Below, in pieces: positions 1-64,000 of a stretch of DNA of 64,000 bases (its first letter is position 1; each line of letters begins with the position of its first letter). The stretch is taken from positions 1 through 64,000 of the forward strand of contig JAKFWA010000070.1 of NCBI GenBank assembly GCA_021732995.1, written 5' to 3'. This stretch comes from Planctomycetaceae bacterium (GTDB lineage: Bacteria; Planctomycetota; Planctomycetia; Planctomycetales; Planctomycetaceae). The notes under the pieces are model-generated. The model was not told where the DNA came from. It made no database searches and saw only the letters and a list, made by a program, of their open reading frames with translations. Both the position numbers and the translations under genes were made by a program.

Positions 1-717
1 GTATTGCGATACCGGCTGCCGACAGGCGAGCGACACTTTTAATGCTACGGCTTCCGGGATCACAGTGTCCAACACTCCCGCACCAAAGAGTTGCCGGAGC
101 TTGCTCTGGTATTGTTGATGAATGACCAGCCGACTATCGCAGCGCGTCACCAAGTGACCGAGCAGTTGAAGGCGGGGATTCAGGTGACTGGCGTGTTCAA
201 TCCCTTGATGAACGAGCCGCAATCCCTGCGTGCCGAAGTCTTCCGGCGGAACCGGGATGACAACCTGGTCGGCGGCCAACATCGCATTCCAACTGCATTG
301 ATACAGGTTCGGCGGGCAGTCGATCAGCACCACGTCGTAGTCGGTCAATTCCGCCAAGAGTTGATGGATGGCAAACTGTTGTGACTCCGTGCATTCCGGC
401 GTGGGGACATTGAACTCGGCCAGCGTGTGATTGGCGCAGATCAGGTCGAGCCGTTCCAGTCCCGTCGGCAACGGCAAATTCGCAAATGATCGCCAAGCGG
501 AGCTTTCCGCAAAGCACGCCGCGAGTGTCTCCTCACCGGTAAGGGCCTCCACGAACGCCGAACCAAAGAACCCCTGGCTCAATGATCCCTGCGGATCGGC
601 ATCCACGAGCAGCACACGCAGTCCCGCCATCGCGAATTCCCCGCCCAAGTGAAAGCAGCACGAACTTTTTCCGCAGCCTCCCTTCTGGTTGATGAAGCAA
701 ATTGTCGTCGTTGCCAT
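1..717 (-). CDS. parA: ParA-family partition ATPase, C-terminus cut by window edge
   Basis: This P-loop ATPase of the ParA/Soj family drives segregation of plasmids or chromosomes by ATP-dependent DNA binding. The reading frame starts at an ATG at 717 and stays open for 239 codons to the window edge, so only a short C-terminal tail should be missing. Visible motifs are the deviant Walker A NQKGGCGKSS at residues 10-19, with the signature lysine of the family, a DADPQGS motif near residue 40 and the Walker B-like VVLIDCPPNLYQ. It is divergent from the replication initiator at 859, the classic arrangement of a plasmid rep-par module. No ParB partner is visible in the window, although a ParB-like domain occurs fused to a methyltransferase at 13227-14666. 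The family assignment is secure; the role in maintaining this particular element is inferred from the repA neighbour. Confidence 0.9.
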   Translation of the reverse strand, partial: MATTTICFINQKGGCGKSSCCFHLGGEFAMAGLRVLLVDADPQGSLSQGFFGSAFVEALTGEETLAACFAESSAWRSFANLPLPTGLERLDLICANHTLAEFNVPTPECTESQQFAIHQLLAELTDYDVVLIDCPPNLYQCSWNAMLAADQVVIPVPPEDFGTQGLRLVHQGIEHASHLNPRLQLLGHLVTRCDSRLVIHQQYQSKLRQLFGAGVLDTVIPEAVALKVSLACRQPVSQY

Positions 718-858
718 TCGTCTGCCGTGGTTCCGCCGAGCCGATTGCCAGTGGCAATTCCCGCCAAGCTGTTGAACTCCTTCAGAGATTCTTCTCACGG
801 CTTCGGACAGTCCGTCAAGAAGTATCTCGCGTGGCTCGGTGAAGATTCTGCTTTCGTG
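718..858. promoter_or_regulatory. divergent parA/repA intergenic control region
   Basis: This 141-bp gap separates the parA start from the chosen repA start and must hold the promoters of both divergent genes. The repA frame is open across it back to a GTG at 649, which would overlap parA. I prefer the ATG at 859, so this stretch is treated as regulatory. I could not assign convincing -35/-10 boxes. Confidence 0.35.
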
Positions 859-2265
859 ATGGCCGCTCATGTGTTACCGACCAGATTCATGAAGACATTC
901 CGGTCCCGGTCATCGGCCCCACGGCCCAACGCACAATCGCACGGTGTCGGGCAACTTTCTTTGGTCGAACATGCCCTCTGTCCGCTCGACGTTCGCCGCG
1001 TGGATCAGGCCGAAGGATTCAAGCATGAATCCCGTTACCAGTTCAGCGACAAGAGTGGACGACGGCGAACGGCCCGCGTGCGGGTTGTTTGCCCGCTGGG
1101 TCTGACACCGACCGACGAATTCTACTTGTGGGGACTGTTGGCACTCGCACTCGCCCAGCCTCAACCGACCGCCGAATTCCATGCGACACCCCACTACTGT
1201 CTGAGGCAGTTGGGGGTGATCGATCAGCATGGTCGGCGTGGCGGGCGACAGTACCGGCAATTCGCCGAGTCGCTCGAACGACTCGCGGCGGTCAGCTATC
1301 AGAACGATGGCTTCTATGATCCTGTGTGCCGAGAGCATCGCCGCGTCAGCTTCGGTTTCCTGAGTTACAACCTACCGCTATCGAACGATTCATCACGGGC
1401 TTGGCGAATTACCTGGGACGGTGTCTTCCTGGAGATGGCGAACACGGTCGGGGGCCATTTGCGATTCGACCTCGCCGTGTATCGGGAACTCGATCCCGCT
1501 GCCCGGCGACTCTTTCTCCTGCTCTGTAAACTGTTTCGCCGACAACGGACAACGCCGCGATTTGACTTGCAGTACCTTGGTGTGCAAGTCATGGGGTTCT
1601 CACCGACTCTGGCTCGCCGTGATCTGAAAGTGAAGGTCGCCAGAGTTGTGAAGCGGCTGACGGAACGGGGGATCGTGGCGGACTCACAAATTGATAGCGT
1701 GACGCAGAGCACGCGAAACGGATCGGCAGGTGTGATGCTCTCACGCGGGTCGTACTTCCGCCGGGATGGCTCGGAGAAGATGCTCGTGTCCCACACGGAA
1801 TCTCCGCTCGTCGAGTTGATGCAATCGTTGGGGCTGGATGCGGCGGCCATTGGACGCTGCCTGCGAACGTATCCCACCAGTCTGCTGCAACAATGGCTCG
1901 ACATCACGCTCGCGGCCCGCGAGCGACATGGTGCATCGTTCTTCCGGCGAAGTGCCGCCGCCTATTTCATCAACAACGTCCAAAACGCCGTCCAGGGAAA
2001 GCGAACGCCGCCAGATTGGTGGCACGACCTGCAACGACAAGAACGCCGTGCTCAAGCCCACGATCGCCGCCAGAAGCGAAACGTCCGCCCAGCTTCGGAC
2101 AAGTGTGATTCCTTTGAAGCACTCACCGAAGCCATCTTCCAACAGTTCCGTGGTGCGGGGCAATCCGACGATGTGGCACTCGCCAATGCAAACCAGTTCA
2201 TCAATGCCTGTCGGGCCGATCCACAAGCAGCCGGTCCCGCAGCACTGCTGAAGATTCTCAAGTAG
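859..2265 (+). CDS. plasmid replication initiator, RepA-like
   Basis: This is a predicted replication initiator of the RepA type (replication initiator protein A family), which binds iterons at a plasmid origin. The protein has 468 residues from the ATG at 859; the frame is open further upstream to a GTG at 649, but that would overlap parA and read low-complexity sequence. An N-terminal half with alternating helices and strands (including the stretch FLSYNLPLSNDSSRAWRI and an LDPAARRLFLLL helix) fits the winged-helix Rep fold, followed by a basic second winged-helix-like part around KVKVARVVKRLTERGIV. Divergent parA upstream and three iteron-like repeats downstream support the call. The C-terminal 150 residues are basic and not recognised. 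Start choice is uncertain, and the family was assigned from overall pattern rather than a diagnostic catalytic motif. Confidence 0.7.
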   Translation: MAAHVLPTRFMKTFRSRSSAPRPNAQSHGVGQLSLVEHALCPLDVRRVDQAEGFKHESRYQFSDKSGRRRTARVRVVCPLGLTPTDEFYLWGLLALALAQPQPTAEFHATPHYCLRQLGVIDQHGRRGGRQYRQFAESLERLAAVSYQNDGFYDPVCREHRRVSFGFLSYNLPLSNDSSRAWRITWDGVFLEMANTVGGHLRFDLAVYRELDPAARRLFLLLCKLFRRQRTTPRFDLQYLGVQVMGFSPTLARRDLKVKVARVVKRLTERGIVADSQIDSVTQSTRNGSAGVMLSRGSYFRRDGSEKMLVSHTESPLVELMQSLGLDAAAIGRCLRTYPTSLLQQWLDITLAARERHGASFFRRSAAAYFINNVQNAVQGKRTPPDWWHDLQRQERRAQAHDRRQKRNVRPASDKCDSFEALTEAIFQQFRGAGQSDDVALANANQFINACRADPQAAGPAALLKILK

Positions 2266-2439
2266 CGGTTCTCCAGAGACCGCGATTCTTCAAACTCGCT
2301 TTTCAAGCGGCATTCAAGCAATGGACTTTGCTTTGACAGTTTTGAGAACAGTACTTTGTACGGTGGCGAACAGACCGAGCGACGAACGAATTCGCCTGTC
2401 GCGTCCAATAGTTGGATGCGACTGAAAGCGAAAGACGCT

Positions 2440-2525
2440 GCGACGCCAGCGACACGTCTGAGGCATTGAGTTGCGACGCAACCGACACGCCCGAAGCGGA
2501 TCGACCGCGACGCCAGCGACACGTC
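2440..2525 (+). repeat. three iteron-like direct repeats behind repA
   Basis: Three 19-bp direct repeats lie at 2440-2458, 2473-2491 and 2507-2525. Copies 1 and 3 are identical (gcgacgccagcgacacgtc) and copy 2 differs at three positions. They are spaced 33 and 34 bp apart, about three helical turns, so the same DNA face is presented each time. This is what Rep-binding iterons look like, and they start 175 bp after the repA stop. The neighbouring 2266-2439 holds no gene I can see. Confidence 0.55.
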
Positions 2526-2536
2526 CGCCAGTGGAG

Positions 2537-3208
2537 TTATGCACAACCGTTTGTCGTGCCTTCGCCAGCCGGTAAGCCGCTGGCCTGACTTGTTCGTGCG
2601 GCGGCGAGCATCGTCATTCGTCGATAAAGTTCGACTGTCGCTCGCACGTCGGTCATCGCGTCGTGAGCTTTCTCGGCGGGAAACGGGATCGCGAAATACT
2701 CACAGAGCGTGCCGAGCTTGAAATCAGTTGGTCGAGGCAGCGATGGGTCTTCGTGAAACAGCCACATTGCCCGGTGCAGTGTGCAGAAGACGCGATAGGA
2801 CGCTGGCAGGAACAATCCCAGTCGCTCAAACCATTCCCGCAAGGATGTGCCGTCGAACTCTGCGTGGTGGGCCACGAGTTGAGCGACCAAGAACGGTCGT
2901 TGATTCGTTGCCGTGATATCTGCCGTCGCGTGCCGCCCCAGAAAGCGGCCGAACTCGACAGCGACTACTTTCGGATGTTGCCCTTCACGACGCCACTGGT
3001 CGGCATCGAAGTGCCGATTGCGGATCAGCGCTGCCGGTGTTTTGCGTTCGTCAATCAGAACCTTGGCTTCGAAGGACTCTAACTCCTGCAAGGACCGTGA
3101 GACGGCGATGGCTGCGATCTGGAGTATGGGTCGATGACGCTTCACAATCGCCATCTCGATGTCCACGAAGACCAACCGCTCTGCGCGAGCGACGCGAACA
3201 GGTCTCAT
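2537..3208 (-). CDS. DnaQ-like DEDDh 3'-5' exonuclease
   Basis: This is a DEDDh-family exonuclease, related to the epsilon proofreading subunit of DNA polymerase III and to RNase T. From the ATG at 3208 the protein has 223 residues. Exo I is the VFVDIEM segment (D16, E18), Exo II lies in the HHAEFDG segment and Exo III is HDAMTDV with the catalytic His and Asp, so the four acidic residues and the histidine are present. The frame is open further upstream to 3484, but the family usually begins about ten residues before Exo I, which favours 3208. It is convergent with repA. On plasmids and phages such enzymes may process replication or repair intermediates, which is inference here. The residue after DIE is Met rather than the usual Thr. 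Confidence 0.8.
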   Translation of the reverse strand: MRPVRVARAERLVFVDIEMAIVKRHRPILQIAAIAVSRSLQELESFEAKVLIDERKTPAALIRNRHFDADQWRREGQHPKVVAVEFGRFLGRHATADITATNQRPFLVAQLVAHHAEFDGTSLREWFERLGLFLPASYRVFCTLHRAMWLFHEDPSLPRPTDFKLGTLCEYFAIPFPAEKAHDAMTDVRATVELYRRMTMLAAARTSQASGLPAGEGTTNGCA

Positions 3209-3489
3209 TCGACTGGGAGTGATGTATCGCCGACCGGGTCTCTTCCGCTTCATTCCCGACGCATTAGCACGGTTTCCTCGCCGATGGCAAATCGCTCCTT
3301 GCTCAAGCAGCAATCGTTTGTCGATTCGACCGCGACCGGTTGAGAAATCGCACCGGTACGGTATGGAGTGAAGCGCGGTCGGGAATCGGATCTCGACTGC
3401 GGCTGTTACTTCGTCAACGCGCCGCTCGGCACGTCGTGGTGAATCCCACGGCGAAAGGGCGGCGGCAAGATGTCGCTTCGACACCGGTC

Positions 3490-4680
3490 ACACCCGGTAA
3501 ACCGGACCTCACCAGTCCGGCTAAGGGGATGGTCTTACCAACCATCATGTGATCGGCCCGTAGAGCTGGATGCCAAGAGATTGGCTCGTCCAGTTCGACG
3601 GAGGCTTGTCGGAGTAATCCTGCTTTCGCGACGCGGCTGCCTTTGTTTCGCAGACGCATCGCACGCAGAGTAATCCCGACACTCTATCCGATCCGCCACG
3701 GGCGGTTCGCGCTTTCGACAAACGATGAGCGGCGAGCCGCCGACTGGGGGCGATGCGGACTGACCTGTGATGAGTTTCATCGCAGGCCGTCATGTTTCAA
3801 AGCGGGTGAGGCTCATCAGTTTGATGAGCGTAGTCCCGTCCAGGGGGTTCGGAGTCTCTGACTTCGTTCAACCTGGCTGGCGTGGGGAGCTTTCGACTGG
3901 AGACAGTCGAAACCGGACCTGACTCGTCCGGCGATCGGGAGCAAATCTCTCGACGGTGAAAAGCTCAACCATGAAAGGCCCGCGAGGGCTTGTCAGTGAG
4001 TCGTGCAGGAGACGGTGCCGAACTGCGAATGACTGTGGTCGGTGGGTAAGGGGACGCTTCTCCATTCGGTCCCCCGAAATCATCGGTGAGTTGCCTCGTG
4101 CAATTCCCGATGCAAACGGTGCTGGCTCGGAAGAGTCACGCACACAACCACGGTCCCTCCGGGTAATGCCGGATAGCGACGTGACCTGCAAGGCGAAGAG
4201 CATGACTAACGCAGGAAGGGCTTCAGGAGCCGGAATGGTATCCGGTGCTTCGCCTGGTCGGCGGAGTGATTCAAACCCTGAAGTCTGGGAGAGTGGCCTG
4301 AGTAGAAGCCGAGCGAACGTCACGACGGAAGTCGGTGCGGACATCGGGCGACTGACCTGCAAGGCTGTGGGAGGTCGTTGCTGCACTCACGGGTGGTGCC
4401 GGGGTGCGCAAGCACGACGAAAGGGCTGACGGGCACTTTTCAAAGTGTCGTAGCGACATGCTGCCGAACCGCCTTCGCGCGGTTCGGCAGTTCTTGATTG
4501 GACGCGAGCGGTTACACGAGACTGATTCGGAAGGATCGGTCTTCTGTGGCGGCGAACTGACGGCGAATGCCGAGCGTGTGTACTCACGCGGATGCGGACG
4601 CCAAGGGTTTTCTTTTTGGGTGGGTAGTATGGATTGGCGGCGGTGAACTCCTGAATGGAGTTTCCGCCGCCGCCATCACC
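3490..4680 (+). ncRNA. candidate large structured RNA, unassigned class
   Basis: About 1.2 kb shows no convincing coding frame but is dense in strong hairpins. Seen directly: CCGGAC/GTCCGG stems with 7-nt loops twice (3502-3520 and 3913-3931); GATGGT/ACCATC (3528-3546); a 10-bp stem with GTT loop (3764-3786); an 8-bp perfect stem with GTT loop (3811-3829); a 9-bp perfect stem closed by GAGA (3891-3912); a 6-bp stem closed by GCGA (3976-3991); CCGGA/TCCGG (4230-4245); GTGC-GCAA-GCAC (4404-4415); a 12-bp stem (4461-4490); and a 14-bp stem with an internal loop (4636-4671). Three GNRA tetraloops read correctly only on the plus strand. The phrase GACTGACCTG or close variants recurs at about 3757, 4174 and 4350. 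The RNA reading, ends and function are inference; it may be the long leader of the downstream gene. The gap 3209-3489 shows nothing further. Confidence 0.45.
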
Positions 4681-4835
4681 CGTGACGACGACAGCGTGGT
4701 TTCTCGTGGGCGAGGTGGCCTTGGAAGCCATCTTTGTTCGTCGGGCCACCACGGAGCGTTGTCTTGAGGATCGCGGCTTTTCGCGGAGTTTGTGCCCATA
4801 AACAAACTCCGCATTTCGGACTTGCACGGAGGCTC

Positions 4836-5606
4836 ATGCGGTATCGAGCTGAAACGACATCACTGGAAGGCTTCGTCCAACAGATTGCCTGCTGCTACCT
4901 GCGACACGGTTACTGGTTCTATGTGACCGGCTGCATCCCGCCCGACAAGGATGCTCGGGCCATTGATCGCAAACTCATTGCGAAGTACGGAATCGGAGTG
5001 TCGGAATCGACCCGTTCCCGGCGAAAGCGTCTGGGCCGGTCGAACCTGCAATACCTTCGACACCAACGACTGTTCGTGATCCTGGCAACCAAGGGACAGC
5101 ACGAGTTCTTTGATGTCGAGTTCAGGTCAATTCACGATATCCGGCATGTCCCGTTGAAATGCGGCGGTTACTCGATCAGCTACCGTCGAGGCGGCCGAAC
5201 TCGCACGGGCGACCGCGATGCCAAATGGCACGCTCATGTGGAAATCGAACGCCGCCGCTATCTGGAACTGAAGTCGCATTTTCTCGACATGGCAATTCAT
5301 CGTTCCGTGGAGAACCTCGCGCTGGCTTTCTACCAGATCCCCTTTGAACCTTACGCCCCGGTTCGACGGCAACTGCTCAACATCTGGCGCGCGGTGAATC
5401 GAGCCAGACAAAAGGCGGGCTATCAGCCGGTTCCGGTGGAAGTGATACCGCTCCGACGACGCATTGTGCGTCCGTTCGGCAGCGACACGGGAATTGAGAA
5501 TTGTTCCGTTCAAGGATCGGGTGGTCCCGAAGTCGGCCGTGTTCGGAGCAGTGTGAAGGATTTGTTGCACTCGCTTCATGCGAAAAAGCCCCTTCGGCGA
5601 GATTGA
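4836..5606 (+). CDS. basic protein of unknown function downstream of the structured RNA
   Basis: This gene encodes 256 residues from the ATG at 4836, which is preceded by a clear GGAGG at 4828-4832. The frame is open back to 4734, but nothing there looks coding. I do not recognise a characterised domain. Visible features are an N-terminal GYWFYVTGCIPPDKDARAID segment, a very basic patch STRSRRKRLGRSNLQYLRHQ, a hydrophobic strand RLFVILATKG, a GGYSISYRRGG motif and a C-terminal QIPFEPYAPVRRQLLNI helix. There is no HNH, RuvC, reverse transcriptase or HUH motif. The high basic charge and position directly behind a long structured RNA suggest nucleic-acid binding, which is inference. It ends over a terminator hairpin shared with the convergent ArdC-like gene. 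Confidence 0.7.
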   Translation: MRYRAETTSLEGFVQQIACCYLRHGYWFYVTGCIPPDKDARAIDRKLIAKYGIGVSESTRSRRKRLGRSNLQYLRHQRLFVILATKGQHEFFDVEFRSIHDIRHVPLKCGGYSISYRRGGRTRTGDRDAKWHAHVEIERRRYLELKSHFLDMAIHRSVENLALAFYQIPFEPYAPVRRQLLNIWRAVNRARQKAGYQPVPVEVIPLRRRIVRPFGSDTGIENCSVQGSGGPEVGRVRSSVKDLLHSLHAKKPLRRD

Positions 5607-5618
5607 ACCAAAGGGGCT
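5581..5618 (-). terminator. rho-independent terminator of the ArdC-like gene
   Basis: AGCCCCTT (5587-5594) pairs with AAGGGGCT (5611-5618) around a 16-nt loop. Read on the minus strand the stem is followed by TTTTT, giving a terminator for the gene ending at 5635. It overlaps the 3' end of the plus-strand gene. Confidence 0.7.
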
Positions 5619-5634
5619 GTTGTGGTGACGTTTC

Positions 5635-6486
5635 TCACGCGGCCAGCGTGGAGTTGACCTCTCGCGCCATGCCATCGTGCTTGGCCCGAATTGCGGTGAT
5701 GATCTCGGTGGCGGCCTTCTGCACGAACGTCAGGGACTCCCGGAGCGTTTCTTCGTTGCCTCGGTAGAGCTGGATGTAGTCGGCGCTGCGGGTTGTCGTA
5801 TCAATGCCACACGACAGGCAGACGGCATAGGCCACGGCCTCCGCTTCCGTCTCGCGGATTCGCTGATTGGTTTCCTTGCGTCGCTCCGTGCGTTGGTGGA
5901 GCAACTCGTGGGCGAATTCGTGTGCCAGCACGGCGAATGTCTTACCGGGGTCCAGATCAGGACGGACTCGGATCTTTCCCGGCATGGAACAGCCGAGTGC
6001 GCCGCGGGGCAGGAATTCATATTCCAGGTCGATTCCCGCCTCGCGGATAGACTCTTGCAGGTGACTCAGCCAGTCACCCGGTTCTCCAATCGCGTTCGCG
6101 AATTCTGGCATGGGTTCACCTTCGGTCTGCGTCACGTCGAACACATAGGCCACCTTGAAGCCGAAAATCAGGCCCGAATCACCGTCTCGTTGTTCAGGCC
6201 CGCGTTGTTCCCGATTCTTGTGCGAAACCATCGGGGCCAGAATCGCGATGCCGTGCTCTCCCTTCTTCACAGAACGATTGAATTTCTTCCAGGCGTGGAA
6301 TCCGGCGACGTGAGTTGCTTCCGGCTTCTGCGCTGCAATCAGAATGGCATTCCCAAAACTGTAATTATGAAAACGAGCCAGTGTGGCCAGGAATCGTTCC
6401 AGCGTCTCGCTGTGTCCTGCTTTCAAGGCATCGTTCAAGGCGGCAATCCCGTTCTCGACCAGTTTCATTGCTTCTTCGCGTTTCAT
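5635..6486 (-). CDS. ArdC-like antirestriction protein with ImmA/IrrE-type zinc peptidase
   Basis: This protein has 283 residues and two parts. The first, residues 1-115, matches the ArdC N-terminal ssDNA-binding domain (DUF1738): FHNYSFGNAILIAAQ followed by the GFHAWKKFNR and KGEHGIAILAP motifs. The second is an IrrE-like metallopeptidase with HEFAH at residues 189-193 and a downstream ETEAEAVAYAV helix supplying the third ligand. ArdC proteins protect incoming plasmid DNA from host restriction, so the gene fits a mobile element. The start at 6486 is set by AAGGAG nine bases upstream. A structured element (6574-6653) lies about 90 bp upstream in its probable leader, and a terminator follows it. 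It is separated from the next upstream gene by 336 bp, so it is probably transcribed from its own promoter. Confidence 0.85.
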   Translation of the reverse strand: MKREEAMKLVENGIAALNDALKAGHSETLERFLATLARFHNYSFGNAILIAAQKPEATHVAGFHAWKKFNRSVKKGEHGIAILAPMVSHKNREQRGPEQRDGDSGLIFGFKVAYVFDVTQTEGEPMPEFANAIGEPGDWLSHLQESIREAGIDLEYEFLPRGALGCSMPGKIRVRPDLDPGKTFAVLAHEFAHELLHQRTERRKETNQRIRETEAEAVAYAVCLSCGIDTTTRSADYIQLYRGNEETLRESLTFVQKAATEIITAIRAKHDGMAREVNSTLAA

Positions 6487-6573
6487 GGTTGTTTTCTCCT
6501 TGTGCATCGTCACAGCCGACAACTGCGACGTTGATCTGAAAAATGACCTGCCGGTGGCCAGCCCGAAATGGAG

Positions 6574-6653
6574 CACGGCAAGTCAAGGTGGAGCCTTGGC
6601 CGCAGGCCAAGCAGCAGCGGACGCCATCGGCGGGAGCGGACCTTGACGCCGTG
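6574..6653 (-). repeat. three-way-junction element, copy 1, upstream of the ArdC-like gene
   Basis: This 80-bp element has an outer stem of CACGGC plus GTCAAGGT (6574-6589, AA bulge) pairing with ACCTTGAC plus GCCGTG (6640-6653). It encloses a hairpin CTTGGCC-GCA-GGCCAAG (6595-6611) and a weaker CGCC/GGCG hairpin. A second copy with a compensatory base change lies at 18775-18848. Both copies are 85 to 90 bp upstream of minus-strand genes, so a leader RNA or a DNA-level recognition site are both possible. The rest of 6487-6822 contains one further hairpin, GTCCGACC/GTCGGAC at 6727-6744, and no gene. Confidence 0.6.
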
Positions 6654-6822
6654 GCACAATGAGGACTGCCAGCGAGCGGACCATCCCTTGGTCGAGTCGC
6701 GTTAGGGATGTGCAGGGTGCGCAGCAGTCCGACCTCGGTCGGACCGAGCGGAAGCGGAGCCCGGAGCAGCCCGGCCCGCAGGGCAACGCCCAACCCAACC
6801 AGAAGCTGCTAGAGACATGACC

Positions 6823-8007
6823 TCATTCGGCTGTGTGCGGCTCCATGTTCGGCATGGAAGCTCTCACCCTGGCTCTGGGATAGGCGGTGATCACATAACC
6901 GGCGTCCAACCATGTCTGTCGAATCGCATCGACACATTGGTGCTGCGTGGATGGGACGTGCGACTCAAACAGCACAATCCGTGTTCGCAGAGAGTCCTTT
7001 GGCAAGACTGGTTGCCACTCAGCGGATGGCATCCGCATAGTTTGAATGAGGTCGTTGATCCTGGGAAGCTCGTTTTCGTCTCTGGTGTGCCGAGTTGAGA
7101 GCAAGTCCGTCGCCGCCCCTGCGCACGCAAAGAGCGATGTCAGATTTGCCGTTTCCGAATGTCCGTCGAGTCTTCCGCTTTCGATTTGTTCCGTGAACTG
7201 GAGCAGCGGATCTTCGATGGCATGCGTTCCGCCGAGATGTCGCAACCGGTGACTGATCATTTCTCGCGAACGGCGTTTGCCAAACAACCCAATCCCGGTC
7301 GGCAGGTAGGCTCCCATCCACTTGTGACTGCCAGCCACGATGAAGTCGGCACACGACAAGCAGTCATCCAACGGCACATGGCAGAACGCCTGTGCCGCGT
7401 CAATCAGACTGAATCGCAACTCGTTTCTACTCTGAATCTGCTCAATGATCTCCCGAATTGGTAACCGGATGCCGAGATGGTCCACCGCTGGCAGGAAGAG
7501 GCCATCGCATTGGTTGCGGGTGAAGGCTTCGGCGAGACACGCGGCGACTTCCGTCGAACTCCATCCCGCTTGCAGAATGTTGGTTCTGATCGCGGCGGTG
7601 GTGATACGGTTCCCGGTGCGAGACGCCCGGTGTTCGATCGCGTGCAGATAGGTCGGCCAACTGAGATCGGTCACCAGCACATTCCGGCAGGCACGGAAGA
7701 GACACCGCGTCGCCAGATGGATGAGCGACAGTGACCGATTGGCGAACAACACTTGCCAATCATCCGGTGCGTCAACGAGCTGGCGAATTGAGTGCTTCAA
7801 GCCCGACACGCCGGTCCAAGTGTGAAGACCGGGGAAGCGTTCCTGATAGGCGGCTGGCCAAGCCGAAAAGCCATCGCGCAAGAACTGCTCAAAGTACAGG
7901 CTGGAGGGTTCTTCGGCCGAGAGTCGAACGAAGTCGAGTTGAGCATCTTTGGCGGCTGGTGTCATCTGGCCCAGCCGCGCCGTGTCCAGATAATGGAGCG
8001 GTCGCAA
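6823..8007 (-). CDS. class V aminotransferase-fold PLP enzyme
   Basis: This is a fold-type I PLP-dependent enzyme of the aminotransferase class V group, which includes cysteine desulfurases and kynureninases. The 394 residues contain LIDAAQAF, where D203 would contact the pyridine nitrogen, and AGSHKWMGAYLPTGIG, where K229 of SHKW would form the Schiff base. The start is a TTG at 8007, supported by GAAGAGG six to seven bases upstream. The N-terminus (MRPLHYLDTARLGQMTPAA) resembles the usual YLDNAATS opening of the class. Substrate is unknown. It follows a two-TM protein gene by 53 bp in the same direction and the pair looks like a small operon inside an accessory region, so a biosynthetic housekeeping role is not assured. 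Confidence 0.75.
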   Translation of the reverse strand: MRPLHYLDTARLGQMTPAAKDAQLDFVRLSAEEPSSLYFEQFLRDGFSAWPAAYQERFPGLHTWTGVSGLKHSIRQLVDAPDDWQVLFANRSLSLIHLATRCLFRACRNVLVTDLSWPTYLHAIEHRASRTGNRITTAAIRTNILQAGWSSTEVAACLAEAFTRNQCDGLFLPAVDHLGIRLPIREIIEQIQSRNELRFSLIDAAQAFCHVPLDDCLSCADFIVAGSHKWMGAYLPTGIGLFGKRRSREMISHRLRHLGGTHAIEDPLLQFTEQIESGRLDGHSETANLTSLFACAGAATDLLSTRHTRDENELPRINDLIQTMRMPSAEWQPVLPKDSLRTRIVLFESHVPSTQHQCVDAIRQTWLDAGYVITAYPRARVRASMPNMEPHTAE

Positions 8008-8060
8008 GTCTGTACCTCTTCGCGAGCCGATCGCTGCGGCTCAGGTACAAGATCACTTTA

Positions 8061-8960
8061 TCAGGGCATGTCGTACCGATCCAGATAGCTCGCGAAAGAT
8101 TCCGCGTAGACGGCCAAACGAGTCCAGCGGGACTCCGCTTCGGTCACTCGTGCCTGGTGGAATGTCAGCGTGAAGCGCACCGTGCAACAGTCGTCATCAA
8201 GCTCCTGCATTCCCACCGCTCGCGAACCATAGATGCCAATGTCCGCGATCAGTTCCGGCTCTTTCGACAGAGCCGACTCGCGGACGAACTTGATCCAAAG
8301 TCCACGGGAATGTTGCTGCTGAAGCCACTGCCGAAGTGGTTCCACCGGCCAGACCTCACTCAATGGCCACAGTTCGTCGGCAATGATCGCGATGCGCTCG
8401 ATGTTGAGTAGCTCGGCATCATGCAATTCAAAATTGACGGCCATGCTCTTCCGGCCCGGCTCGTCCTGCCAGTAGTTCTCGTTCTTCACCCAGGCCACCG
8501 AGCGATACAGGTGCAAGCCGGGACTGCGAAGCAATCGTTCGTAAAGAATCCGCCAGGTTTCGGTCCCTTCAAACACAAACGTCCCCGAAGCAATCGTCGT
8601 CGCCTGGCGGTTCAGTTCGTCAAAATGCTCCAACGCAATTTCACGGTAGATGGGATCGGGATTGCGGCTGGCGGCCAGCAACGACTCGGACATTGCTCGG
8701 TATCGTTGAAACATGGCGGCGTCTCGTGCCAACACGAACGGCGTCTCCAAGTGTGACGTCACCGACGCAGTTGCTGCTCGATGGCTGTTGGCGACCGTCA
8801 AACCCAACAGAATGCTGACCAAGAGTCCGACGACCGCGATTGCTCCTGAAGGCGGCAACAACAGCCAGCCCAAAAAGACCGCGCCACAACCCGCCAGCGC
8901 CACGCCGAGCGGATGCGTCAGCCAAGGAATCCAATGAAGAGCGGACTTCGATTTCGCCAT
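8061..8960 (-). CDS. two-TM membrane protein with cytosolic domain, unknown function
   Basis: This protein has 299 residues from an ATG at 8960. Two adjacent hydrophobic segments at about residues 17-57 (WLTHPLGVALAGCGAVFLGW, then AIAVVGLLVSILLGLTVA) anchor it, leaving about 240 residues in the cytoplasm. The soluble part contains FEGTETWRILYERLLRSPG and a DIGIYGSRAVGMQELDDD segment; these are not diagnostic of a family I can name with confidence. The gene lies 203 bp downstream of the DUF3732 ABC ATPase and 53 bp upstream of the PLP enzyme. A membrane anchor plus sensor-like domain beside a lone metabolic enzyme is a layout also seen in defence islands, but that is only a suggestion here. 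Confidence 0.7.
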   Translation of the reverse strand: MAKSKSALHWIPWLTHPLGVALAGCGAVFLGWLLLPPSGAIAVVGLLVSILLGLTVANSHRAATASVTSHLETPFVLARDAAMFQRYRAMSESLLAASRNPDPIYREIALEHFDELNRQATTIASGTFVFEGTETWRILYERLLRSPGLHLYRSVAWVKNENYWQDEPGRKSMAVNFELHDAELLNIERIAIIADELWPLSEVWPVEPLRQWLQQQHSRGLWIKFVRESALSKEPELIADIGIYGSRAVGMQELDDDCCTVRFTLTFHQARVTEAESRWTRLAVYAESFASYLDRYDMP

Positions 8961-9163
8961 TTCCCGACAGTATTACGGTTCTGCGGGCATCGCAAGTTGT
9001 CATCGGACGGACTGGGATGACCAATACGCGCCAACATCGCAGACGAGGTTTCTCCAAGTCGAACGTGTTTCAGATGTCGGCGTTTTCTTGGGCTGAGAGA
9101 TTTTCCAGACAGTGTCTGTAAAATTTGCGGGCACGATTGGGAAATCGAGAACTCCGACGGCGA

Positions 9164-11215
9164 TCACGCATTTTCTGAACCCGGTTGGGTGGGCGAGTCT
9201 AGTGATGGATCGGATGGAGGTCCGACTTCGCTCGGAATCCAGTCCACTGGCACGAGCTTCGTTCCATCCCTCCATTCGTCCGCAAGAACAACACCAGTAA
9301 GATTGCCCCAGACGGACTCGGATGCGTGGTCTAAGACGATCACTTGCAGTTGCCCGTTTGTGGTATCAACGACTTCCCCAAGCACCTTGAAGGTGGCACG
9401 AACTGCGGCAACATCCTCATCTGGCACTTGAGGGTCGAGCGGTTCATCAGACTTTTTCTCGGCCAAGCGTCTTGGAAAGTAGACTTGGCTCGGTTGGTCC
9501 ATGACCAAAAAGCTTGGTACGGGACTGTGGTCTTGTTTGAGAAAGAACTGGTGGAGACCGAGCATCATTGCAACATGGTATGAAAGCCAGTTTGACCCGC
9601 TGCCAATCTCGTAGAGGTAGTCGAAGCGACCGTCCTTTCCACCGACCTTGATCGTGAGGTCCGAGATTTCAAGGGAAACCGGATCGTCTTTGCGATCATT
9701 GTCCAGTTGCGGGAGTAATCGACCAGCGTTTGTGTTGATAGTCGCCAGAGCGATCTCAGTCTTCTGTTTTGTATTCAACCCTTTGAGCCGTCGCTCCAAG
9801 ACATTCAGATCACTTTGAAGCCGCGTCACTTCGTCTGTGAGTGAGGAATCAACGTCGAGCATTCGGTGTAGCTTGAGAGACTGGTCGAGCCCACCGACGA
9901 ACCGGGCCGCGTCCTGAAGACGAAACTGGGCATTGCGAGCGGACTCCGACGCTTGAGTCAATTCGCGGCGACGAATCTGAATCGCCCGCAGGGTTTCGAC
10001 CTCGGCATCAAGCTCGTTCCTCAGTCGTGCGAGTTCCCGATCCACCACAACGGGAATCTCGACCGATTGATTCGCGGCCGATTCAAAAGCTTTGGCCGAC
10101 TGCGCGAGGTGATTCACGGCTTCAGTTGCGTTTGGTATATCGCTTCCACAAATCGGACAATTCGGCGCGGCCACTCCGCGTTCAGCGAGCCATGTGCTGA
10201 TCTTCAGCCTATCGCGTTGAACTCGCATCGCGTTGCCATATCCCTCAGCGCTGCTCTTGATGCGTTCGACCTCACTGAGTCGTCGCTTCAGTGCAGAGAC
10301 TTTCCTTTCTTGCGTGGTCTCGTCGCGGTCTAGCTCCGCGAGTTCAGTCACAGCCGAACTGATGGCTTCAGCAGTGACCTCAAGTACGACATCGGTTCGT
10401 GCCGCAATTGCTTCAAGATCGCGTCTCAGCTCTTCGTAGGAACGGCCATCAATTGACTGTTGCGGCAGTAGTCCAAGTTCTCGTGCTTTGCCGTGATGTC
10501 CCTGCAAATCCGCGAGCCACTGTTGATTCTTCTGTTGCATCGCTTCCAGCACGCGCGCCTTTTCACGCAACAGTTTCGTGAGACGCATTCGTTCGTGCTC
10601 CAACGCCAACACCTCGGGCGTTATCGCGTTGAGGACGAGCGGGAACAAACGCCGGAGTCTCTCTCGATGTTCGTGCTGATTTGCTTTGAAGAACAACACG
10701 TCGTGATTTGCGATGACATTCTGTGGCTGAAAGTTGAACGCCATCAGATCTCGAAACCCGGCCGGATTATCCCAGGACTTCTCCGGTGCATCGGCGGTGA
10801 GCTTCAATCGCGACAACCCGCTGAGTGCATTCAGGCGTTGCTTGACCTCATCGACGGTCGTCATGCCGGAGGTCTGCGGTAAGGAGTTTGGAACGTCAAT
10901 GGCTTCGGGCGACTCCAGGAAACACATCGCATCGGCCTGCTTTTGCTCGCCTGGTTCCTTTCTCGCAAAAAGTTTTTCTCCTTCGGCGGTCTGAACGATG
11001 ACCCCAAACCAAGAGCAATACTCGCGAATCGTCTTGACTGGGATGGCGCAATCACCGGCTCCCAGACAATAGTCAATGATTGGAATGACGGCTGACTTGC
11101 CGGTTCGCGAGGCACCCGTGATCACATTCACTTTGCCCAGTTCAAACGGCAAGCGTCGGATTGCCTTGGTCGTGTCACGAGGCCAGAGAATGATCTCTTT
11201 GATTTGGAAGTGCAT
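9164..11215 (-). CDS. DUF3732 ABC ATPase of an ABC-3C system
   Basis: This SMC/Rad50-like ABC ATPase of the DUF3732 family has 683 residues. It contains Walker A GASRTGKS (34-41), a coiled-coil middle with a zinc-hook motif CPIC (353-356), a signature region around GSGSNWLSYHVAMMLGLHQF, Walker B VMDQPSQVYF near 572 and a terminal IVLDHA motif with the switch histidine. DUF3732 ATPases are known from three-component ABC systems predicted to act in biological conflict. The ATG at 11215 lies 8 bp after the middle-component stop; the frame extends to 11281, but the ATPase core starts right at MHFQIKEIILWP. It is the last gene of a tight three-gene operon (13001 to 9164). No typical transporter membrane segments are present, in keeping with a nucleoprotein rather than transport role. 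Confidence 0.9.
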   Translation of the reverse strand: MHFQIKEIILWPRDTTKAIRRLPFELGKVNVITGASRTGKSAVIPIIDYCLGAGDCAIPVKTIREYCSWFGVIVQTAEGEKLFARKEPGEQKQADAMCFLESPEAIDVPNSLPQTSGMTTVDEVKQRLNALSGLSRLKLTADAPEKSWDNPAGFRDLMAFNFQPQNVIANHDVLFFKANQHEHRERLRRLFPLVLNAITPEVLALEHERMRLTKLLREKARVLEAMQQKNQQWLADLQGHHGKARELGLLPQQSIDGRSYEELRRDLEAIAARTDVVLEVTAEAISSAVTELAELDRDETTQERKVSALKRRLSEVERIKSSAEGYGNAMRVQRDRLKISTWLAERGVAAPNCPICGSDIPNATEAVNHLAQSAKAFESAANQSVEIPVVVDRELARLRNELDAEVETLRAIQIRRRELTQASESARNAQFRLQDAARFVGGLDQSLKLHRMLDVDSSLTDEVTRLQSDLNVLERRLKGLNTKQKTEIALATINTNAGRLLPQLDNDRKDDPVSLEISDLTIKVGGKDGRFDYLYEIGSGSNWLSYHVAMMLGLHQFFLKQDHSPVPSFLVMDQPSQVYFPRRLAEKKSDEPLDPQVPDEDVAAVRATFKVLGEVVDTTNGQLQVIVLDHASESVWGNLTGVVLADEWRDGTKLVPVDWIPSEVGPPSDPSLDSPTQPGSENA

Positions 11216-11223
11216 GGCGTACT

Positions 11224-11721
11224 CTAAAAGCGGACGTAGAGGATCGACGCAATCTCTGGAATCGTGAGTGGCTCGCACCATCTTCCGAGCTTCTCACTTG
11301 CGGAGACGATGTGACGAGTCGTGTCATCCAGATTCGTTGGCCCTTTTCCGCGTGCGACCGAGAAGACAGTCCCGTATTCAGTCATGCTGACCAGCGACGA
11401 CGCAATGGCGACCCTCAGTGATTCAAGTGATAGGTCTCGCATCACATTGATTCGACCGTGAACCGACAACAGCAAGTCCTGCTTGCAGTGTTTTGGCTCG
11501 CCAAACTTTGCGGCGAATGCGCGGAGCCCTTTCTTGGTGGATGTCACGAACGACCGTGCTTCCCGATGAAACACGATCGGCAACACGAGAAACAACAGCG
11601 GGAGCGGCACGGGCTCGTGTGTCTGGCTTTCGCCTTCATACCCACGAGCGAATTGCCACAAAGCAACGGCACCGAGCGCTGGGTTCTGGATGTTGCGGAC
11701 TTCTGAGCTGAGTGAACTCAT
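11224..11721 (-). CDS. ABC-3C middle component
   Basis: This 165-residue protein matches the small middle component of ABC three-component systems by position, size and content: an N-terminal NIQNPALGAVALWQFARGY, then PLPLLFLVLPIVFHREAR and a C-terminal REPLT-like segment ending LTIPEIASILYVRF. The family is thought to bridge the ATPase and the large partner; this has not been tested for this protein. The start ATG (11721) overlaps the upstream stop as ATGA, and the DUF3732 start follows after 8 bp, so all three should be translated from one message in fixed ratio. Confidence 0.8.
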   Translation of the reverse strand: MSSLSSEVRNIQNPALGAVALWQFARGYEGESQTHEPVPLPLLFLVLPIVFHREARSFVTSTKKGLRAFAAKFGEPKHCKQDLLLSVHGRINVMRDLSLESLRVAIASSLVSMTEYGTVFSVARGKGPTNLDDTTRHIVSASEKLGRWCEPLTIPEIASILYVRF

Positions 11722-13001
11722 CGCTTCACCCGGCGAGCTTTTTTGGCCAGAAGAGCGTCGTAGTTGGGATGCCAACCAATTGCCGGATTTCTCCGCACCT
11801 CACCGCCGTCGTCGTCAGCAAGTCGGTGAAACGCACCCCGAATGAAATGCCGATCGGTCTCAAACCCTTGCACCTTGCAGTTGTGTAACATGCAGCGAGA
11901 GTTGAGATTCTGGCCACGATCTACTTCGGGGCGTTCTTTCAGTTCGGTATCGCTCTGCCGTTTGAGATTCTTCCACGCCAGTTGAAGATCACGATCAAGA
12001 GCGTCGAATGATGTGGAATGCACCTCTCCGCTATCGGCCCATTCCACGCGGTCCTGTGTTGCCTTGTGGTAGTCAATGATTGCGGCAATCTGGTCGTCGA
12101 AATCAAGATCAATGAGTTCAAGCTGCCGAACGAATGTCGCCGCGCGATGTTCTTGAATCTTGTCGTCATCCGGATCTGAAGCCATGCTCGCCAAGAAATG
12201 CCGCTCCGTGAGTTTCCGAGAGAATGCGAGGTATTCAACGTGAAAGTCATCCCAGCGAATCACCGCCGGAATGTCCTTCCGCAAGCGGTCATCCACTCGA
12301 CTCTTTACCCAGCCCTCCAAGTGGTCGGTGATGTCTCGTACTTGGCGAGTGTTGACCGGTCCTTTTCGGACTTCATCCTCAAGTTCGTGTCGCGGATCGA
12401 TGTCGGAGCAACGCAGTTGAAACGCCGCGATAATCGGCAAGACGACTTCTTTCGCAGTGAAGACAGCCTCAAGATGTGGGGCAAGCTCTGCGCTGACGGT
12501 TGCCTTCTTTGGAAAACCCGGACTTGGCCCCCACAGTTCCTCTCGTGCAGTTTGGAAAGCCGCCTTCGCCGACTTCAAATCCTTTGCATTGTCGAACGAC
12601 TCGGCGATTGGCCCAGAGAAGACTTTGGTGATGTAGAGTTCAAAAACACTTTTGGCTGGATCGACGAGCTTATCTCGCACCGTTTGGACCCAATTCGCGA
12701 AGGTCTTCCACAGATCGACCGATCGGTCAGAGACCGGATTCGATGCAACGCTCTTCGTTTGTGACAAATGCGTTCGATCTTCTCCATGAACCGCGACATC
12801 ATCCAACATTTCAAAACTCACCGAGATTCCCGGCCCGGCGCGAAGTAGCAAATAACAGAACCGCGTGTATTGAACTGAGAATCCCAAAGCCTGACGCGGT
12901 GCGGCACCCGCACCCCGGACCATTTGACTCTCGTCTGACCCGTCAAAGAGCGTCCGTTGTTCTTGGGGTTCGATGGAAACTCGACGACTACGTTTTGGCA
13001 T
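11718..13001 (-). CDS. ABC-3C large component with nuclease-like N-terminus
   Basis: This 427-residue protein opens the ABC-3C operon. The start at 13001 has AGGAAGGTG just upstream. After about 35 polar residues, FSVQYTRFCYLLLRAGPG and E64, D67/D68 and QTK (81-83) form an E-x(n)-DD-x(n)-QxK pattern like the PD-(D/E)xK fold of DUF4297/Cap4-type effector nucleases. The remainder (about residues 100-427) is helical and should be the ABC-3C C-terminal domain that contacts the middle component. The predicted role is the effector of a conflict system. The nuclease reading is by pattern only. It lies 225 bp downstream of the ParB-methyltransferase gene's stop-proximal hairpin partner region and may have its own promoter there. 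Confidence 0.75.
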   Translation of the reverse strand: MPKRSRRVSIEPQEQRTLFDGSDESQMVRGAGAAPRQALGFSVQYTRFCYLLLRAGPGISVSFEMLDDVAVHGEDRTHLSQTKSVASNPVSDRSVDLWKTFANWVQTVRDKLVDPAKSVFELYITKVFSGPIAESFDNAKDLKSAKAAFQTAREELWGPSPGFPKKATVSAELAPHLEAVFTAKEVVLPIIAAFQLRCSDIDPRHELEDEVRKGPVNTRQVRDITDHLEGWVKSRVDDRLRKDIPAVIRWDDFHVEYLAFSRKLTERHFLASMASDPDDDKIQEHRAATFVRQLELIDLDFDDQIAAIIDYHKATQDRVEWADSGEVHSTSFDALDRDLQLAWKNLKRQSDTELKERPEVDRGQNLNSRCMLHNCKVQGFETDRHFIRGAFHRLADDDGGEVRRNPAIGWHPNYDALLAKKARRVKR

Positions 13002-13190
13002 CGTCACCTTCCTACAGGCAAAATCACGAGTCCGCGCAAAGTCGGCATCCACGCCGACTCGGGAACATGGCGAACATGTTCTCATCGTTGATCAGACCAG
13101 CGAGATTCTAACCGATAATCCGGTTCATCCCAACTCGCACTGCGTCGAGTGGTAGTTGGCTGCTGTATGAAAGCTGCTGTGATATGCCTC

Positions 13191-13228
13191 GATTGAGTTG
13201 CTCGAAACGGCAACGAGCGAACTCAATC
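13191..13228 (-). terminator. strong hairpin over the methyltransferase stop codon
   Basis: GATTGAGTT (13191-13199) pairs with AACTCAATC (13220-13228), and GCTCG with CGAGC inside it, giving a 14-bp stem with one bulge. It overlaps the stop of the minus-strand methyltransferase gene. No T-run follows, so it may be a transcript-stabilising or processing hairpin rather than an intrinsic terminator. The rest of 13002-13190 shows no gene. Confidence 0.45.
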
Positions 13229-14666
13229 AAGACCTCATGGAAATTCGTTCGCCAGCGAATCGTGCAAACTTTTGGTTCGCTTCAATCCCGATGAATCGCC
13301 GAACACTTTCAACCGAGGCAACGCCGGTGGTGCCGGAACCACTGAATGGGTCGATGACCAGATCGCCGGGTTGGCTGGCACAGAGCACGATGGGGCGGAC
13401 GAGGGCCAGTGGGAGTTGGGTGGGGAAGTCGGGCAGGCGTTCACGGCTGTTTTCGACGAGACGGGGGATGCACCAGACGTTGTCCCAGAGTTTGCCGTGG
13501 GGGTTGGCTCGTGAGTCGGCGTATTTGGATTGGCGGTCGGACGGGCGCGAGACGGCGTCCGCGTTGAAGACGAAGCGGCGCGGGTTCTTGACACAGTAGA
13601 AAATGTGCCGCGAGCAGCGATTGAAATTGTTCGTGCAGTTCACGCCGAACGTCTCGTACCACTTGATCCACGAGCGGCGATGTAGTCCGGCCTCGCGAAG
13701 CAGCAGACCGAAGTGGTCGGCGTATTCGTCAGAGATCATCACCCACAGACTGCCGTCATCAGTCAGCACGCGAACGCACGCTTTGATCCAACGGCGACAC
13801 CATGCGAGATACGCTTCGTCAGAAAGTGAATCCGCCTTGCGGCCAGGACCGTAGTCGATGCCTTGGTTGTACGGCGGATCGGCGAAGACGAGTCGAGCCG
13901 TTCCAGGTTTCAGCTTTGCCAGTTCTTCGACACAGTCACCGTAGCGGATCTCCCAATTCGATTCGTCACGATGTGGACGCGCGGCCCGCGACAATCGCCG
14001 TTGCTCTTGGCGTTTCGATTCGCGGTCGGCTTCTCGTTTGGCGACGGTCAGCCGTTGCTCACCGGCTTTGACCTGTTCGTAGAGTTGCGGGGCGACCTGT
14101 TTCAATTGTTGAGCGGCGCGGATTCGGCGTTCCGAGACGCGATATGTCACCGCCACCGTGCCGCGAGAAGTCTTTGTTCTCGACTGCTTCCCGACCGATG
14201 TGATCGGCAAGCTATTGCTCGGCTTCGCCCGACCACGTCCGCCGGTCAGCCCACCCTGTCGAGCGCGTTCCCGCGTGGCGATCCGGCTCAGAATCTCCAT
14301 CTCTTCCCGTGCGAGGCACGCCCGTTGGTCGTCGGTCAGGTGACGGCGTTTGGTGGCCGCACGCAGCATGTAGATGACGGGATCGTCGCCATTCAGCGGT
14401 GCGCGGATCACGGGGACTCGTTTGATACCCAGCCGTCTGGCAGCCAGATAGCGGCTCCTGCCATCGACGATGACGCGCCCGGCGATAATCTCGATGGGAA
14501 CGCGAACACCTCGCTCAGCGATGTCCGCTTGGAACTCTGCATTCTGTTCCGGCGGCATCCGGGGAACGCGGTTCGCTTCGGGATGAAGCCGCAGTGATTT
14601 CAGGGGCACGAGTTTCATTCGGGTTTTGATGTCTGCGTTCGCGGCGCGGATTCGCAGTTGGACCAT
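13227..14666 (-). CDS. ParB/sulfiredoxin-like domain fused to DNA methyltransferase
   Basis: This protein has 479 residues. Residues 15-110 form a ParB N-terminal-like domain: LVPLKSLRLHPEANR, IEIIAGRVIVDGRSRYLAAR and the GDDPVIYMLRA segment. A basic linker with an HTH-like AVTYRVSERRIRAAQQL follows. The C-terminal half is an N4/N6 amino methyltransferase of the beta order: catalytic DPPYNQG (263-269) precedes the SAM-binding DPFSGSGTT (439-447). It should methylate adenine N6 or cytosine N4 in DNA. Such ParB-MTase fusions are common on phages and plasmids, where they may protect DNA from restriction; no cognate endonuclease is seen here, so it looks like an orphan. The start is uncertain: 14666 is chosen, 14618 is also possible, and an AAGGAGGG sits about 50 bp further upstream. 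Confidence 0.85.
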   Translation of the reverse strand: MVQLRIRAANADIKTRMKLVPLKSLRLHPEANRVPRMPPEQNAEFQADIAERGVRVPIEIIAGRVIVDGRSRYLAARRLGIKRVPVIRAPLNGDDPVIYMLRAATKRRHLTDDQRACLAREEMEILSRIATRERARQGGLTGGRGRAKPSNSLPITSVGKQSRTKTSRGTVAVTYRVSERRIRAAQQLKQVAPQLYEQVKAGEQRLTVAKREADRESKRQEQRRLSRAARPHRDESNWEIRYGDCVEELAKLKPGTARLVFADPPYNQGIDYGPGRKADSLSDEAYLAWCRRWIKACVRVLTDDGSLWVMISDEYADHFGLLLREAGLHRRSWIKWYETFGVNCTNNFNRCSRHIFYCVKNPRRFVFNADAVSRPSDRQSKYADSRANPHGKLWDNVWCIPRLVENSRERLPDFPTQLPLALVRPIVLCASQPGDLVIDPFSGSGTTGVASVESVRRFIGIEANQKFARFAGERISMRS

Positions 14667-14754
14667 GCTCGTCAGCGTGTGTGGAGAGGGGCGGGTGGTG
14701 CCGCTCTCCAAACCCTCCTTTCTGGACGATGACGGTTGGAGACAATGGCGATGC

Positions 14755-15060
14755 TTAGTAATGCTCGCCGTCGCCGTTTGATCCGTCTCCGTTGTGACTA
14801 CTGCTGTTGCTGGATTGCTCGAAGATCCACGAGTGGGCCTGGTCGCAGACCTTGGCCACCAAGGGCAGGTCATCGCGGCCAAAGCTGGCAGAGTCTTTCC
14901 AGTCGTCGCCGTCCTTGTAGAGACGGGAGATGGTCACGTTGTGACGTGTGCCAGCCTCCGTTTCATTCTGCCAGATGGCGGCGCGGATGCGGCCGAAGCG
15001 GATTTCGTGAACCGGACGGTTCTTCGCTTCTTTGGGTTTCGGTTTCGTGGCGGTTGCCAT
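14755..15060 (-). CDS. small conserved-type hypothetical protein
   Basis: This gene encodes 101 residues starting at ATG 15060 with AAGGAG eight bases upstream. The core reads PVHEIRFGRIRAAIWQNETE followed by a TISRLYKDGDDWKDSASFGR segment, ending in a low-complexity Ser/Asn/Gly/Asp tail. The compact core with alternating strands and basic residues looks like a small single-domain protein, possibly nucleic-acid binding, but I cannot name a function. It sits between the DUF932 group and the ParB-methyltransferase gene in the same direction. Confidence 0.75.
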   Translation of the reverse strand: MATATKPKPKEAKNRPVHEIRFGRIRAAIWQNETEAGTRHNVTISRLYKDGDDWKDSASFGRDDLPLVAKVCDQAHSWIFEQSSNSSSHNGDGSNGDGEHY

Positions 15061-15126
15061 GACTGAGGTCTCCTTCAATTGAGGAAAAAGGCTGAGAAAC
15101 CACGGCCCTCGAACGTCGGGGGTCGG

Positions 15127-15378
15127 TTACGGATGTGGTCGAAAGCACTCGCACAATGGCGGCTGTGAATCGACCATCTCTTGCAGCACGGAGTTACAGA
15201 ACCGGATGACGATGGCTCGTTGCCGAGCGGTGTCGTTTCGATTCCCCTCCTTTGTCATCGGTGAAAAGCCACCGCGAGCCAGCCAGTCGAGCAGCGACTG
15301 AGCCAGTTCTCGAACGGCTTCCCAGTCACGGATGCGATACGCCTCCTGCAATTGATCCCAGGCAGCTTGCGGGTCCAT
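15127..15378 (-). CDS. small hypothetical protein
   Basis: This gene encodes 83 residues from ATG 15378, preceded by GAAGGAGGG. The first 40 residues are helical (AWDQLQEAYRIRDWEAVREL, then AQSLLDWLARGGF), and the second half carries a basic TARQRAIVIRF segment. It starts 11 bp after the DUF932 gene stop, so the two are translationally close in one operon. I recognise no family. Confidence 0.65.
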   Translation of the reverse strand: MDPQAAWDQLQEAYRIRDWEAVRELAQSLLDWLARGGFSPMTKEGNRNDTARQRAIVIRFCNSVLQEMVDSQPPLCECFRPHP

Positions 15379-15389
15379 GCGTCCCTCCT

Positions 15390-16424
15390 TCAAGCCGCGA
15401 GGGCCAGCGACAGCAAGCGGGCAACCTTCGCATCGGCCTCGGCACGATCAGCGGCAAATGTGAGTCGCTGGGTCAGCCGCGTGAGCGCATCGACCAGTGC
15501 GAAGATCGTGAAGCCGCCCTGAGCACGGGCAATCTCCATCGCGTCCTTGATGTAGTGTTGCGGGATGTCTTGCTTCGACAGTTCCTTGGCGACTTCCTCG
15601 GCATCCGAGCCGAGCCGCGTGTGCATCGCCTTCTTGAGCACCTCGGCGAAGCTGTCGCGGCGGGCATCCCGCTTGGCGACCAGTCCTTCGATCTGCCGCC
15701 GAATCTCCAGCAGTCCATCCCGGACGTTGGCCGTGTGCTTGCGAGTAAACTCGACGACCTGCACCGCGTCCCACACGAGATGATTCGCACAGACTTTCTG
15801 AAACCAAAACGTCTGCATGCCGAGTGAACGGCGGCCGACTTCCGAGTTCCAGACGAAGAACCCCGGCGCGAACGCCTCGCCGTCCATCTCAATCCAGCCG
15901 GTCGGATCAATCAGGAAGGCGAACATGTCCTGCTCGCCGCAGTACAACCCGGTCCCGCCGTTGTAGGCGGTTTGCGGCGGCTGAAAGTCGGGCGCGGCAT
16001 CACGAATCGTCTCGATCAATTCCGCGTTCCACAGTCGCGTGTAGCTGACGCCATGCACGGAACGAACCGTGTGTCCGGCCGTCAGCAGTTGCACTGGTTT
16101 GTCGGCCTGGGGCAGCGTGTCGCGAAAGGCCATCGTCGCCGTGTCCGGATGGAAACGGTTGATGGTCTCCTTGCTGACGCCGGAGAGGCGGCACATCTGG
16201 CTGAACGACCAATCGTTCAAGCCCACCGTCTCTCCCTTGTCGAGCGTGAGTGACAACTCGCCGTCCGCCACCTGCGGTTGCAGGGTGTGCGGGAGTTGCC
16301 ACACGTCGGTCGAGTACTGCCGTTCCTGCCGACAATGGTCGTGCAGTTCCTTGAGCGTCGCGAAGGTCTCGTCCGGTCCGCGCCGGTACAGTTCGCGGTT
16401 GGCTCGATTCAAAGTGGCCATCAT
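15390..16424 (-). CDS. DUF932 phage/plasmid-like protein
   Basis: This 344-residue protein belongs to the DUF932 family (phage/plasmid-like TIGR03299 group), which is common on mobile elements and of unknown biochemical role. Recognisable segments are SFSQMCRLSGVSKETINRF, TAGHTVRSVHGVSYTRLWN, DPTGWIEMDGEAFAPGFFVW and FWFQKVCANHLVWDA, a typical order for the family. The C-terminal third is helical. Two consecutive ATG codons (16424, 16421) follow a GAGGAG; the second has the better spacing. A strong hairpin (16454-16502) sits in the leader. The gene heads a short operon with the small gene at 15127 and perhaps those beyond. Confidence 0.85.
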   Translation of the reverse strand: MMATLNRANRELYRRGPDETFATLKELHDHCRQERQYSTDVWQLPHTLQPQVADGELSLTLDKGETVGLNDWSFSQMCRLSGVSKETINRFHPDTATMAFRDTLPQADKPVQLLTAGHTVRSVHGVSYTRLWNAELIETIRDAAPDFQPPQTAYNGGTGLYCGEQDMFAFLIDPTGWIEMDGEAFAPGFFVWNSEVGRRSLGMQTFWFQKVCANHLVWDAVQVVEFTRKHTANVRDGLLEIRRQIEGLVAKRDARRDSFAEVLKKAMHTRLGSDAEEVAKELSKQDIPQHYIKDAMEIARAQGGFTIFALVDALTRLTQRLTFAADRAEADAKVARLLSLALAA

Positions 16425-16453
16425 TCGTCTCCTCGTAGAAAAATCGTGGGTGC

Positions 16454-16502
16454 CAGAGCCACAGCGTTCACCGGCACCCGGCTGGTGAACGACAAGGCTC
16501 TG
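16454..16502 (-). promoter_or_regulatory. two-part hairpin in the DUF932 leader
   Basis: CAGAGCC (16454-16460) pairs with GGCTCTG (16496-16502), and inside it CGTTCACC (16465-16472) pairs with GGTGAACG (16484-16491) around an 11-nt loop, with a 4/4 internal loop between. It lies 30 bp upstream of the DUF932 start. A leader RNA structure or an operator are both possible. The remaining 16503-16769 shows no gene beyond very short frames. Confidence 0.4.
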
Positions 16503-16769
16503 ACCGGCGACTTCGCGAGAAGTGGGAGACGATGGCCGGGAATGAAAACCAAACAGAACCTGATGGGCACCACCGCCCTCTCGATTGACGAGCCGACCGA
16601 ACGGCACGTCGTCAAGCGAGTGGCGGAAGTGTGATTACCCGGATGGAACTCGGGAAAGAACGGCGTGAAATAGAGAAGTTTCCGTACTACACAACCGGGC
16701 AAATGTCACGTTGCCGGTCTGAGCGTGTCCGCTTGCGGAGAATTCATCGGTGATTGCGAGCGGTTATCC

Positions 16770-17057
16770 TCAGTGGCAGGCGGCGTGACAGGGCGCGGAT
16801 TCCTCGTGGTCGGGGACAAGAAAGCCGTAGTCGCGGGCCAGTTGCTGAAGGAGATCCAGCGCTTCACGGGAAAGGCCCAGCGCGAGCACGGCCTGGATGC
16901 GTTGCACGGCCTCACTGGGGATCACGCTCCAGAAGCAGAACGCTCGGCCCCTCTCACGTTGGACACGCCGCCACAGAAAGCGGACGGTGGCCGGGTCTTC
17001 CGGGCAGAAGAGTTCGATTCCCTGTTGACTGACGATTCCGACAAAGGCTTGCAGCAT
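16770..17057 (-). CDS. hypothetical protein
   Basis: This frame gives 95 residues from ATG 17057: an N-terminal MLQAFVGIVSQQGIELFCPE, a basic TVRFLWRRVQRERGRAF and a helical EALDLLQQLARDYGFLVP, ending in a Cys/His-rich tail. Composition is protein-like and codon use resembles the neighbours, but no Shine-Dalgarno is evident and the frame is open upstream to 17234. I assign no function. Confidence 0.45.
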   Translation of the reverse strand: MLQAFVGIVSQQGIELFCPEDPATVRFLWRRVQRERGRAFCFWSVIPSEAVQRIQAVLALGLSREALDLLQQLARDYGFLVPDHEESAPCHAACH

Positions 17058-17145
17058 GTCTGATCCGTACCATAGCTCGGATCGAAATGCAAAATGAGAA
17101 GTGCGCCGAGATGACATCCGTGGCGAGTCATGGCATGGATCGGCC

Positions 17146-17256
17146 ATGCCGACGCTGTATCTGGTCATCGCCGCTTTGTGTTTGCTGTTTCCCGACCGGG
17201 CGGCGGTCGTCTGCGGGGTGTTGATGCTGACCACCTGGTGGCGTCGGCAACGGTAA
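17146..17256 (+). CDS. possible 36-residue single-TM peptide
   Basis: A short plus-strand frame encodes a hydrophobic peptide: MPTLYLVIAALCLLFPDR, then a second hydrophobic run, ending TTWWRRQR. The long hydrophobic core with a basic Trp-rich C-terminus resembles small membrane peptides, including type I toxins. It is opposite to all its neighbours and has no strong ribosome-binding site. It could be chance; no minus-strand gene convincingly covers 17058-17353. Confidence 0.25.
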   Translation: MPTLYLVIAALCLLFPDRAAVVCGVLMLTTWWRRQR

Positions 17257-17353
17257 ATCCGACATCACGGCCAGCAGCCCGTCGCGCATCGTGTGTCGGC
17301 CAGAAGAGGCCCAGTGGCGTGCCAACAATGGACCTCGAAGAAAACCAGTTCCA

Positions 17354-17896
17354 TCAGAACAACCGGCCCCGCCGTTTCGGAGTGGGATCACGACTCTCGG
17401 CAGGCAACTCGGCTGCGGAGACGCGATTGACCTGTTCGGCCCGATGGGGCGAGCAGGGGTCGAGCGGCAGACTGGTGATCCGACGGGGAGTCGCCGTGAC
17501 GTGTTCGGTCACTCCGTAATTTTGGATCGCCCATTCCAGTTCGTCTTGGATTTCGTCCAGCCGTTGGCGGACGACGCTCAGTTCCTCCCGGAGTCGTTCC
17601 AGCACGTCAGCGATCAAGTCCTCGGACTCCGCGAGGGAGCGAGTTCGTGTCCTGGGGTTTCTCCGTGACGAAGTGTGGCCCTCGGTCTGAACTTCGATCT
17701 GGCAAGCGGGGCAGACACCGATATGCGTGAACCATTCTGGCGGCGAACGAGACTGCTCGTCCGTCACCTTTTGCCCGCCCGATGCTCCGATGCTCGGCAC
17801 TTCCTCCACGTCGGACCAGTCGGCGGGGATCTCCGTCACTTCATCACATTCATCCGTGTCGCAATACTGACATGTCAGCCGAATCGGTCGAGTCAT
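17354..17896 (-). CDS. zinc-ribbon and coiled-coil hypothetical protein
   Basis: This 180-residue protein starts at 17896 with AAAGGAG six bases upstream. It has CQYC near residue 9 and CPAC near residue 63, together a plausible split zinc ribbon. A charged helical stretch follows (SEDLIADVLERLREELSVV, then RQRLDEIQDELEWAIQ), probably a coiled coil, and then a basic low-complexity tail. A zinc ribbon with a coiled coil suggests a protein or nucleic-acid adaptor. I recognise no family. Confidence 0.65.
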   Translation of the reverse strand: MTRPIRLTCQYCDTDECDEVTEIPADWSDVEEVPSIGASGGQKVTDEQSRSPPEWFTHIGVCPACQIEVQTEGHTSSRRNPRTRTRSLAESEDLIADVLERLREELSVVRQRLDEIQDELEWAIQNYGVTEHVTATPRRITSLPLDPCSPHRAEQVNRVSAAELPAESRDPTPKRRGRLF

Positions 17897-17980
17897 CGCC
17901 CACTCCTTTCATCAGTTGTGTTGGCAATCCGGGATTGAAAGAGGGCGCGAAGCGGCTGGCTGCCACTCCGCGCCCGGGGA

Positions 17981-18202
17981 TTACTCGTCGTGTTTCGCCT
18001 CGGAGAATTGAATGACGCCTCGGATCAGAAGTTCCTCAGCACCATAGACGGCGTTTGCTCCGCAGGACTCGCAACGGTAGCGCCTGGCATCCGGTTCGAC
18101 TCCGTAGGCTTGCTCACCGCATTCAATGCAGAAGCCACCGTAGTTCTCGGTGAGGTCCGCGTATTCCTCCTCTGAGATGTGAATCGGTTTGATCGTGTTC
18201 AT
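17981..18202 (-). CDS. small zinc-ribbon protein
   Basis: This 73-residue protein carries two CxxC pairs, FCIECGEQAYGV and YRCESCGANAVYG, that should form a zinc ribbon after an acidic N-terminal ISEEEYADLTENYGG. Its start ATG (18202) overlaps the stop of the upstream gene by four bases, and GAGGAGG lies just upstream, so the two are translationally coupled. Small zinc ribbons of this kind are common in plasmid accessory genes; the role is unknown. Confidence 0.75.
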   Translation of the reverse strand: MNTIKPIHISEEEYADLTENYGGFCIECGEQAYGVEPDARRYRCESCGANAVYGAEELLIRGVIQFSEAKHDE

Positions 18203-18687
18203 CGTCCGGCCTCCTCATCGTCAGAGAGATATGTCCCTGCATCGGGGAGCCAGTCGAGCTTCCACACGGTGACTTCCTGCTGGTACTCGACACCACCAGC
18301 CGCACGCGGCCGGTCCAGCCAGCGCCAGAACATGTCGAGTTGACTCCCGCTGTGTTCCAGCGGAGCAATCAGCGACAACGTGATCGACTTGAATGGTCCG
18401 CCCGAAGTGCTCATGTGGATCGGCTTCAGTCCGTCCGGCGGACCGTAGTCCGGTCCCCAGAACGTCCGCACTTGATGGCGTGGAGCAACGAAGATGTCTC
18501 GGCCCGGTGTGACCCAGCCAGCGTTCTCGCAGACTCGCAACAACTCGCCATCCCGGAGCGCATACCAATCGCTGCGTTGCACCAGAATCAGATCGCCGGG
18601 TTGCGGGACCGTGGAAACTGGTCGAGCCGAATGGTGCTCACCGTGATTTGCTGCCTCGTGTGTTGTGTGTGGTTCTCTGGGATTCAT
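18199..18687 (-). CDS. hypothetical protein heading the zinc-ribbon operon
   Basis: This gene encodes 162 residues starting at ATG 18687 with AGGAGG ten bases upstream. After a polar His-rich N-terminus it has a small beta-rich stretch, QPGDLILVQRSDWYALRDGE, and later LKLDWLP-like strands (VTVWKLDWLPDAGTYLSDDE). I do not recognise a family. It is the first gene of the minus-strand run that leads down to the methyltransferase, and a copy of the three-way-junction element sits about 88 bp upstream of its start. Confidence 0.7.
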   Translation of the reverse strand: MNPREPHTTHEAANHGEHHSARPVSTVPQPGDLILVQRSDWYALRDGELLRVCENAGWVTPGRDIFVAPRHQVRTFWGPDYGPPDGLKPIHMSTSGGPFKSITLSLIAPLEHSGSQLDMFWRWLDRPRAAGGVEYQQEVTVWKLDWLPDAGTYLSDDEEAGR

Positions 18688-18774
18688 CGAATCAAGTCCT
18701 CCTGGTCAACGAGCCGACTGACTCGCTGACAATGGGTTGATGATGGGCCCGTCGGCGGCCCGCGAGCGGGCCAG

Positions 18775-18848
18775 CACGGCAAGTCAAGGTGGAGTCTTCG
18801 CCGCAGGCGAAGCAGCAGACGCCGCAGGCGTCGGACCTTGACGCCGTG
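18775..18848 (-). repeat. three-way-junction element, copy 2
   Basis: This 74-bp element matches the 6574-6653 copy. The outer 14-bp stem with AA bulge is identical, and it encloses CTTCGCC-GCA-GGCGAAG (18796-18812) and GACGCC-GCA-GGCGTC. Compared with copy 1, one G-C pair in the first hairpin has become C-G, so pairing is kept while sequence changes. It lies in the probable leader of the operon starting at 18687, next to a further GGCCCGC/GCGGGCC hairpin. Confidence 0.6.
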
Positions 18849-19194
18849 ATACGCTGAGAAATGCCGACGACGGGAGAATTGGGAATGGAAACCTTTGGTT
18901 CGCACGCCACCGGCATCCGTCGAGTTGAAGCTGTGCGTTCAGCCGATGGATGCAGTGGCCTGTTCCGACTACCCAATGGTCAGGACGGAGAAAGACCAAC
19001 GTCAGGACATGCCACAGCCTGTCCACGAAAAGCAAATGGCCGCGACGTTCTGGCGTGGTGGGAAGACAACGCGAAGCAGTGCGAGGGCGGCTGACCGTCA
19101 ACGGAATCGTCAGTCGCCGTGCTGACTTGTCGCGATGACGCGGGGCGGCGTTTTGCTCATCAGTTACGAATTGAGTTCAGCAGCGGGTTGTGGC

Positions 19195-19335
19195 ATGGTG
19201 CGGTCGCGAGGTGAAACGGACGCAGGCTCTGCGGGGACGCAACCTGCCAGGGATAACCTCGTCGAAGCGTCGAAGAGACGTGAAGGGGGCGGCGCGATCG
19301 GGCTTCATCGCCGCAGGTCGCGCCGCCCAGTTTTT
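19195..19335 (+). ncRNA. candidate small RNA ending in a rho-independent terminator
   Basis: On the plus strand a perfect 11-bp stem, GGGCGGCGCGA (19287-19297) with TCGCGCCGCCC (19318-19328), is followed by AG and TTTTT, an excellent intrinsic terminator. Upstream lies a nested structure: CGAGGT (19207-19212) with ACCTCG (19256-19261), enclosing GCAGG (19222-19226) with CCTGC (19243-19247). No plus-strand gene of confidence precedes it, so a short structured RNA is the simplest reading; the 5' end is not defined. The rest of 18849-19541 contains no gene I can support. Confidence 0.45.
19287..19335 (+). terminator. rho-independent terminator, plus strand
   Basis: An 11-bp perfect GC-rich stem with a 20-nt loop (19298-19317) is followed two bases later by five Ts. 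It has no obvious protein-coding client on the plus strand. Confidence 0.75.
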
Positions 19336-19454
19336 CTGCGGGCAGTCAACCAGCCACGCTCAAGGTTCCGCCAGGCGGTCGGGCGATCCCCTTGCGACCG
19401 CACTCATTCCCACCATTCCCCACCCGTCTCTTTGATGCGAGCCATGCCTCACAA

Positions 19455-19482
19455 AATCCCGGGGTTCGGGGCAGCGCCCCGA
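19455..19482 (-). terminator. possible terminator of the integrase gene
   Basis: CGGGGC-AGC-GCCCCG (19468-19482) is a compact stem on the minus strand about 60 bp after the recombinase stop, followed by CCCCGGGATTTTG. The T-run is short and separated from the stem, so confidence is limited. Confidence 0.4.
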
Positions 19483-19541
19483 GTGCCACGAAAGCGAGTG
19501 GTAGACGAACGAATTGGTCCAGCGCTTTACCGACTCCGGCT

Positions 19542-20525
19542 CTACACCGAGATCCGCTCGACGATGTTGCGTGTCACACGACGTTGGCGGCGGTCATACA
19601 GTCGCGTCGTCCGTGGATCAGCGTGACCGGCCAGGTATTGCACGTCTTCCAACGGAACACCTTGCGACAGCAGGTCGGTGATCGTCGTCACGCGAAACGA
19701 ATGCGGAGACAGGCGCTCCGACAATCCCGCCTCGCGCAATCGCCGCTTCACCATCCGAGCCATGTCGTCCGCCGTCATGCGATTCTGTGTGAGTCGCTTT
19801 GTTCGCCGGACGGTCGTCCGAAAGAGGGGTGACGACGGTTCGGAGTAGCGCAAGCCGCTGACCTCCAAGTAGGCATTCAGAAACTCCAGCAAATCGTGGC
19901 GCACCGGAATCTCGCGAACCTTGCCCCCCTTCTCGTGAAACCGCAGGCAGTGCTGATCGGCCACGTCGTAAAAGTCCGACCGCCGGAGCTTGGCCACGGC
20001 CCCCACGCGCGCCGCCGTGTAGATCAGAATGCCGATGATGGCCCGGTCCCGCAGTCCGACGGAGTGCGTCACCTCCAGGCCCTTCAATAACCTCCGTGCG
20101 TGCTCAATCGCGATTTCGGGCGTCTTCCCCTCGACGGCTTGATACCGTTCGGAGCGCACCGACAACGCCGGATTGAGAATGATGACGTGCCGCATGACGA
20201 GTTCATCGAAGAACCGCCGCAAGGCCGCGAGATGCACCTTGCGAGTCGGCACGGCCACGTCGAACGCATCGAGATACCGTCCGACATGCCCCGGCGTGAC
20301 TTTCACGAGTTCGATGCCTCCGCCCTGACACCAATCCGAGAAGACACGCAGCGCATGCAAATACGCCTTTCGCGTGTGGGGATTGCGAATCTGTCCGTGA
20401 AAGAACTCCTCGAACGCGAAGCGAGCCGCATCGCCAGCCTGCGCCACCAACGACGGCATCGCCGCCGCTTCCCGTACCGCCAAACCCTTGGGCGGATTCG
20501 TCACCGGCAACCATCGCTGTTCCAT
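19542..20525 (-). CDS. tyrosine recombinase / integrase
   Basis: This 327-residue site-specific recombinase belongs to the XerC/phage integrase family. The N-terminal SAM-like core-binding domain (residues 30-115, e.g. NPHTRKAYLHALRVFSDW) is followed by the catalytic domain with all key residues: R173 (TAARVGA), K in HEKGGK (199-202), H275 and R278 (HSFR), H301 (GHAD) and Y310 (TRLYDRR). The start at 20525 has GGAGGAGA just upstream. It lies at the border between the plasmid-like block and the chromosomal-type genes, the position expected for the integrase of an integrated element. It may alternatively resolve plasmid multimers. No tRNA or obvious att repeat was found nearby. Confidence 0.92.
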   Translation of the reverse strand: MEQRWLPVTNPPKGLAVREAAAMPSLVAQAGDAARFAFEEFFHGQIRNPHTRKAYLHALRVFSDWCQGGGIELVKVTPGHVGRYLDAFDVAVPTRKVHLAALRRFFDELVMRHVIILNPALSVRSERYQAVEGKTPEIAIEHARRLLKGLEVTHSVGLRDRAIIGILIYTAARVGAVAKLRRSDFYDVADQHCLRFHEKGGKVREIPVRHDLLEFLNAYLEVSGLRYSEPSSPLFRTTVRRTKRLTQNRMTADDMARMVKRRLREAGLSERLSPHSFRVTTITDLLSQGVPLEDVQYLAGHADPRTTRLYDRRQRRVTRNIVERISV

Positions 20526-20804
20526 TCTCCTCCGTGTGTCTCGTCCAGCATCCGCTGGCCGAATCGAGCATTTGCCGGACCCGGCTCATCAACCAATGGC
20601 GGAGCCACCAACTGCCCGTCATGCCCTGCCGCTACTGGCCCTGCCAAGCAACGGATTCACCCACCGGGCAACCGCAGAAATCGCCGACCCGGTGAGTTTT
20701 TCCGCACCTCATCCATAGCGCCGGATAACGTCTTTTGTCCAGCACATAGAACCCACGACGGTTGGGACAAGCGTCTTCATTGCCACTCTCAAGGATGGCC
20801 CGAA

Positions 20805-20855
20805 TTGGTCGTTTTTATCCATTCTTCTCATACAACTCCGATAACCGTCCGATAA
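20805..20855 (+). promoter_or_regulatory. efflux operon promoter with tandem TCCGATAA boxes
   Basis: TTGGTC (20805-20810) and CATACA (20829-20834) could serve as -35 and -10 with 18-bp spacing. Directly behind them lie two direct repeats TCCGATAA at 20837-20844 and 20848-20855. The 11-bp CCGTCCGATAA (20845-20855) recurs in inverted orientation in front of the TetR gene, making it a candidate repressor site. The remainder of 20526-20931 shows no gene. Confidence 0.45.
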
Positions 20856-20931
20856 GTAATGTGACGCGCGAGTCCGTAAATCATGCCGAGTCTCGTCGTC
20901 AACAGGTGTTTTTTTGGGGGGGGGATGGGAA

Positions 20932-22464
20932 ATGTATCGAGGACGGGCAAATCAAATCATCATCCTTGCCGCAGCGATCACGGTTGCCGTATCCGGGTGC
21001 AAAGTCGGCCCAGATTGCCGCGCCTGGCATGATCCCCTCAGAAGCGATTGGCGATTGCAACTTGATGAAAGCCTTCGCACCGATGGTGCGCTGGATCAAA
21101 CGTGGTGGGTAGGCTTCAACGACCCGGCACTGAATATGTTGGTGGATCGATCAGTCGCCCAGAACCTGTCATTGCAGGAGGCCGCTGCGCGGATTCAAGA
21201 GTCGCGAGCACGGGTAGGGGTTTCGCGGGGAGGTCTGTTCCCGACAGTCAATCAGATTGATTCGTACAAGCGGATCGACATCAGCGACAATGGAAGTCCG
21301 TTCGGAATCACCGGACTCAGTTTTCCACCTTTTGATCTCTGGTCAACGGGCTTCGACGTTTCGTGGGAGATCGACGTTTTTGGTGCTGTCAGGCGGACAA
21401 TGGAAGCGGCCCGTGCAGACCTTGATGCCTCCGTCGAGAACCGGAACGCGTTGCAGGTGACGCTGCTGGGTGATGTTGCCACGAATTACGTGTCACTTCG
21501 AGCCATCGAACAGCGGATCGTCAACGCCGCAGAAAACGTGCGGATTCAAGAAGAAACGGTGCGGATCACGCAAGAAAGGTTTAACGCGGGAACAGTCAGC
21601 GAACTGGATGTCTCACAAGCCAAGACGCTGCATTATCGCACTCAATCTACGATTCCACTGCTTCAGCGCGAACGGGATCGCACCATGAACCGACTGTGCG
21701 TTCTGCAAGGTGAGCAGCCCCGAAACCTGGACGAGATCATCGAACCCAACGGTTCGATACCGCAGCCCCCGTCGAGTATCGACATTGGAATTCCCATCAA
21801 CTTGGTGAGGCAGCGCCCTGATATCCGGCGGGCCGAGTGGGAGGTCGTCGCGCAATCGGCGCGGATTGGAGTGGCAACGGCTGATCTGTACCCTCGATTC
21901 TCGCTGATCGGCATCTTCACGCTCGATTCCGTCAACCTGAATCAACTGTTTGATGCTGACAGTTTGGCGATGCGCGTGGGACCAGAGGTCCGATGGAACA
22001 TTCTCAACTTCGGTCGAGTGCGAAGTAACATCGCGGTACAAGATGCGAGGTTTGACCAAGCCGTGACACGCTACCGTCAAGCCGTTCTGGAAGCCGTCGA
22101 AGAGGTCGAGAATGCTTTGGCTGGCTACCGCCGCTATCGGGAATCGGAGAAAGGATTAGCCTTAGCTGTTGAATCCGCCCGCAGTGCGGCCCGAACCGCC
22201 TCCGAGCAATACAAAGCCGGAGCGGTGAGTTTCCAGACGCTGCTGGACGCGGAAAGGTCGTTGGCACTAGCACAAGATGAACACATCTCCGTTCAGGGCA
22301 ACGTCACGCTCAGCGTCGTTCAACTCTACAAAGCTCTTGGTGGCGGGTGGGATTGGAGCAGTGCTTCTGGATGGTCGTCGTTGCCCGTCCCTCCTGAACC
22401 GGTCGAGGTTCCTCCTCCCAGCGTACCGGCGGCGGACAATCTGCCAGAACCGCCAAATCCCTAA
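20932..22464 (+). CDS. RND efflux outer-membrane factor (NodT/OprM family lipoprotein)
   Basis: This is the outer-membrane channel of a tripartite efflux pump. The 510-residue protein starts with a lipoprotein signal, IIILAAAITVAVSGCKVGPD, with the lipobox VSGC. It then shows the repeated helical outer-membrane-efflux domains: LDQTWWVGFNDPALNMLVD, SLQEAAARIQESRARVG and, in the second repeat, TASEQYKAGAVSFQTLLDAE. The motif RQRPDIRRAEWEV is characteristic of the family. The C-terminus is Pro/Glu-rich. The ATG at 20932 (GGGAA upstream) is preferred to 20914 because it puts the signal peptide at the start. A run of nine Gs precedes it. It leads the efflux cluster, 124 bp ahead of the TetR gene. 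Confidence 0.92.
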   Translation: MYRGRANQIIILAAAITVAVSGCKVGPDCRAWHDPLRSDWRLQLDESLRTDGALDQTWWVGFNDPALNMLVDRSVAQNLSLQEAAARIQESRARVGVSRGGLFPTVNQIDSYKRIDISDNGSPFGITGLSFPPFDLWSTGFDVSWEIDVFGAVRRTMEAARADLDASVENRNALQVTLLGDVATNYVSLRAIEQRIVNAAENVRIQEETVRITQERFNAGTVSELDVSQAKTLHYRTQSTIPLLQRERDRTMNRLCVLQGEQPRNLDEIIEPNGSIPQPPSSIDIGIPINLVRQRPDIRRAEWEVVAQSARIGVATADLYPRFSLIGIFTLDSVNLNQLFDADSLAMRVGPEVRWNILNFGRVRSNIAVQDARFDQAVTRYRQAVLEAVEEVENALAGYRRYRESEKGLALAVESARSAARTASEQYKAGAVSFQTLLDAERSLALAQDEHISVQGNVTLSVVQLYKALGGGWDWSSASGWSSLPVPPEPVEVPPPSVPAADNLPEPPNP

Positions 22465-22502
22465 CATGCAGGGCAGACAAAGAATGGGGGCGGTCATTGC
22501 TC

Positions 22503-22541
22503 TTGACTTAGCGAGTGACATTTCACAGAATTATCGGACGG
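22503..22541 (+). promoter_or_regulatory. tetR promoter with overlapping candidate operator
   Basis: TTGACT (22503-22508) and CAGAAT (22526-22531) form a sigma70-like promoter with 17-bp spacing. TTATCGGACGG (22531-22541), the reverse complement of CCGTCCGATAA found before the outer-membrane-factor gene, starts at the -10 box. A repressor bound here would block transcription, which fits autoregulation by the TetR protein. Confidence 0.5.
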
Positions 22542-22587
22542 ACGAGTCCGGCACAAAATACTAATCCCAGACTCAGGAGAAGTCCCA

Positions 22588-23238
22588 ATGACACAGACGG
22601 CACCAGTACGGCGAGGTCCGGGAAGGCCCCGCGATGCCGAATTGCCGGAGCGTCGGCGACGCGAGATCCTCGAAGTGGCGACGCGCAAGTTCGCACAAAA
22701 CGGCTTTGCGGCCACCGATGTCCAATTCGTGGCCGATGAACTGAACGTCGGTAAAGGGACTGTTTATCGCTACTTTCCCAGCAAGGAAGACTTGTTCCTG
22801 GCCGCCGTCGATCAAGGAATGCAACAACTCAAAACCGTCATCGATCAGGCCGCTGGGCAAGCGGGGACGGCCATTGAACGAGTGGAGTTAGGCGTCAAGG
22901 CGTATCTCGAATACTTCGACCAACACCCCGATGTCATCGAACTGGTGATTCAAGAGCGGTCAAACTTTCGTGATCGCGTGCGTCCGACATACTTCGTGCA
23001 TCGCGACGCCAACATTGGGCCGTGGAAGGATTTGTTCCAGAAGATGATGGACGATGGGCTGGTTCGCAACGTGCCTGTCGAACGGATCACCGAGGTGATT
23101 TCGGATTTGCTCTACGGCACGATATTCACGAACCATTTCGCCGGGCGAAAGAAATCGCTGGCCAGCCAGTGCGAGGACGTGCTCGACATTCTGTTTCACG
23201 GGTTGCTGATCAATGGGAAGCGAGAGGCGCATGCCTAA
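22588..23238 (+). CDS. TetR/AcrR-family repressor
   Basis: This 216-residue regulator has an N-terminal TetR HTH: RRREILEVATRKFAQNGFAA, then DVQFVADELNVGKGTVYRYF and the PSKEDLFLAAV helix. The C-terminal ligand-binding half is typical of the AcrR group. An AGGAG ribosome-binding site precedes ATG 22588. It lies inside the efflux cluster and overlaps the fusion-protein gene by 8 bp, so it is made from the same message as the pump, suggesting feedback control. The shared 11-bp element at 20845-20855 and 22531-22541 is its likely operator. The inducer is unknown. Confidence 0.92.
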   Translation: MTQTAPVRRGPGRPRDAELPERRRREILEVATRKFAQNGFAATDVQFVADELNVGKGTVYRYFPSKEDLFLAAVDQGMQQLKTVIDQAAGQAGTAIERVELGVKAYLEYFDQHPDVIELVIQERSNFRDRVRPTYFVHRDANIGPWKDLFQKMMDDGLVRNVPVERITEVISDLLYGTIFTNHFAGRKKSLASQCEDVLDILFHGLLINGKREAHA

Positions 23239-24544
23239 TCTTTGTCGGTCAACCGGAAATCGCTCTTCGCTGTGCCTGGCGGCGGCTTGGATCGTACTGT
23301 ATGCCAGCATGGCCTGCCTTGCCGGTTGCCATTCCAAGAAACCCGAGCCAGCGAAGGCGGAGTCCGTCGCGGCCCCCCCCGCCTCGGTGCCCGTCAGCGT
23401 CGCGTCCGTCGAAGTTCGGGCAGTGCAAAGGCGTGTATCTGTCGTCGGAACTCTGCACGGGTTTGAACGAATCACGATCACCCCCAAGGTTGAGGGTCGG
23501 GTTCAAGCCATCAAGTTCGATGTCGGTGATCGTGTACCACAGAACACAACTCTATTGAAGCTTGATCCAATCGATTATCAGTTGGCGGTGGAAGAGTCAC
23601 AGCGTGCGTTGGAACAGGAATTGTCGCGTCTCGACCTGACGAAACCGCCGACTGATGATTTCGATGTGGAGCGACTCCCGGCACTCGTTCGAGCGCACCT
23701 CTTGCTGGAAAACGCCCAGCGGCAGTTTGAGCGGCAAAAGACGCTGATTGCCACTAACGCGGGGGTGAAACAAAGCTACGACCAGGCCGAAACGGACCTG
23801 AAAGTCGCGGATGCAACCATGCGACAGGCACGAATCGACGCCCGCACCACCTTGGCTGCCGTCAGACAACGTGAAGCAATGCTCTCACTCGCCCGGCAGA
23901 AACTCAGTGAAACGCAGGTGAACAGCCCTGCTCTGGCGGCCATTCCCGATTCCAGCACACCTGCACGATTCGTCGTTTCCAAGCGAATGGCCTCCGTCGG
24001 TGAAGTGGTCCGCGCGTTTCCGTCAACGCCCGTGTTTGAGCTGGTCATGGATGACGTCCTCAAGCTCCACGTCATGATTCCGGAACGGTACATGTCGCAA
24101 GTGCAGTTGGAATTGGATGTCGAGGTTCATGTCGAGGCTTATCCCAATGAAATGTTTCCTGGCAAGGTCGCGAGGATCAATCCGACCGTCGATCCGCAAA
24201 GCCGCTCGTTCGATGTCGAAGCGCACATTCCCAACCCCGACCATCGTCTCAAACACGGTGGCTTCGCCAAGGCTGAGGTGATCGTCGGAAAAGCGGCTGA
24301 GGCGCTCACCGTACCGCTTGAAGCCGTGACACGATTCGCGGGCGTTTCCAAAGTGTTCACGATCCGTGATGAGAAGGCTCAGGAAGTCGAAATCGTCATC
24401 GGCACGCAGGGACCAGGTTGGGTTGAAGCGCTCGGTGGACTGCAAGCTGGAGATGTGGTCGTCACCAGCGGGCAATCGCGACTGGCGAACGGGACGCGCG
24501 TCACGGTTCGGGAAAATGTCACCACGACGGCACGTCGCGACTGA
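23231..24544 (+). CDS. RND efflux membrane fusion protein (HlyD/AcrA type)
   Basis: This periplasmic adaptor links the RND pump to the outer-membrane channel. The 437-residue protein has a lipoprotein signal ending MACLAGCHSKK, a biotinyl-lipoyl half-motif GRVQAIKFDVGDRVPQNT, a long helical hairpin (about residues 110-240), and a beta-barrel with IPERYMSQVQLELDVEV. The late segment ALTVPLEAVTRFAGVSKVFT is typical of the family. The ATG at 23231 overlaps the tetR stop and has GAGAGG just upstream; 23213 would lack a binding site. It is followed after 47 bp by the RND gene. Confidence 0.92.
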   Translation: MPNLCRSTGNRSSLCLAAAWIVLYASMACLAGCHSKKPEPAKAESVAAPPASVPVSVASVEVRAVQRRVSVVGTLHGFERITITPKVEGRVQAIKFDVGDRVPQNTTLLKLDPIDYQLAVEESQRALEQELSRLDLTKPPTDDFDVERLPALVRAHLLLENAQRQFERQKTLIATNAGVKQSYDQAETDLKVADATMRQARIDARTTLAAVRQREAMLSLARQKLSETQVNSPALAAIPDSSTPARFVVSKRMASVGEVVRAFPSTPVFELVMDDVLKLHVMIPERYMSQVQLELDVEVHVEAYPNEMFPGKVARINPTVDPQSRSFDVEAHIPNPDHRLKHGGFAKAEVIVGKAAEALTVPLEAVTRFAGVSKVFTIRDEKAQEVEIVIGTQGPGWVEALGGLQAGDVVVTSGQSRLANGTRVTVRENVTTTARRD

Positions 24545-24591
24545 CTGCCCGCGTGGGCGACAAGCTACCTCTTGGTCTCGGAGTCAGGGTG

Positions 24592-27500
24592 ATGAGCATT
24601 TGGGAAATCTGTATTCGGCGACCGATCTTCACCCTGATGCTGGTCAGCGCCCCGGTTGTGCTGGGACTGGCAGCGTATCCTCGGCTGGGCGTGGATCTGT
24701 TCCCCAACGTCGATCTTCCGGTCGTCGTCGTCACGATGACGCTCAAGGGGGCGAGCGTGGAGGAGATGGAAACCTCCATCACGAAGGAAGTGGAAGAGGT
24801 CGTCAATACGATTTCGGGTATCGACGAATTGCGATCGACCACGAAAGAGGGCTTCTCTCAGGTCGTCATCAATTTTCACCTCTACAAAGACGGAGACATT
24901 GCGGCCCAAGAGGTGCGCGACAAGATCTCCACGATTCTCAGCCGGTTGCCCGTCGGCACCGATCCGCCGCTCGTCGATAAGTTCGACATTGATGCGGCCC
25001 CCGTGGCGACCATCGCGGTTTCCGGTGGCCGCAATTTTCGCGAGGTCACTGAGATCGCCCGCAAGTCGATCAAGGAAGATTTGGAAACGGTGCAGGGAGT
25101 GGGGGCGGTCACGCTGGTTGGCGGCCAGCGGCGCGCGGTCAACGTCTATGTCGATACTGACAAGCTGGTGGCTTACATGCTGTCCGCCGACGATGTGCGT
25201 CAAGCGCTGATTCGACAGAACCTGGAACTCCCCGGCGGGCGTGTCGATCAAGGGACGCAAGAGCTTGTACTCCGGACGATGGGACGACTGGAAAAGTCGT
25301 CGGATTTCCTCGACCTGATTGTGGCGAATCGCAAGGATCAACCAATTCGCATTCGCGATATTGGTCGCGTGGATGATGGGGTTGAAGAACCGCGCGGCCT
25401 GAGTCGGTTGGACGGCGAAAACGCCGTGAGTCTCATTGTTCAGAAGCAGTCCGGGACGAACACCGTTGAAGTCGTCCATGCGGTCAAAGCACGGTTGAAC
25501 AAGATTACGCCGTTCCTACCGCCCGACATCAAGACCGTGATCATTCGCGATCAGTCGCGATTCATCGAAGCCTCCATTGAAGAGGTGAAATTCCATCTGG
25601 TCCTGGCCGCGATTCTCGTAAGTCTCACGATCCTGGTCTTCATCCGGGATTGGCGCACGACGATCATCGCCACGCTGGCGATTCCCACGTCGATGGTCCC
25701 GACGTTTGCCTTCATGGCGTTCATGGGCTTTTCCCTGAACAACATCACCATGCTGGGCTTGATCCTGGCCATCGGCATTGTGATTGACGATGCGGTGGTC
25801 GTGCATGAGAACATCTTCCGACACATGGAAGAATTTGGCCGTTCAGCGATGGAAGCGGCCCGCTCCGCGACATCGGAAATCGCATCCGCCGTTGTCGCAA
25901 CAACGGTCTCGTTGCTGGTGATTTTCATTCCGGTGGCGTTCATGCAGGGACGGATCGGCCGGTTCTTCAACTCGTTCGGCTTTACCGTCGGTTTCGCGAT
26001 TCTGATGAGCATGTTCGTCTCGTTCACGATGACGCCCATGCTTTGCTCTCGTTTTCTCAAGTTGGAAAAGGGGCACAAGACCAGCAAATCGGGCTTCTTT
26101 ACGCGACTGCTGGATGGGTCTTACCTTTGGATTCTTAGGCTGTCTCTTCGTCACCGCTGGGCCATTGTGCTCTTGTCGATTGGCACGCTCGTCTCAACGC
26201 CAGTCGTGTTCGGCTGGATCGGCAAGGATTTCGTACCCAAGGACGACCAGAGTGATTTTGAAGTCGTGATGACGCTGCCGGAAGGTTACACGCTCGACCG
26301 AGGCAATAAGCTCCTCATTGAGATCGAAGAGCGCCTCAAGCAGTTACGCGGCGTCACGCACGTCTTCACGATTATCGGCGATACGACGGGGCGCGTCGCC
26401 AAGGGACAAGGCGATGTCACCGAAGCTCGCGTCTACTGCCGACTCATCGACCTCGCAGAACGCGAATACTCGCAGTTCGAAGTGATGGCGGATGCCCGCA
26501 AGGTCATGAGTGAATACGTCGATCTTCGCGTCGCCGTGCAGGAAGTGGCGGCATTCCAGGCAACAGGTTTCCGACAGGTCGATGTGGATTTGAATCTTGT
26601 CGGCCCTGATCTAAACAAATTGCAGGAGTATGCCGCCAAGATTGTGGCTTGGATGGAAACGCGCGGTCATTACGTGGACGTTGACACCAGCCTGTCCTTG
26701 AGCAAGCCGGAATTGCGCGTACGGATCGACCGCGAGCGAGCCTCGGACTTGGGTGTGTCGGTGCAAACCGTGGCCTCGACCCTCGGCATCCTCGTCGGCG
26801 GTGAACCGGTCAGCAAGTACAAGGAAGATGACGAGCAATACGATGTCTGGCTGCGAGCGGAACAGTCATTCCGCGACAACCCGGCGGCCGTCGATTCGCT
26901 GACAATCCCGACCACGAAGGCGGGACTGGTTCGGCTGTCGAATGTGGCGAGGTTGGAACCTGCTCTTGGACCGACGGCCATTGATCGCTACGGCAGACAA
27001 CGGCAGATCATTGTGCTAGCCAATCTCAAAGGCATTGCGCTGGGTGAAGCCATCAAGGATGTTGGTGACTATGTGAAAACGCTGGATTTGCCACCGGGCT
27101 ACCGTCACGAATTCATCGGCCGCGCGAAGTTGCTGTCCGAGTCCAACACGAACTTTGTGATCGCGTTTCTGCTGAGCTTCCTGTTCATGTACATGGTGCT
27201 GGCGGCGCAATTCGAGAGTCTGGTCCACCCCATCACAATTCTGCTGGCGCTGCCGCTGACGCTGCCGTTCGCGTTCCTGTCGTTGTTTTTCCTGCGGACC
27301 AACTTCGACATCTACGCGGTCTTCGGCCTGTTTATGCTGTTCGGCATCGTGAAGAAGAACGGCATCTTGCAGATCGACTATACGAACGTCCTGCGTTCGC
27401 GTGGCATGGAACTCAATGCGGCAATTCTGGAAGCGAACAAGACGCGCTTGCGACCAATCCTCATGACAACCTTGATGCTCATCGCCGCAATGGTCCCGAT

Positions 27501-27729
27501 CGCACTTGGTCGCGGCCCCGGTGCTGGCGCTCGCGCGAGCATGGCCAAAGTCATCATCGGCGGACAGGGGCTTTCGCTGCTCTTGACGCTTTTGGTGACT
27601 CCCGTTGCCTACTCGCTGTGGGAAGATTTTACTGCTGTCTGGAATCGAATCACCCGCAGGTTTTCCAAGAAGGACGCTGAAACGCCCGTGCATCCCGAGC
27701 CGCCGGTTGTTGAGACCGTTGCGAGTTAG
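24592..27729 (+). CDS. RND family multidrug/metabolite efflux transporter
   Basis: This 1045-residue inner-membrane proton antiporter belongs to the AcrB/MexB-like (HAE-1) group. It has the 12-TM two-repeat architecture: TM1 at IRRPIFTLMLVSAPVVLGLA; first periplasmic loop with TSITKEVEEVVNTISGIDEL; TM4 region with GLILAIGIVIDDAVVVHENI, which includes the proton-relay Asp pair; and second half with FGLFMLFGIVKKNGILQIDY. Length fits the family. The ATG at 24592 follows CAGGGTG and removes a non-homologous N-terminal stretch. It is the last gene of the operon. Substrates cannot be read from the sequence. Confidence 0.95.
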   Translation: MSIWEICIRRPIFTLMLVSAPVVLGLAAYPRLGVDLFPNVDLPVVVVTMTLKGASVEEMETSITKEVEEVVNTISGIDELRSTTKEGFSQVVINFHLYKDGDIAAQEVRDKISTILSRLPVGTDPPLVDKFDIDAAPVATIAVSGGRNFREVTEIARKSIKEDLETVQGVGAVTLVGGQRRAVNVYVDTDKLVAYMLSADDVRQALIRQNLELPGGRVDQGTQELVLRTMGRLEKSSDFLDLIVANRKDQPIRIRDIGRVDDGVEEPRGLSRLDGENAVSLIVQKQSGTNTVEVVHAVKARLNKITPFLPPDIKTVIIRDQSRFIEASIEEVKFHLVLAAILVSLTILVFIRDWRTTIIATLAIPTSMVPTFAFMAFMGFSLNNITMLGLILAIGIVIDDAVVVHENIFRHMEEFGRSAMEAARSATSEIASAVVATTVSLLVIFIPVAFMQGRIGRFFNSFGFTVGFAILMSMFVSFTMTPMLCSRFLKLEKGHKTSKSGFFTRLLDGSYLWILRLSLRHRWAIVLLSIGTLVSTPVVFGWIGKDFVPKDDQSDFEVVMTLPEGYTLDRGNKLLIEIEERLKQLRGVTHVFTIIGDTTGRVAKGQGDVTEARVYCRLIDLAEREYSQFEVMADARKVMSEYVDLRVAVQEVAAFQATGFRQVDVDLNLVGPDLNKLQEYAAKIVAWMETRGHYVDVDTSLSLSKPELRVRIDRERASDLGVSVQTVASTLGILVGGEPVSKYKEDDEQYDVWLRAEQSFRDNPAAVDSLTIPTTKAGLVRLSNVARLEPALGPTAIDRYGRQRQIIVLANLKGIALGEAIKDVGDYVKTLDLPPGYRHEFIGRAKLLSESNTNFVIAFLLSFLFMYMVLAAQFESLVHPITILLALPLTLPFAFLSLFFLRTNFDIYAVFGLFMLFGIVKKNGILQIDYTNVLRSRGMELNAAILEANKTRLRPILMTTLMLIAAMVPIALGRGPGAGARASMAKVIIGGQGLSLLLTLLVTPVAYSLWEDFTAVWNRITRRFSKKDAETPVHPEPPVVETVAS

Positions 27730-28104
27730 TTGACGGAAGCTCCGACGAAAGTTGGGCAATCTCAGGGGGGGCGGAAGTCAGGGGCCGGAATCGCGCAGTG
27801 CGTACTCGCTTTCCTTTTGACCGTGTCTGCTTGGCAGAATATTGCTCTCTAACCAAATCCCATCAGTCGTAGAGCAGCAAATCGTTCAGGATTTTCGCGA
27901 CGCCTTTGCGTCGGAATCGGCAGAGAAGCCCGCCACCTTCGGCTTTTGAAAAACAACGGCTCAGACGCCACCTGTGACCCCGGTCATTGTTAGCAGGATG
28001 AATCCAGAGAGTTAGGCTGCAACCTCTTGTGCCATTGCAACTAACGACTTCGGCCAGTTTCTCAAAGGGTCGAAAAAAAGTTCAATAGACGTCCTGTCAC
28101 CCCG

Positions 28105-28130
28105 ATTTTTGGCCGGTGACGGCCAAAAAT
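28105..28130. repeat. perfect 11-bp inverted repeat with GTGA loop
   Basis: ATTTTTGGCCG and CGGCCAAAAAT flank GTGA. The palindrome stands 375 bp after the RND gene in an otherwise gene-free interval (27730-28230), and could act as a hairpin in either direction. The interval before it shows no gene. Confidence 0.5.
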
Positions 28131-28133
28131 AGA

Positions 28134-28209
28134 GAGTTGAGCGGAGAAAGTAGAGAGTAGGCAGAGCAGGTACCCAACCGCTCAACTCGGTCTCCTTTCT
28201 ACTTTCTCC
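28134..28209. repeat. interleaved inverted repeats before the four-helix-bundle gene
   Basis: GAGTTGAGCGG (28134-28144) is complementary to CCGCTCAACTC (28178-28188), and GGAGAAAGTAG (28143-28153) to CTACTTTCTCC (28199-28209). The two 11-bp perfect pairs cross, so an RNA here would form either a pseudoknot or two exclusive hairpins. They end 21 bp before the next gene's start. Confidence 0.55.
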
Positions 28210-28230
28210 TCTCTTATTCCGGCGTCAAAG

Positions 28231-28593
28231 ATGGCGTTCGCCTTCGAAAAGCTGCTGGTCTACCAAAAGTCCGTCGACTGCGCCGACGCCCTCTGCCAGC
28301 CCACTGAAGGCTTTTCACGCGGTTACGGTTTTCTCGTCGATCAACTCAACCGCTCCGCTCTTTCCATTGCCGCGATTATCGCCGAAGGAAACGGAAGGTT
28401 CACCAAGCCCGACCGAAGACACTTCTTCGGAATTCCACGAGGCTCGGTCCAGGAATGTGTACCGCTACTCGAATTGGCATCGAGGCGAAAACTGCTGAAT
28501 GAGCAGGACCATCTTGAACTCGAGAGTTCGCTTGAAGAAATCGCGCGGATGCTGTCAGGCTTGATCAAGGGTCTTGAGAATCGTGAAGTATGA
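28231..28593 (+). CDS. four-helix-bundle protein (IVS/S23 type)
   Basis: This 120-residue protein is a member of the four-helix-bundle family first found in 23S rRNA intervening sequences (TIGR02436), which is related to the Avd accessory proteins of diversity-generating retroelements. Family signs are FEKLLVYQKSVDCADAL at the start, LVDQLNRSALSIAAIIAEGN and GSVQECVPLLELA. No reverse transcriptase lies nearby, and no rRNA gene is present, so it is a free-standing copy. No clear Shine-Dalgarno is visible. It is preceded by the crossing inverted repeats at 28134-28209. The biochemical role of free-standing members is unknown. Confidence 0.85.
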   Translation: MAFAFEKLLVYQKSVDCADALCQPTEGFSRGYGFLVDQLNRSALSIAAIIAEGNGRFTKPDRRHFFGIPRGSVQECVPLLELASRRKLLNEQDHLELESSLEEIARMLSGLIKGLENREV

Positions 28594-28659
28594 ACGCGCG
28601 CCAGAAAAAGTTCTGTCAGCGCCTTGTCATTCCGACTCATTGCAAGGCATTTCCACAGA

Positions 28660-28960
28660 ATGACTTACGACAAGGCTGCTCCGGCACCCTTGTTTCGTTT
28701 TGCGGTTTCTCTGCAAGCTTTAGCCAGCGGCCTTGAGCAACCGGCCCACGTTGCGAGCGCTCACCGGAAGTGCTTGCCGTGTGAGTTCCCGCTCCAATTG
28801 CGCGGTGCTCTTGCAGGTCCACCGCAAGGGCGATTGCGGATCCCCGCGCTTCGCAGAATCAACCAACCGCTCCAGGGCCGACGCCAATTGGGAGGGCGCA
28901 GCGGTCACTCGTTTCCGGCCTCCTCAGGGCCGACGATTTCACGCCGCAAGAGCGGCGACT
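28660..28960 (-). pseudogene. ISAzo13-like transposase relic
   Basis: The minus strand encodes GGRKRVTAAPSQ, then RGDPQSPLRWTCKSTAQLER and VSARNVGRLLKAAG, a pattern typical of the N-terminal third of ISAzo13-family transposases. An in-frame TGA lies at 28924-28926, and a TAA at 28720-28722 replaces the expected Tyr codon before SLQRNRKT. Similarity fades at both ends, and no terminal repeats or catalytic domain remain. It is a decayed fragment beside a probably truncated gene. The rest of 28594-29330 has no other supported gene apart from 28979-29170. Confidence 0.65.
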
Positions 28961-28978
28961 CCTTCCGTTACTCGTTCG

Positions 28979-29170
28979 TCAAGTTCCTCCTGTTCGCGCT
29001 TGATGGGTACGCGGTCTCGGCCTGGTGAAGCGTGCCGTGGCAGCTTCGAGTTCATCCAGCGTGACGGGGTCGGCGCTCAGTGCGGCAATCGCTCGATCTG
29101 CGCAACTCGCGTGGATTGTTCCAGACCAATCAGAGTCTACCTCGCGTACCAGCAGGCGAACTTCACTCAT
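28979..29170 (-). CDS. short hypothetical protein, probably truncated
   Basis: This frame reads MSEVRLLVREVDSDWSGTIH, then CADRAIAALSADPVTLDELE for 63 residues in all. The first 48 residues look like a genuine folded N-terminus; the final 15 are basic low complexity and run into the transposase relic, which suggests the original 3' end was lost. It lies 160 bp downstream of the SNF2 helicase in the same direction and may have been its operon partner. Confidence 0.4.
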   Translation of the reverse strand: MSEVRLLVREVDSDWSGTIHASCADRAIAALSADPVTLDELEAATARFTRPRPRTHQARTGGT

Positions 29171-29330
29171 CGCAGCACCGTCACCTGCTATTACAGAGTG
29201 ATCCTCGAACAAACTGTACGTACTGCAACCATTTGTACCACTCCAGCAAGCTGCGGTTATTCGCCAGATGGTCAAGAGCGACGTGGTGCATCTTCAGCGT
29301 TATGGCTGCTGCGGACTTTCTCCTGGTCAG

Positions 29331-32096
29331 TCACGATGTCTTGTGCGGGACCAGGAGTTGGGCCAGGGTCGCCGCGAATCTTGAGAGCGATGCGTCGTCC
29401 GGAAGCGTCAGTCGTAGCTGGGGCCGGCCGGCTTCGTCCCGTTCGACGCTGTCATGCAGGCCGTCACGCAGACGGTTCACTAAGAGGGGATCGGGAGCCG
29501 GGCGGTTCTGTTCCGCGATCAGTTCGCTGACCAGTTGCAGTGCGGCACCGAGCAGTTGGCCTCCGGCAGCGGCCACGCGCTCGCGGCGTTCTTCCACCCG
29601 ACGAGTCTCTTCCTCCACCCGGGACTGTAATGAACAATCCACCGGTGCGTCGGGAGTCTTACCGAGCAGCCGTTCGACCCGGCGGCGGAGTTCCTCGATG
29701 CCGCTCTCCATCTGCACTTCGTTGACGTCGCTGTCGGCCTCCAGGGCCGCGGCGGCGAGTTCCGCTTTCGAGGCGAGAGTGTCGAGGAGGCGTTCTTCAA
29801 GCGTCTCTTCGGTCACCAGCAGATAGACATGCACGGGGTTCTTCTGCCCCATGCGATGTGCCCTGGCGATCCGCTGTTCCAGGACGGCGGGGTTCCACGG
29901 GAGGTCGACGTTAATCACCGTGTTGGCCGACTGCAGGTTCAAACCGGTGCTGCCAGCGTTGGTCAGTAGGATGACGCGGCAGTCCGGGTCACTTTGGAAC
30001 CGTCGCACCAGTGCCGGACGTTGCTTCTGTGGGACGCTGCCGTCCAGGCGGACGAACGGCATCTCCAGCCGTTCGAGGATCGGTTCGATCAGGTCATGCA
30101 TGCGTTTCCATTCGCTGAACAGCACGATCTTGCGGTCGGGCTGTTCGGCCAACTGCTCCAGCAGTTCCGTCAGTTGGGCCAGTTTGCTGCTGTAGTTCGG
30201 TCCCTCCGGGTTTACCAGCCCGGTTCCGTTCGCGCAGAGCCTGCACATCAAGAGCGCCTTCTGCAGACGCAGCAGATCCATCTCCGTGAGGTATGGCTTG
30301 TTGGTGATCTGTGCGACGGTCTGCGAGTAACCGGCGTGCATTTCGAGTTGTTCTTCCGTGGGACGGATGCGGATCACGGAGGTCGTTCGCTCGGGAAGCT
30401 GGTGCAGGACTTCCTGACGCGTCCGCCGCAGCAGGATCGGCTTCAATTGCTCACGCAACTCGTCCAGCTTGCGGAACCCGAGGACCCGGCCCTTGTCATC
30501 GACATTGCGATGTTTATGAAAGAACCGGAAGGCGGGCCCAAGCCGATGTTCGTCGACGAACTTCACGACCGTGTACAGCTCGTCCAGCCGGTTCTCCATC
30601 GGCGTGCCGCTCAGCACAAGAGCGAAGGGACTGCGCAGCGAGCGGACCACTTGCGACGTCTTCGACTCCCAGTTCTTGATCCGCTGCCCTTCGTCCAGGA
30701 TGATCAGATCCCACGGAGCTTGTTCCACCGCAGCGAGGTCTCGCTGTACTTGTTCGTAGTTGCAGATAGTGAAGAACGTGTCGTTCTGATAGATCTGCTG
30801 ACGTTCTTTCATTCGACCGATGACGATTTCGGCGGAACGATCGGTGAACCGTTGGATCTCGTCGCGCCACTGCCCCTTGACGGACGCCGGACAGATAACG
30901 AGCACCCGCTGAATCCCGGCGAGCCGTGCGAGCAACTCCGCGGTCGCGATCCCTTGAATGGTTTTCCCAAGCCCCATGTCGTCCGCCAGAATGGCACGTC
31001 CCGCTCCCGCAGCGAACGCGACGCCGTCCAGCTGATAGGGCAGCAGCGGCTGCTTGAGCAGCGTCGTGCGAAGCGGATGTGTTTGCGGATCGCGACGGAT
31101 CGCGGCAGTCTTCTCCTGCAGTTGCCGACGCACCAGTTCACGTTCGATCCACTCTTCCGCGTCCGGATAGACGAGTACGTCGTGCCCGGCGCGTTCCAGT
31201 TTTTTCAGACAGGCCATCGCTGTGGATGCATCGTCCAGCGGCTCTTCCAACCACCGTCCGACGATTCGTCGGACGGTGTCGGGAGAGTCGTCCGGCAGCG
31301 TGAACCGCAGCGCGGCATCACCACGGTAGTCGATCCACAGCCACGTCTGTTGTACGCTTGGTCGGCGTTGCAACTCCCGCTGGCTGAACCGCGCCTGGAC
31401 CTTTTCGAGAGTGTGCAGGATGTGCTTGCATGTGCCGAGGCGATTCGTACGGAAGTCGGGGCAGGAACAGTAGGCTTCTCCCGGTCGATCTCCCTGCAGA
31501 GAAACGCGGTAGGACTTGCCGGACTGAAGGCTCGTCAGCGTGTAATCGCACCAGGGGGTGCCGGGGTTGGCGGAGCGCAACGTCATCCGTTCCTGCTGAG
31601 CCCGTTGACGGCGCTCGTCGAGCGCCCGTTCAACGAGTTCCTGTTCGGTCAGCAACTCGAATGGCACCGTCTCGTCCGGAGGGGCGGAAAGCCCCAGCGG
31701 AAGCTTCTGCTCGAGCAGCAGGTTCAACGCGGCTCCGGCGTGTTCGCAAGGAACATCACATCGGTCGCAGCGCAGATGCAGTTCCTGCGCGCGAGCGGTT
31801 TTCTGCGTCAGTACGACGATAGCCTTCCCGGCGGGCAATGCTTCATCCGGAATGCTGACACGAAACAGATCCCCCGCCAGATAGACGTGGTCCTCAGTAT
31901 TCAGGTCCCAGCGTTGCCCACCGTTGCGCAGGAGTTGCTCCCCCTTCTCGCCGAGCAGCCGGCAAGCCTGTATGTACGTCAAACGCGCCACGCGGTCGCG
32001 GAACGAAATACGTTTCTTGCTTTTAGAATAGCCCGCGCGCGGTTGTCCCTCGGGAGAAGCTTTCACGCGGCCTGAAGACGCAACGATGCGCGGCAT
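29331..32096 (-). CDS. SWIM-domain SNF2-family helicase/ATPase
   Basis: This 921-residue Swi2/Snf2 ATPase translocates on dsDNA to remodel bound proteins. An N-terminal SWIM zinc finger is visible (EAYCSCPDF, then GTCKH, near residues 208-225), plus an additional CDRCDVPCEHA cluster near 110. The helicase core shows motif I DDMGLGKT, motif II DEGQ (Asp-Glu-Gly-Gln rather than DEAH/DEAQ), motif III LSGTPMENR, motif V SAGSTGLNLQ-type sequence and motif VI QRIARAHRMGQ. The C-terminal 170 residues are an extra helical region. Bacterial SWIM-SNF2 proteins resemble RapA in function, but the true role is unknown. A second, distinct SNF2 protein lies at 62059-64000. Confidence 0.92.
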   Translation of the reverse strand: MPRIVASSGRVKASPEGQPRAGYSKSKKRISFRDRVARLTYIQACRLLGEKGEQLLRNGGQRWDLNTEDHVYLAGDLFRVSIPDEALPAGKAIVVLTQKTARAQELHLRCDRCDVPCEHAGAALNLLLEQKLPLGLSAPPDETVPFELLTEQELVERALDERRQRAQQERMTLRSANPGTPWCDYTLTSLQSGKSYRVSLQGDRPGEAYCSCPDFRTNRLGTCKHILHTLEKVQARFSQRELQRRPSVQQTWLWIDYRGDAALRFTLPDDSPDTVRRIVGRWLEEPLDDASTAMACLKKLERAGHDVLVYPDAEEWIERELVRRQLQEKTAAIRRDPQTHPLRTTLLKQPLLPYQLDGVAFAAGAGRAILADDMGLGKTIQGIATAELLARLAGIQRVLVICPASVKGQWRDEIQRFTDRSAEIVIGRMKERQQIYQNDTFFTICNYEQVQRDLAAVEQAPWDLIILDEGQRIKNWESKTSQVVRSLRSPFALVLSGTPMENRLDELYTVVKFVDEHRLGPAFRFFHKHRNVDDKGRVLGFRKLDELREQLKPILLRRTRQEVLHQLPERTTSVIRIRPTEEQLEMHAGYSQTVAQITNKPYLTEMDLLRLQKALLMCRLCANGTGLVNPEGPNYSSKLAQLTELLEQLAEQPDRKIVLFSEWKRMHDLIEPILERLEMPFVRLDGSVPQKQRPALVRRFQSDPDCRVILLTNAGSTGLNLQSANTVINVDLPWNPAVLEQRIARAHRMGQKNPVHVYLLVTEETLEERLLDTLASKAELAAAALEADSDVNEVQMESGIEELRRRVERLLGKTPDAPVDCSLQSRVEEETRRVEERRERVAAAGGQLLGAALQLVSELIAEQNRPAPDPLLVNRLRDGLHDSVERDEAGRPQLRLTLPDDASLSRFAATLAQLLVPHKTS

Positions 32097-32589
32097 GGAC
32101 GTTCTTTCCGTGATGGGACCGTGAGGTTGGCGAAGGAGGTCTCCTATACCTTGGCCGACATCTCAAATCCATCGTCCGGTGCTCTACCGTTGAGAACCGG
32201 TTCCGGATGCAGTGCAGGTCAGCGGTTCGTTAACCTTCACTGCGGCCTTGAGCCAAGCGGATAAATTGGCTCATGAATCGGCTGACTGGATCTGCTGCAT
32301 CGATACAGGCTCACATGACAACTGCAACACTCGACATCTTCGCTGACTGAGTTGCTTGATTTCGTCCGTGAGATGATTGGGAATCAGTTCGCTGGCGAGG
32401 TACCTTCTGCTTCAGGCTGCCAAGCGCAGACGCTACGCTTACTCGCTGCATTCAGGTGCCAACCCAAGCAGTGCTGAAGCACAACCAGCCAAGAATCCCC
32501 CGCCGACATCATCCCACCCGTTCCCTAGCCAGCCCGACCACACGTAGGTCACCCCTTCCTGAAGCTGGCGTAAGAACGAAAAGCTGCCC
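32097..32589. other. gene-free interval
   Basis: I see no convincing gene, RNA or repeat here. It must contain the divergent promoters of the helicase and the DUF1592 gene, but no clear boxes were identified. Confidence 0.5.
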
Positions 32590-35196
32590 ATGAAAATACT
32601 CAAGCTCAGCATTCTGCTTTTGTTCGGAAGCATCGGCACTATCCAGATCGCCGAGGGTCAGGAGACTCCGATCTCTTTAGAGGCGGCTAAAGAACAGGGA
32701 CGCAGCAAGTCCAGATTCTTGAAAGAGACCAAGGAAGTCACGAAGGCTGTTGACGTCGCTCCCAAAGCAAATGTCGCATTCTTTCGGGAGTCGGTCGGAC
32801 CGATTCTCAAGAAGAGCTGCCTGGCCTGTCATGGACCCGAAAAGGCAGAGGGCCGACTTCGCATCGACCAACTGAATCCGGACATCCTGACCGGCCCTGA
32901 TGCTGAGCGGTGGCGCGAGGTCTTCAACGCACTCAGCAAATCCGAGATGCCCCCGAAGGACGAGCCGGCCTATGCACTCGCGGACGCGGATCGGGGCCGC
33001 ATTGTCGATTGGCTCAGCGAGGAACTGAATACGGCGTCTGTCATACGTCGCAACAGCAAAGAGCATTCGTCTTTTCGCCGGTTGACGAAGTACGAATACA
33101 ACTACGCTCTGCAGGACCTGCTTGGTCTGCCCTATTCGCTCGCGAATTCGCTGCCGCCGGAAACCGCCTCTGAGGAGGGTTTCAAGAACAGCTCGGAACT
33201 GCTGCAGATGTCTGTCATGCAGTTCGAGACGTATCGGGAGATTGGACTCAAAGCCCTGAAACGCGCCACCGTGAGTGGTGAGCGTCCGCAACCCGTCACC
33301 TACATCATTTCGATGCCGGAAGAGATGGCGAAGGCGGAGTCCAAAAAGGATGACAAGGAAACCGACAAGAGCAAGAAGCCCACCAGGAAGCCCAAAAATC
33401 AGCAGCAGTTATTCAATCGAGAGACGGACGACAGCGTTCCGTTTGGCGAGAGAAAGATCATGCCTCGTGCAGAGGCCGTTGCCGGGCAGACGCCCGCCGT
33501 TTCTCCCATCGTGCTGGTTCTGCCCCGATCGAACGAATTGAAGCTTGACCTGGATCGTTTTCTTCCCGACGAAGGCACGATGCGTGTTCGCATTCGAGCC
33601 GGTCGTTCGACGATGAACCCTGACGAGCATGCAAGCCTGCGTCTGATCTTCAGCGCGCATACCAGTAACAACGCCAACTTCTCGCAGGTCGTCAGTGAGC
33701 ATGATATCCCCGTCACGGCTTCCGCCGACGACCCGCAATTCATTCACTTCGACATCCAGCTAAGCGATATCCAGCGCAACCCGTTCCGAAAGCTCGCTAC
33801 AACATTTCCCAGACGGGACGAGTTTCTGCACATTCACAATGTCTCGAATGCACACGGCGGGGAGCCTCTCCAGGTTCTGATCGACTACATCGAAATCAGC
33901 GCTCCGTTCTACGAGCAGTGGCCGCCGAAGACTCACACCGACATCTTCTTTGAGAGCGCCAACAAGGGTGACGAGCAGGTCTATGGCCGCGAGGTGCTGA
34001 GCCGATTTCTGAGACGCGTTTGGCGTCGCCCCGTCGCCGCGCAGGAAGTCGATCAGTTCATGGCCCTGTTTGCGAAGTACCGGCCGGGATTCGCGACGTT
34101 CGAAGACGCGATGGTGGAAGTTCTGGCAACCGCGCTCGCCACGCCGGAGTTCCTCTATCTGACTCAACGAGTAACGACCGATGAGACGAAGTCCTCGGCA
34201 AGAATCAGTGAGCTGGAGCTGGCCAGCCGGCTCTCCGTATTTCTGTGGTCCAGTATTCCGGACGACGAACTGCTGAAACTCGCGGAGCAAGGAAAGCTCA
34301 GAGAGCCGGAAGTTCTGACCGCTCAAATCAAACGCATGCTGGCGGACCCGCGTTCACAACGATTCTCTCAGAACTTCGTTGAGCAATGGCTGGGTTTGGA
34401 CAGGATGAATAGTGTCACTCATGTGACTGATAGTTCGTTGAGAGACGCGATGCAGGAAGAGCCCGTCGCGTTCTTTGATGAGGTGCTGAAGCAAAACCAC
34501 AGCATCATGGACTTCATCCATTCCGATTACGCTGTGGTGAACGAGCGGCTCGCAGCGCACTATCGGATTCCCAAGGTCTACGGTCCTGATTTCCGCAAGG
34601 TGTCCGTCACCCCGCAAATGAATCGCGGCGGTCTGCTGACGTCTGCCGCGATCATGACCATGAACTCGGACGGCAAGGATTCGCATCCGCTCAAGCGTGG
34701 CGTCTGGATGCTGAAGCGCATTCTTGACGATCCGTCACCGCCGCCACCGCCGAATGTTCCGGAAGTCGACCTGACCGACCCGGAGATTCTAAAGATGACT
34801 CTCAAAGAACGGATCGCAAATCATCGGAACAAGCCGGCCTGCATTTCGTGTCACGCCAAGATCGACCCGTGGGGCATCGCGTTTGAGAACTACGACGCTC
34901 TCGGAACATTTCGAACTCAAATCGGTAACCAACCTGTCGATGCGACTGCGGAACTCTTCAATCGGCAAACGCTGGCTGGGGTAGATGGGCTCAAGCGGTA
35001 TTTGCTGACCGACCGACAAGATCAATTCGCCAGAGCGATGGTGCATAAGCTGACGGCCTACGCTCTGGGCAGACCACTTTCCTTTGGCGACCGTGCTGAC
35101 ATAGACCAGTTGACCGCACAGTTCAGAAGACGGGATGATGGCTTGGGCGACATGATCCACCTGATCATCAGCAGTAACCTCTTCAACTCGAAGTAG
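32590..35196 (+). CDS. DUF1592/DUF1588-type planctomycete haem-motif protein
   Basis: This 868-residue exported protein belongs to the planctomycete multidomain family DUF1587-DUF1592-DUF1588-DUF1585. The signal peptide is KILKLSILLLFGSIGTIQIA. A cytochrome-like CLACH (77-81) sits in KKSCLACHGPEKAEGRLRID, the hallmark of the planctomycete cytochrome C-like domain, and a second CISCH motif lies near residue 755 before KIDPWGIAFENYDALG. A Lys/Glu-rich linker (about 245-280) is inserted before the carbohydrate-binding-like region. Such proteins are almost always paired with a DUF1552 protein, as here at 35376. They are thought to be part of a periplasmic oxidation or binding apparatus, but no reaction is established. 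Two CxxCH motifs are seen; haem binding is inferred. Confidence 0.92.
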   Translation: MKILKLSILLLFGSIGTIQIAEGQETPISLEAAKEQGRSKSRFLKETKEVTKAVDVAPKANVAFFRESVGPILKKSCLACHGPEKAEGRLRIDQLNPDILTGPDAERWREVFNALSKSEMPPKDEPAYALADADRGRIVDWLSEELNTASVIRRNSKEHSSFRRLTKYEYNYALQDLLGLPYSLANSLPPETASEEGFKNSSELLQMSVMQFETYREIGLKALKRATVSGERPQPVTYIISMPEEMAKAESKKDDKETDKSKKPTRKPKNQQQLFNRETDDSVPFGERKIMPRAEAVAGQTPAVSPIVLVLPRSNELKLDLDRFLPDEGTMRVRIRAGRSTMNPDEHASLRLIFSAHTSNNANFSQVVSEHDIPVTASADDPQFIHFDIQLSDIQRNPFRKLATTFPRRDEFLHIHNVSNAHGGEPLQVLIDYIEISAPFYEQWPPKTHTDIFFESANKGDEQVYGREVLSRFLRRVWRRPVAAQEVDQFMALFAKYRPGFATFEDAMVEVLATALATPEFLYLTQRVTTDETKSSARISELELASRLSVFLWSSIPDDELLKLAEQGKLREPEVLTAQIKRMLADPRSQRFSQNFVEQWLGLDRMNSVTHVTDSSLRDAMQEEPVAFFDEVLKQNHSIMDFIHSDYAVVNERLAAHYRIPKVYGPDFRKVSVTPQMNRGGLLTSAAIMTMNSDGKDSHPLKRGVWMLKRILDDPSPPPPPNVPEVDLTDPEILKMTLKERIANHRNKPACISCHAKIDPWGIAFENYDALGTFRTQIGNQPVDATAELFNRQTLAGVDGLKRYLLTDRQDQFARAMVHKLTAYALGRPLSFGDRADIDQLTAQFRRRDDGLGDMIHLIISSNLFNSK

Positions 35197-35234
35197 AACA
35201 ACCTGCAGACGTGTTTCTAGTAGCTGTCGAATTT

Positions 35235-35335
35235 GTAGGGTGGGACCAGCGGCGATTAGCCGCGCCGGCCCACCAGTTGAAATCATTGTTGAATCATGGT
35301 GGGCCGGCGCTCTAAGCGAGCTTGTCCCACCCTAC
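35235..35335. repeat. REP palindrome copy 1
   Basis: GTAGGGTGGGACCAGC and GCCGGCCCACCA at the left are answered by TGGTGGGCCGGCGCT and GTCCCACCCTAC at the right. The same arrangement occurs at both sides of the RAYT gene (45149-45236 and 45803-45884), about 10 kb away. It lies between the DUF1592 and DUF1552 genes and could influence the message between them. Confidence 0.8.
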
Positions 35336-35375
35336 GTACCTTTTGCATCGGGCTATCTAGCGTCCGCGAAAGACT

Positions 35376-36773
35376 ATGAACAACAAATCCGCTTTGCTGA
35401 GTCGCAGAACTTTTCTTCAGGGCACCGGTTTGGCTCTCGCCTTGCCGTGGTTTGAAACATTTGCCGTGGGCAGCCCAGCTAAGAACGAGACTCCTAAGCG
35501 GTTTGTCAGCGTCTATCACCCGGATGGTGTGGGATTGCCACTCAAGTCTGATCCGGCCTGGGAAGATTGGAGTTGGTTTCCGCGGGGCGGCGAAACGGAC
35601 TTCAAATTGACCAAAGTCCTGGATGTGCTCGAGCCACTGCGGAGCGACATCACGATCTATTCCGGGCTGTCACATCCCGCCGCTCGAAACGTGCACGGCC
35701 ATTCGAATGCGGACCAGTATCTGACGGCTGCGCCAACGGGTGGTCATGGCCCGTATCAGAATTCGATCTCTCTTGATCAAGCGTATGCGGAGCACGCTGG
35801 CGACTTTACTCGACACTCTTCACTGGTTCTGTCTACCAACGGCGGCGTGGGCGGCCCACGCGGTGCCCAGACTCAGTCCTTCAATCGAGAAGGACGGCCG
35901 ATTCCGGCGATGAATAAACCCAAGCAAATCTTCGATATGCTGTTTGTCACGAGCGGCAAAGACGCAGCAGAACGATTGGCGCGAAGCAAGAGTGCCCTCG
36001 ATCTCCTGATCGAAAACACTCGCTCGCTGAATCGCCAACTTTCTCATCGCGATCAAGAGACGCTCAAGCAGTATCTGGATGCCGTGCGCGATACCGAGTT
36101 GAAGCTCGCGAAGGCCCAGAAGTGGATTGATACTCCAATTCCTCAGGTGGATACCAAGAACCTGCATCTGGAAGCTGAGCCTAAAGAAGCGAGGCTCTAT
36201 TTCCAGACGATGTATGAACTGATCTATCTCGCCTTCCTGAGCGATTCGACTCGCGCCGTGACGTTCCAGTTGGGGCGAGAAAACGGCGAAGGCCCACACG
36301 ACCTGCTATCCCTGGCTGTTGGTATGGGTGGTGCTCATGGCCTGACTCATGACGTCAAGCGGCCCGGCGGCTGGAAGAACCTGGGTACCTACAACCGCTA
36401 TCAAGCCGAGGAATTTGGTCGCTTCGCACAACGGCTGAAGGACACACCCGAGCCGACCGGCGAAGGCAATCTGCTGGACAACACGTTTGCCATGCACGGC
36501 TCAGCGTCCAGCAGTTTCCACCTCTCACGCAACTATCCGATCATTTCCGCCGGTGGTAAGAACCTCGGTTTTACCAACGGTCGGTATCTCAAGTTTGGCA
36601 AAGGCAACGAAGACAACCAGGCCGGCGCGGGAATCGATACCGATGCTGGGTGGCAAAGCAAGCTGGAAGTGGAAGAACTCCCCTTGGCGAAGCTCTTCGT
36701 CACCGTCCTGCAGAGACTCGGTGTTGAGACCGATAAGTTCGGCGGATCGACCGGGACGTTGAGCCGGGTGTAA
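35376..36773 (+). CDS. DUF1552 Tat-exported protein
   Basis: This 465-residue protein is the usual partner of DUF1592 proteins. A twin-arginine signal, SRRTFLQGTGLALALPWFE, is clear at the start, so it is exported folded. The family motifs KRFVSVYHPDGVGLP, IYSGLSHPAARNVHGHSNAD and PHDLLSLAVGMGGAHGLTHD follow the typical order. Structural similarity to alkaline-phosphatase-like hydrolases has been proposed for the related DUF1501 family; for DUF1552 no reaction is established. It is 179 bp behind the DUF1592 gene, with a REP palindrome between. Confidence 0.92.
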   Translation: MNNKSALLSRRTFLQGTGLALALPWFETFAVGSPAKNETPKRFVSVYHPDGVGLPLKSDPAWEDWSWFPRGGETDFKLTKVLDVLEPLRSDITIYSGLSHPAARNVHGHSNADQYLTAAPTGGHGPYQNSISLDQAYAEHAGDFTRHSSLVLSTNGGVGGPRGAQTQSFNREGRPIPAMNKPKQIFDMLFVTSGKDAAERLARSKSALDLLIENTRSLNRQLSHRDQETLKQYLDAVRDTELKLAKAQKWIDTPIPQVDTKNLHLEAEPKEARLYFQTMYELIYLAFLSDSTRAVTFQLGRENGEGPHDLLSLAVGMGGAHGLTHDVKRPGGWKNLGTYNRYQAEEFGRFAQRLKDTPEPTGEGNLLDNTFAMHGSASSSFHLSRNYPIISAGGKNLGFTNGRYLKFGKGNEDNQAGAGIDTDAGWQSKLEVEELPLAKLFVTVLQRLGVETDKFGGSTGTLSRV

Positions 36774-36855
36774 GAGGCGCGCATGAGCGCGAGAAGTGAA
36801 GGCTGGCCAGAGGCAGCTTCTTTCGCTGAGCAGAGCCTGAAACGGCATCGACAAG

Positions 36856-36919
36856 CCGTAGCATGGACGCCCCGTCCGTGCGTAATGAGTCCAGCACGGA
36901 CGGGGCGTCCATGCTACGG
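36856..36919. repeat. perfect 26-bp palindrome
   Basis: Bases 36856-36881 are the exact reverse complement of 36894-36919, with a 12-nt loop. The stem centre reads GCATGGACGCCCCGTCCGTG. It is unrelated in sequence to the RAYT-associated REPs and sits just upstream of the first sulfatase gene, where it could form a transcript hairpin. The exactness argues for a recent mobile or selected element. Confidence 0.8.
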
Positions 36920-36956
36920 TCTTTACCTTGAGTTCAGGTTTGAAGGCGGAATGATC

Positions 36957-38402
36957 ATGGCAACCGCGCGATTCACAGTCCTTGTGGCCCTGCTCTTAGT
37001 TTCCACGTTTACGGTTGAAATCGCTGCCGCGCCTCCGGCTTCCAGGCCGAATATCGTCTTCATCATGGCCGACGATCTTGGTTACACGGATGTTGGTTGT
37101 TTCGGCAGTAAGTATTACGAGACGCCGAACATTGACCGGCTCGCGACGCAGGGCATGAAGCTGCTGAGCCATCATCATTGCCAAAACTGCACACCCACTC
37201 GCGCCGCGCTAATGAGCGGACAGTACGGAGCTCGCACCGGCGTCTATACCGTTGGGGGAACGGAACGATTCGATTGGAGCAAACGCCCACTCCGTCCAGT
37301 GGAGAACATCACTGATCTCCCTCTTGATCGCGACATCATCCCGAAACAGCTCAAGGCGGCCGGTTACGCGACGGGTATGTTTGGCAAATGGCACATTGGT
37401 CAGCAGGGCAACTATCAACCCGGCAAGCGAGGCTTTGACGAGGCCATCGTGAGCATGGGGAAGCACTTCGACTTCGCCACGACGCCCAAGACCGAGTACC
37501 CAGAAGGCCAGTACCTCGCCGACTTTCTCACGAATAGGGCTGTTGACTTCATCACACGCCATAAGAATGAACCGTTTTTCCTTTACCTGCCCCATTTCGG
37601 TGTTCATTCGCCCCATGAAGCCAAAGCTGATCTGATCGCGAAGTTCAAAGCCAAACCGGGAGTTGGTGGGCACAACAACGCGACCTATGCGGCGATGATT
37701 GCCTCTGTCGATGAAAGCGTCGGCCGGGTCATGCAGACCTTGGATGATTTGAAGCTGGCCGAGAACACCGTGCTCATTTTCACCAGCGATAATGGCGGTG
37801 TTGGAGGTTACGTCCGCGAAGGCATCAAGAAGGCAGGTGATGTCACTGACAACGCTCCGCTGCGCAGTGGAAAGGGAAGTCTGTACGAAGGCGGCACGCG
37901 CGAACCGTTCATCGTCCGTTGGCCGTCCGTTACGAAGCCTGGATCGACGTGCAACGTGCCGACCATTCATGTGGATATCTTCCCGACGATGCTGGAACTG
38001 GCGAGTGCGCCCAACCCTCGGCAAGTGCTTGATGGTGAGAGCCTCGTCAAGCTTTTTCAGAATCCGAGCGGGCAACTCAAGCGCGATGCTATCTTTCAGC
38101 ACTTTCCAGGTTACCTCGGAGCTGGAGCTGATAACTGGCGCACGACGCCGGTGAGCCTCGTTCAAATCGGCGAGTGGAAGCTGATGGAGTTTCTCGAAGA
38201 CGGACGCCTAGAGCTATACAACCTCGCCAACGACATCGGCGAAGCGAAGAACCTGGCGAAAGAGAATCCCGACAAAGCTAAGGAACTCCACGCTCGCCTG
38301 GTCGCATGGCGCGCCGAAGTAAACGCTCCGATGCCGACCAAGAACGAGGGCGAGTCTGCTAAACCGAAGGCCAAGGGCAAGGCAAAGAAAAAGGACGCCT
38401 GA
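36957..38402 (+). CDS. type I sulfatase (arylsulfatase A/B-like), exported
   Basis: This 481-residue secreted sulfatase hydrolyses sulfate esters. A signal peptide (RFTVLVALLLVSTFTVEIAA) is followed by the family opening PNIVFIMADDLGYTDVGCFG. The formylglycine motif is CTPTRAALMSGQ with Cys78 as the residue to be oxidised, and later metal-binding KWHIG and FTSDNGG motifs are present. The C-terminus is Lys-rich. ATG 36957 is chosen because AAGGCGGA lies at correct spacing and because the signal starts there. The second sulfatase gene follows after one base, so the two are coupled. Substrate unknown, but sulfated polysaccharide is typical for planctomycetes. Confidence 0.93.
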   Translation: MATARFTVLVALLLVSTFTVEIAAAPPASRPNIVFIMADDLGYTDVGCFGSKYYETPNIDRLATQGMKLLSHHHCQNCTPTRAALMSGQYGARTGVYTVGGTERFDWSKRPLRPVENITDLPLDRDIIPKQLKAAGYATGMFGKWHIGQQGNYQPGKRGFDEAIVSMGKHFDFATTPKTEYPEGQYLADFLTNRAVDFITRHKNEPFFLYLPHFGVHSPHEAKADLIAKFKAKPGVGGHNNATYAAMIASVDESVGRVMQTLDDLKLAENTVLIFTSDNGGVGGYVREGIKKAGDVTDNAPLRSGKGSLYEGGTREPFIVRWPSVTKPGSTCNVPTIHVDIFPTMLELASAPNPRQVLDGESLVKLFQNPSGQLKRDAIFQHFPGYLGAGADNWRTTPVSLVQIGEWKLMEFLEDGRLELYNLANDIGEAKNLAKENPDKAKELHARLVAWRAEVNAPMPTKNEGESAKPKAKGKAKKKDA

Positions 38403-38403
38403 C

Positions 38404-39903
38404 ATGCAACACGCGCTCAATGTGATTGTCAGAGTGTTGTTCATCCTGCTGGCAGCCCTGCCAACGGTGGAAAAGCTTTTCGCAGCCGAACGCAAACCGA
38501 ACCTGGTCTATATCTTCACGGACGACCAACGCTGGGATGCGCTGGGAGTGGTGCAGCGGGAACAGGGAGAGAGGGGGCGGTTTCCTTGGCTGAAGACGCC
38601 AAATCTTGATCGGCTGGCCGCGGAGGGTGTGCGGTTTCGGAACGCGTTTGTCGTGAACTCGCTGTGCGCGCCGTCGCGAGCGACGCTCATCACCGGCCAG
38701 TACGGGCATGTCAACGGCGTGGTTAACAACCATACGCCGCATCCGGCAGGCAATATCAGTCTGCCCTCGCTGCTACGTCCGGCCGGCTATGTCTCGGCCT
38801 ACATGGGAAAGTGGCATCACGGCAATCAGTCCGGGAAGCGTCCCGGTTTTGACTACTCGGCCAGCTTCGTCGGCCAAGGCAAGTATTTCGATTGCCCGGT
38901 CGAGGTGAATGGCGTGGCGACTCCGACGAAAGGTTTCATCGATGATGTGACCACCGACTACGCCGCTGGATTCATCCAAGAGAACAAAGACCGACCGTTC
39001 TTGCTCATCCTCGGCTACAAGACTTGCCACGGTCCGTTCACTCCGCCGCCCCGCCACGAAAAGACGTACGAGGGTGAGGAAGCTCGACGCACTCCCAATC
39101 TAGGACTGCGAGCACCTTATCGAAGTGCCGATGCCGGACAGGGCGGTGCGAAAGGCAAAGCTGCGGCGAAATCGTCTGACTCGCCAACTGTTCCGACTAA
39201 CCTGGGCATGTTTCGAGGTATCACGGCTATCGACGACAACGTCGGCAAGTTGTTGAAGCTGCTGGACGAGCTCAAGCTGACCGATGATACGGTGGTCTGC
39301 TTTTCCAGTGACAACGGCTACTACCTTGGCGAACACAACTTGGGCGATAAGAGGTCAGCCTACGAAGAGGCTTTGCGAGTTCCCATGCTGGTGCGCTACC
39401 CGCGTCTCGTTGCCGAAGGCCGAACCGATGACCACATGGTGCTGAACGTGGACCCGGCAGCGACGTTCCTGGACCTGGCCGGCATCCCCGTACCGGCGAC
39501 GATGCACGGCCGCAGTTGGAAGCCATTGCTCGAAGGCAAGAGCGAGGTGGCGTGGCGCGATAGCTTTTTCTATTGCTACTTCTTTGAACGCAGCTTCGCG
39601 ACACCGACCACCACGGCCGTGCGAACTCAGAATGCTAAGCTGATCAAGTATCCCGGACACGACGACTGGACCGAAGTCTTCGACCTAAAGGCAGATCCCT
39701 ACGAAACGAAGAACCTCGCTACTGATCCGGCCCACTCCGATCTGCGCAAATCTTTGGAAGCCGAGTACGAGAAACAGTCACAAGCGATCGGCTTTCGCAT
39801 CCCCGACTTTGCTGACGTTCCGCCTGCTGATGGTTCCTTACCAAACCCCAACAGGAACTTGAAGCCCCAGAACGCTGCGAAGAAGCCGAAGGCGCAAGAA
39901 TGA
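38404..39903 (+). CDS. type I sulfatase, exported
   Basis: This second sulfatase has 499 residues, with a signal peptide (VIVRVLFILLAALPTVEKLF), the opening PNLVYIFTDDQRWDALG and the formylglycine motif CAPSRATLITGQ (Cys88). KWHHGNQSG and CFSSDNGYYLGEHNLG complete the active site. An Ala/Gly/Lys insert around residue 240 and a Pro/Asn/Lys-rich tail are visible. It is more like the iduronate-2-sulfatase/choline-sulfatase-type branch than its neighbour, judged by the DDQRWDALG and GEHNLGDKR segments. It begins one base after the previous stop. Confidence 0.93.
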   Translation: MQHALNVIVRVLFILLAALPTVEKLFAAERKPNLVYIFTDDQRWDALGVVQREQGERGRFPWLKTPNLDRLAAEGVRFRNAFVVNSLCAPSRATLITGQYGHVNGVVNNHTPHPAGNISLPSLLRPAGYVSAYMGKWHHGNQSGKRPGFDYSASFVGQGKYFDCPVEVNGVATPTKGFIDDVTTDYAAGFIQENKDRPFLLILGYKTCHGPFTPPPRHEKTYEGEEARRTPNLGLRAPYRSADAGQGGAKGKAAAKSSDSPTVPTNLGMFRGITAIDDNVGKLLKLLDELKLTDDTVVCFSSDNGYYLGEHNLGDKRSAYEEALRVPMLVRYPRLVAEGRTDDHMVLNVDPAATFLDLAGIPVPATMHGRSWKPLLEGKSEVAWRDSFFYCYFFERSFATPTTTAVRTQNAKLIKYPGHDDWTEVFDLKADPYETKNLATDPAHSDLRKSLEAEYEKQSQAIGFRIPDFADVPPADGSLPNPNRNLKPQNAAKKPKAQE

Positions 39904-40034
39904 ATCGCAGACTCGCGCATTCGCCACCCAAGGTGGCGAATTGCACGGGCATACTTGGTAGAGTTCGTGTCCTCTTGAAGTGTGCTGACCACGATCCGGC
40001 TGCCCCCGCATGCTCCCTCCCCAGGAAACCCGCC

Positions 40035-41885
40035 ATGAAACTGACCGTCGCCTCGTTCGCAACCTTCTGTGTGTTGTCAGTCTGGAGTGCGACGTGTTCC
40101 GCCCAAGTGCCGTCCAAGCCCGGCGAGTGGCCACAATGGCGAGGTCCCAATCGTGATGGCATCAGCACCGACAAAGGTTTGCTGAAGGAGTGGCCGGCCG
40201 AGGGGCCCAAGGTCGTGTGGCAAGTGGATTCGGTCGGCACAGGTTATTCGTCGATCGCGGTGAAGGACGGCCGCATCATCACACAAGGGGATTTGGATGG
40301 CGTCGAGCACATTATCGCCTTGAACGCCAAAGACGGGAAGACGTTGTGGTCGGTGCAACCAACACCGGTCGTTTCGTTGCTTGAAACCCGCATCGAAGCG
40401 GACATGAAGCAGCTTGACCGTGACAAGGACGGCACCGTCAGTGAAATCGAAGCCTTGGGGCGATTTGGTTGGGATTGGAACAAGTACGACAAAGCCGGAA
40501 CTGAAGCCGTTGAGGCGGTCGCTGATCGACGCTCCGCAGCATTGCTGAAGGAACTCGACAAGGACGCTGACGGCAAGCTGATGTTTGCTGAAGCAGGGAA
40601 TCTGCTTCGCGAAACGTTCGAACGCATCGACATCAAAGATGACGGCGCGGATGCGACGGCATTGGCGACGTCGAGAACCGAAGCCTACTTGAAGGAACTG
40701 GATAAGGACGGGGACGGTAAGATCACTCGCCAAGAAGCGCGCGGTACCGCACTCGATCGCAATTTCGGTCGCATGGATGTGCGCGATCCGGCGACGAACA
40801 AGTCCGATGATGTGCTGACCAAGGATGAAATTCAGACGTCCCTCGCGAAGCACGAAGCCGGTCGTGATGGCGTGGTGACGATCGATGAACTGCGTCGCTA
40901 CTACGTCGCGAACAAGGTTGCTGGCGACGGTATACTGACTGCGGCTGAACTGCGCGGAGCGGTCGGCGGCTACCGTAATGGCATGGGTGACGGTCCTCGC
41001 GGAACACCGACAATCGACGGCGAGCGTGTTTACGCCGAAGGTGGCAACGGTGATCTCGTCTGCCTCGAAGCGGCCACCGGCAAGACGCTGTGGTATGTGA
41101 ATCTGCGAAATGACTTTGGTGGGGGAACTCCGGGCTGGGGCTATTCAGAATCTCCGTTGATCGTCGACGACATGGTGATTGTCACCCCCGGTGGTGGCAA
41201 AGGGACGCTGGTCGCGCTCAACAAGCTAGACGGCAAGTTGATCTGGCAGAGCAAGGGAGTCACCCAAGGGGCGCACTACACATCCCCCGAAGTGGCCACG
41301 ATCAATGGCGTCCGCCAGGTCGTGCAGTTTGCCAATCAAAGTGTGTTTAGCGTTTCGCTCGCGGATGGCTCGCCGCTGTGGAGCTACAAGTCTCCAGCGA
41401 ATGGCACGGCCAACTGCTGCACACCGATCATTGAAGGCGATTTGGTATTCGCGTCGAGTTCTTACGGCACTGGTGGCGGCCTCGCGAAGATCACGCTAGC
41501 TGGCAGCACTCAAGTGGCTGAAGAGGTCTACTTCGAAAAGAAGATGGCTTGCCATCACGGTGGCATCGTGAAAGTGGGCGACAACATGTACTCGGCCGGC
41601 GGCGGACCACTGATGTGCATGGACTTCAAGACTGGCAAGATTCACTGGCAAGCGCGTAGCGCTGGTAAAGGATCAATGTGTGTCGCGGACGGAATGCTCT
41701 ATGTGCTGGGCGAGGGGCACGACGTCGCCCTGGCAGAAGTCACTCCCGAGGGCTATCGCGAGCACGGACGTATGAAGATCCAGTCACACGGTCGACCAGC
41801 CTGGGCTCACATCGTTGTGACCGGCGGTCGCATGTATCTGCGCGACCAGGAGTCTCTATCGGTCTACGACGTGACTGCGAAGTGA
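40035..41885 (+). CDS. PQQ-like beta-propeller protein with EF-hand insert
   Basis: This 616-residue exported protein has a signal peptide (LTVASFATFCVLSVWSATCSA), the planctomycete EWPQWRGPNRDGIST motif that opens BamB/PQQ-type propellers, and propeller blades before and after a central insert. The insert contains three EF-hand-like loops: DKDGTVSEIE near residue 127, DKDADGKLMFAE near 174 and DKDGDGKITRQE near 221. Calcium binding is likely for these; the propeller is probably a scaffold and not a true PQQ enzyme. The start at 40035 has AGGAAA upstream; an earlier ATG at 39900 overlaps the sulfatase stop but reads no signal peptide. It continues the sulfatase operon. Confidence 0.88.
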   Translation: MKLTVASFATFCVLSVWSATCSAQVPSKPGEWPQWRGPNRDGISTDKGLLKEWPAEGPKVVWQVDSVGTGYSSIAVKDGRIITQGDLDGVEHIIALNAKDGKTLWSVQPTPVVSLLETRIEADMKQLDRDKDGTVSEIEALGRFGWDWNKYDKAGTEAVEAVADRRSAALLKELDKDADGKLMFAEAGNLLRETFERIDIKDDGADATALATSRTEAYLKELDKDGDGKITRQEARGTALDRNFGRMDVRDPATNKSDDVLTKDEIQTSLAKHEAGRDGVVTIDELRRYYVANKVAGDGILTAAELRGAVGGYRNGMGDGPRGTPTIDGERVYAEGGNGDLVCLEAATGKTLWYVNLRNDFGGGTPGWGYSESPLIVDDMVIVTPGGGKGTLVALNKLDGKLIWQSKGVTQGAHYTSPEVATINGVRQVVQFANQSVFSVSLADGSPLWSYKSPANGTANCCTPIIEGDLVFASSSYGTGGGLAKITLAGSTQVAEEVYFEKKMACHHGGIVKVGDNMYSAGGGPLMCMDFKTGKIHWQARSAGKGSMCVADGMLYVLGEGHDVALAEVTPEGYREHGRMKIQSHGRPAWAHIVVTGGRMYLRDQESLSVYDVTAK

Positions 41886-42519
41886 TCTGGTTAATTCGAG
41901 TCTGCGGTTTAAAGATCTCGTGGCCTCGATCCATCGATACTCAACGAACAGCATTTCCCGCAGGCTGCGACGAGAGCGGTCGCCGCGATCTCTCCGGTCC
42001 AATCGGTCTCACATCAATGGAGTCCATCAGGTGCTCCCTGGATGTCGGTCACCAGCGGTCGACATGCTGGTGGTAGTCGGCCGCGCGGCGAACCATTCTA
42101 CGGCGCAGTCGGCCATTCAGTGCTGGTCGAGCCCTGAGGCACCTCAAACAATGGCCCCGCGCCGAATGGTCGGGGCTCCAACGAGTTGTCGCGCGACTCT
42201 CCGCCCAAACCACGGCGTTTGGACTGTGCTCCGACTCATAGGGATCGCGCAGAATTAACCGCGTTTCAAATGTGGCACGCTGCTGCAACGCAACAATCAA
42301 CGAAACGCAATCAATTTCCGGGATCCGTATCACACGGTCTCCATACGAACCTGTCCCTCATCACAACTGGCACAGAAACGACCAGCAGGCCAGCTCCATT
42401 CGGAGATGTTCGATTCGCTTCTATCTGACAGAGAGGCAAATCGGAGATGTGTTGGTAACAATCACACGCCACTTAATCGTTCCGGCGCGAGCGTTGTCAC
42501 TCACTTGGGGAGTTCTTGC
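41886..42519. other. gene-free interval
   Basis: No gene is supported in this 634-bp stretch. A GCCCCGCGCCG/CGGGGC-type hairpin near 42151-42178 could end the upstream operon. The frame of the next gene is open back to 42406 but lacks a signal peptide at that point. Confidence 0.45.
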
Positions 42520-45135
42520 ATGAAGTCGTTGCAATACGGTGGGGCGGCCTTGGTGGCCCTGATCTTGTCGCTCTCCCCATCGGCGTTACGCCCTGCGGAA
42601 GCGCAGTCGAATGAGCACCCCGATCGCATGGTTCAGCCGGGTGTGCCCCAAGGAAAAGTCACGGCAGGGCAGTTCAATGACAGCCAGATCTTTCCCGGAA
42701 CGAAGCGCGACTACAGCGTCTACGTGCCGGCTCAATACAAAGCCGACGAGCCGGCCGCGCTGATGGTGTTCATGGACGGCGGTGGGTACTCGAACGTCAA
42801 GGGCGGGTTCCGAGTACCGACGGTCTTCGACAATCTCATTCATCAGAAGAAGATGCCGGTCACGATCGCGGTGTTTGTGAATCCGGGCACCGTCGCGGCG
42901 ACCGTGAAGGGAGCGAAGGATCGCAGCAATCGGTCCTACGAGTACGACTCGATGGGAGATCGTTACGCGAACTTTATGGTGGATGAGTTCCTGCCGGTTG
43001 CGCTGAAGGGGCTCAATGTTTCGAAAGATCCGGCGAAGCGCGCGGCCTGCGGTATTTCGTCGAGCGGCATCTGTGCTTTCACCCTCGCGTGGGAGAAGCC
43101 GGACCAGTTCGGCAAAGTCCTCAGCCACATCGGCAGCTTCACGAACATCCGTGGCGGATGGGCCTATCCGGGACTTGTGCGCAGAACGAAGGACAAGCCG
43201 AAGGCGATCAAGGTCTATCTGCAGGATGGTCGCGATGACCTCAACAATCTGCACGGCAATTGGCCACTCGGGAATCAAGATCTGGCGGCGGCGCTGCAGT
43301 TCGCGGGCTACAAGTACAAGCTCGAAATGACCGAGGGTGGTCACAGTGGCAAGTGGGGCGGCGACTTGTTGCCAGAAGCTCTGAAGTGGTTGTGGGACGA
43401 CAACGCCGAAAGCACGCACATCCCGATTGTCGAAACGAAGCCCGCTTGGGAACCGCATCCGGACGCGGTCGCCAAGGAAGGTGTGCCGAAGGGGACTGTC
43501 GAACAGATGCCTGTCTTCGAGTCGAAAATATTTGGTAATACGATTCGCGATTGGTCGATCTACGTGCCGGCCCAATACAAGGCTGACGCGCCCGCCGCGC
43601 TGATGGTGTTTCAAGACGGCGAGGGCATGAAGAACGTCACTGGTCGCTGGCGCGTGCCGACAGTTTTCGACAACTTGATCGCTCGCGGAGACATGCCGCC
43701 GACGATTGCTGTCTTCATCAACCCAGGTCATGACAAGGACAAGCCGCGACAAAACGGAAAACACTCGAATCGCGGCTTTGAGTACGACAGTCTCGGTGAT
43801 CGCTATGTCCGCTTCTTGCTGGAAGAGGTCATCCCCGAGGTTCGCAAGAAGTACTCCATCTCGGACGATCCCGAGATGCATGCGATTGGTGGTTCGAGTT
43901 CCGGCGCGATCTGTGCTTTCACCGCTGCCTGGGAACGCACCGATGCTTTCCGCAAGGTCTATTCGAGCGTCGGGAGCTTCACGAACCTGCGCGGCGGCAA
44001 CGTCTATCCGTCGCTCGTTCGTAAGACCGAACCGAAGCCGATCCGCATCTACATGGCCGACACGAGCGGTGACGTCGACAACGCTTTCGGAAGCTGGCCG
44101 TGGGCTAACCAGCAGATGGCATCGGCGTTGAAGTACATGGGTTACGACGTTCGCTTCGACTGGGTCGAAGGCTATGCGCACAACTCCGACTTCGGTGGTG
44201 CGAAGTTTCCCGAAGCGATGAAGTGGCTGTGGCGGAAAGACGCTCATACGCCCGTGATCGACACCAAGGGCGATCTCGGCGGCGACCTGACGTTGCTCAA
44301 CCTGCTGATTCGCGGCGAGTCTTGGGAAGTCGTCGCTGAAGGACTCGGCTTCGCGGACGCTCTCTGTGCCGACAAAGCCGGCAATGTCTATTACTGCGAT
44401 ATGAAGGCGGCCTCCGTCGTTCGCATCGGCACTGATGGAACTCGCAAAGAGATCTGCAAGGAGTCCGTCAGCGGCCTCGAATTCAATCCTGATGGAACGC
44501 TGCTCTATGCGTGTCAGGGATCGAAAAGCCGAGTGATCTCAATCAACCCCAGCTCCGGCGAAGTGAAGGTCGTTGCGGAAGGCGTGAAGCCGAACGATCT
44601 CGCAGTGACGAGCGATGGCTTTATCCTCATCACGGAAACCGGAACGCAGCAGGTGACTAGGATCAATCCGCAGACCAGCGAAGTCACCGCTGCAGACAAA
44701 GGTATCAACAAGCCAAACGGCATCGCGTTGTCGCCCGATGGAGGCACGCTCGCGGTCTCCGATTACGGCGGCACTCACACCTGGACGTTCCGAGTCAACG
44801 CTGGCGGAGTGCTCGATGCCAAGATGCCGACAATGCCGATGCGTCTGCCGATCGATCCTAAGGGCGAGTTCAAATTCAACGAACCGCCCCCATACATCCA
44901 GAACTCGAAGGGCGACGGCATGGCCGTCGACAACGCAGGCCGCATCTACGTGACCAGCGACCTCGGCGTGCAAGTCTTCGACCCCACTGGCCGCCCTTGC
45001 GGCGTCCTGCCCAAGCCCGACAAAGATCAGCCCCTCACAACCTGCATCCTCGCCGGGCCGGATCACAGCACGCTCTACATCGCGCACGGCACGAAGATCT
45101 ATCGGCGCAAACTAACGGTGGAGAAATCGAAGTAG
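42520..45135 (+). CDS. tandem esterase domains fused to an SMP-30/gluconolactonase-like propeller
   Basis: This 871-residue exported protein (signal KSLQYGGAALVALILSLSPS) has two esterase (alpha/beta hydrolase, Fes/esterase D-like) domains and a propeller. Domain 1 spans about residues 35-300, with nucleophile motif GISSSGICAF. Domain 2 spans about 320-590, with GGSSSGAICAF. Both share YVPAQYKAD, ALMVF, VPTVFDNLI, YEYDS/FEYDS and GSFTN/RGG landmarks, so they arose by internal duplication. The C-terminal 280 residues match SMP-30/gluconolactonase/LRE-like propellers (CADKAGNVYYCDMKAASVVR, and KPNGIALSPDGGTLAVSDYG). A role in side-chain de-esterification and lactone hydrolysis of plant or algal sugars is plausible, by inference. 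Confidence 0.88.
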   Translation: MKSLQYGGAALVALILSLSPSALRPAEAQSNEHPDRMVQPGVPQGKVTAGQFNDSQIFPGTKRDYSVYVPAQYKADEPAALMVFMDGGGYSNVKGGFRVPTVFDNLIHQKKMPVTIAVFVNPGTVAATVKGAKDRSNRSYEYDSMGDRYANFMVDEFLPVALKGLNVSKDPAKRAACGISSSGICAFTLAWEKPDQFGKVLSHIGSFTNIRGGWAYPGLVRRTKDKPKAIKVYLQDGRDDLNNLHGNWPLGNQDLAAALQFAGYKYKLEMTEGGHSGKWGGDLLPEALKWLWDDNAESTHIPIVETKPAWEPHPDAVAKEGVPKGTVEQMPVFESKIFGNTIRDWSIYVPAQYKADAPAALMVFQDGEGMKNVTGRWRVPTVFDNLIARGDMPPTIAVFINPGHDKDKPRQNGKHSNRGFEYDSLGDRYVRFLLEEVIPEVRKKYSISDDPEMHAIGGSSSGAICAFTAAWERTDAFRKVYSSVGSFTNLRGGNVYPSLVRKTEPKPIRIYMADTSGDVDNAFGSWPWANQQMASALKYMGYDVRFDWVEGYAHNSDFGGAKFPEAMKWLWRKDAHTPVIDTKGDLGGDLTLLNLLIRGESWEVVAEGLGFADALCADKAGNVYYCDMKAASVVRIGTDGTRKEICKESVSGLEFNPDGTLLYACQGSKSRVISINPSSGEVKVVAEGVKPNDLAVTSDGFILITETGTQQVTRINPQTSEVTAADKGINKPNGIALSPDGGTLAVSDYGGTHTWTFRVNAGGVLDAKMPTMPMRLPIDPKGEFKFNEPPPYIQNSKGDGMAVDNAGRIYVTSDLGVQVFDPTGRPCGVLPKPDKDQPLTTCILAGPDHSTLYIAHGTKIYRRKLTVEKSK

Positions 45136-45148
45136 TTTGTACTCACTT

Positions 45149-45236
45149 GTAGGGTGGGACCAGCGTAGCGCCGGCCCACCATGTTTCTGATTGTGTTTGT
45201 TATTGGTGGGCCGGCGCTGCGCTGGTCCCACCCTAC
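45149..45236. repeat. REP palindrome copy 2, upstream of RAYT
   Basis: An outer GTAGGGTGGGACCAGCG / CGCTGGTCCCACCCTAC pair and an inner GCCGGCCCACCA / TGGTGGGCCGGC pair surround a 24-nt centre. It lies 11 bp before the RAYT start and matches 35235-35335 and 45803-45884. Confidence 0.88.
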
Positions 45237-45246
45237 GGGCCACAAC

Positions 45247-45801
45247 ATGTCAGATTATCGGCGCTACTTCGTGGCCGGTGGAACGTACTTCTTTACGTGT
45301 GTCACTCACGAACGACGACCGATTCTCACGACGGACCTCGGTCGAAAATGTCTCCACGAAGCTATTGAAAAGGTACGTACCGATCATCCTTTTCAAATCG
45401 TCGCGATTGTGTTGCTTCCCGATCACTGGCACACGGTGTGGACTTTGCCGCGAGGCGACGATCGCTACCCGCTGCGTTGGATGCGAATCAAAGAAGAGTT
45501 CACGGAACGTTGGTTGGAAGCAGGCGGAGCAGAAACTGCTCAGTCGGAGTCCCGTGAGAAGCATCGACAACGAGGTGTTTGGCAAAGGAGATATTGGGAA
45601 CATACCGTCCGCGACGAAGCTGACCTCAAGCGGTGCGTCGACTACACGCATTGGAATCCGCGCGAGCACAAGCTGGCCGCACGAGTGCGTGACTGGGAAT
45701 GGTCGTCCTTTGATAGGATGGTGCGTGAAGGCGAGTACGACATTGATTGGGGCGGCACCGATCCAACACCCGGTTGGGATGATCCCGAATGGGGCGAATA
45801 A
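45247..45801 (+). CDS. REP-associated tyrosine transposase (RAYT)
   Basis: This 184-residue Y1 HUH transposase of the RAYT/TnpA_REP group cleaves single-stranded REP hairpins. It opens with MSDYRRYFVAGGTYFFTCVT, typical for the group, and contains the HUH-type HWH triad (residues 60-62 in LLPDHWHTVW) and the candidate catalytic tyrosine Y133 in DYTHWNPREHKLA. The start at 45247 is preferred over 45181, because the latter reads through the REP. It is flanked on both sides by matching REP palindromes, the standard layout of a domesticated or mobile RAYT unit. Confidence 0.93.
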   Translation: MSDYRRYFVAGGTYFFTCVTHERRPILTTDLGRKCLHEAIEKVRTDHPFQIVAIVLLPDHWHTVWTLPRGDDRYPLRWMRIKEEFTERWLEAGGAETAQSESREKHRQRGVWQRRYWEHTVRDEADLKRCVDYTHWNPREHKLAARVRDWEWSSFDRMVREGEYDIDWGGTDPTPGWDDPEWGE

Positions 45802-45802
45802 C

Positions 45803-45884
45803 GTAGGGTGTCACCAGCGCAAGCGCCGGCCCATCAATGACAATCAACCATTGGTGGGCCGGCGCTGCGCTGGTCCCACCCTAC
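45803..45884. repeat. REP palindrome copy 3, downstream of RAYT
   Basis: The same bipartite palindrome as copies 1 and 2, beginning one base after the RAYT stop codon. The left arm has changes (GTAGGGTGTCACCAGCG, CCCATCA), whereas the right arm is intact. Confidence 0.88.
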
Positions 45885-45974
45885 AAGCTGTGAATCAGGC
45901 CATCACAACACGTGGACGTCATGATAACTTGCGAAGGACTGCTTTCTGTGGGGTGGTGTGAAGGAGTTGTTGGC

Positions 45975-48900
45975 ATGACGAACATTGCACTTCATCCGAC
46001 CCGCCGTGCGCGTCATGCGTTTCGCAAGACGGCGGGTCTGTTGACGAGGGCAGTGCTCGTGCTGGCGATGATGGTTTCGCAAGCGGCGGCGGATGAAGGT
46101 GGTGATCACTTTGAGAAGCATGTGCGGCCACTGTTGATTGAGCGTTGCTACAAGTGCCACTCGGGAACCGAGAGCAAGGGCGGGCTGCGGCTTGATTCGC
46201 GTGAGGCACTTTTGAAGGGCGGTGAAACCGGGGCGGCGATTGTCCTCGCGAAGCCGGAAGAGAGTTTGTTGATTCAGGCGGTGAGATATCAAAACGGATT
46301 GGCGATGCCGCCGGATGGGAAGCTGACTGCAGCACAGGTTGACGCTCTGGCCCAGTGGATTCGCGACGGTGCTCTCTGGCCGGGAGCGACGACTGCGACG
46401 ACGACTAAAAATGCCGACCTCTTGCCGGTGATCGCACCGAAGACTCCAAACAGCGGCCCATTGGCGTCCGCGCTACAACTGTGGCTGCGGGCCGATGCTC
46501 TCAAGCTGGCGGACGGTGAGAGCGTGCCCGTTTGGCCTGATCAGAGTGGGCATGGTCGCGATCTCTCGGCGACTAAGGGGGTTCGTGAAGGCGGTGTCGG
46601 CGGGCCGGGAAATTTCGTCGCGCAGAGCAATCTGGTCGGCCGGCCGGCGGTGCGGTTTTCGCAGTGGACCGGCCTCGCGTCTTCGCCGGGGAATCCGGTT
46701 GAGATTCGAGGCGACGCGGCCCTCACGATGACAATCGTCATGAACCTCACTCAATTCAAAGGGCAGCATCCTCACTCTACCGTCTTTTGCGTCGGCAACC
46801 CGGCGTATGCGGGTGATCCGGGTAAGCCGCTCGCGGCGCTCATTGAGATCGACCAGCCGCAACAGTTTTCGCTCGACTTCGCGGGCGGCTGGGGGCACGA
46901 CGCCATTCTCGCCCCAGGTTCGTATCAGCCGCTGTTTGGCAAGCCGGTCATCGTGACGATCGTCAAGAAGCCAGGACCGATTCGCGAGACCACGCGCTTC
47001 TACATCAACGGCAAGCTGGCGGGACCGGCAGATGGTAAACCGCTGACCGGACGCGACACCGTGCCCGACATCCAGCATCGTTCGGACGTCGGAGTGTTCC
47101 TCGGCAAGGTACTCAGTTGGTGCGGCGCGATTCAGGGCGATGTCGGCGAGGTGCTGCTCTACAACACCGCGTTGTCTGAAGCTGATCGGCTCGGTATCGA
47201 AACCTACCTTGGTGAGAAGTTCGGATTGTGGATCGATGCCGAACGCTCGCTCGCCGCGAAATCCGTCTACACCGACACCGAGAAAAGCCATTGGGCCTAT
47301 CAACCGATTCGCGAGGTCTCGCCGCCAAAAGTTCGCCAAGAGGACAAAGTGCGAACGCCGATCGATTGCTTCGCGTTGGCGGCATTCGAGTCGCAGTCGC
47401 TCGTACCACCGCCTGAACTCGATAAGCGAATGTGGCTGCGGCGAGTCAACTTTGATCTGACTGGCCTGCCTCCCACACCCGAAGATGTGGATGCGTTTCT
47501 CGCTGATACTTCTCCGCAGGCTTTTGAGATCGTCGTGAATCGGCTACTCGAGTCGCCGCGTTATGGCGAACGGTGGGGCAGGCATTGGATGGATCTCGTT
47601 CGCTATGCGGAGACGACCGCCAACGACGCCAACGCGGTGATGCGGTTTGCCTGGCGATATCGCAACTACGTCATCGACGCTTTCAACAACGACCTGCCAT
47701 ACGACCAGTTCCTGATTGAGCAACTGGCGGGTGACCTGCTGCCGCCGACCGAATCAGTGGCCGTCAACACGCGGCGAACGATCGCGACGGGCTACTTGAT
47801 GATCGGATCGAAGGCGCTGGCCGAGACTGACAAGGAACAATCGCGACTCGACATCGTGGACGATCAGATCGACGTAACCGGCCGGGCGATGCTGGGGCTG
47901 ACGGTTGCCTGTGCCCGCTGTCATGACCATAAGTTCGATGCCATTCGCACGACTGACTACTACGCGCTGGCAGGCATCTTCCGCAGTACCGAGCCGTTTC
48001 AGAACGAGGCCCGCAACGCATCGATGTGGTGGGAGTATCCGGTGCCTCAGGGTGCAGGGCTGGAACCGCTGATCGTAATGGCTCCGAAAGAAGTGCAGCC
48101 GCGGAACCTGCGAGTGCATCTGCGCGGCAATCGGTTCACGTTGGGAAAAATCGTCCCGCGCGGCGCGTTGGGGATCGTCGCGTCGGTCAGCCCTTCGGCC
48201 GAAGACAGTTCCACTCCAATCATCAATCCGCATCAACTGAGCAGTGGTCGGCTCGAACTCGCTCGCTGGATCGCCAGTCCAACAAATCCGCTCACCGCGC
48301 GAGTGCTCGTCAATCGAGTCTGGCAGTTGCACTTTGGCCGAGGCATCGTTGGCACCCCGGATAACTTCGGCACGCGCGGTGAGCGGCCTTCCGACCCCGC
48401 GTTGCTCGACTGGCTGGCGACGCAATTCATCCGCGACGGTTGGAGCGTGAAGAAGCTGCACCGGTTGATCATGCTGTCGAACACCTATCGCTCGCAGAAC
48501 GCTTCGTCATCGAAGGGACGCGAGCAACCTCAGCTTGGGCCGCTGCTCGTTCAGCGTCGTCGGCTTTCCGCTGAAGAACTGCGCGACGCCATGCTGGCGG
48601 TAAGCGGCCGATTGGACCTCACGCCGGGTAGCTCCGAGAGCGGAGAGTTCCTCTTCTCGAAAGCTGAGGACATCAACGCGATGATTCGACCGAATCGCGT
48701 CGGAGCGGATGATGAGTTCTACACGTCATTCCGCAAACGGTCGGTCTTCCTGCCGATCGTCCGCAACATGCTGCCCGATGTGTTGACCCTATTCGACGCC
48801 GCCGACCCGAACGGGATCACTGCGGTTCGCAACGAGACGACAGTCGCCTCGCAGGGGCTGTTCCTGCTGAATCATCCGTTCGTCCGCGACCAGTCGAAAG

Positions 48901-49145
48901 CGTTAGCCGAGCGTCTGTTATCCGACGCGGCGCTCTCAGATGAACGACGCATCGAAGTGGCACATCGCCTGGCCTGCGGTCGTTCGGCAACTCCGGTCGA
49001 ACACGAAGAGACGAACGCCTTCTTGAAGTCATTCACACAGTCAGCGGCGCTGAAGAGCAAGTCTGAGCTCGAGCAGCGACAAGCAGCCTGGCAGGCGTTC
49101 TGTCAGTCGCTGCTGTGCAGTAACGAGTTTCTGCATGTGGAGTAG
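45975..49145 (+). CDS. DUF1549/DUF1553 haem-motif protein with LamG-like insert
   Basis: This 1056-residue exported protein belongs to the planctomycete PSCyt1-DUF1549-DUF1553 family. After a signal peptide (residues 20-40) it has CYKCH (58-62) in the motif RPLLIERCYKCHSG, then a C-type domain with PDGKLTAAQVDALAQWI. A concanavalin-A/LamG-like domain of about 250 residues (LQLWLRADALKLADGESVPV to YLGEKFGLWIDAERS) follows, then DUF1549 with LRRVNFDLTGLPPTPEDVDA and a second CARCHDHKFD near residue 645, and DUF1553 with VNRVWQLHFGRGIVGTPDNF. AAGGAG precedes ATG 45975. Next to it is a DUF1501 gene, the invariant partner. Haem binding at both motifs is expected from the family. Confidence 0.94.
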   Translation: MTNIALHPTRRARHAFRKTAGLLTRAVLVLAMMVSQAAADEGGDHFEKHVRPLLIERCYKCHSGTESKGGLRLDSREALLKGGETGAAIVLAKPEESLLIQAVRYQNGLAMPPDGKLTAAQVDALAQWIRDGALWPGATTATTTKNADLLPVIAPKTPNSGPLASALQLWLRADALKLADGESVPVWPDQSGHGRDLSATKGVREGGVGGPGNFVAQSNLVGRPAVRFSQWTGLASSPGNPVEIRGDAALTMTIVMNLTQFKGQHPHSTVFCVGNPAYAGDPGKPLAALIEIDQPQQFSLDFAGGWGHDAILAPGSYQPLFGKPVIVTIVKKPGPIRETTRFYINGKLAGPADGKPLTGRDTVPDIQHRSDVGVFLGKVLSWCGAIQGDVGEVLLYNTALSEADRLGIETYLGEKFGLWIDAERSLAAKSVYTDTEKSHWAYQPIREVSPPKVRQEDKVRTPIDCFALAAFESQSLVPPPELDKRMWLRRVNFDLTGLPPTPEDVDAFLADTSPQAFEIVVNRLLESPRYGERWGRHWMDLVRYAETTANDANAVMRFAWRYRNYVIDAFNNDLPYDQFLIEQLAGDLLPPTESVAVNTRRTIATGYLMIGSKALAETDKEQSRLDIVDDQIDVTGRAMLGLTVACARCHDHKFDAIRTTDYYALAGIFRSTEPFQNEARNASMWWEYPVPQGAGLEPLIVMAPKEVQPRNLRVHLRGNRFTLGKIVPRGALGIVASVSPSAEDSSTPIINPHQLSSGRLELARWIASPTNPLTARVLVNRVWQLHFGRGIVGTPDNFGTRGERPSDPALLDWLATQFIRDGWSVKKLHRLIMLSNTYRSQNASSSKGREQPQLGPLLVQRRRLSAEELRDAMLAVSGRLDLTPGSSESGEFLFSKAEDINAMIRPNRVGADDEFYTSFRKRSVFLPIVRNMLPDVLTLFDAADPNGITAVRNETTVASQGLFLLNHPFVRDQSKALAERLLSDAALSDERRIEVAHRLACGRSATPVEHEETNAFLKSFTQSAALKSKSELEQRQAAWQAFCQSLLCSNEFLHVE

Positions 49146-49188
49146 TGCGTCGTCTCACCTTAAGGCGAGATGCTTGAGGATCAACACC

Positions 49189-50601
49189 ATGCCAATCACC
49201 ACGACACGACGACAACTTTTGCAGCAGTCCGCCGTCGGTTTTGGCAGCGTTGCGTTGTCGAGCTTGCTGGCGGGCGAGGCGTGCTCTCGCAGCTCTGCAT
49301 CGGGGCCGCTCGCTCCTAAACAATCGCACTTCCTGGCCACGGCGAAACGGGCGGTGCTCCTCTTTATGCACGGTGGAGTTTCGCATGTGGACTCGTTTGA
49401 TCCGAAGCCCAAGCTGACGGAGATGAATGGTCAGCCGCTGCCATTTCCGAAGCCGAAGTTTGAATTCGCTCCGACTGGCAATCTGCTCGCGTCACCTTGG
49501 AAGTTCCGGAAATACGGAGAGAGCGGCATTGAGGTCAGCGATCTCTTCCCACACATCGGCAACTGCATCGATGACATTGCCGTGATCCGCTCGATGAACG
49601 GCGGCGACCTGGTTTCACACGGCCCGGCCTTGCTGAACGTCAACACGGGAAGCGGCGTGTTTGCTCGACCGTGTCTCGGCGCCTGGACGCTCTACGGCCT
49701 CGGCAGTGAGAACCAGAACCTGCCCGGTTTCCTCAGCTTGAGCCCGTCGCTGTATCACGGCGGAGCACAAAACTACGGATCGGCGTTTCTCCCTGCGACG
49801 TTTCAAGGAACGCGACTCGGCGATGGCAACACACACTTCAAGGATGCGCGGCTGTCGAGCCTCGCGCCGGCGCAAGCTCCTGAATTGCAACGCCTGCAAC
49901 TCGACCTGCTCAAGCGACGTAACGAACGCCACTTGCAGAGCATCGGTGAGGACTCAGCACTCGAAGCCCGCATTGAGTCGTTCGAGATGGCATTCCGCAT
50001 GCAGGCCGAAGCTCCCGATGTGATGGACATCAGCCGCGAGTCGGCAACGACTCAATCGGCTTACGGCGTCGGTATCGAACCGACGGACGAGTTCGGTCGA
50101 CAATGCCTCTTCGCCCGGCGCTGCCTCGAAGCCGGAGTCCGCTTTGTGCAGGTCAACTTCAGCTATCCCCGCAACTACTGGGATGCACACGGAGACCTCC
50201 GCAACAACCATACGTCGAACGCCGCCAGAGTCGATCTGCCGGTCGCCGCGCTGCTGAAGGATTTGAAGTCACGCGGCATGCTCGATGATACGCTCGTCAT
50301 CTTCGCCACCGAGTTCGGCCGCACTCCCGCGGCGCAGGGAAATGACGGTCGCGACCATCACCCGCACGCCTTTAGCTTCTGGATGGCCGGCGGCGGCATT
50401 CGCGGCGGTACGACTTACGGCCAGACCGATGAGTTCGGTTACTACGTCGCCGAGAACAAGGTCACGATGCCCGACTTCCACGCGACGATTCTGCATCTGC
50501 TTGGCCTCGACCACGAACGTCTCACTTTCCGCCACGCCGGCCGCGACTACCGCCTGACCGACGTGCACGGTCATGTCGTGCAGGACATCCTCAAAGCATG
50601 A
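49189..50601 (+). CDS. DUF1501 Tat-exported protein
   Basis: This 470-residue protein is the standard partner of DUF1549/DUF1553 proteins. It has a twin-arginine signal (TTTRRQLLQQSAVGFG) and the motifs RAVLLFMHGGVSHVDSFDPK and VIFATEFGRTPAAQGNDGRD, plus a terminal ILHLLGLDHERLTFRHAGRD. The fold is sulfatase/phosphatase-like, but no reaction is established. The start at 49189 follows GAGGATC and falls 43 bp after the upstream stop; the longer form beginning at 49135 would overlap that gene. Confidence 0.94.
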   Translation: MPITTTRRQLLQQSAVGFGSVALSSLLAGEACSRSSASGPLAPKQSHFLATAKRAVLLFMHGGVSHVDSFDPKPKLTEMNGQPLPFPKPKFEFAPTGNLLASPWKFRKYGESGIEVSDLFPHIGNCIDDIAVIRSMNGGDLVSHGPALLNVNTGSGVFARPCLGAWTLYGLGSENQNLPGFLSLSPSLYHGGAQNYGSAFLPATFQGTRLGDGNTHFKDARLSSLAPAQAPELQRLQLDLLKRRNERHLQSIGEDSALEARIESFEMAFRMQAEAPDVMDISRESATTQSAYGVGIEPTDEFGRQCLFARRCLEAGVRFVQVNFSYPRNYWDAHGDLRNNHTSNAARVDLPVAALLKDLKSRGMLDDTLVIFATEFGRTPAAQGNDGRDHHPHAFSFWMAGGGIRGGTTYGQTDEFGYYVAENKVTMPDFHATILHLLGLDHERLTFRHAGRDYRLTDVHGHVVQDILKA

Positions 50602-50620
50602 TGCGGCGGATTGCTCGCAG

Positions 50621-51028
50621 TCAGTTCAGGAAGCGGGTGCGTTCGTCGGGCGTTGGGAGGCGGCAGGTTTCTTTCTGTCCAAAGAGGCGATAACGCTGAC
50701 TCGCCACGATGCGATAACCGAAGTTTCGTAAGGGCCGAGGAATCAGCCAGAGCAAACAGCCGAGGACCGCCCACAAGCCGCCCATCTCGCGAAACACTTT
50801 CACAATCGCGCTCGAGTGCCGCAGTACCTGCCCACGATGGACAACCACTACCGAGCGAATGTTCTCCGTATCTCTGGCCGGAAGCATCGCCGCGGCCGTC
50901 GCCCCTTGCAGGGGAGCGAAGCGAAATCGTGCTTGAGGGTCGCGGCTGATCACAAAGTCGACAAACCGGTTGCACAGGCCACAGACGCCGTCATAAAAAA
51001 TCACAGGCTGCTCGATCGATTCATCCAT
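50621..51028 (-). CDS. thiol-disulfide oxidoreductase, DCC family (DUF393)
   Basis: This 135-residue protein has the family-defining motif FYDGVCGLCNRFVDF with CxxC at the N-terminus, and a C-terminal region GCLLWLIPRPLRNFGYRIVA with the typical YRxxA-like ending. The start ATG at 51028 gives the DCC motif near residue 13; the longer frame begins with a TTG. It is 16 bp downstream of ribF on the same strand. Substrates are unknown. Confidence 0.9.
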   Translation of the reverse strand: MDESIEQPVIFYDGVCGLCNRFVDFVISRDPQARFRFAPLQGATAAAMLPARDTENIRSVVVVHRGQVLRHSSAIVKVFREMGGLWAVLGCLLWLIPRPLRNFGYRIVASQRYRLFGQKETCRLPTPDERTRFLN

Positions 51029-51044
51029 CGGCTCGCCAATTTCC

Positions 51045-51968
51045 TTACAAGGTGCCAATCACTTCCCGAGTACAGCGAATGTCATCGATAAGTTGCGCCT
51101 TCAACGCGTCAACATCGGGGAACGGTCGCGTGTCGCGCAGTCGAGTCACGAACTCCACTTCCAGCGTCTGATCGTAGAGGTCGCCGCTGAAGTCGAGGAG
51201 ATGAACTTCCAGCTTGCGGCGTCGCTCGCCGAACGTCGGATTCGGACCGAGGTTGATCGCCGCCGCCCGACTTTCTCCCTGATGATGCGCGATGCCCGCA
51301 TACACGCCGTCGCGCGGCAGGACCGTCGCGACATGCGTAATGTTGGCTGTTGGAAAGCCGAGTGTTCGGCCGCGCACCGCGCCTTGTACCACGAGCCCTT
51401 GAACGCTGTAACGATGCCCGAGCAGGTCATTGGCCTGGGCCACATCGCCTTCGGCAATCAACGCCCGCACCGCGCTGGATGAGACCATCTGCGTGCCGAC
51501 AAACACTGGCGGCACTACATCCAGCAGCCGATTCGCGTGTTCGCAGAGTTGTTGCAAGACCTTCACGTCACCGGCCCTGTTCCGTCCGAAGAAGAAGTTC
51601 GGCCCTTCTACCAAACCGCGAGCGTCCAGCTCTCCTAACACGACCGCATCAAAAAAATCTTGCGGAGAGAGATTCAGCAGTCGCAGATCGGTCGGGTACG
51701 TGATGAGCACGTCCACTCCGCATTGCTCGATCAGCTCGGTCTTGCGTTCGCGAGTCGTCAGTCGCGGCGGAACCTCGCCCGGTCGCAGGATCTCAATGGG
51801 ATGCGGGTCGAAGGTGAGGACGACGGCCGGAATGTGGAGCTGCCGCGCATGGCGGACCAGCGACGCGAACATCTGCTGATGGCCTCGATGCACGCCATCG
51901 AAGTTGCCAATCGACAACATGCAGCCTCTGTATTCCGAGCAGTCTTCAAATCCCGCCAGCAACTTCAT
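51045..51968 (-). CDS. ribF: bifunctional riboflavin kinase/FAD synthetase
   Basis: This 307-residue enzyme phosphorylates riboflavin to FMN and adenylates it to FAD. The N-terminal nucleotidyltransferase domain has SIGNFDGVHRGHQQMF and VLTFDPHPIEIL, then FFFGRNRAGD and the VSSSAVRALI motif. The C-terminal kinase domain has VQGAVRGRTLGFPTANI and GVYAGIAHHQGESRAAAINLG, followed by NPTFGERRRKLEVHLLDF. The start at 51968 is preferred over 52010. It is a single-copy core gene and shows that this end of the window is chromosomal. Confidence 0.95.
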   Translation of the reverse strand: MKLLAGFEDCSEYRGCMLSIGNFDGVHRGHQQMFASLVRHARQLHIPAVVLTFDPHPIEILRPGEVPPRLTTRERKTELIEQCGVDVLITYPTDLRLLNLSPQDFFDAVVLGELDARGLVEGPNFFFGRNRAGDVKVLQQLCEHANRLLDVVPPVFVGTQMVSSSAVRALIAEGDVAQANDLLGHRYSVQGLVVQGAVRGRTLGFPTANITHVATVLPRDGVYAGIAHHQGESRAAAINLGPNPTFGERRRKLEVHLLDFSGDLYDQTLEVEFVTRLRDTRPFPDVDALKAQLIDDIRCTREVIGTL

Positions 51969-52353
51969 CTCAGATTCCAATCCTTCGCACGCTACGCCGA
52001 GCCCGTTCAAACTGTGTCAGGTCACGCCACCTTGGAAAAGGCTCCGACATCGTTTCAAGGCCCGCCACCGGTAATGTCTACGCAGATCGCCCAAGGTCTT
52101 GCTGGATGGAAAAAACCTTGAAAATCAGGGCTAGATCCGCTGCCGCTACGATCGGCAATCTGCTCAGAACGCCTACCCCAAGATCGGAACTCGAGACTTC
52201 GCGCTGCATACAATCGCCTTCCGTCAATTGCCGTCGACGAGGCTGCCGAATTCTAGCGTGAGCATTGGCGATCGACGAAAGCGGCTGACTTCATCAGCCG
52301 AATGCGCCTTCATCACCGATCGCCCGCACCCCTTCTTTGAGTGAGCCTTAACT
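51969..52353. other. gene-free interval
   Basis: I see no gene or clear structure. It separates the minus-strand ribF from the plus-strand small membrane protein gene and must carry both promoters. Confidence 0.45.
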
Positions 52354-52554
52354 ATGCAGATGCTTGCAAGCCTCTCGGACGACCAATTCGCACTGATTGG
52401 CTGTGGAGTCGCGTTGGTATTCTCGTTTGGCCTGATGTCCCTGAGCTATTTCCTCGGCTCAGCCCGCCAAACCTCAGAAGCCGCCGACACACTGCGGTTC
52501 GAAACCGCGCGCACAGAAAACGATCAGGACCGTCCGGTCCGCCACGCCGCCTAG
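52354..52554 (+). CDS. small single-TM membrane protein
   Basis: This frame encodes 66 residues with one hydrophobic segment, FALIGCGVALVFSFGLMSLS at about 12-31, and a charged C-terminal tail. A strong terminator follows 30 bp after the stop, which supports a transcribed gene. No clear Shine-Dalgarno is visible before ATG 52354, and the function is unknown. Confidence 0.5.
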   Translation: MQMLASLSDDQFALIGCGVALVFSFGLMSLSYFLGSARQTSEAADTLRFETARTENDQDRPVRHAA

Positions 52555-52584
52555 GCCGGTATCCCCAATCCACCAAGAATTCTC

Positions 52585-52613
52585 AACGCCCGCCGCTTTG
52601 TCCGGCGGGCGTT
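52585..52613 (+). terminator. rho-independent terminator
   Basis: AACGCCCGCCG (52585-52595) pairs perfectly with CGGCGGGCGTT (52603-52613) around a 7-nt loop, followed by TTCGTTT. It ends the small membrane-protein transcript before lepA. Confidence 0.75.
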
Positions 52614-52828
52614 TTCGTTTCTAAGGCATTGGGGCTGCGGACTTTACACTTGCCATTCCCATGGTTCGAGAACGAGCCGCGATTCGCCAACGGCCTGCAA
52701 TTCCCGTCTCGAACGCGCAGTTCCGGAAACAGCGGAAGCCATCGACCGTCCATCCGGGGGGCACTACTATGCGGCGGTAGGCCGGGATTGGCCCGTCGAA
52801 CGCTTCGCATCTTCCTCAGTCAGTGGCT

Positions 52829-54631
<1,803 letters not shown>

Positions 54632-54634
54632 CCC

Positions 54635-57600
54635 ATGAGTCAGCCGCTGCGAATCCTGCTGATCGACGACGACGAATTGAGCTATGTGCTCACTCGCGAG
54701 TTGCTACGGGAGATCAGCGGCCGGCCGGTCGAGCTGGATTGGGCGGGTGAGTTTGAGGAAGGGCTGGCAGCGCTGCTGGAAGACAAGCACGACCTGTACC
54801 TGCTCGACTACCGGCTGGGTATTCGGGATGGTGTTGAGCTGCTGCGCCGCGCCCGCGCCAAAGGCTGCCGCGCCCCGATCATCATCCTGACGGGTCAGAC
54901 GAACGAAGCGATCGATCAGGAAGCGCTGGAAGCAGGCGCGACCGACTATCTGGCCAAAGACGTCGGCAACGTTACTCAGTTGCAGCATGCGATCCGGTAT
55001 GCACTCGAACGGCAGCAGCTAATTCAGGATCTTGAGCAGGAACGCTACCTGCTGCATTCTCTGATGGAGAACCTGCCGGACAATATTTATTTCAAGGACC
55101 GCGACAGCAAGTTTCTGCGCGTCAGTCGCGCGATGGCCCGCTGGTTCGGCCTGCGGCATTCGGCAGATGCTGTCGGCATGTCCGATCAGGATTTCTTTTC
55201 GCAGGAGCACGCGGCGCAGGCACGTCACGACGAACTGGACCTGATGGAAACCGGTCAGCCGGTGCTTGGTAAAGAGGAAAAAGAAACGTGGCCGAATGGC
55301 CGCACGACCTGGGTCTCGACCAGCAAGCTGCCGTTGCGGGACCGCGATGGAAAAGTCGTCGGCACGTTCGGGATCTCGCGCGACATCACGGAGCAAAAGG
55401 AAGCCTCGCTCGCGCTGAGTCGCTCGGAACGCGTCAATCGGCTGATTGTCGATACCGCGCTGGATGCGTTCGTCGCGATGGATGCGCACGGTGTGATCAT
55501 CGACTGGAATCCGCAGGCCGAACGCATCTTCGGTTGGAAACGATCCGAAGCGATGGGCGAAGTGCTGGCGGACCTGATTGTGCCGCCGAGCTGGCGTGCC
55601 GCACATGTGGCCGGGCTCCAGCGCTTCGTGGAAACGGGGAAGGGCAAGCTCATCGGGAAGCGGCTGGAGTTGAGCGCGCTGCACCGCGACGGTCACGAGT
55701 TTCCGGTTGAATTGACGATCTCGACGATCTGGCAGGAAGAGACTTTCTTCTTCGCATCGTTCATACAAGACATTACCGACCGCAAGCGCGCGGAAGCGGA
55801 ACTGCGGCGGGCCAAGGAAGCGGCGGAGTCTGCCAGCCGCGCGAAGAGTGACTTCCTGGCCAACATGAGTCACGAAATCCGCACTCCGATGAATGCCGTG
55901 CTGGGCATGACGGAACTGGTGCTCGACACGCAGCTTTCGGTGTCGCAGCGCGAATATCTGGCGATGGTGCAGGAATCCGGCGAGACGCTGCTGGTCTTGC
56001 TCAATGACATTCTCGACTTTTCCAAAATCGAGGCCGGTAAGCTGGAGCTGGAGTCGATCGTCTTCAGCGTTCGGGATCTCGTCGGTGACACCTTGAAGGC
56101 CCTGTCTATTCGGGCCAAACGCGAGCAACTGGAACTCGCCGGACATATCGACAGCCGGGTGCCTGACGCAGTGATCGGTGACTCGGCACGGTTGCGGCAG
56201 ATCCTGGTAAACCTCGTTGGCAACGCGATCAAGTTCACCGAACGTGGTGAGATCGTCGTCCGCGCCACTGTCGACCAAATGGATGGATCGCAGGTGCTGA
56301 TTCACTTCGCGGTGTCGGACACCGGTATTGGCATTCCGCCCGAGAAGTTGAATCTCATCTTTAAAGCTTTCGAGCAGGCCGATTCATCGACGACACGCAA
56401 ATACGGCGGAACGGGCTTGGGACTCGCGATCTGCCAGCGGCTGGTGGAATGCATGGGTGGGCGACTGTGGGTAGAAAGCCAGCCGGGTGTTGGTAGCACG
56501 TTCCACTTCACGGCGCGGCTTGGTGTTTCGGATCAGCCCGCCCCGAAGTACGTCGAGCGTGTCGTGATCGGCACGCGCGTGTTGATTGTTGATGACAACG
56601 CCACCAATCGCCTGATCCTTGACGAGATGGTTCGTAACTGGGGCCTCGTACCAACATGCGTGTCAGATGTTGCCACTGCCCTGCTGCAACTGGAAGCGGC
56701 GAATTCGCGCGGGGAACCGTTCGGGCTGGTGCTCAGTGACGTGCACATGCCTGATGAGGACGGCTTCTCGCTCGCCCGGCGCATGCAGCACCAGCAACTC
56801 ACACAGGCTGTGGTGTTGATGCTGTCTTCCGGGGATCGATCAGGGGATATCCAGCGCTGCAAGGACCTCGGTGTGTCGGCTTATCTTCGCAAGCCTGTGA
56901 AACAATCGGACCTGTTCGACGCGATCGTGGAAGCGCTGAACGTCTCGCATTCCGAACCACAACCGATTGAGTCGCATCCTCAAGCGACTGCCGCACACGA
57001 GCCTGCGCTGCCGCCACTGAAGGTGTTGCTGACGGAAGACAGCATCGTCAATCAGAAGCTTGCGCTGGGGCTACTGCAGAAGGGTGGGCATCAGGTCACG
57101 GTCGCGAACAACGGTCGCGAAGCTGTCGACCGAGTGGCTCAGGAAGCTTTTGACATCGTGCTGATGGACGTGCAGATGCCGGAAATGGATGGTCTCGACG
57201 CCACGCGCGCGATCCGTGAATCGGAGCGAGGCACGGGGCGTCACATTCCCATCATTGCCATGACCGCACACGCGATGACCGGCGACCGAGAAAACTGCCT
57301 GTCGTCCGGTATGGATGATTACGTCTCAAAACCCGTTCGCGCGGCAGTCTTGTTCGAAGCGATCACTCGCTGCCTCGAAGCGAAGTCGAAGATGGACGTG
57401 TCGGTTGACGCGACCTCAGCGCCCCCACCCTGCGATCAACCAGTATGCGATCGGAGGACGGAGGCAACGGAGAAGTCTCAGTATCCGGTCATCTGGTCCG
57501 AGGCACTGAAGACCGTGCAGGAAGATCGCGAACTCCTGCATGATGTGGCTGAAGCGCTGCTCGACGAATCTGTCGAAGTGATGGCGGGCTTGCGTGCGGC

Positions 57601-57844
57601 ACTGGATGCAGAAGACCCCCGAACTGCTCAACGCATGGTGCATACTCTCAAAGCGGGCTTTCGCACGTTCGGCGCGAACTCGGCTTACGAAGTGGCGTTC
57701 GCCTGCGAACAACTCGCCCGAGACGGCAAGCTGGCAGAGGTCAGGCAGCGAGTGCCCGAACTGGAGGCCGCGGTCAACAGCGTCGGCGCTCAACTACGTC
57801 TCTACCTGCAATCCGGGCTAATTCCGGAATCATCAGTGCTGTGA
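54635..57844 (+). CDS. hybrid sensor histidine kinase with three receiver domains and HPt
   Basis: This 1069-residue phosphorelay protein shows the order REC (D58 in LLDYRLG) - PAS (about 140-265) - PAS (about 268-390) - HisKA (H413 in [11 protein letters not shown]) - HATPase (N-box [12 protein letters not shown]-box [17 protein letters not shown]) - REC (D703 in [11 protein letters not shown]) - REC (D845 in [11 protein letters not shown]) - HPt (H1003 in [10 protein letters not shown]). All phosphoacceptor residues are present. No membrane segment is seen, so it is a cytoplasmic sensor with PAS-based input. An N-terminal receiver feeding PAS domains is a somewhat unusual order. It starts three bases after lepA; the output partner is not in this window. 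Confidence 0.95.
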
Positions 57845-58222
57845 AGCCGGTCGCGACGTGCGCAGCAGACGTCGGCATTCATCAGCCAAAGTCAGTCCAT
57901 CGAGCGGCAGGACATGGAACGACGTCAGTCCGAGTTCCCGCAAGGTGGGCTCGAAGACCGCAACTTCTGGCGGGCAGATGGCAATGGTCGCCAAGCTGCG
58001 GTTCCGCGTGGTCCGCAGATGCTGAAGGATCGTTGAGTTCATCATCGGAAGATCGAACACCACGACCAGCTTGCCGGCTCGAATGTCGCTTTCCGACGCC
58101 AGTTGTCGCGGGTCGGCTCCGGGCGTTCCGAGCACCACGCGCTCCAGACATCCCGTGAACTGCCGCTGCAGTTCCGGCAGCCAACGGGCTCGCTTTTCAA
58201 TGACGACAATCGTGCCTTGCAT
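57833..58222 (-). CDS. degenerate receiver-like hypothetical protein
   Basis: This 129-residue protein has an alternating strand-helix pattern ([18 protein letters not shown], then [20 protein letters not shown] and [18 protein letters not shown]) like CheY-type receivers. However, the acidic pocket and a clear phosphoacceptor Asp-x-x-x-P arrangement are missing: the expected site is occupied by FDLPMM. It is convergent with the hybrid kinase and overlaps its last 12 bp. The position suggests it belongs to the same signalling locus, but function is unknown. The interval 58223-58519 shows no gene. Confidence 0.55.
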
Positions 58223-58519
58223 CAGCCGGCCTTCTCCGCGAATCAGCTATTGAGTCGCTCCCGCACGATGGACCGCGTTCGAACAAACCACGGACATCGT
58301 GTCGCAGAAATCATACTGAAGATCCACCGGGTTTCGCTGCGTCGAATCTTTGATTGTCCGCAGTGTGGATTTCTGAGTGCCTGCCCGTCCCGCCAGACTT
58401 TGGACGCTACGGCAGCAACGTTAGAGTCACTCGCATGCGGCCGGTTGCCTCAAGATCGGCTCAATGACCATTTGCAGGCCTGATTCCTGCGCATCGACTT
58501 GCCTCGGGGAGTGCGATTC

Positions 58520-59542
58520 ATGAAGCGACTGTTTGCGACTCTGTCCCTGCTCCTGTTGTTGTTTGGATGCGGAAAATCCGAGGGCCCGGCCCCAGGTGGA
58601 AACGCCGCCGGTGGAGCCAAAGACACTCCCGCCGCCAGCAAGACCTACAAGATCGCCGTAATCCCGAAGGGCACGACTCACGAATTCTGGAAGTCGGTAC
58701 ATTTCGGCGCGGAAGAGGCAGCCAAAGAACTAGGGGACGTCGAGATCCTTTGGAAAGGTCCGCTGCAGGAGAACGACCGCGAGGGCCAGATCGCCGTGGT
58801 TCAGGACTTCATCACGAAGAAGGTCAGCGGTATTTGCCTGGCTCCGCTGGATTCGCAAGCTCTGGTTCCCACTGTGACTCAATCGAAGGAAGCGGGGATT
58901 CCAGTCGTCATTTTCGATAGCGGTCTGGATGACGAAACCAACATCGTTTCGTACGTCGCGACGGACAATCGGAACGGTGGCGTTTTGGCGGCGGAGCAGA
59001 TGGGCAAGGCACTTGGCGGCAAGGGCGGAGTTATCGTACTGCGCTATAATGCGGGAAGCGAAAGCACTCAGCAACGCGAGGAAGGCTTCCTGGAAGCTCT
59101 GCAGAAGAAGTTCCCGGACATCAAGGTGCTGTCATCTGACGAGTATGCTGGCACCACGCCCGAGTCATCGCTCGAAAAAGCCGTGCAGGTGCTGACCAAG
59201 CACAAGGACGAAGTAACGGGGATCTTCGCCGTCTGCGAACCAAACGCAGCTGGAGTACTGAAGGCACTCAAGGAACTGGGGCTCGTCGGCAAAGTAAAGT
59301 TCATCGCCTTTGACCCCAACCAGGAACTGGTGGCGGGACTGTCCGACGACTCCGTGCACGGCATTGTGCTGCAGGACCCGGTGAAGATGGGCTACCTCGC
59401 CGTGAAGTCCATGGTTCAGCAACTCAAGGGCGAGTCCGACATCAAGAAGCGGGTCCCCACGGGCGAATACGTCGCCACTCCGGAAAACCGCGATACCGAC
59501 GAAATGAAAAAACTCCTCGTGCCATCGCAGTTCAAGGAGTAA
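58520..59542 (+). CDS. sugar ABC transporter substrate-binding lipoprotein
   Basis: This 340-residue periplasmic binding protein belongs to the ribose/xylose-type family (peripla_BP_4). The lipoprotein signal RLFATLSLLLLLFGCGKSEG carries lipobox LFGC. Family motifs are IAVIPKGTTHEFWKSVHFGA, VVIFDSGLDDETNIVSYVAT, GVIVLRYNAGSESTQQREEG and GIVLQDPVKMGYLAV. ATG 58520 has GGGGAGTG upstream. There are no adjacent permease or ATPase genes, so it must work with components elsewhere or as a sensor partner. Confidence 0.9.
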   Translation: MKRLFATLSLLLLLFGCGKSEGPAPGGNAAGGAKDTPAASKTYKIAVIPKGTTHEFWKSVHFGAEEAAKELGDVEILWKGPLQENDREGQIAVVQDFITKKVSGICLAPLDSQALVPTVTQSKEAGIPVVIFDSGLDDETNIVSYVATDNRNGGVLAAEQMGKALGGKGGVIVLRYNAGSESTQQREEGFLEALQKKFPDIKVLSSDEYAGTTPESSLEKAVQVLTKHKDEVTGIFAVCEPNAAGVLKALKELGLVGKVKFIAFDPNQELVAGLSDDSVHGIVLQDPVKMGYLAVKSMVQQLKGESDIKKRVPTGEYVATPENRDTDEMKKLLVPSQFKE

Positions 59543-59592
59543 ACAGCGGTGTCGCTGATTGCTCGGCAATCAGAACGCATGAATGCCAGCAA

Positions 59593-59625
59593 CGCCCGGA
59601 CGGCGCCAAAACCGCAGTCCGGGCG
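59593..59625 (+). terminator. hairpin after the binding-protein gene
   Basis: CGCCCGGAC and GTCCGGGCG form a perfect 9-bp stem with a 15-nt loop, 50 bp after the stop. No T-run follows, so termination is uncertain. Confidence 0.4.
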
Positions 59626-59728
59626 ACTCTGATCGAAGTGGAATCCCGGTTTGTCAGGCCCGCCAGCGAACCGGCTTCCTTGAATTCGATCAGAAGCTGG
59701 AGCGGACGCAGACACGCAGGCAGGACGA

Positions 59729-60223
59729 ATGATGGCCGAGTTTTGGCAGGAAATCGGAAACGCGATTCGGGATGAGTTCTCCGATCTACCCGACGTCGGT
59801 CGGACGACGCGGGTGGTTCTGCGATTGCTCATCGCGGCACTGCTGGGCGGTGTGTTGGGCTTCGAACGCGAAATGAAGGGCAAGGCCGCCGGAGTGCGAA
59901 CGCACATGCTGGTTACTCTCGGCGCCGCCCTGTTTGTGTTGATCCCCGAACAGATCGGTGTTTCCGACGCCGACCTGACACGTGTGCTGCAGGGACTCGT
60001 AACGGGGGTCGGATTCCTGGGTGCGGGCACCATCGTGAAAGATCACGGCGAAAAAGAGGTCAAAGGCCTCACCACTGCAGCCGGTATCTGGTTGTCCGCT
60101 GCGATCGGGGTCGCCGCTGGGCTGGGACGCGAATCAACCGCGGTTTTGAGTACTGTTCTGGCTCTGCTCATTCTCTCCAGCGTACCGAGGATTGAAAAGC
60201 TGTTCGGCGGTCGGACTTCATAG
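59729..60223 (+). CDS. MgtC/SapB-family membrane protein
   Basis: This 164-residue membrane protein belongs to the MgtC/SapB family. The family core is visible: RLLIAALLGGVLGFEREMKG, then KAAGVRTHMLVTLGAALFVL and GLVTGVGFLGAGTIVK with AAGIWLSAAIGVAAGLG. Several hydrophobic segments are present. MgtC proteins are linked to magnesium limitation and to modulation of ATP synthase; plain members without the C-terminal ACT-like domain, as here, have unclear roles. CAGGACGA lies just upstream of ATG 59729. Confidence 0.9.
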   Translation: MMAEFWQEIGNAIRDEFSDLPDVGRTTRVVLRLLIAALLGGVLGFEREMKGKAAGVRTHMLVTLGAALFVLIPEQIGVSDADLTRVLQGLVTGVGFLGAGTIVKDHGEKEVKGLTTAAGIWLSAAIGVAAGLGRESTAVLSTVLALLILSSVPRIEKLFGGRTS

Positions 60224-60292
60224 CAGCGGTGCTGAATGAATGCGGCCAGGCGGTGAATTCTTACCGCCGCGAGCGAAGTGAAAGTCGCGCGA

Positions 60293-60619
60293 ATGACTCT
60301 GCAAGAAGTCCTGAGCCAACTGCAACGCCGCGAATCCGGAGTATGCCAGCATCGGATCGGTTGGGCCTCGTTTCTTGATGAGGACGACTACGATCAACTC
60401 GGCCGACAATTCGATGAGGCAGTCGCGGCGTTCACAGCATCCGATGGTGAGCCTGTTGATGCGACGCCGCGATTTCCCGGTGAGGATGTCGAACGGGCCG
60501 CGTGTTGGAAACGCGGAGCGATGACGCTCTACGTTCTGCTGGCCTTCGAGGACAACACCCGCATCCGCACTCTCACGATCGGTCTGGCGCGTCCCGGCAC
60601 GGTCGTCCAACTGTCGTAG
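60293..60619 (+). CDS. hypothetical protein
   Basis: This gene encodes 108 residues: an N-terminal helix TLQEVLSQLQRRE, then a beta-rich core with WASFLDEDDYDQLGRQFDEA and a late DNTRIRTLTIGLARPGTVVQ strand pair. A GTG at 60278 would extend it by five residues. I recognise no family. It lies between the MgtC-like and the exported gene, all in the same direction. Confidence 0.55.
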   Translation: MTLQEVLSQLQRRESGVCQHRIGWASFLDEDDYDQLGRQFDEAVAAFTASDGEPVDATPRFPGEDVERAACWKRGAMTLYVLLAFEDNTRIRTLTIGLARPGTVVQLS

Positions 60620-60657
60620 TAGTCCATGCTCCCGCCCCTGTCAGGTGCTCACACAGT

Positions 60658-62016
60658 ATGACCGATCGAGATACCGAACCGAGACGCATGCGGCCGCAGA
60701 GCTGTCTTCTTGTTTTCCGTGCAATCGCTATCTCGGTTGCGGGGTTGTTGCTGGCCGTCTGCGGCGAACCAGTTGCAGCCGCAGACCAACCATTCCATCG
60801 CGACGTCGAGAGTGCGACCACGCAGGCTCATCGCGTGATCTGGAGTCGGTTCGTCGATGCGCACGGCATCCTGCTCGACTTCACCGATCTGGATGGGACG
60901 GTGAACATTCCCACGCCAGAAGAATGCCGTGAGGGCAAGCCGAATGCTCTGGGCTGGTGGTCGCCGATCGAGAACGGTGCCATGTTCAACGGGCTCTACA
61001 TGGACGCCGCAGTGCTGCGCTGGCAGCGGACTCGATCTCCGGAAGATGCCGACAAAGCGCGGCGACTCATGAATGGCTTGCTGAAGCTGAACTCCATCAG
61101 CGATGTGAAGGGCTTCGTGGGGCGCGGAGTCAGCACTGACGGTAAGTCTCATTATCCGATGGGCTCGAACGATCAGACGCTCCCGTGGATCGTCGGTCTG
61201 TGGCGATACTGGCAATCGGACCTGGCCACGCCCGCGGAGAAAGCTCAGATCGCGCGACACCTCACGGAGACCATCAACGAGATCGTGCGGTTGAACTGGA
61301 AGATGCCCGCGGAAGCACCGTTCGGGACGCGCGGTACGTTCAACGGGTTTCACTTTGAAGAAGCCTCGCGGATGCTGTTCACGCTCAAGCTGATGCACGT
61401 GATTAGCGGTGACGAGCGCTGGCAGAGAATGTACCACGAGGAACTCGGTCGTCGCGGTGGCGAGAAGAACTTTTCGAAGCGCGAAATCTGCGAAGCGGGC
61501 ATGGCTTTCTTTTACGCCAAGACCCATAACTGGACCTCCTGCACCGCAGTCAGCGCCTTGCGCGGATTGTGGGAACTGGAAAAAGACGAAGCCCTCAAGG
61601 CCGCTTATGCACGAGGTCTCGCGGCCAGCGCGAAACTCGCCGCCGAGAGTCTCTCGCTGGCGCAGAAGTTCGATCCGCAAGACAACAGTGTGTTCCTTCA
61701 GGATTGGCGTGCGTCGATGCTGCCTCTCTGGAAACCACAGACGACCGAACAACAGGCGGTCATGCTGGCCGAGCAACAACTGCGTGAGTTCTTGAAGACA
61801 TCGCCGCGCCGCGGTCGCGAAACGGCTTACATCCGCGAGCCGACCTCTGCCGCCTGGATCGTGACGTTGTGCCCGGAGAATTCGATCGTTGAGCAACACC
61901 GACCCACGATCGAAGAGGTCATCACCCGCTACGACTACGCTCGCTTGTACTACAGCACCTTCTTCTGGAGCGAATGCGCCGCCGAGCGACTTCCTGCGCG
62001 TCCTGCTGACAAATGA
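60658..62016 (+). CDS. exported hypothetical protein, probable alpha/alpha-barrel
   Basis: This 452-residue protein has a signal peptide (AIAISVAGLLLAVCGEPVAA) followed by a helical domain rich in Trp and paired helices: WWSPIENGAMFNGLYMDAAV, DADKARRLMNGLLKLNSISD and FEEASRMLFTLKLMHVISGD. That composition is typical of six-hairpin, alpha/alpha-toroid glycosidases and lyases, but I cannot name a family or confirm catalytic acids. ATG 60658 is chosen; 60688 is also possible. A role in polysaccharide processing would fit the sulfatase-rich surroundings, by inference. Confidence 0.65.
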   Translation: MTDRDTEPRRMRPQSCLLVFRAIAISVAGLLLAVCGEPVAAADQPFHRDVESATTQAHRVIWSRFVDAHGILLDFTDLDGTVNIPTPEECREGKPNALGWWSPIENGAMFNGLYMDAAVLRWQRTRSPEDADKARRLMNGLLKLNSISDVKGFVGRGVSTDGKSHYPMGSNDQTLPWIVGLWRYWQSDLATPAEKAQIARHLTETINEIVRLNWKMPAEAPFGTRGTFNGFHFEEASRMLFTLKLMHVISGDERWQRMYHEELGRRGGEKNFSKREICEAGMAFFYAKTHNWTSCTAVSALRGLWELEKDEALKAAYARGLAASAKLAAESLSLAQKFDPQDNSVFLQDWRASMLPLWKPQTTEQQAVMLAEQQLREFLKTSPRRGRETAYIREPTSAAWIVTLCPENSIVEQHRPTIEEVITRYDYARLYYSTFFWSECAAERLPARPADK

Positions 62017-62058
62017 TGGCTGTCAGTCAGCGCGCAACGGCCAGCAACGCAACCTGAG

Positions 62059-64000
62059 CTACGAAAGCAGCATGTCGAGGTCGTCGAGCGACAGGTTCTT
62101 CATCATGCTGTTGTTCTCCTGCAGAATCGCATCGGCCAGATCGCGTTTCTGCTTTTGCAGCTCGGCGATCTTTTCTTCGACGGTGCCTTTGCAGATCAGG
62201 CGATACGCGAAGACGCGCTTCGTCTGACCAACGCGGTGAGCCCGGTCGATGGCCTGCGCTTCGACAGCCGGGTTCCACCACGGGTCGAGCAGGAAGACGT
62301 ACTCGGCGGCCGTCAGGTTGAGACCCAATCCACCGGCCTTCAAGCTGATGAGGAAGACGGGGCACTTCTCGTCGCTCTGGAACCGTTCGACGCGTTTCTT
62401 GCGGTCGCGCGTGGAACCGTCCAGGTACTCGTAGACAATGCCCTTCTCGTCGAGGTGCTTCTTGACGATGTCCAGCAAGCTGGTGAACTGCGAGAAGACC
62501 AGCGCCTTGTGGCCCTCTTCGACAAGTTCTTCGAGTTGTGTGCTGAGCACATCCAGCTTGGCGGATGAATCGCCAATTTTGTTCGCGTCCAGCAACGCCG
62601 GATGGCAAGCGGCCTGACGCAATCGCAGGAGCGCTTCCAGCACGTGCATCTGCGTCTTGGCCAGCCCCTGATCTTTGACCAGTCCCATGATCGAGTTGCG
62701 ATAGTGCTCGCGCATCTCGTCGTAGAGTCGCTGCTGTTCCTTGCCCATCTGACAGTAGATGGTCTGCTCGACTTTTTCCGGCAGGTCGTTGGCGACCTGC
62801 TGCTTCGTGCGTCGCAGGATGAACGGCTTCAGGCCCTTACCCAGCATGCCGCGTGAATTCTCATCTTGAGCATCCTGGGCATACGCCTTGAACAGCGAGC
62901 TGCGACCGAGCATGCCCGGATTGAGGAACTCAAAGATCGACCACAGATCGCCCAGATGGTTCTCGATCGGAGTACCCGACAAGGCGACTCGATAGTTGGC
63001 CTTCAGCAGACGCGACGCCTTCGCCACTTGCGAGGCGGCGTTCTTGATCGTCTGCGCTTCGTCAAGCACCACATAGTCAAACTGCTGGTCGCGCAATTGG
63101 AAGACGTCGCGACGCAGCGTGCCATACGTCGTCAGGATGATGTCGTGCTTGTCGAAGGCTTCCCGCAAGGCGGCTCGTTCGAGGCCCGTGTACTCGAGCA
63201 CGCGCAGCTTCGGAGTGAATTTTTCGGACTCGGAAGCCCAGTTAAAGATCAGCGATTTCGGCACGACGATCAGCGACGGGCAATGCGCGCGATCCTCATG
63301 CATCATGCGTTCTTGCAGGAGCGCCAACAGTTGCACGGTCTTACCGAGACCCATGTCGTCGGCCAGACAGCCGCCGAAGCCGAAACCTTGCAGGAACTTC
63401 AGCCAGCCGACACCTTCGCGCTGATACGCACGCAATGAACCCTTGAACTCAGCCGGTTCCACCACTTCAGAAACCGTACCAGAGAACCGCATGCGCTCAC
63501 GCAGCGATAGAAACTTGTCGTCGTATTCGACTTCGGTCTGATCGACGAGCAGCGCATCGAGCAGGCCGGCTTGAGTGTTTGTGAACCGCAGATTCTCGCC
63601 GTCGGGCGTGCCCAGGCCGGCCAGCAAACCGTATTGCTCCAGCCATTCTTCGGGCAGGATGCCGAGCGATCCGTCACCCAGACGAATCGTGGTTTCACCG
63701 CGCTGCAGTGCCGCGAGCAGTTCCGGCAACGCGACTGTGTGACCGTTGAAGTCCACGTTCGCGTGCAGCTCGAACCAGTCGACCGCGCTGTTCACTTTGA
63801 ACTTCACGATGCCGGCCTGACGGACCTGCTTGCCGTCCGCGTTAACGGTCCAGCCTTCGTCAATCAGTCCGCGCACCGCAGTGCCCAGCCCGCGAATGTC
63901 GATCTCAACGTCGTGCGCCCCACGTCGCTTATCCAACAGTTTGCGGAAGCCGCGAGTTTCCAGTTGAGTCCAGTACGCCTGCTCTTTGTGGCGGTCGCGA
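62059..64000 (-). CDS. SNF2-family DEAD/DEAH helicase, N-terminus beyond window
   Basis: The frame stays open to the right edge, so at least 646 C-terminal residues are seen and the 5' end is missing. A TTG at 63936 is in frame but homologous-looking sequence ([13 protein letters not shown]) continues above it, so it is not the start. Helicase motifs are [31 protein letters not shown], then a Cys-containing linker, [21 protein letters not shown] and [13 protein letters not shown]. This is a standard bacterial SNF2 ATPase. It is distinct from the 29331-32096 paralogue, lacking any visible SWIM domain in this part. Confidence 0.93.

Follow-up and report, generated by a model that had tools for sequence, protein, structure and literature searches.

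A circularly permuted group II ribozyme in a planctomycete followed by acpG, whose product is predicted to resemble group II reverse transcriptases

We analyzed a stretch of 64,000 nucleotides from a Planctomycetaceae bacterium (positions 1 to 64,000 of contig JAKFWA010000070.1), referred to below as the window. A structured region in this DNA is a circularly permuted (CP) group II ribozyme, followed directly by the gene acpG. The RNA was assigned to this class because of its structure, its covariation, and its splice-site motifs. New here are two confident models of AcpG that resemble group II reverse transcriptase (RT)/maturases, and the observation that the catalytic aspartates are not conserved. 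We consider it quite likely that the unit combines a CP group II ribozyme with a shortened, catalytically dead group II RT acting as a dedicated maturase, by the mechanism proposed below. The features discussed are the following.

649 to 2265, plus strand: Rep-like protein of 538 aa, a plasmid-type replication gene upstream of the RNA (sequence similarity)
2537 to 3484, minus strand: ORF with an RNase_T exonuclease domain, adjoining the start of the RNA (Pfam)
3485 to 3555, plus strand: 5' stem-loops (P1/P2-type), including hairpin 3502-3520 with loop CTCACCA (consensus fold)
3563 to 3596, plus strand: D5 catalytic hairpin with AGC triad at 3564-3566, GNRA loop, and 2-nt bulge (RF00029, 44.1 bits)
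3597 to 3692, plus strand: D6 with predicted branch-point A 3686; predicted 3' splice site after 3692 (covariation)
3693 to 3747, plus strand: linker between the reversed splice sites, the predicted 55-nt RNA circle (D6 end and 5' splice-site motif)
3748 to 4206, plus strand: 5' splice site GGGCGATGCGGA and D1 (motif; domain named by position)
4210 to 4295, plus strand: D2 (by position) with hairpin 4229-4246 (consensus fold)
4296 to 4426, plus strand: D3 (by position), closing pairs 4296-4299/4423-4426 and covarying hairpins (consensus fold)
4427 to 4812, plus strand: D4 region (by position), ending in the strong hairpin 4783-4812 just ahead of the ORF (consensus fold)
4828 to 4832, plus strand: Shine-Dalgarno GGAGG, 3 nt ahead of the ATG at 4836 (sequence)
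4836 to 5606, plus strand: acpG homologue of 256 aa with predicted palm and thumb, without conserved catalytic Asp (hhalign, AlphaFold)

A first-pass annotation had proposed that a large structured RNA and the ORF behind it form an RNA-protein unit. Both are present where it placed them, and the proposal has held: the RNA covaries, it precedes homologues of the protein, and no ORF inside it matches a protein family. Folding of 3485-4480 gave a z score of -5.45 against 20 dinucleotide shuffles, none of which folded as well, and the eight ORFs of 67 to 172 aa present on both strands of the RNA had no Pfam match (E ≤ 0.01). Contrary to the annotation, positions 3484 and below sit in the minus-strand ORF. 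Searches against Rfam 15 gave one match at the gathering level, to RF00029 (group II D5-D6) at 3561-3692, and a sub-threshold match of the plastid group II D5 model to the same bases (E ≤ 1). The classes that the annotation had offered as examples (GOLLD, ROOL, HEARO, OLE, and RNA-guided nucleases) are not what the unit is; GOLLD, ROOL, HEARO, OLE, and group I introns were without an Rfam match.

The order of the RNA domains in the window is P1/P2-D5-D6-circle-D1-D2-D3-D4, then acpG, with D5 and D6 upstream of covarying D1-D4-like domains named by position. Compensatory changes were found in D5-D6 and in most helices of a consensus fold, which was computed from 14 sequences without constraints and whose change counts stand without a shuffle control. 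Double-sided changes affected 4 of 7 bp in the outer 5' stem and 5 of 6 bp in the P2 hairpin, both conserved among the 14 relatives and named P1/P2 by analogy with Roth et al. 2021 (PMC8637638). The D1 closing stem (3789-3795/4200-4206) covaried at 5 of 7 bp, and the terminal D4 hairpin (11 bp, 91% paired) had double-sided changes at 9 pairs. The loop of the D2 hairpin, UGGU, is, by eye, complementary to ACCA of the P2 loop in most of the 14 sequences and might form the P2-D2 loop-loop pseudoknot of CP group II RNAs; both loops are near-invariant, leaving too little variation for covariation to bear on the pairing. The three GNRA loops previously read from the sequence are there: in the consensus fold, GAGA at 3900 caps a covarying stem (8 of 9 bp), GCGA at 3982 caps an invariant stem, and the hairpin at GCAA 4408 gives way to another pairing. 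Two stems described as identical, 3502-3520 (the P2-type hairpin) and 3913-3931 (a D1 hairpin), are so in the window and differ from each other in relatives; a meaningful repeat was therefore rejected, the identity looking coincidental.

Covariation in D5-D6 was analyzed in an alignment of 39 sequences; L077 and L090 were omitted for a nested canonical D5, and L122 for a pattern miss. Overall, 98.4% of 1,014 cells were paired, and 17 of 26 pairs had double changes. The number of double-change cells was 208 versus a shuffled mean of 54 (reached by 0 of 500 shuffles), and slid controls gave at most 28. D5 (14 bp, 9 with double-sided changes) was 99.6% paired and D6 (12 bp, 8 with such changes) 97% paired. 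The AGC triad had A in 36/39 sequences and G and C in 39/39 each, and the bulged D6 adenosine, located between covarying pairs, was invariant (39/39). The unconstrained consensus fold retained the upper D6 stem and paired the D6 base elsewhere (3602-3606/4775-4779 and 3684-3689/4622-4627).

Both splice sites are predictions from sequence. At 3748, GGGCGATGCGGA agrees with GGGCG, the 5' splice-site motif known from CP group II RNAs; a strict pattern for this motif was found in 31 of 42 RNAs, and Thermus plasmid pTT8 carries it as GGGCGACCCGGACAG. Linker lengths were used only where two determinations of the D6 end agreed. For EBS1-IBS1 pairing across the 5' splice site, column complementarity reached 0.79 to 0.83 at best versus shuffled mean maxima of 0.76 to 0.81; it exceeded every one of 30 shuffles in only one setting of four and fell within the shuffles in the other three. 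Other CP group II RNAs have been shown to carry out the splicing reaction (Roth et al. 2021, PMC8637638). In the window, the transcript would fold with D5 docked on D1, and adenosine 3686, bulged from D6, would use its 2'-OH to attack the 5' splice site at 3747/3748. The linker would thereby gain a free 3' end, which would attack the 3' splice site at 3692/3693, releasing the 55-nt RNA circle and leaving a branched RNA. We infer that the copy in the window is active as a ribozyme and that AcpG binds RNA.

The RNA and the gene are closely linked. Among the named acpG loci with at least 1.3 kb of upstream sequence, 65 of 67 had a match to the D5-D6 model upstream on the same strand; the named loci are the best 80 of 142 found, mostly planctomycete, 13 of the 80 being left out of this count for having less than 1.3 kb upstream. 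The 65 comprise 38 loci that had contributed to the model and 27 of the 29 that had not. Among 29 other loci outside the named set, 9 repeat the sequences of named loci. Cultured planctomycetes carry the unit too, among them Rhodopirellula sp. JC639 (L115) and the isolates K23_9 and TBK1r (L067, L069, and L127). In 99 genomes, RNA and protein occurred together in 14, RNA alone in 2, protein alone in 2, and neither in 81. An intact-looking CP RNA without acpG in G009 (L160) indicates that acpG is not always needed. Further RNA sites without acpG were found in G068 (L161) and G016 (L162, at a contig end), and in L055 no acpG follows the second CP-type RNA (2639-2740). Conversely, no RNA match lies upstream of G089:C103, a partial acpG copy that covers residues 43-214 and is the second copy in L041. 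A 40-bit match in Planococcus (L056) was no higher than the 33- to 47-bit matches taken for canonical introns, two of which adjoin intron RT genes in this genome. The D5-D6 model built here had no match on pTT8.

On sequence comparison, acpG is under purifying selection; its first, second, and third codon positions differ by ~15 to 24%, 11 to 15%, and 48 to 55%, respectively, from six relatives. This selection argues against reading the unit as a canonical group II intron in decay, with its pieces shuffled and no present function, as do the compensatory changes and the permuted order, which is the same in 65/67 loci. Decay does seem to have reached single copies (L126 and L159 look decayed and L064 looks truncated), but as an account of the unit it is very unlikely indeed.

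The GGAGG that had been noted ahead of the 256-residue ORF was found. The unit often lies ~2 to 4.5 kb behind a plasmid-type replication gene: of the 47 named loci with at least 4.5 kb of upstream sequence, 27 have a related Rep there on the same strand. In the window, the Rep-like protein aligns with "Replication initiator protein A" of plasmid pK2D_1 at 25% identity across 208 aa (E = 1.6e-10) and had no Pfam or NCBIfam match. The contig was rejected as a circular plasmid, no terminal repeat being present in its 88,732 bases; of 10 large ORFs scanned further along it, 9 had Pfam domains that fit a planctomycete chromosome. The frequent upstream Rep gene, the position of acpG directly behind the RNA on the same strand, and the conserved hairpin ahead of the Shine-Dalgarno sequence would suit an RNA that is mainly a long 5' leader controlling acpG, its ribozyme reaction switching translation and AcpG acting elsewhere, e.g., in plasmid replication. 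We regard this as distinctly unlikely, since the group II architecture is kept, including D5, the D6 branch A, and the splice-site motifs, the Thermus gene is divergent from its RNA, and RNA without acpG occurs (L160). The leader explanation is partly compatible with that of a ribozyme and its maturase.

Sequence comparisons identify the 256-aa protein as distantly homologous to AcpG, which Roth et al. 2021 (PMC8637638) described as a partner of CP group II RNA without homology to any protein class, leaving its function unknown. In one hhalign comparison, family A1 aligned with Thermus AcpG over 167 columns (probability 94.3, E = 1e-7); A5 gave a probability of 80.5 (E = 1.3e-5). In an hmmsearch of the six-frame ORFs of 12 loci, all six Thermus AcpG ORFs ranked next after the two profile members, with E values of 7.5e-8 to 0.064 in this small search set and 2.8e-4 for the best single domain. 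The window protein had no Pfam or NCBIfam match, and five further members and Thermus AcpG had no Pfam match. An RNA-guided nuclease or any other known domain was rejected, 27 members giving scattered weak Pfam matches (best E = 0.0066). A sequence search of the PDB revealed no convincing relative (best E = 0.16). A viral origin was rejected: none of 24 stretches was confirmed, a separate search, which may omit records of this or a very near genome, counted one encoding stretch without giving a locus, and a BFVD fold search gave weak, mixed matches only.

The annotation had also found no RT pattern in the protein. This stands for the sequence: profile comparisons with group II RTs (RVT_1, GIIM, and our own alignments) gave no Pfam match and hhalign probabilities of 0.3, 0.3, and 0.1, and a deeper RT set gave 0.5, yet with an alignment that picks the expected collinear RT5-RT7-thumb stretch. 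It does not extend to the predicted fold, which is closest to group II RTs. Of the two AlphaFold models, the first is of the window protein (pLDDT 90.3, pTM 0.81) and the second has a pLDDT of 93.3; they have most of their alignment in common and stand for the planctomycete branch of AcpG. The best VIA matches of both were to the group II RT 8h2h, with Z scores of 10.2 and 9.7, respectively; VIA re-aligns only the top 1000 of Foldseek, and a Z of 8 to 10 just moderately exceeds what unmatched models reach. Group II RTs occupied the first six rows for model 1 (Z 10.2 to 8.8) and the first nine for model 2 (Z 9.7 to 8.1, with G2L4 counted as group II-like), followed by spliceosome chains (Prp8), DRT RTs, and others. 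For model 2, each of the 50 rows listed was a chain from an RT, the spliceosome (Prp8), or a viral polymerase. By our own mapping, the secondary-structure elements of model 1 follow one another as expected from RT2 to thumb. AcpG is predicted to have a palm and a thumb in RT topology.

When AcpG was compared with intron RTs in gapless 13-residue registers, the YADD segment scored best in all four comparisons, with RT7 in order; this score is not significant alone, 15 to 68 of 200 column shuffles reaching it. Among 77 AcpG sequences, R75 is invariant, and there is no active RT signature, i.e., no conserved YxDD or RT3 aspartate, at the positions assigned by an inferred mapping. By this mapping, one catalytic-Asp position is mostly R, S, or N (Asp in 5/77) and the other mostly F, W, or T. 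With a sequence profile link to group II RTs that is not significant and no Foldseek match at E ≤ 0.001 for either model, AcpG might be an RNA-binding protein of the CP group II ribozyme that is not RT derived and has a separate fold, which contains a palm-like beta-alpha core and merely resembles polymerases. This origin appears unlikely, since group II RTs are top by Z in both models, the rows listed for model 2 are confined to RT, Prp8, and viral polymerases, the element order fits RT2 to thumb, and the genetic partner and slot of AcpG are those of an intron RT.

In the explanation that we favor, AcpG is a dead group II RT serving as a maturase. It would consist of a palm in which the RT3 strand and YxDD hairpin are degenerate, of RT7, and of a thumb/X-like three-helix end, and would bind the CP RNA as canonical intron proteins bind their introns. 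The models suggest that it descends from an intron RT, and its remaining role is probably limited to assisting the RNA in folding and cutting. The position of acpG directly behind D4 would be the slot of the intron-encoded protein if the permutation break fell in D4, behind the ORF. On balance, we lean toward AcpG being that former protein, which stayed attached when the permutation occurred at D4, lost RT activity, and shrank to a dedicated maturase. Against the slot argument, the Thermus gene is divergent from the RNA and the slot does not fit that lineage.

The identity of AcpG, its tie to the ribozyme, and the reason why permuted introns lack an intron protein were left open in PMC8637638. 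If AcpG is a dead, shortened intron RT that occupies the slot of the intron protein, a single testable statement would answer these three questions. It would also account for the intron ORF that CP group II introns seemed to have "jettisoned" (Roth et al. 2021). If so, a group II machine dropped mobility through loss of RT catalysis and kept the RT as a scaffold. The unit would then be a small bacterial system for the step from RT to pure RNA scaffold, for which Prp8 is usually the only example given. Dozens of named loci are available for comparative work in a family that extends to Planctomycetota and cyanobacterial plasmids.

Similar to the CP group II RNA T-large (PMC8637638), the RNA of the window has the order D5-D6-D1-D4, a GGGCG 5' splice site, a bulged D6 adenosine, a short linker between reversed splice sites, a P2-type hairpin, and a ~260-aa protein. 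Unlike the RNAs of that report, those found here are in Planctomycetota and on cyanobacterial plasmids, neither Planctomycetota nor Cyanobacteria being named in its main text. The association of AcpG with the RNA was loose there, with mixed orientation, whereas here acpG nearly always follows the RNA directly and in the same orientation. AcpG of the Thermus plasmid (TTHC007) shares size, CP group II RNA linkage, and profile homology with the window protein. The ORF L052:6164-6940 was taken as TTHC007 because it is a ~260-aa ORF divergent from the RNA on pTT8 (record tags differ). The Thermus protein differs by its ~22% identity in the alignment, its C-terminal part, and the divergent orientation of its gene. 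With group II RT/maturases (8h2h, 8fli, 8t2r, 6me0, and the GsI-IIC RT 6ar1), AcpG shares the predicted order of palm and thumb and a gene at the D4-D5 position of a group II ribozyme; it differs by being about half as long, by lacking a conserved YADD or RT3 aspartate, and by a sequence similarity that is not significant. In the spliceosome, Prp8 is a dead RT core scaffolding a group II-like RNA catalyst. The AcpG models match spliceosome chains and Prp8:Aar2 at Z 7 to 8, although Prp8 is much larger, eukaryotic, and composed of many more domains, and no direct descent is claimed. If our reading is correct, a CP group II RNA with AcpG would be a bacterial parallel of the spliceosomal RNA with Prp8.

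The first-pass annotation had proposed that about 1.2 kb of structured RNA, with no convincing coding, precedes the gene for a 256-residue basic protein. Folding of positions 3485-4480 (z = -5.45) bore this out, and none of the eight ORFs inside the structured region matched any Pfam family. The Rfam search suggested there recognised a single part, namely the D5-D6 region of group II introns (RF00029, 44.1 bits, 3561-3692). In canonical group II introns, D5-D6 is the 3'-terminal part. In the window, it heads the structured region on the 5' side, with only two small stem-loops visible upstream, in the following arrangement.

649-2265, same strand as the RNA, upstream: Rep-like gene
3563-3692, plus strand: D5 and D6 of the RNA
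3693-3747, plus strand: linker between the predicted reversed splice sites
3748-4812, plus strand: D1 to D4 of the RNA, named by position
4836-5606, plus strand: 256-codon ORF, the acpG homologue
5635-6576, minus strand: ArdC-type antirestriction protein, directly behind acpG

This D5-D6-first layout is that of the circularly permuted (CP) group II RNAs in the text of Roth et al. 2021 (PMC8637638), whose Thermus representative has AcpG as its partner protein. To allow a later test of the RNA, the analysis began with homologues of the window protein; they came from 16 of 99 related genomes, from seven plasmid records (Leptolyngbya, Calothrix, Planococcus, and Planctomycetes bacterium K2D), and from the GTDB species set (the best 80 of 142 loci, hereafter the named loci). 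A strict D5 pattern was found on the protein's strand in 41 of these 80 loci and on the other strand in none. Covariation, another of the checks proposed, supported the named helices: in 39 aligned D5-D6 regions, 98.4% of 1014 cells were paired, both sides had changed in 17 of 26 pairs, and 208 cells were doubly changed, whereas shuffles gave 54 such cells and slid controls no more than 28. A single pair at the D6 base alternated between C-G, U-A, and G-C, and the branch adenosine (3686) was invariant (39/39).

The 5' splice-site motif is GGGCGAYGC, usually extended by GGA, and its strict pattern matched 31 of 42 RNAs; in the Thermus plasmid pTT8 it reads GGGCGACCCGGACAG, and the AcpG gene of that plasmid is on the other strand. 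The linker comprises 55 nt in the window; in 13 relatives, those for which two determinations of the splice-site bounds agree, its length is 12-85 nt. When 14 full RNAs were folded to a consensus, with no shuffle control, most helices 3' of the 5' splice site displayed double-sided changes; in this fold, the base of D6 pairs with remote positions and not as in the 39-sequence test. The window RNA has the CP group II features that could be tested, the EBS1-IBS1 pairing and the P2-D2 pseudoknot aside. For EBS1-IBS1, the best column complementarity exceeded all 30 shuffles in one of four settings and fell within them in three; for P2-D2, the loops ACCA and UGGU are complementary in most of 14 sequences and nearly invariant. 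Branch formation at the 5' splice site and subsequent release of a circle are described for other members of the CP group II class by Roth et al. 2021 (PMC8637638); by analogy, the window RNA probably reacts likewise, with 5' splice-site branching first and circle release second.

A similar RNA regularly precedes the protein homologues, as expected of the proposed RNA-protein unit. The D5-D6 covariance model matched 65 of the 67 named loci (best 80 of 142) with at least 1.3 kb upstream, always on the same strand and upstream of the ORF by 1086-2145 nt (median, 1366). The model contained 38 of the 65 matched loci, and 27 of the 29 loci outside it were also matched. The two exceptions were a Rhodopirellula europaea locus (L064) with an apparently 5'-truncated RNA and a broken ORF without RNA (L126). 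Among 29 other loci, nine of them identical in sequence to named loci, 26 were matched; the three without a match were a locus at a contig end (L028), a remnant of 46 residues (L051), and pTT8 of Thermus (L052). Of the 99 genomes, 14 had both the RNA (at least 56 bits) and the protein, 2 had just the RNA, 2 just the protein, and 81 had neither. One RNA-only copy (genome G007) looks decayed; the other (L160, G009:C326, position 2003 of the locus) is an intact-looking CP group II RNA with a Rep gene upstream and, within 2 kb downstream, no detectable acpG. Leptolyngbya and Calothrix plasmids had the arrangement of the window (68 and 94 bits), and the Planococcus match was ambiguous (40 bits). 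The Calothrix plasmid (L055, 2639-2740) also carries a second CP-type D5-D6 (80.5 bits) without acpG behind it. One genome (G016) holds seven acpG matches in six places and seven CP-type RNA places; its 14 D5-D6 matches of equal score (37.3 bits) are probably one canonical intron in many copies.

Some CP RNAs hold a canonical-type group II D5-D6 within their own D5: L077 (~2341-3038), L047 (~7003-7745), and L036/L090, where it lies 5' of the CP D6. About 0.7 kb separates the halves of the CP D5 in L077 and L047, and splicing out of the inner intron would restore a complete D5. No ORF of at least 150 residues with YxDD was detected within 4 kb upstream; the nested ribozyme therefore looks ORF-less.

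The window protein, described as lacking a recognised family, indeed matched none in Pfam or NCBIfam, and a PDB sequence search with its family gave no convincing relative. Codon-position differences show that it is under selection. Its family profile aligned with Thermus AcpG (L052 and relatives; hhalign probability 94.3, E 1e-7, 167 columns; 80.5 in a second alignment). In an hmmsearch of ORFs from 12 loci, all six Thermus ORFs ranked directly after two profile members (E 7.5e-8 to 0.064); we take L052:6164-6940 to be TTHC007 by size and position. According to Roth et al. 2021 (PMC8637638), AcpG had no known homology with any class of proteins.

AlphaFold produced confident models of the window protein (pLDDT 90.3, pTM 0.81, 77 sequences) and of a tail-less member, L117 (pLDDT 93.3, pTM 0.86, 48 sequences), which are not independent because their alignments overlap. 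The top structural matches of both were group II intron reverse transcriptases (RTs) in intron RNPs, led by 8h2h (Z 10.2, 197 aligned, 4.2 A for the window model; Z 9.7, 194 aligned, 5.8 A for L117), followed by 8fli, 8t2r, 8t2s, 6me0, and 7uim and then by GsI-IIC, G2L4, DRT9, and spliceosome chains, presumably Prp8, as named in 4i43. Since Z values of 7-8 are typical of unmatched models, the case for an RT fold rests on the consistency of the matches: among those listed for L117, 50 of 50 were RT, spliceosome, or viral polymerase chains. Foldseek alone was not significant, its best match being the retron Eco8 RT for both models (E 9.2e-3, window; 2.3e-3, L117), with 8h2h third for L117 (E 4.3e-3).

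In comparisons with sets of seven and twenty planctomycete group II RTs, two of them from this genome, the best gapless 13-residue register covered YADD in four of four cases. With the seven-RT set, AcpG LQYLRHQRLFVIL at residue 71 lies opposite YQMVRYADDFVVL of the intron-encoded protein and, collinearly in RT7, DIRHVPLKCGGYS at 101 opposite DVREAAFEFLGYH. These scores were not significant (reached by 15-68 of 200 shuffles), nor was hhalign (probability <1%), whose best alignment with the deeper set ran collinearly from YADD through RT7 to the thumb. If the register is right, both catalytic-site aspartates would be replaced, mostly by R/S/N (Asp in 5/77) and F/W/T; the R preceding the two positions is invariant (77/77). 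For these reasons, AcpG is called RT-like by predicted fold and is not filed as a reverse transcriptase.

Of the 47 named loci (best 80 of 142) with at least 4.5 kb upstream, 27 have a related Rep gene there in the same orientation, mostly at ~2-4.5 kb; the unit therefore tends to sit in plasmid-type replicons. Relatives of the window Rep occur in just 22 of the 99 genomes. An RNase_T exonuclease lies on the other side of the RNA-acpG unit from ArdC. At L064, an ArdC relative apparently stands in place of the 5' part of the RNA. Further along, the window contig looks chromosomal; efflux, typical planctomycete sulfatase, esterase, and PSCyt/PSD genes (20914-24541 and 32590-49145) are ordinary chromosomal surroundings. 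The protein encoded at 13227-14882 (minus strand) contains an adenine-specific DNA methyltransferase domain, scoring below the NCBIfam cut-offs, and its N-terminal part weakly matches the ParB type. Deletion of nearly all of the pTT8 ribozyme has little effect on replication, according to the text of Roth et al. 2021 (PMC8637638). On the 4719-bp Thermus thermophilus plasmid pTthSNM1-1f (L141), annotation is limited to a CopG-type protein, a homologue of AcpG, and one hypothetical protein, the remainder being mostly unannotated in the PLSDB table, itself incomplete.

In canonical introns, the protein ORF sits in D4, 5' of D5; in an intron of this genome (contig C97), the maturase domain ends ~140 nt before D5. 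A canonical intron may have been cut in D4 behind the ORF and its pieces rejoined in swapped order, which would give D5-D6-D1-D2-D3-D4-ORF, as observed in the window. On the simplest reading, AcpG is an intron-encoded protein that lost RT activity and was retained as a maturase for folding.

Among the matches listed in the open-access literature (subscription journals and bioRxiv lying outside this scope), only Roth et al. 2021 treats natural CP group II RNAs and AcpG; the other papers mention the terms incidentally or give AcpG a different meaning. The main text of Roth et al. (PMC8637638) names the phyla Deinococcus-Thermus, Firmicutes, and Proteobacteria and contains neither "Planctomycet" nor "cyanobacteri". 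According to that text, the Thermus AcpG gene is divergent from the RNA, whereas both are on the same strand in the window; if AcpG is the former intron protein, the divergent Thermus arrangement would be the derived state.
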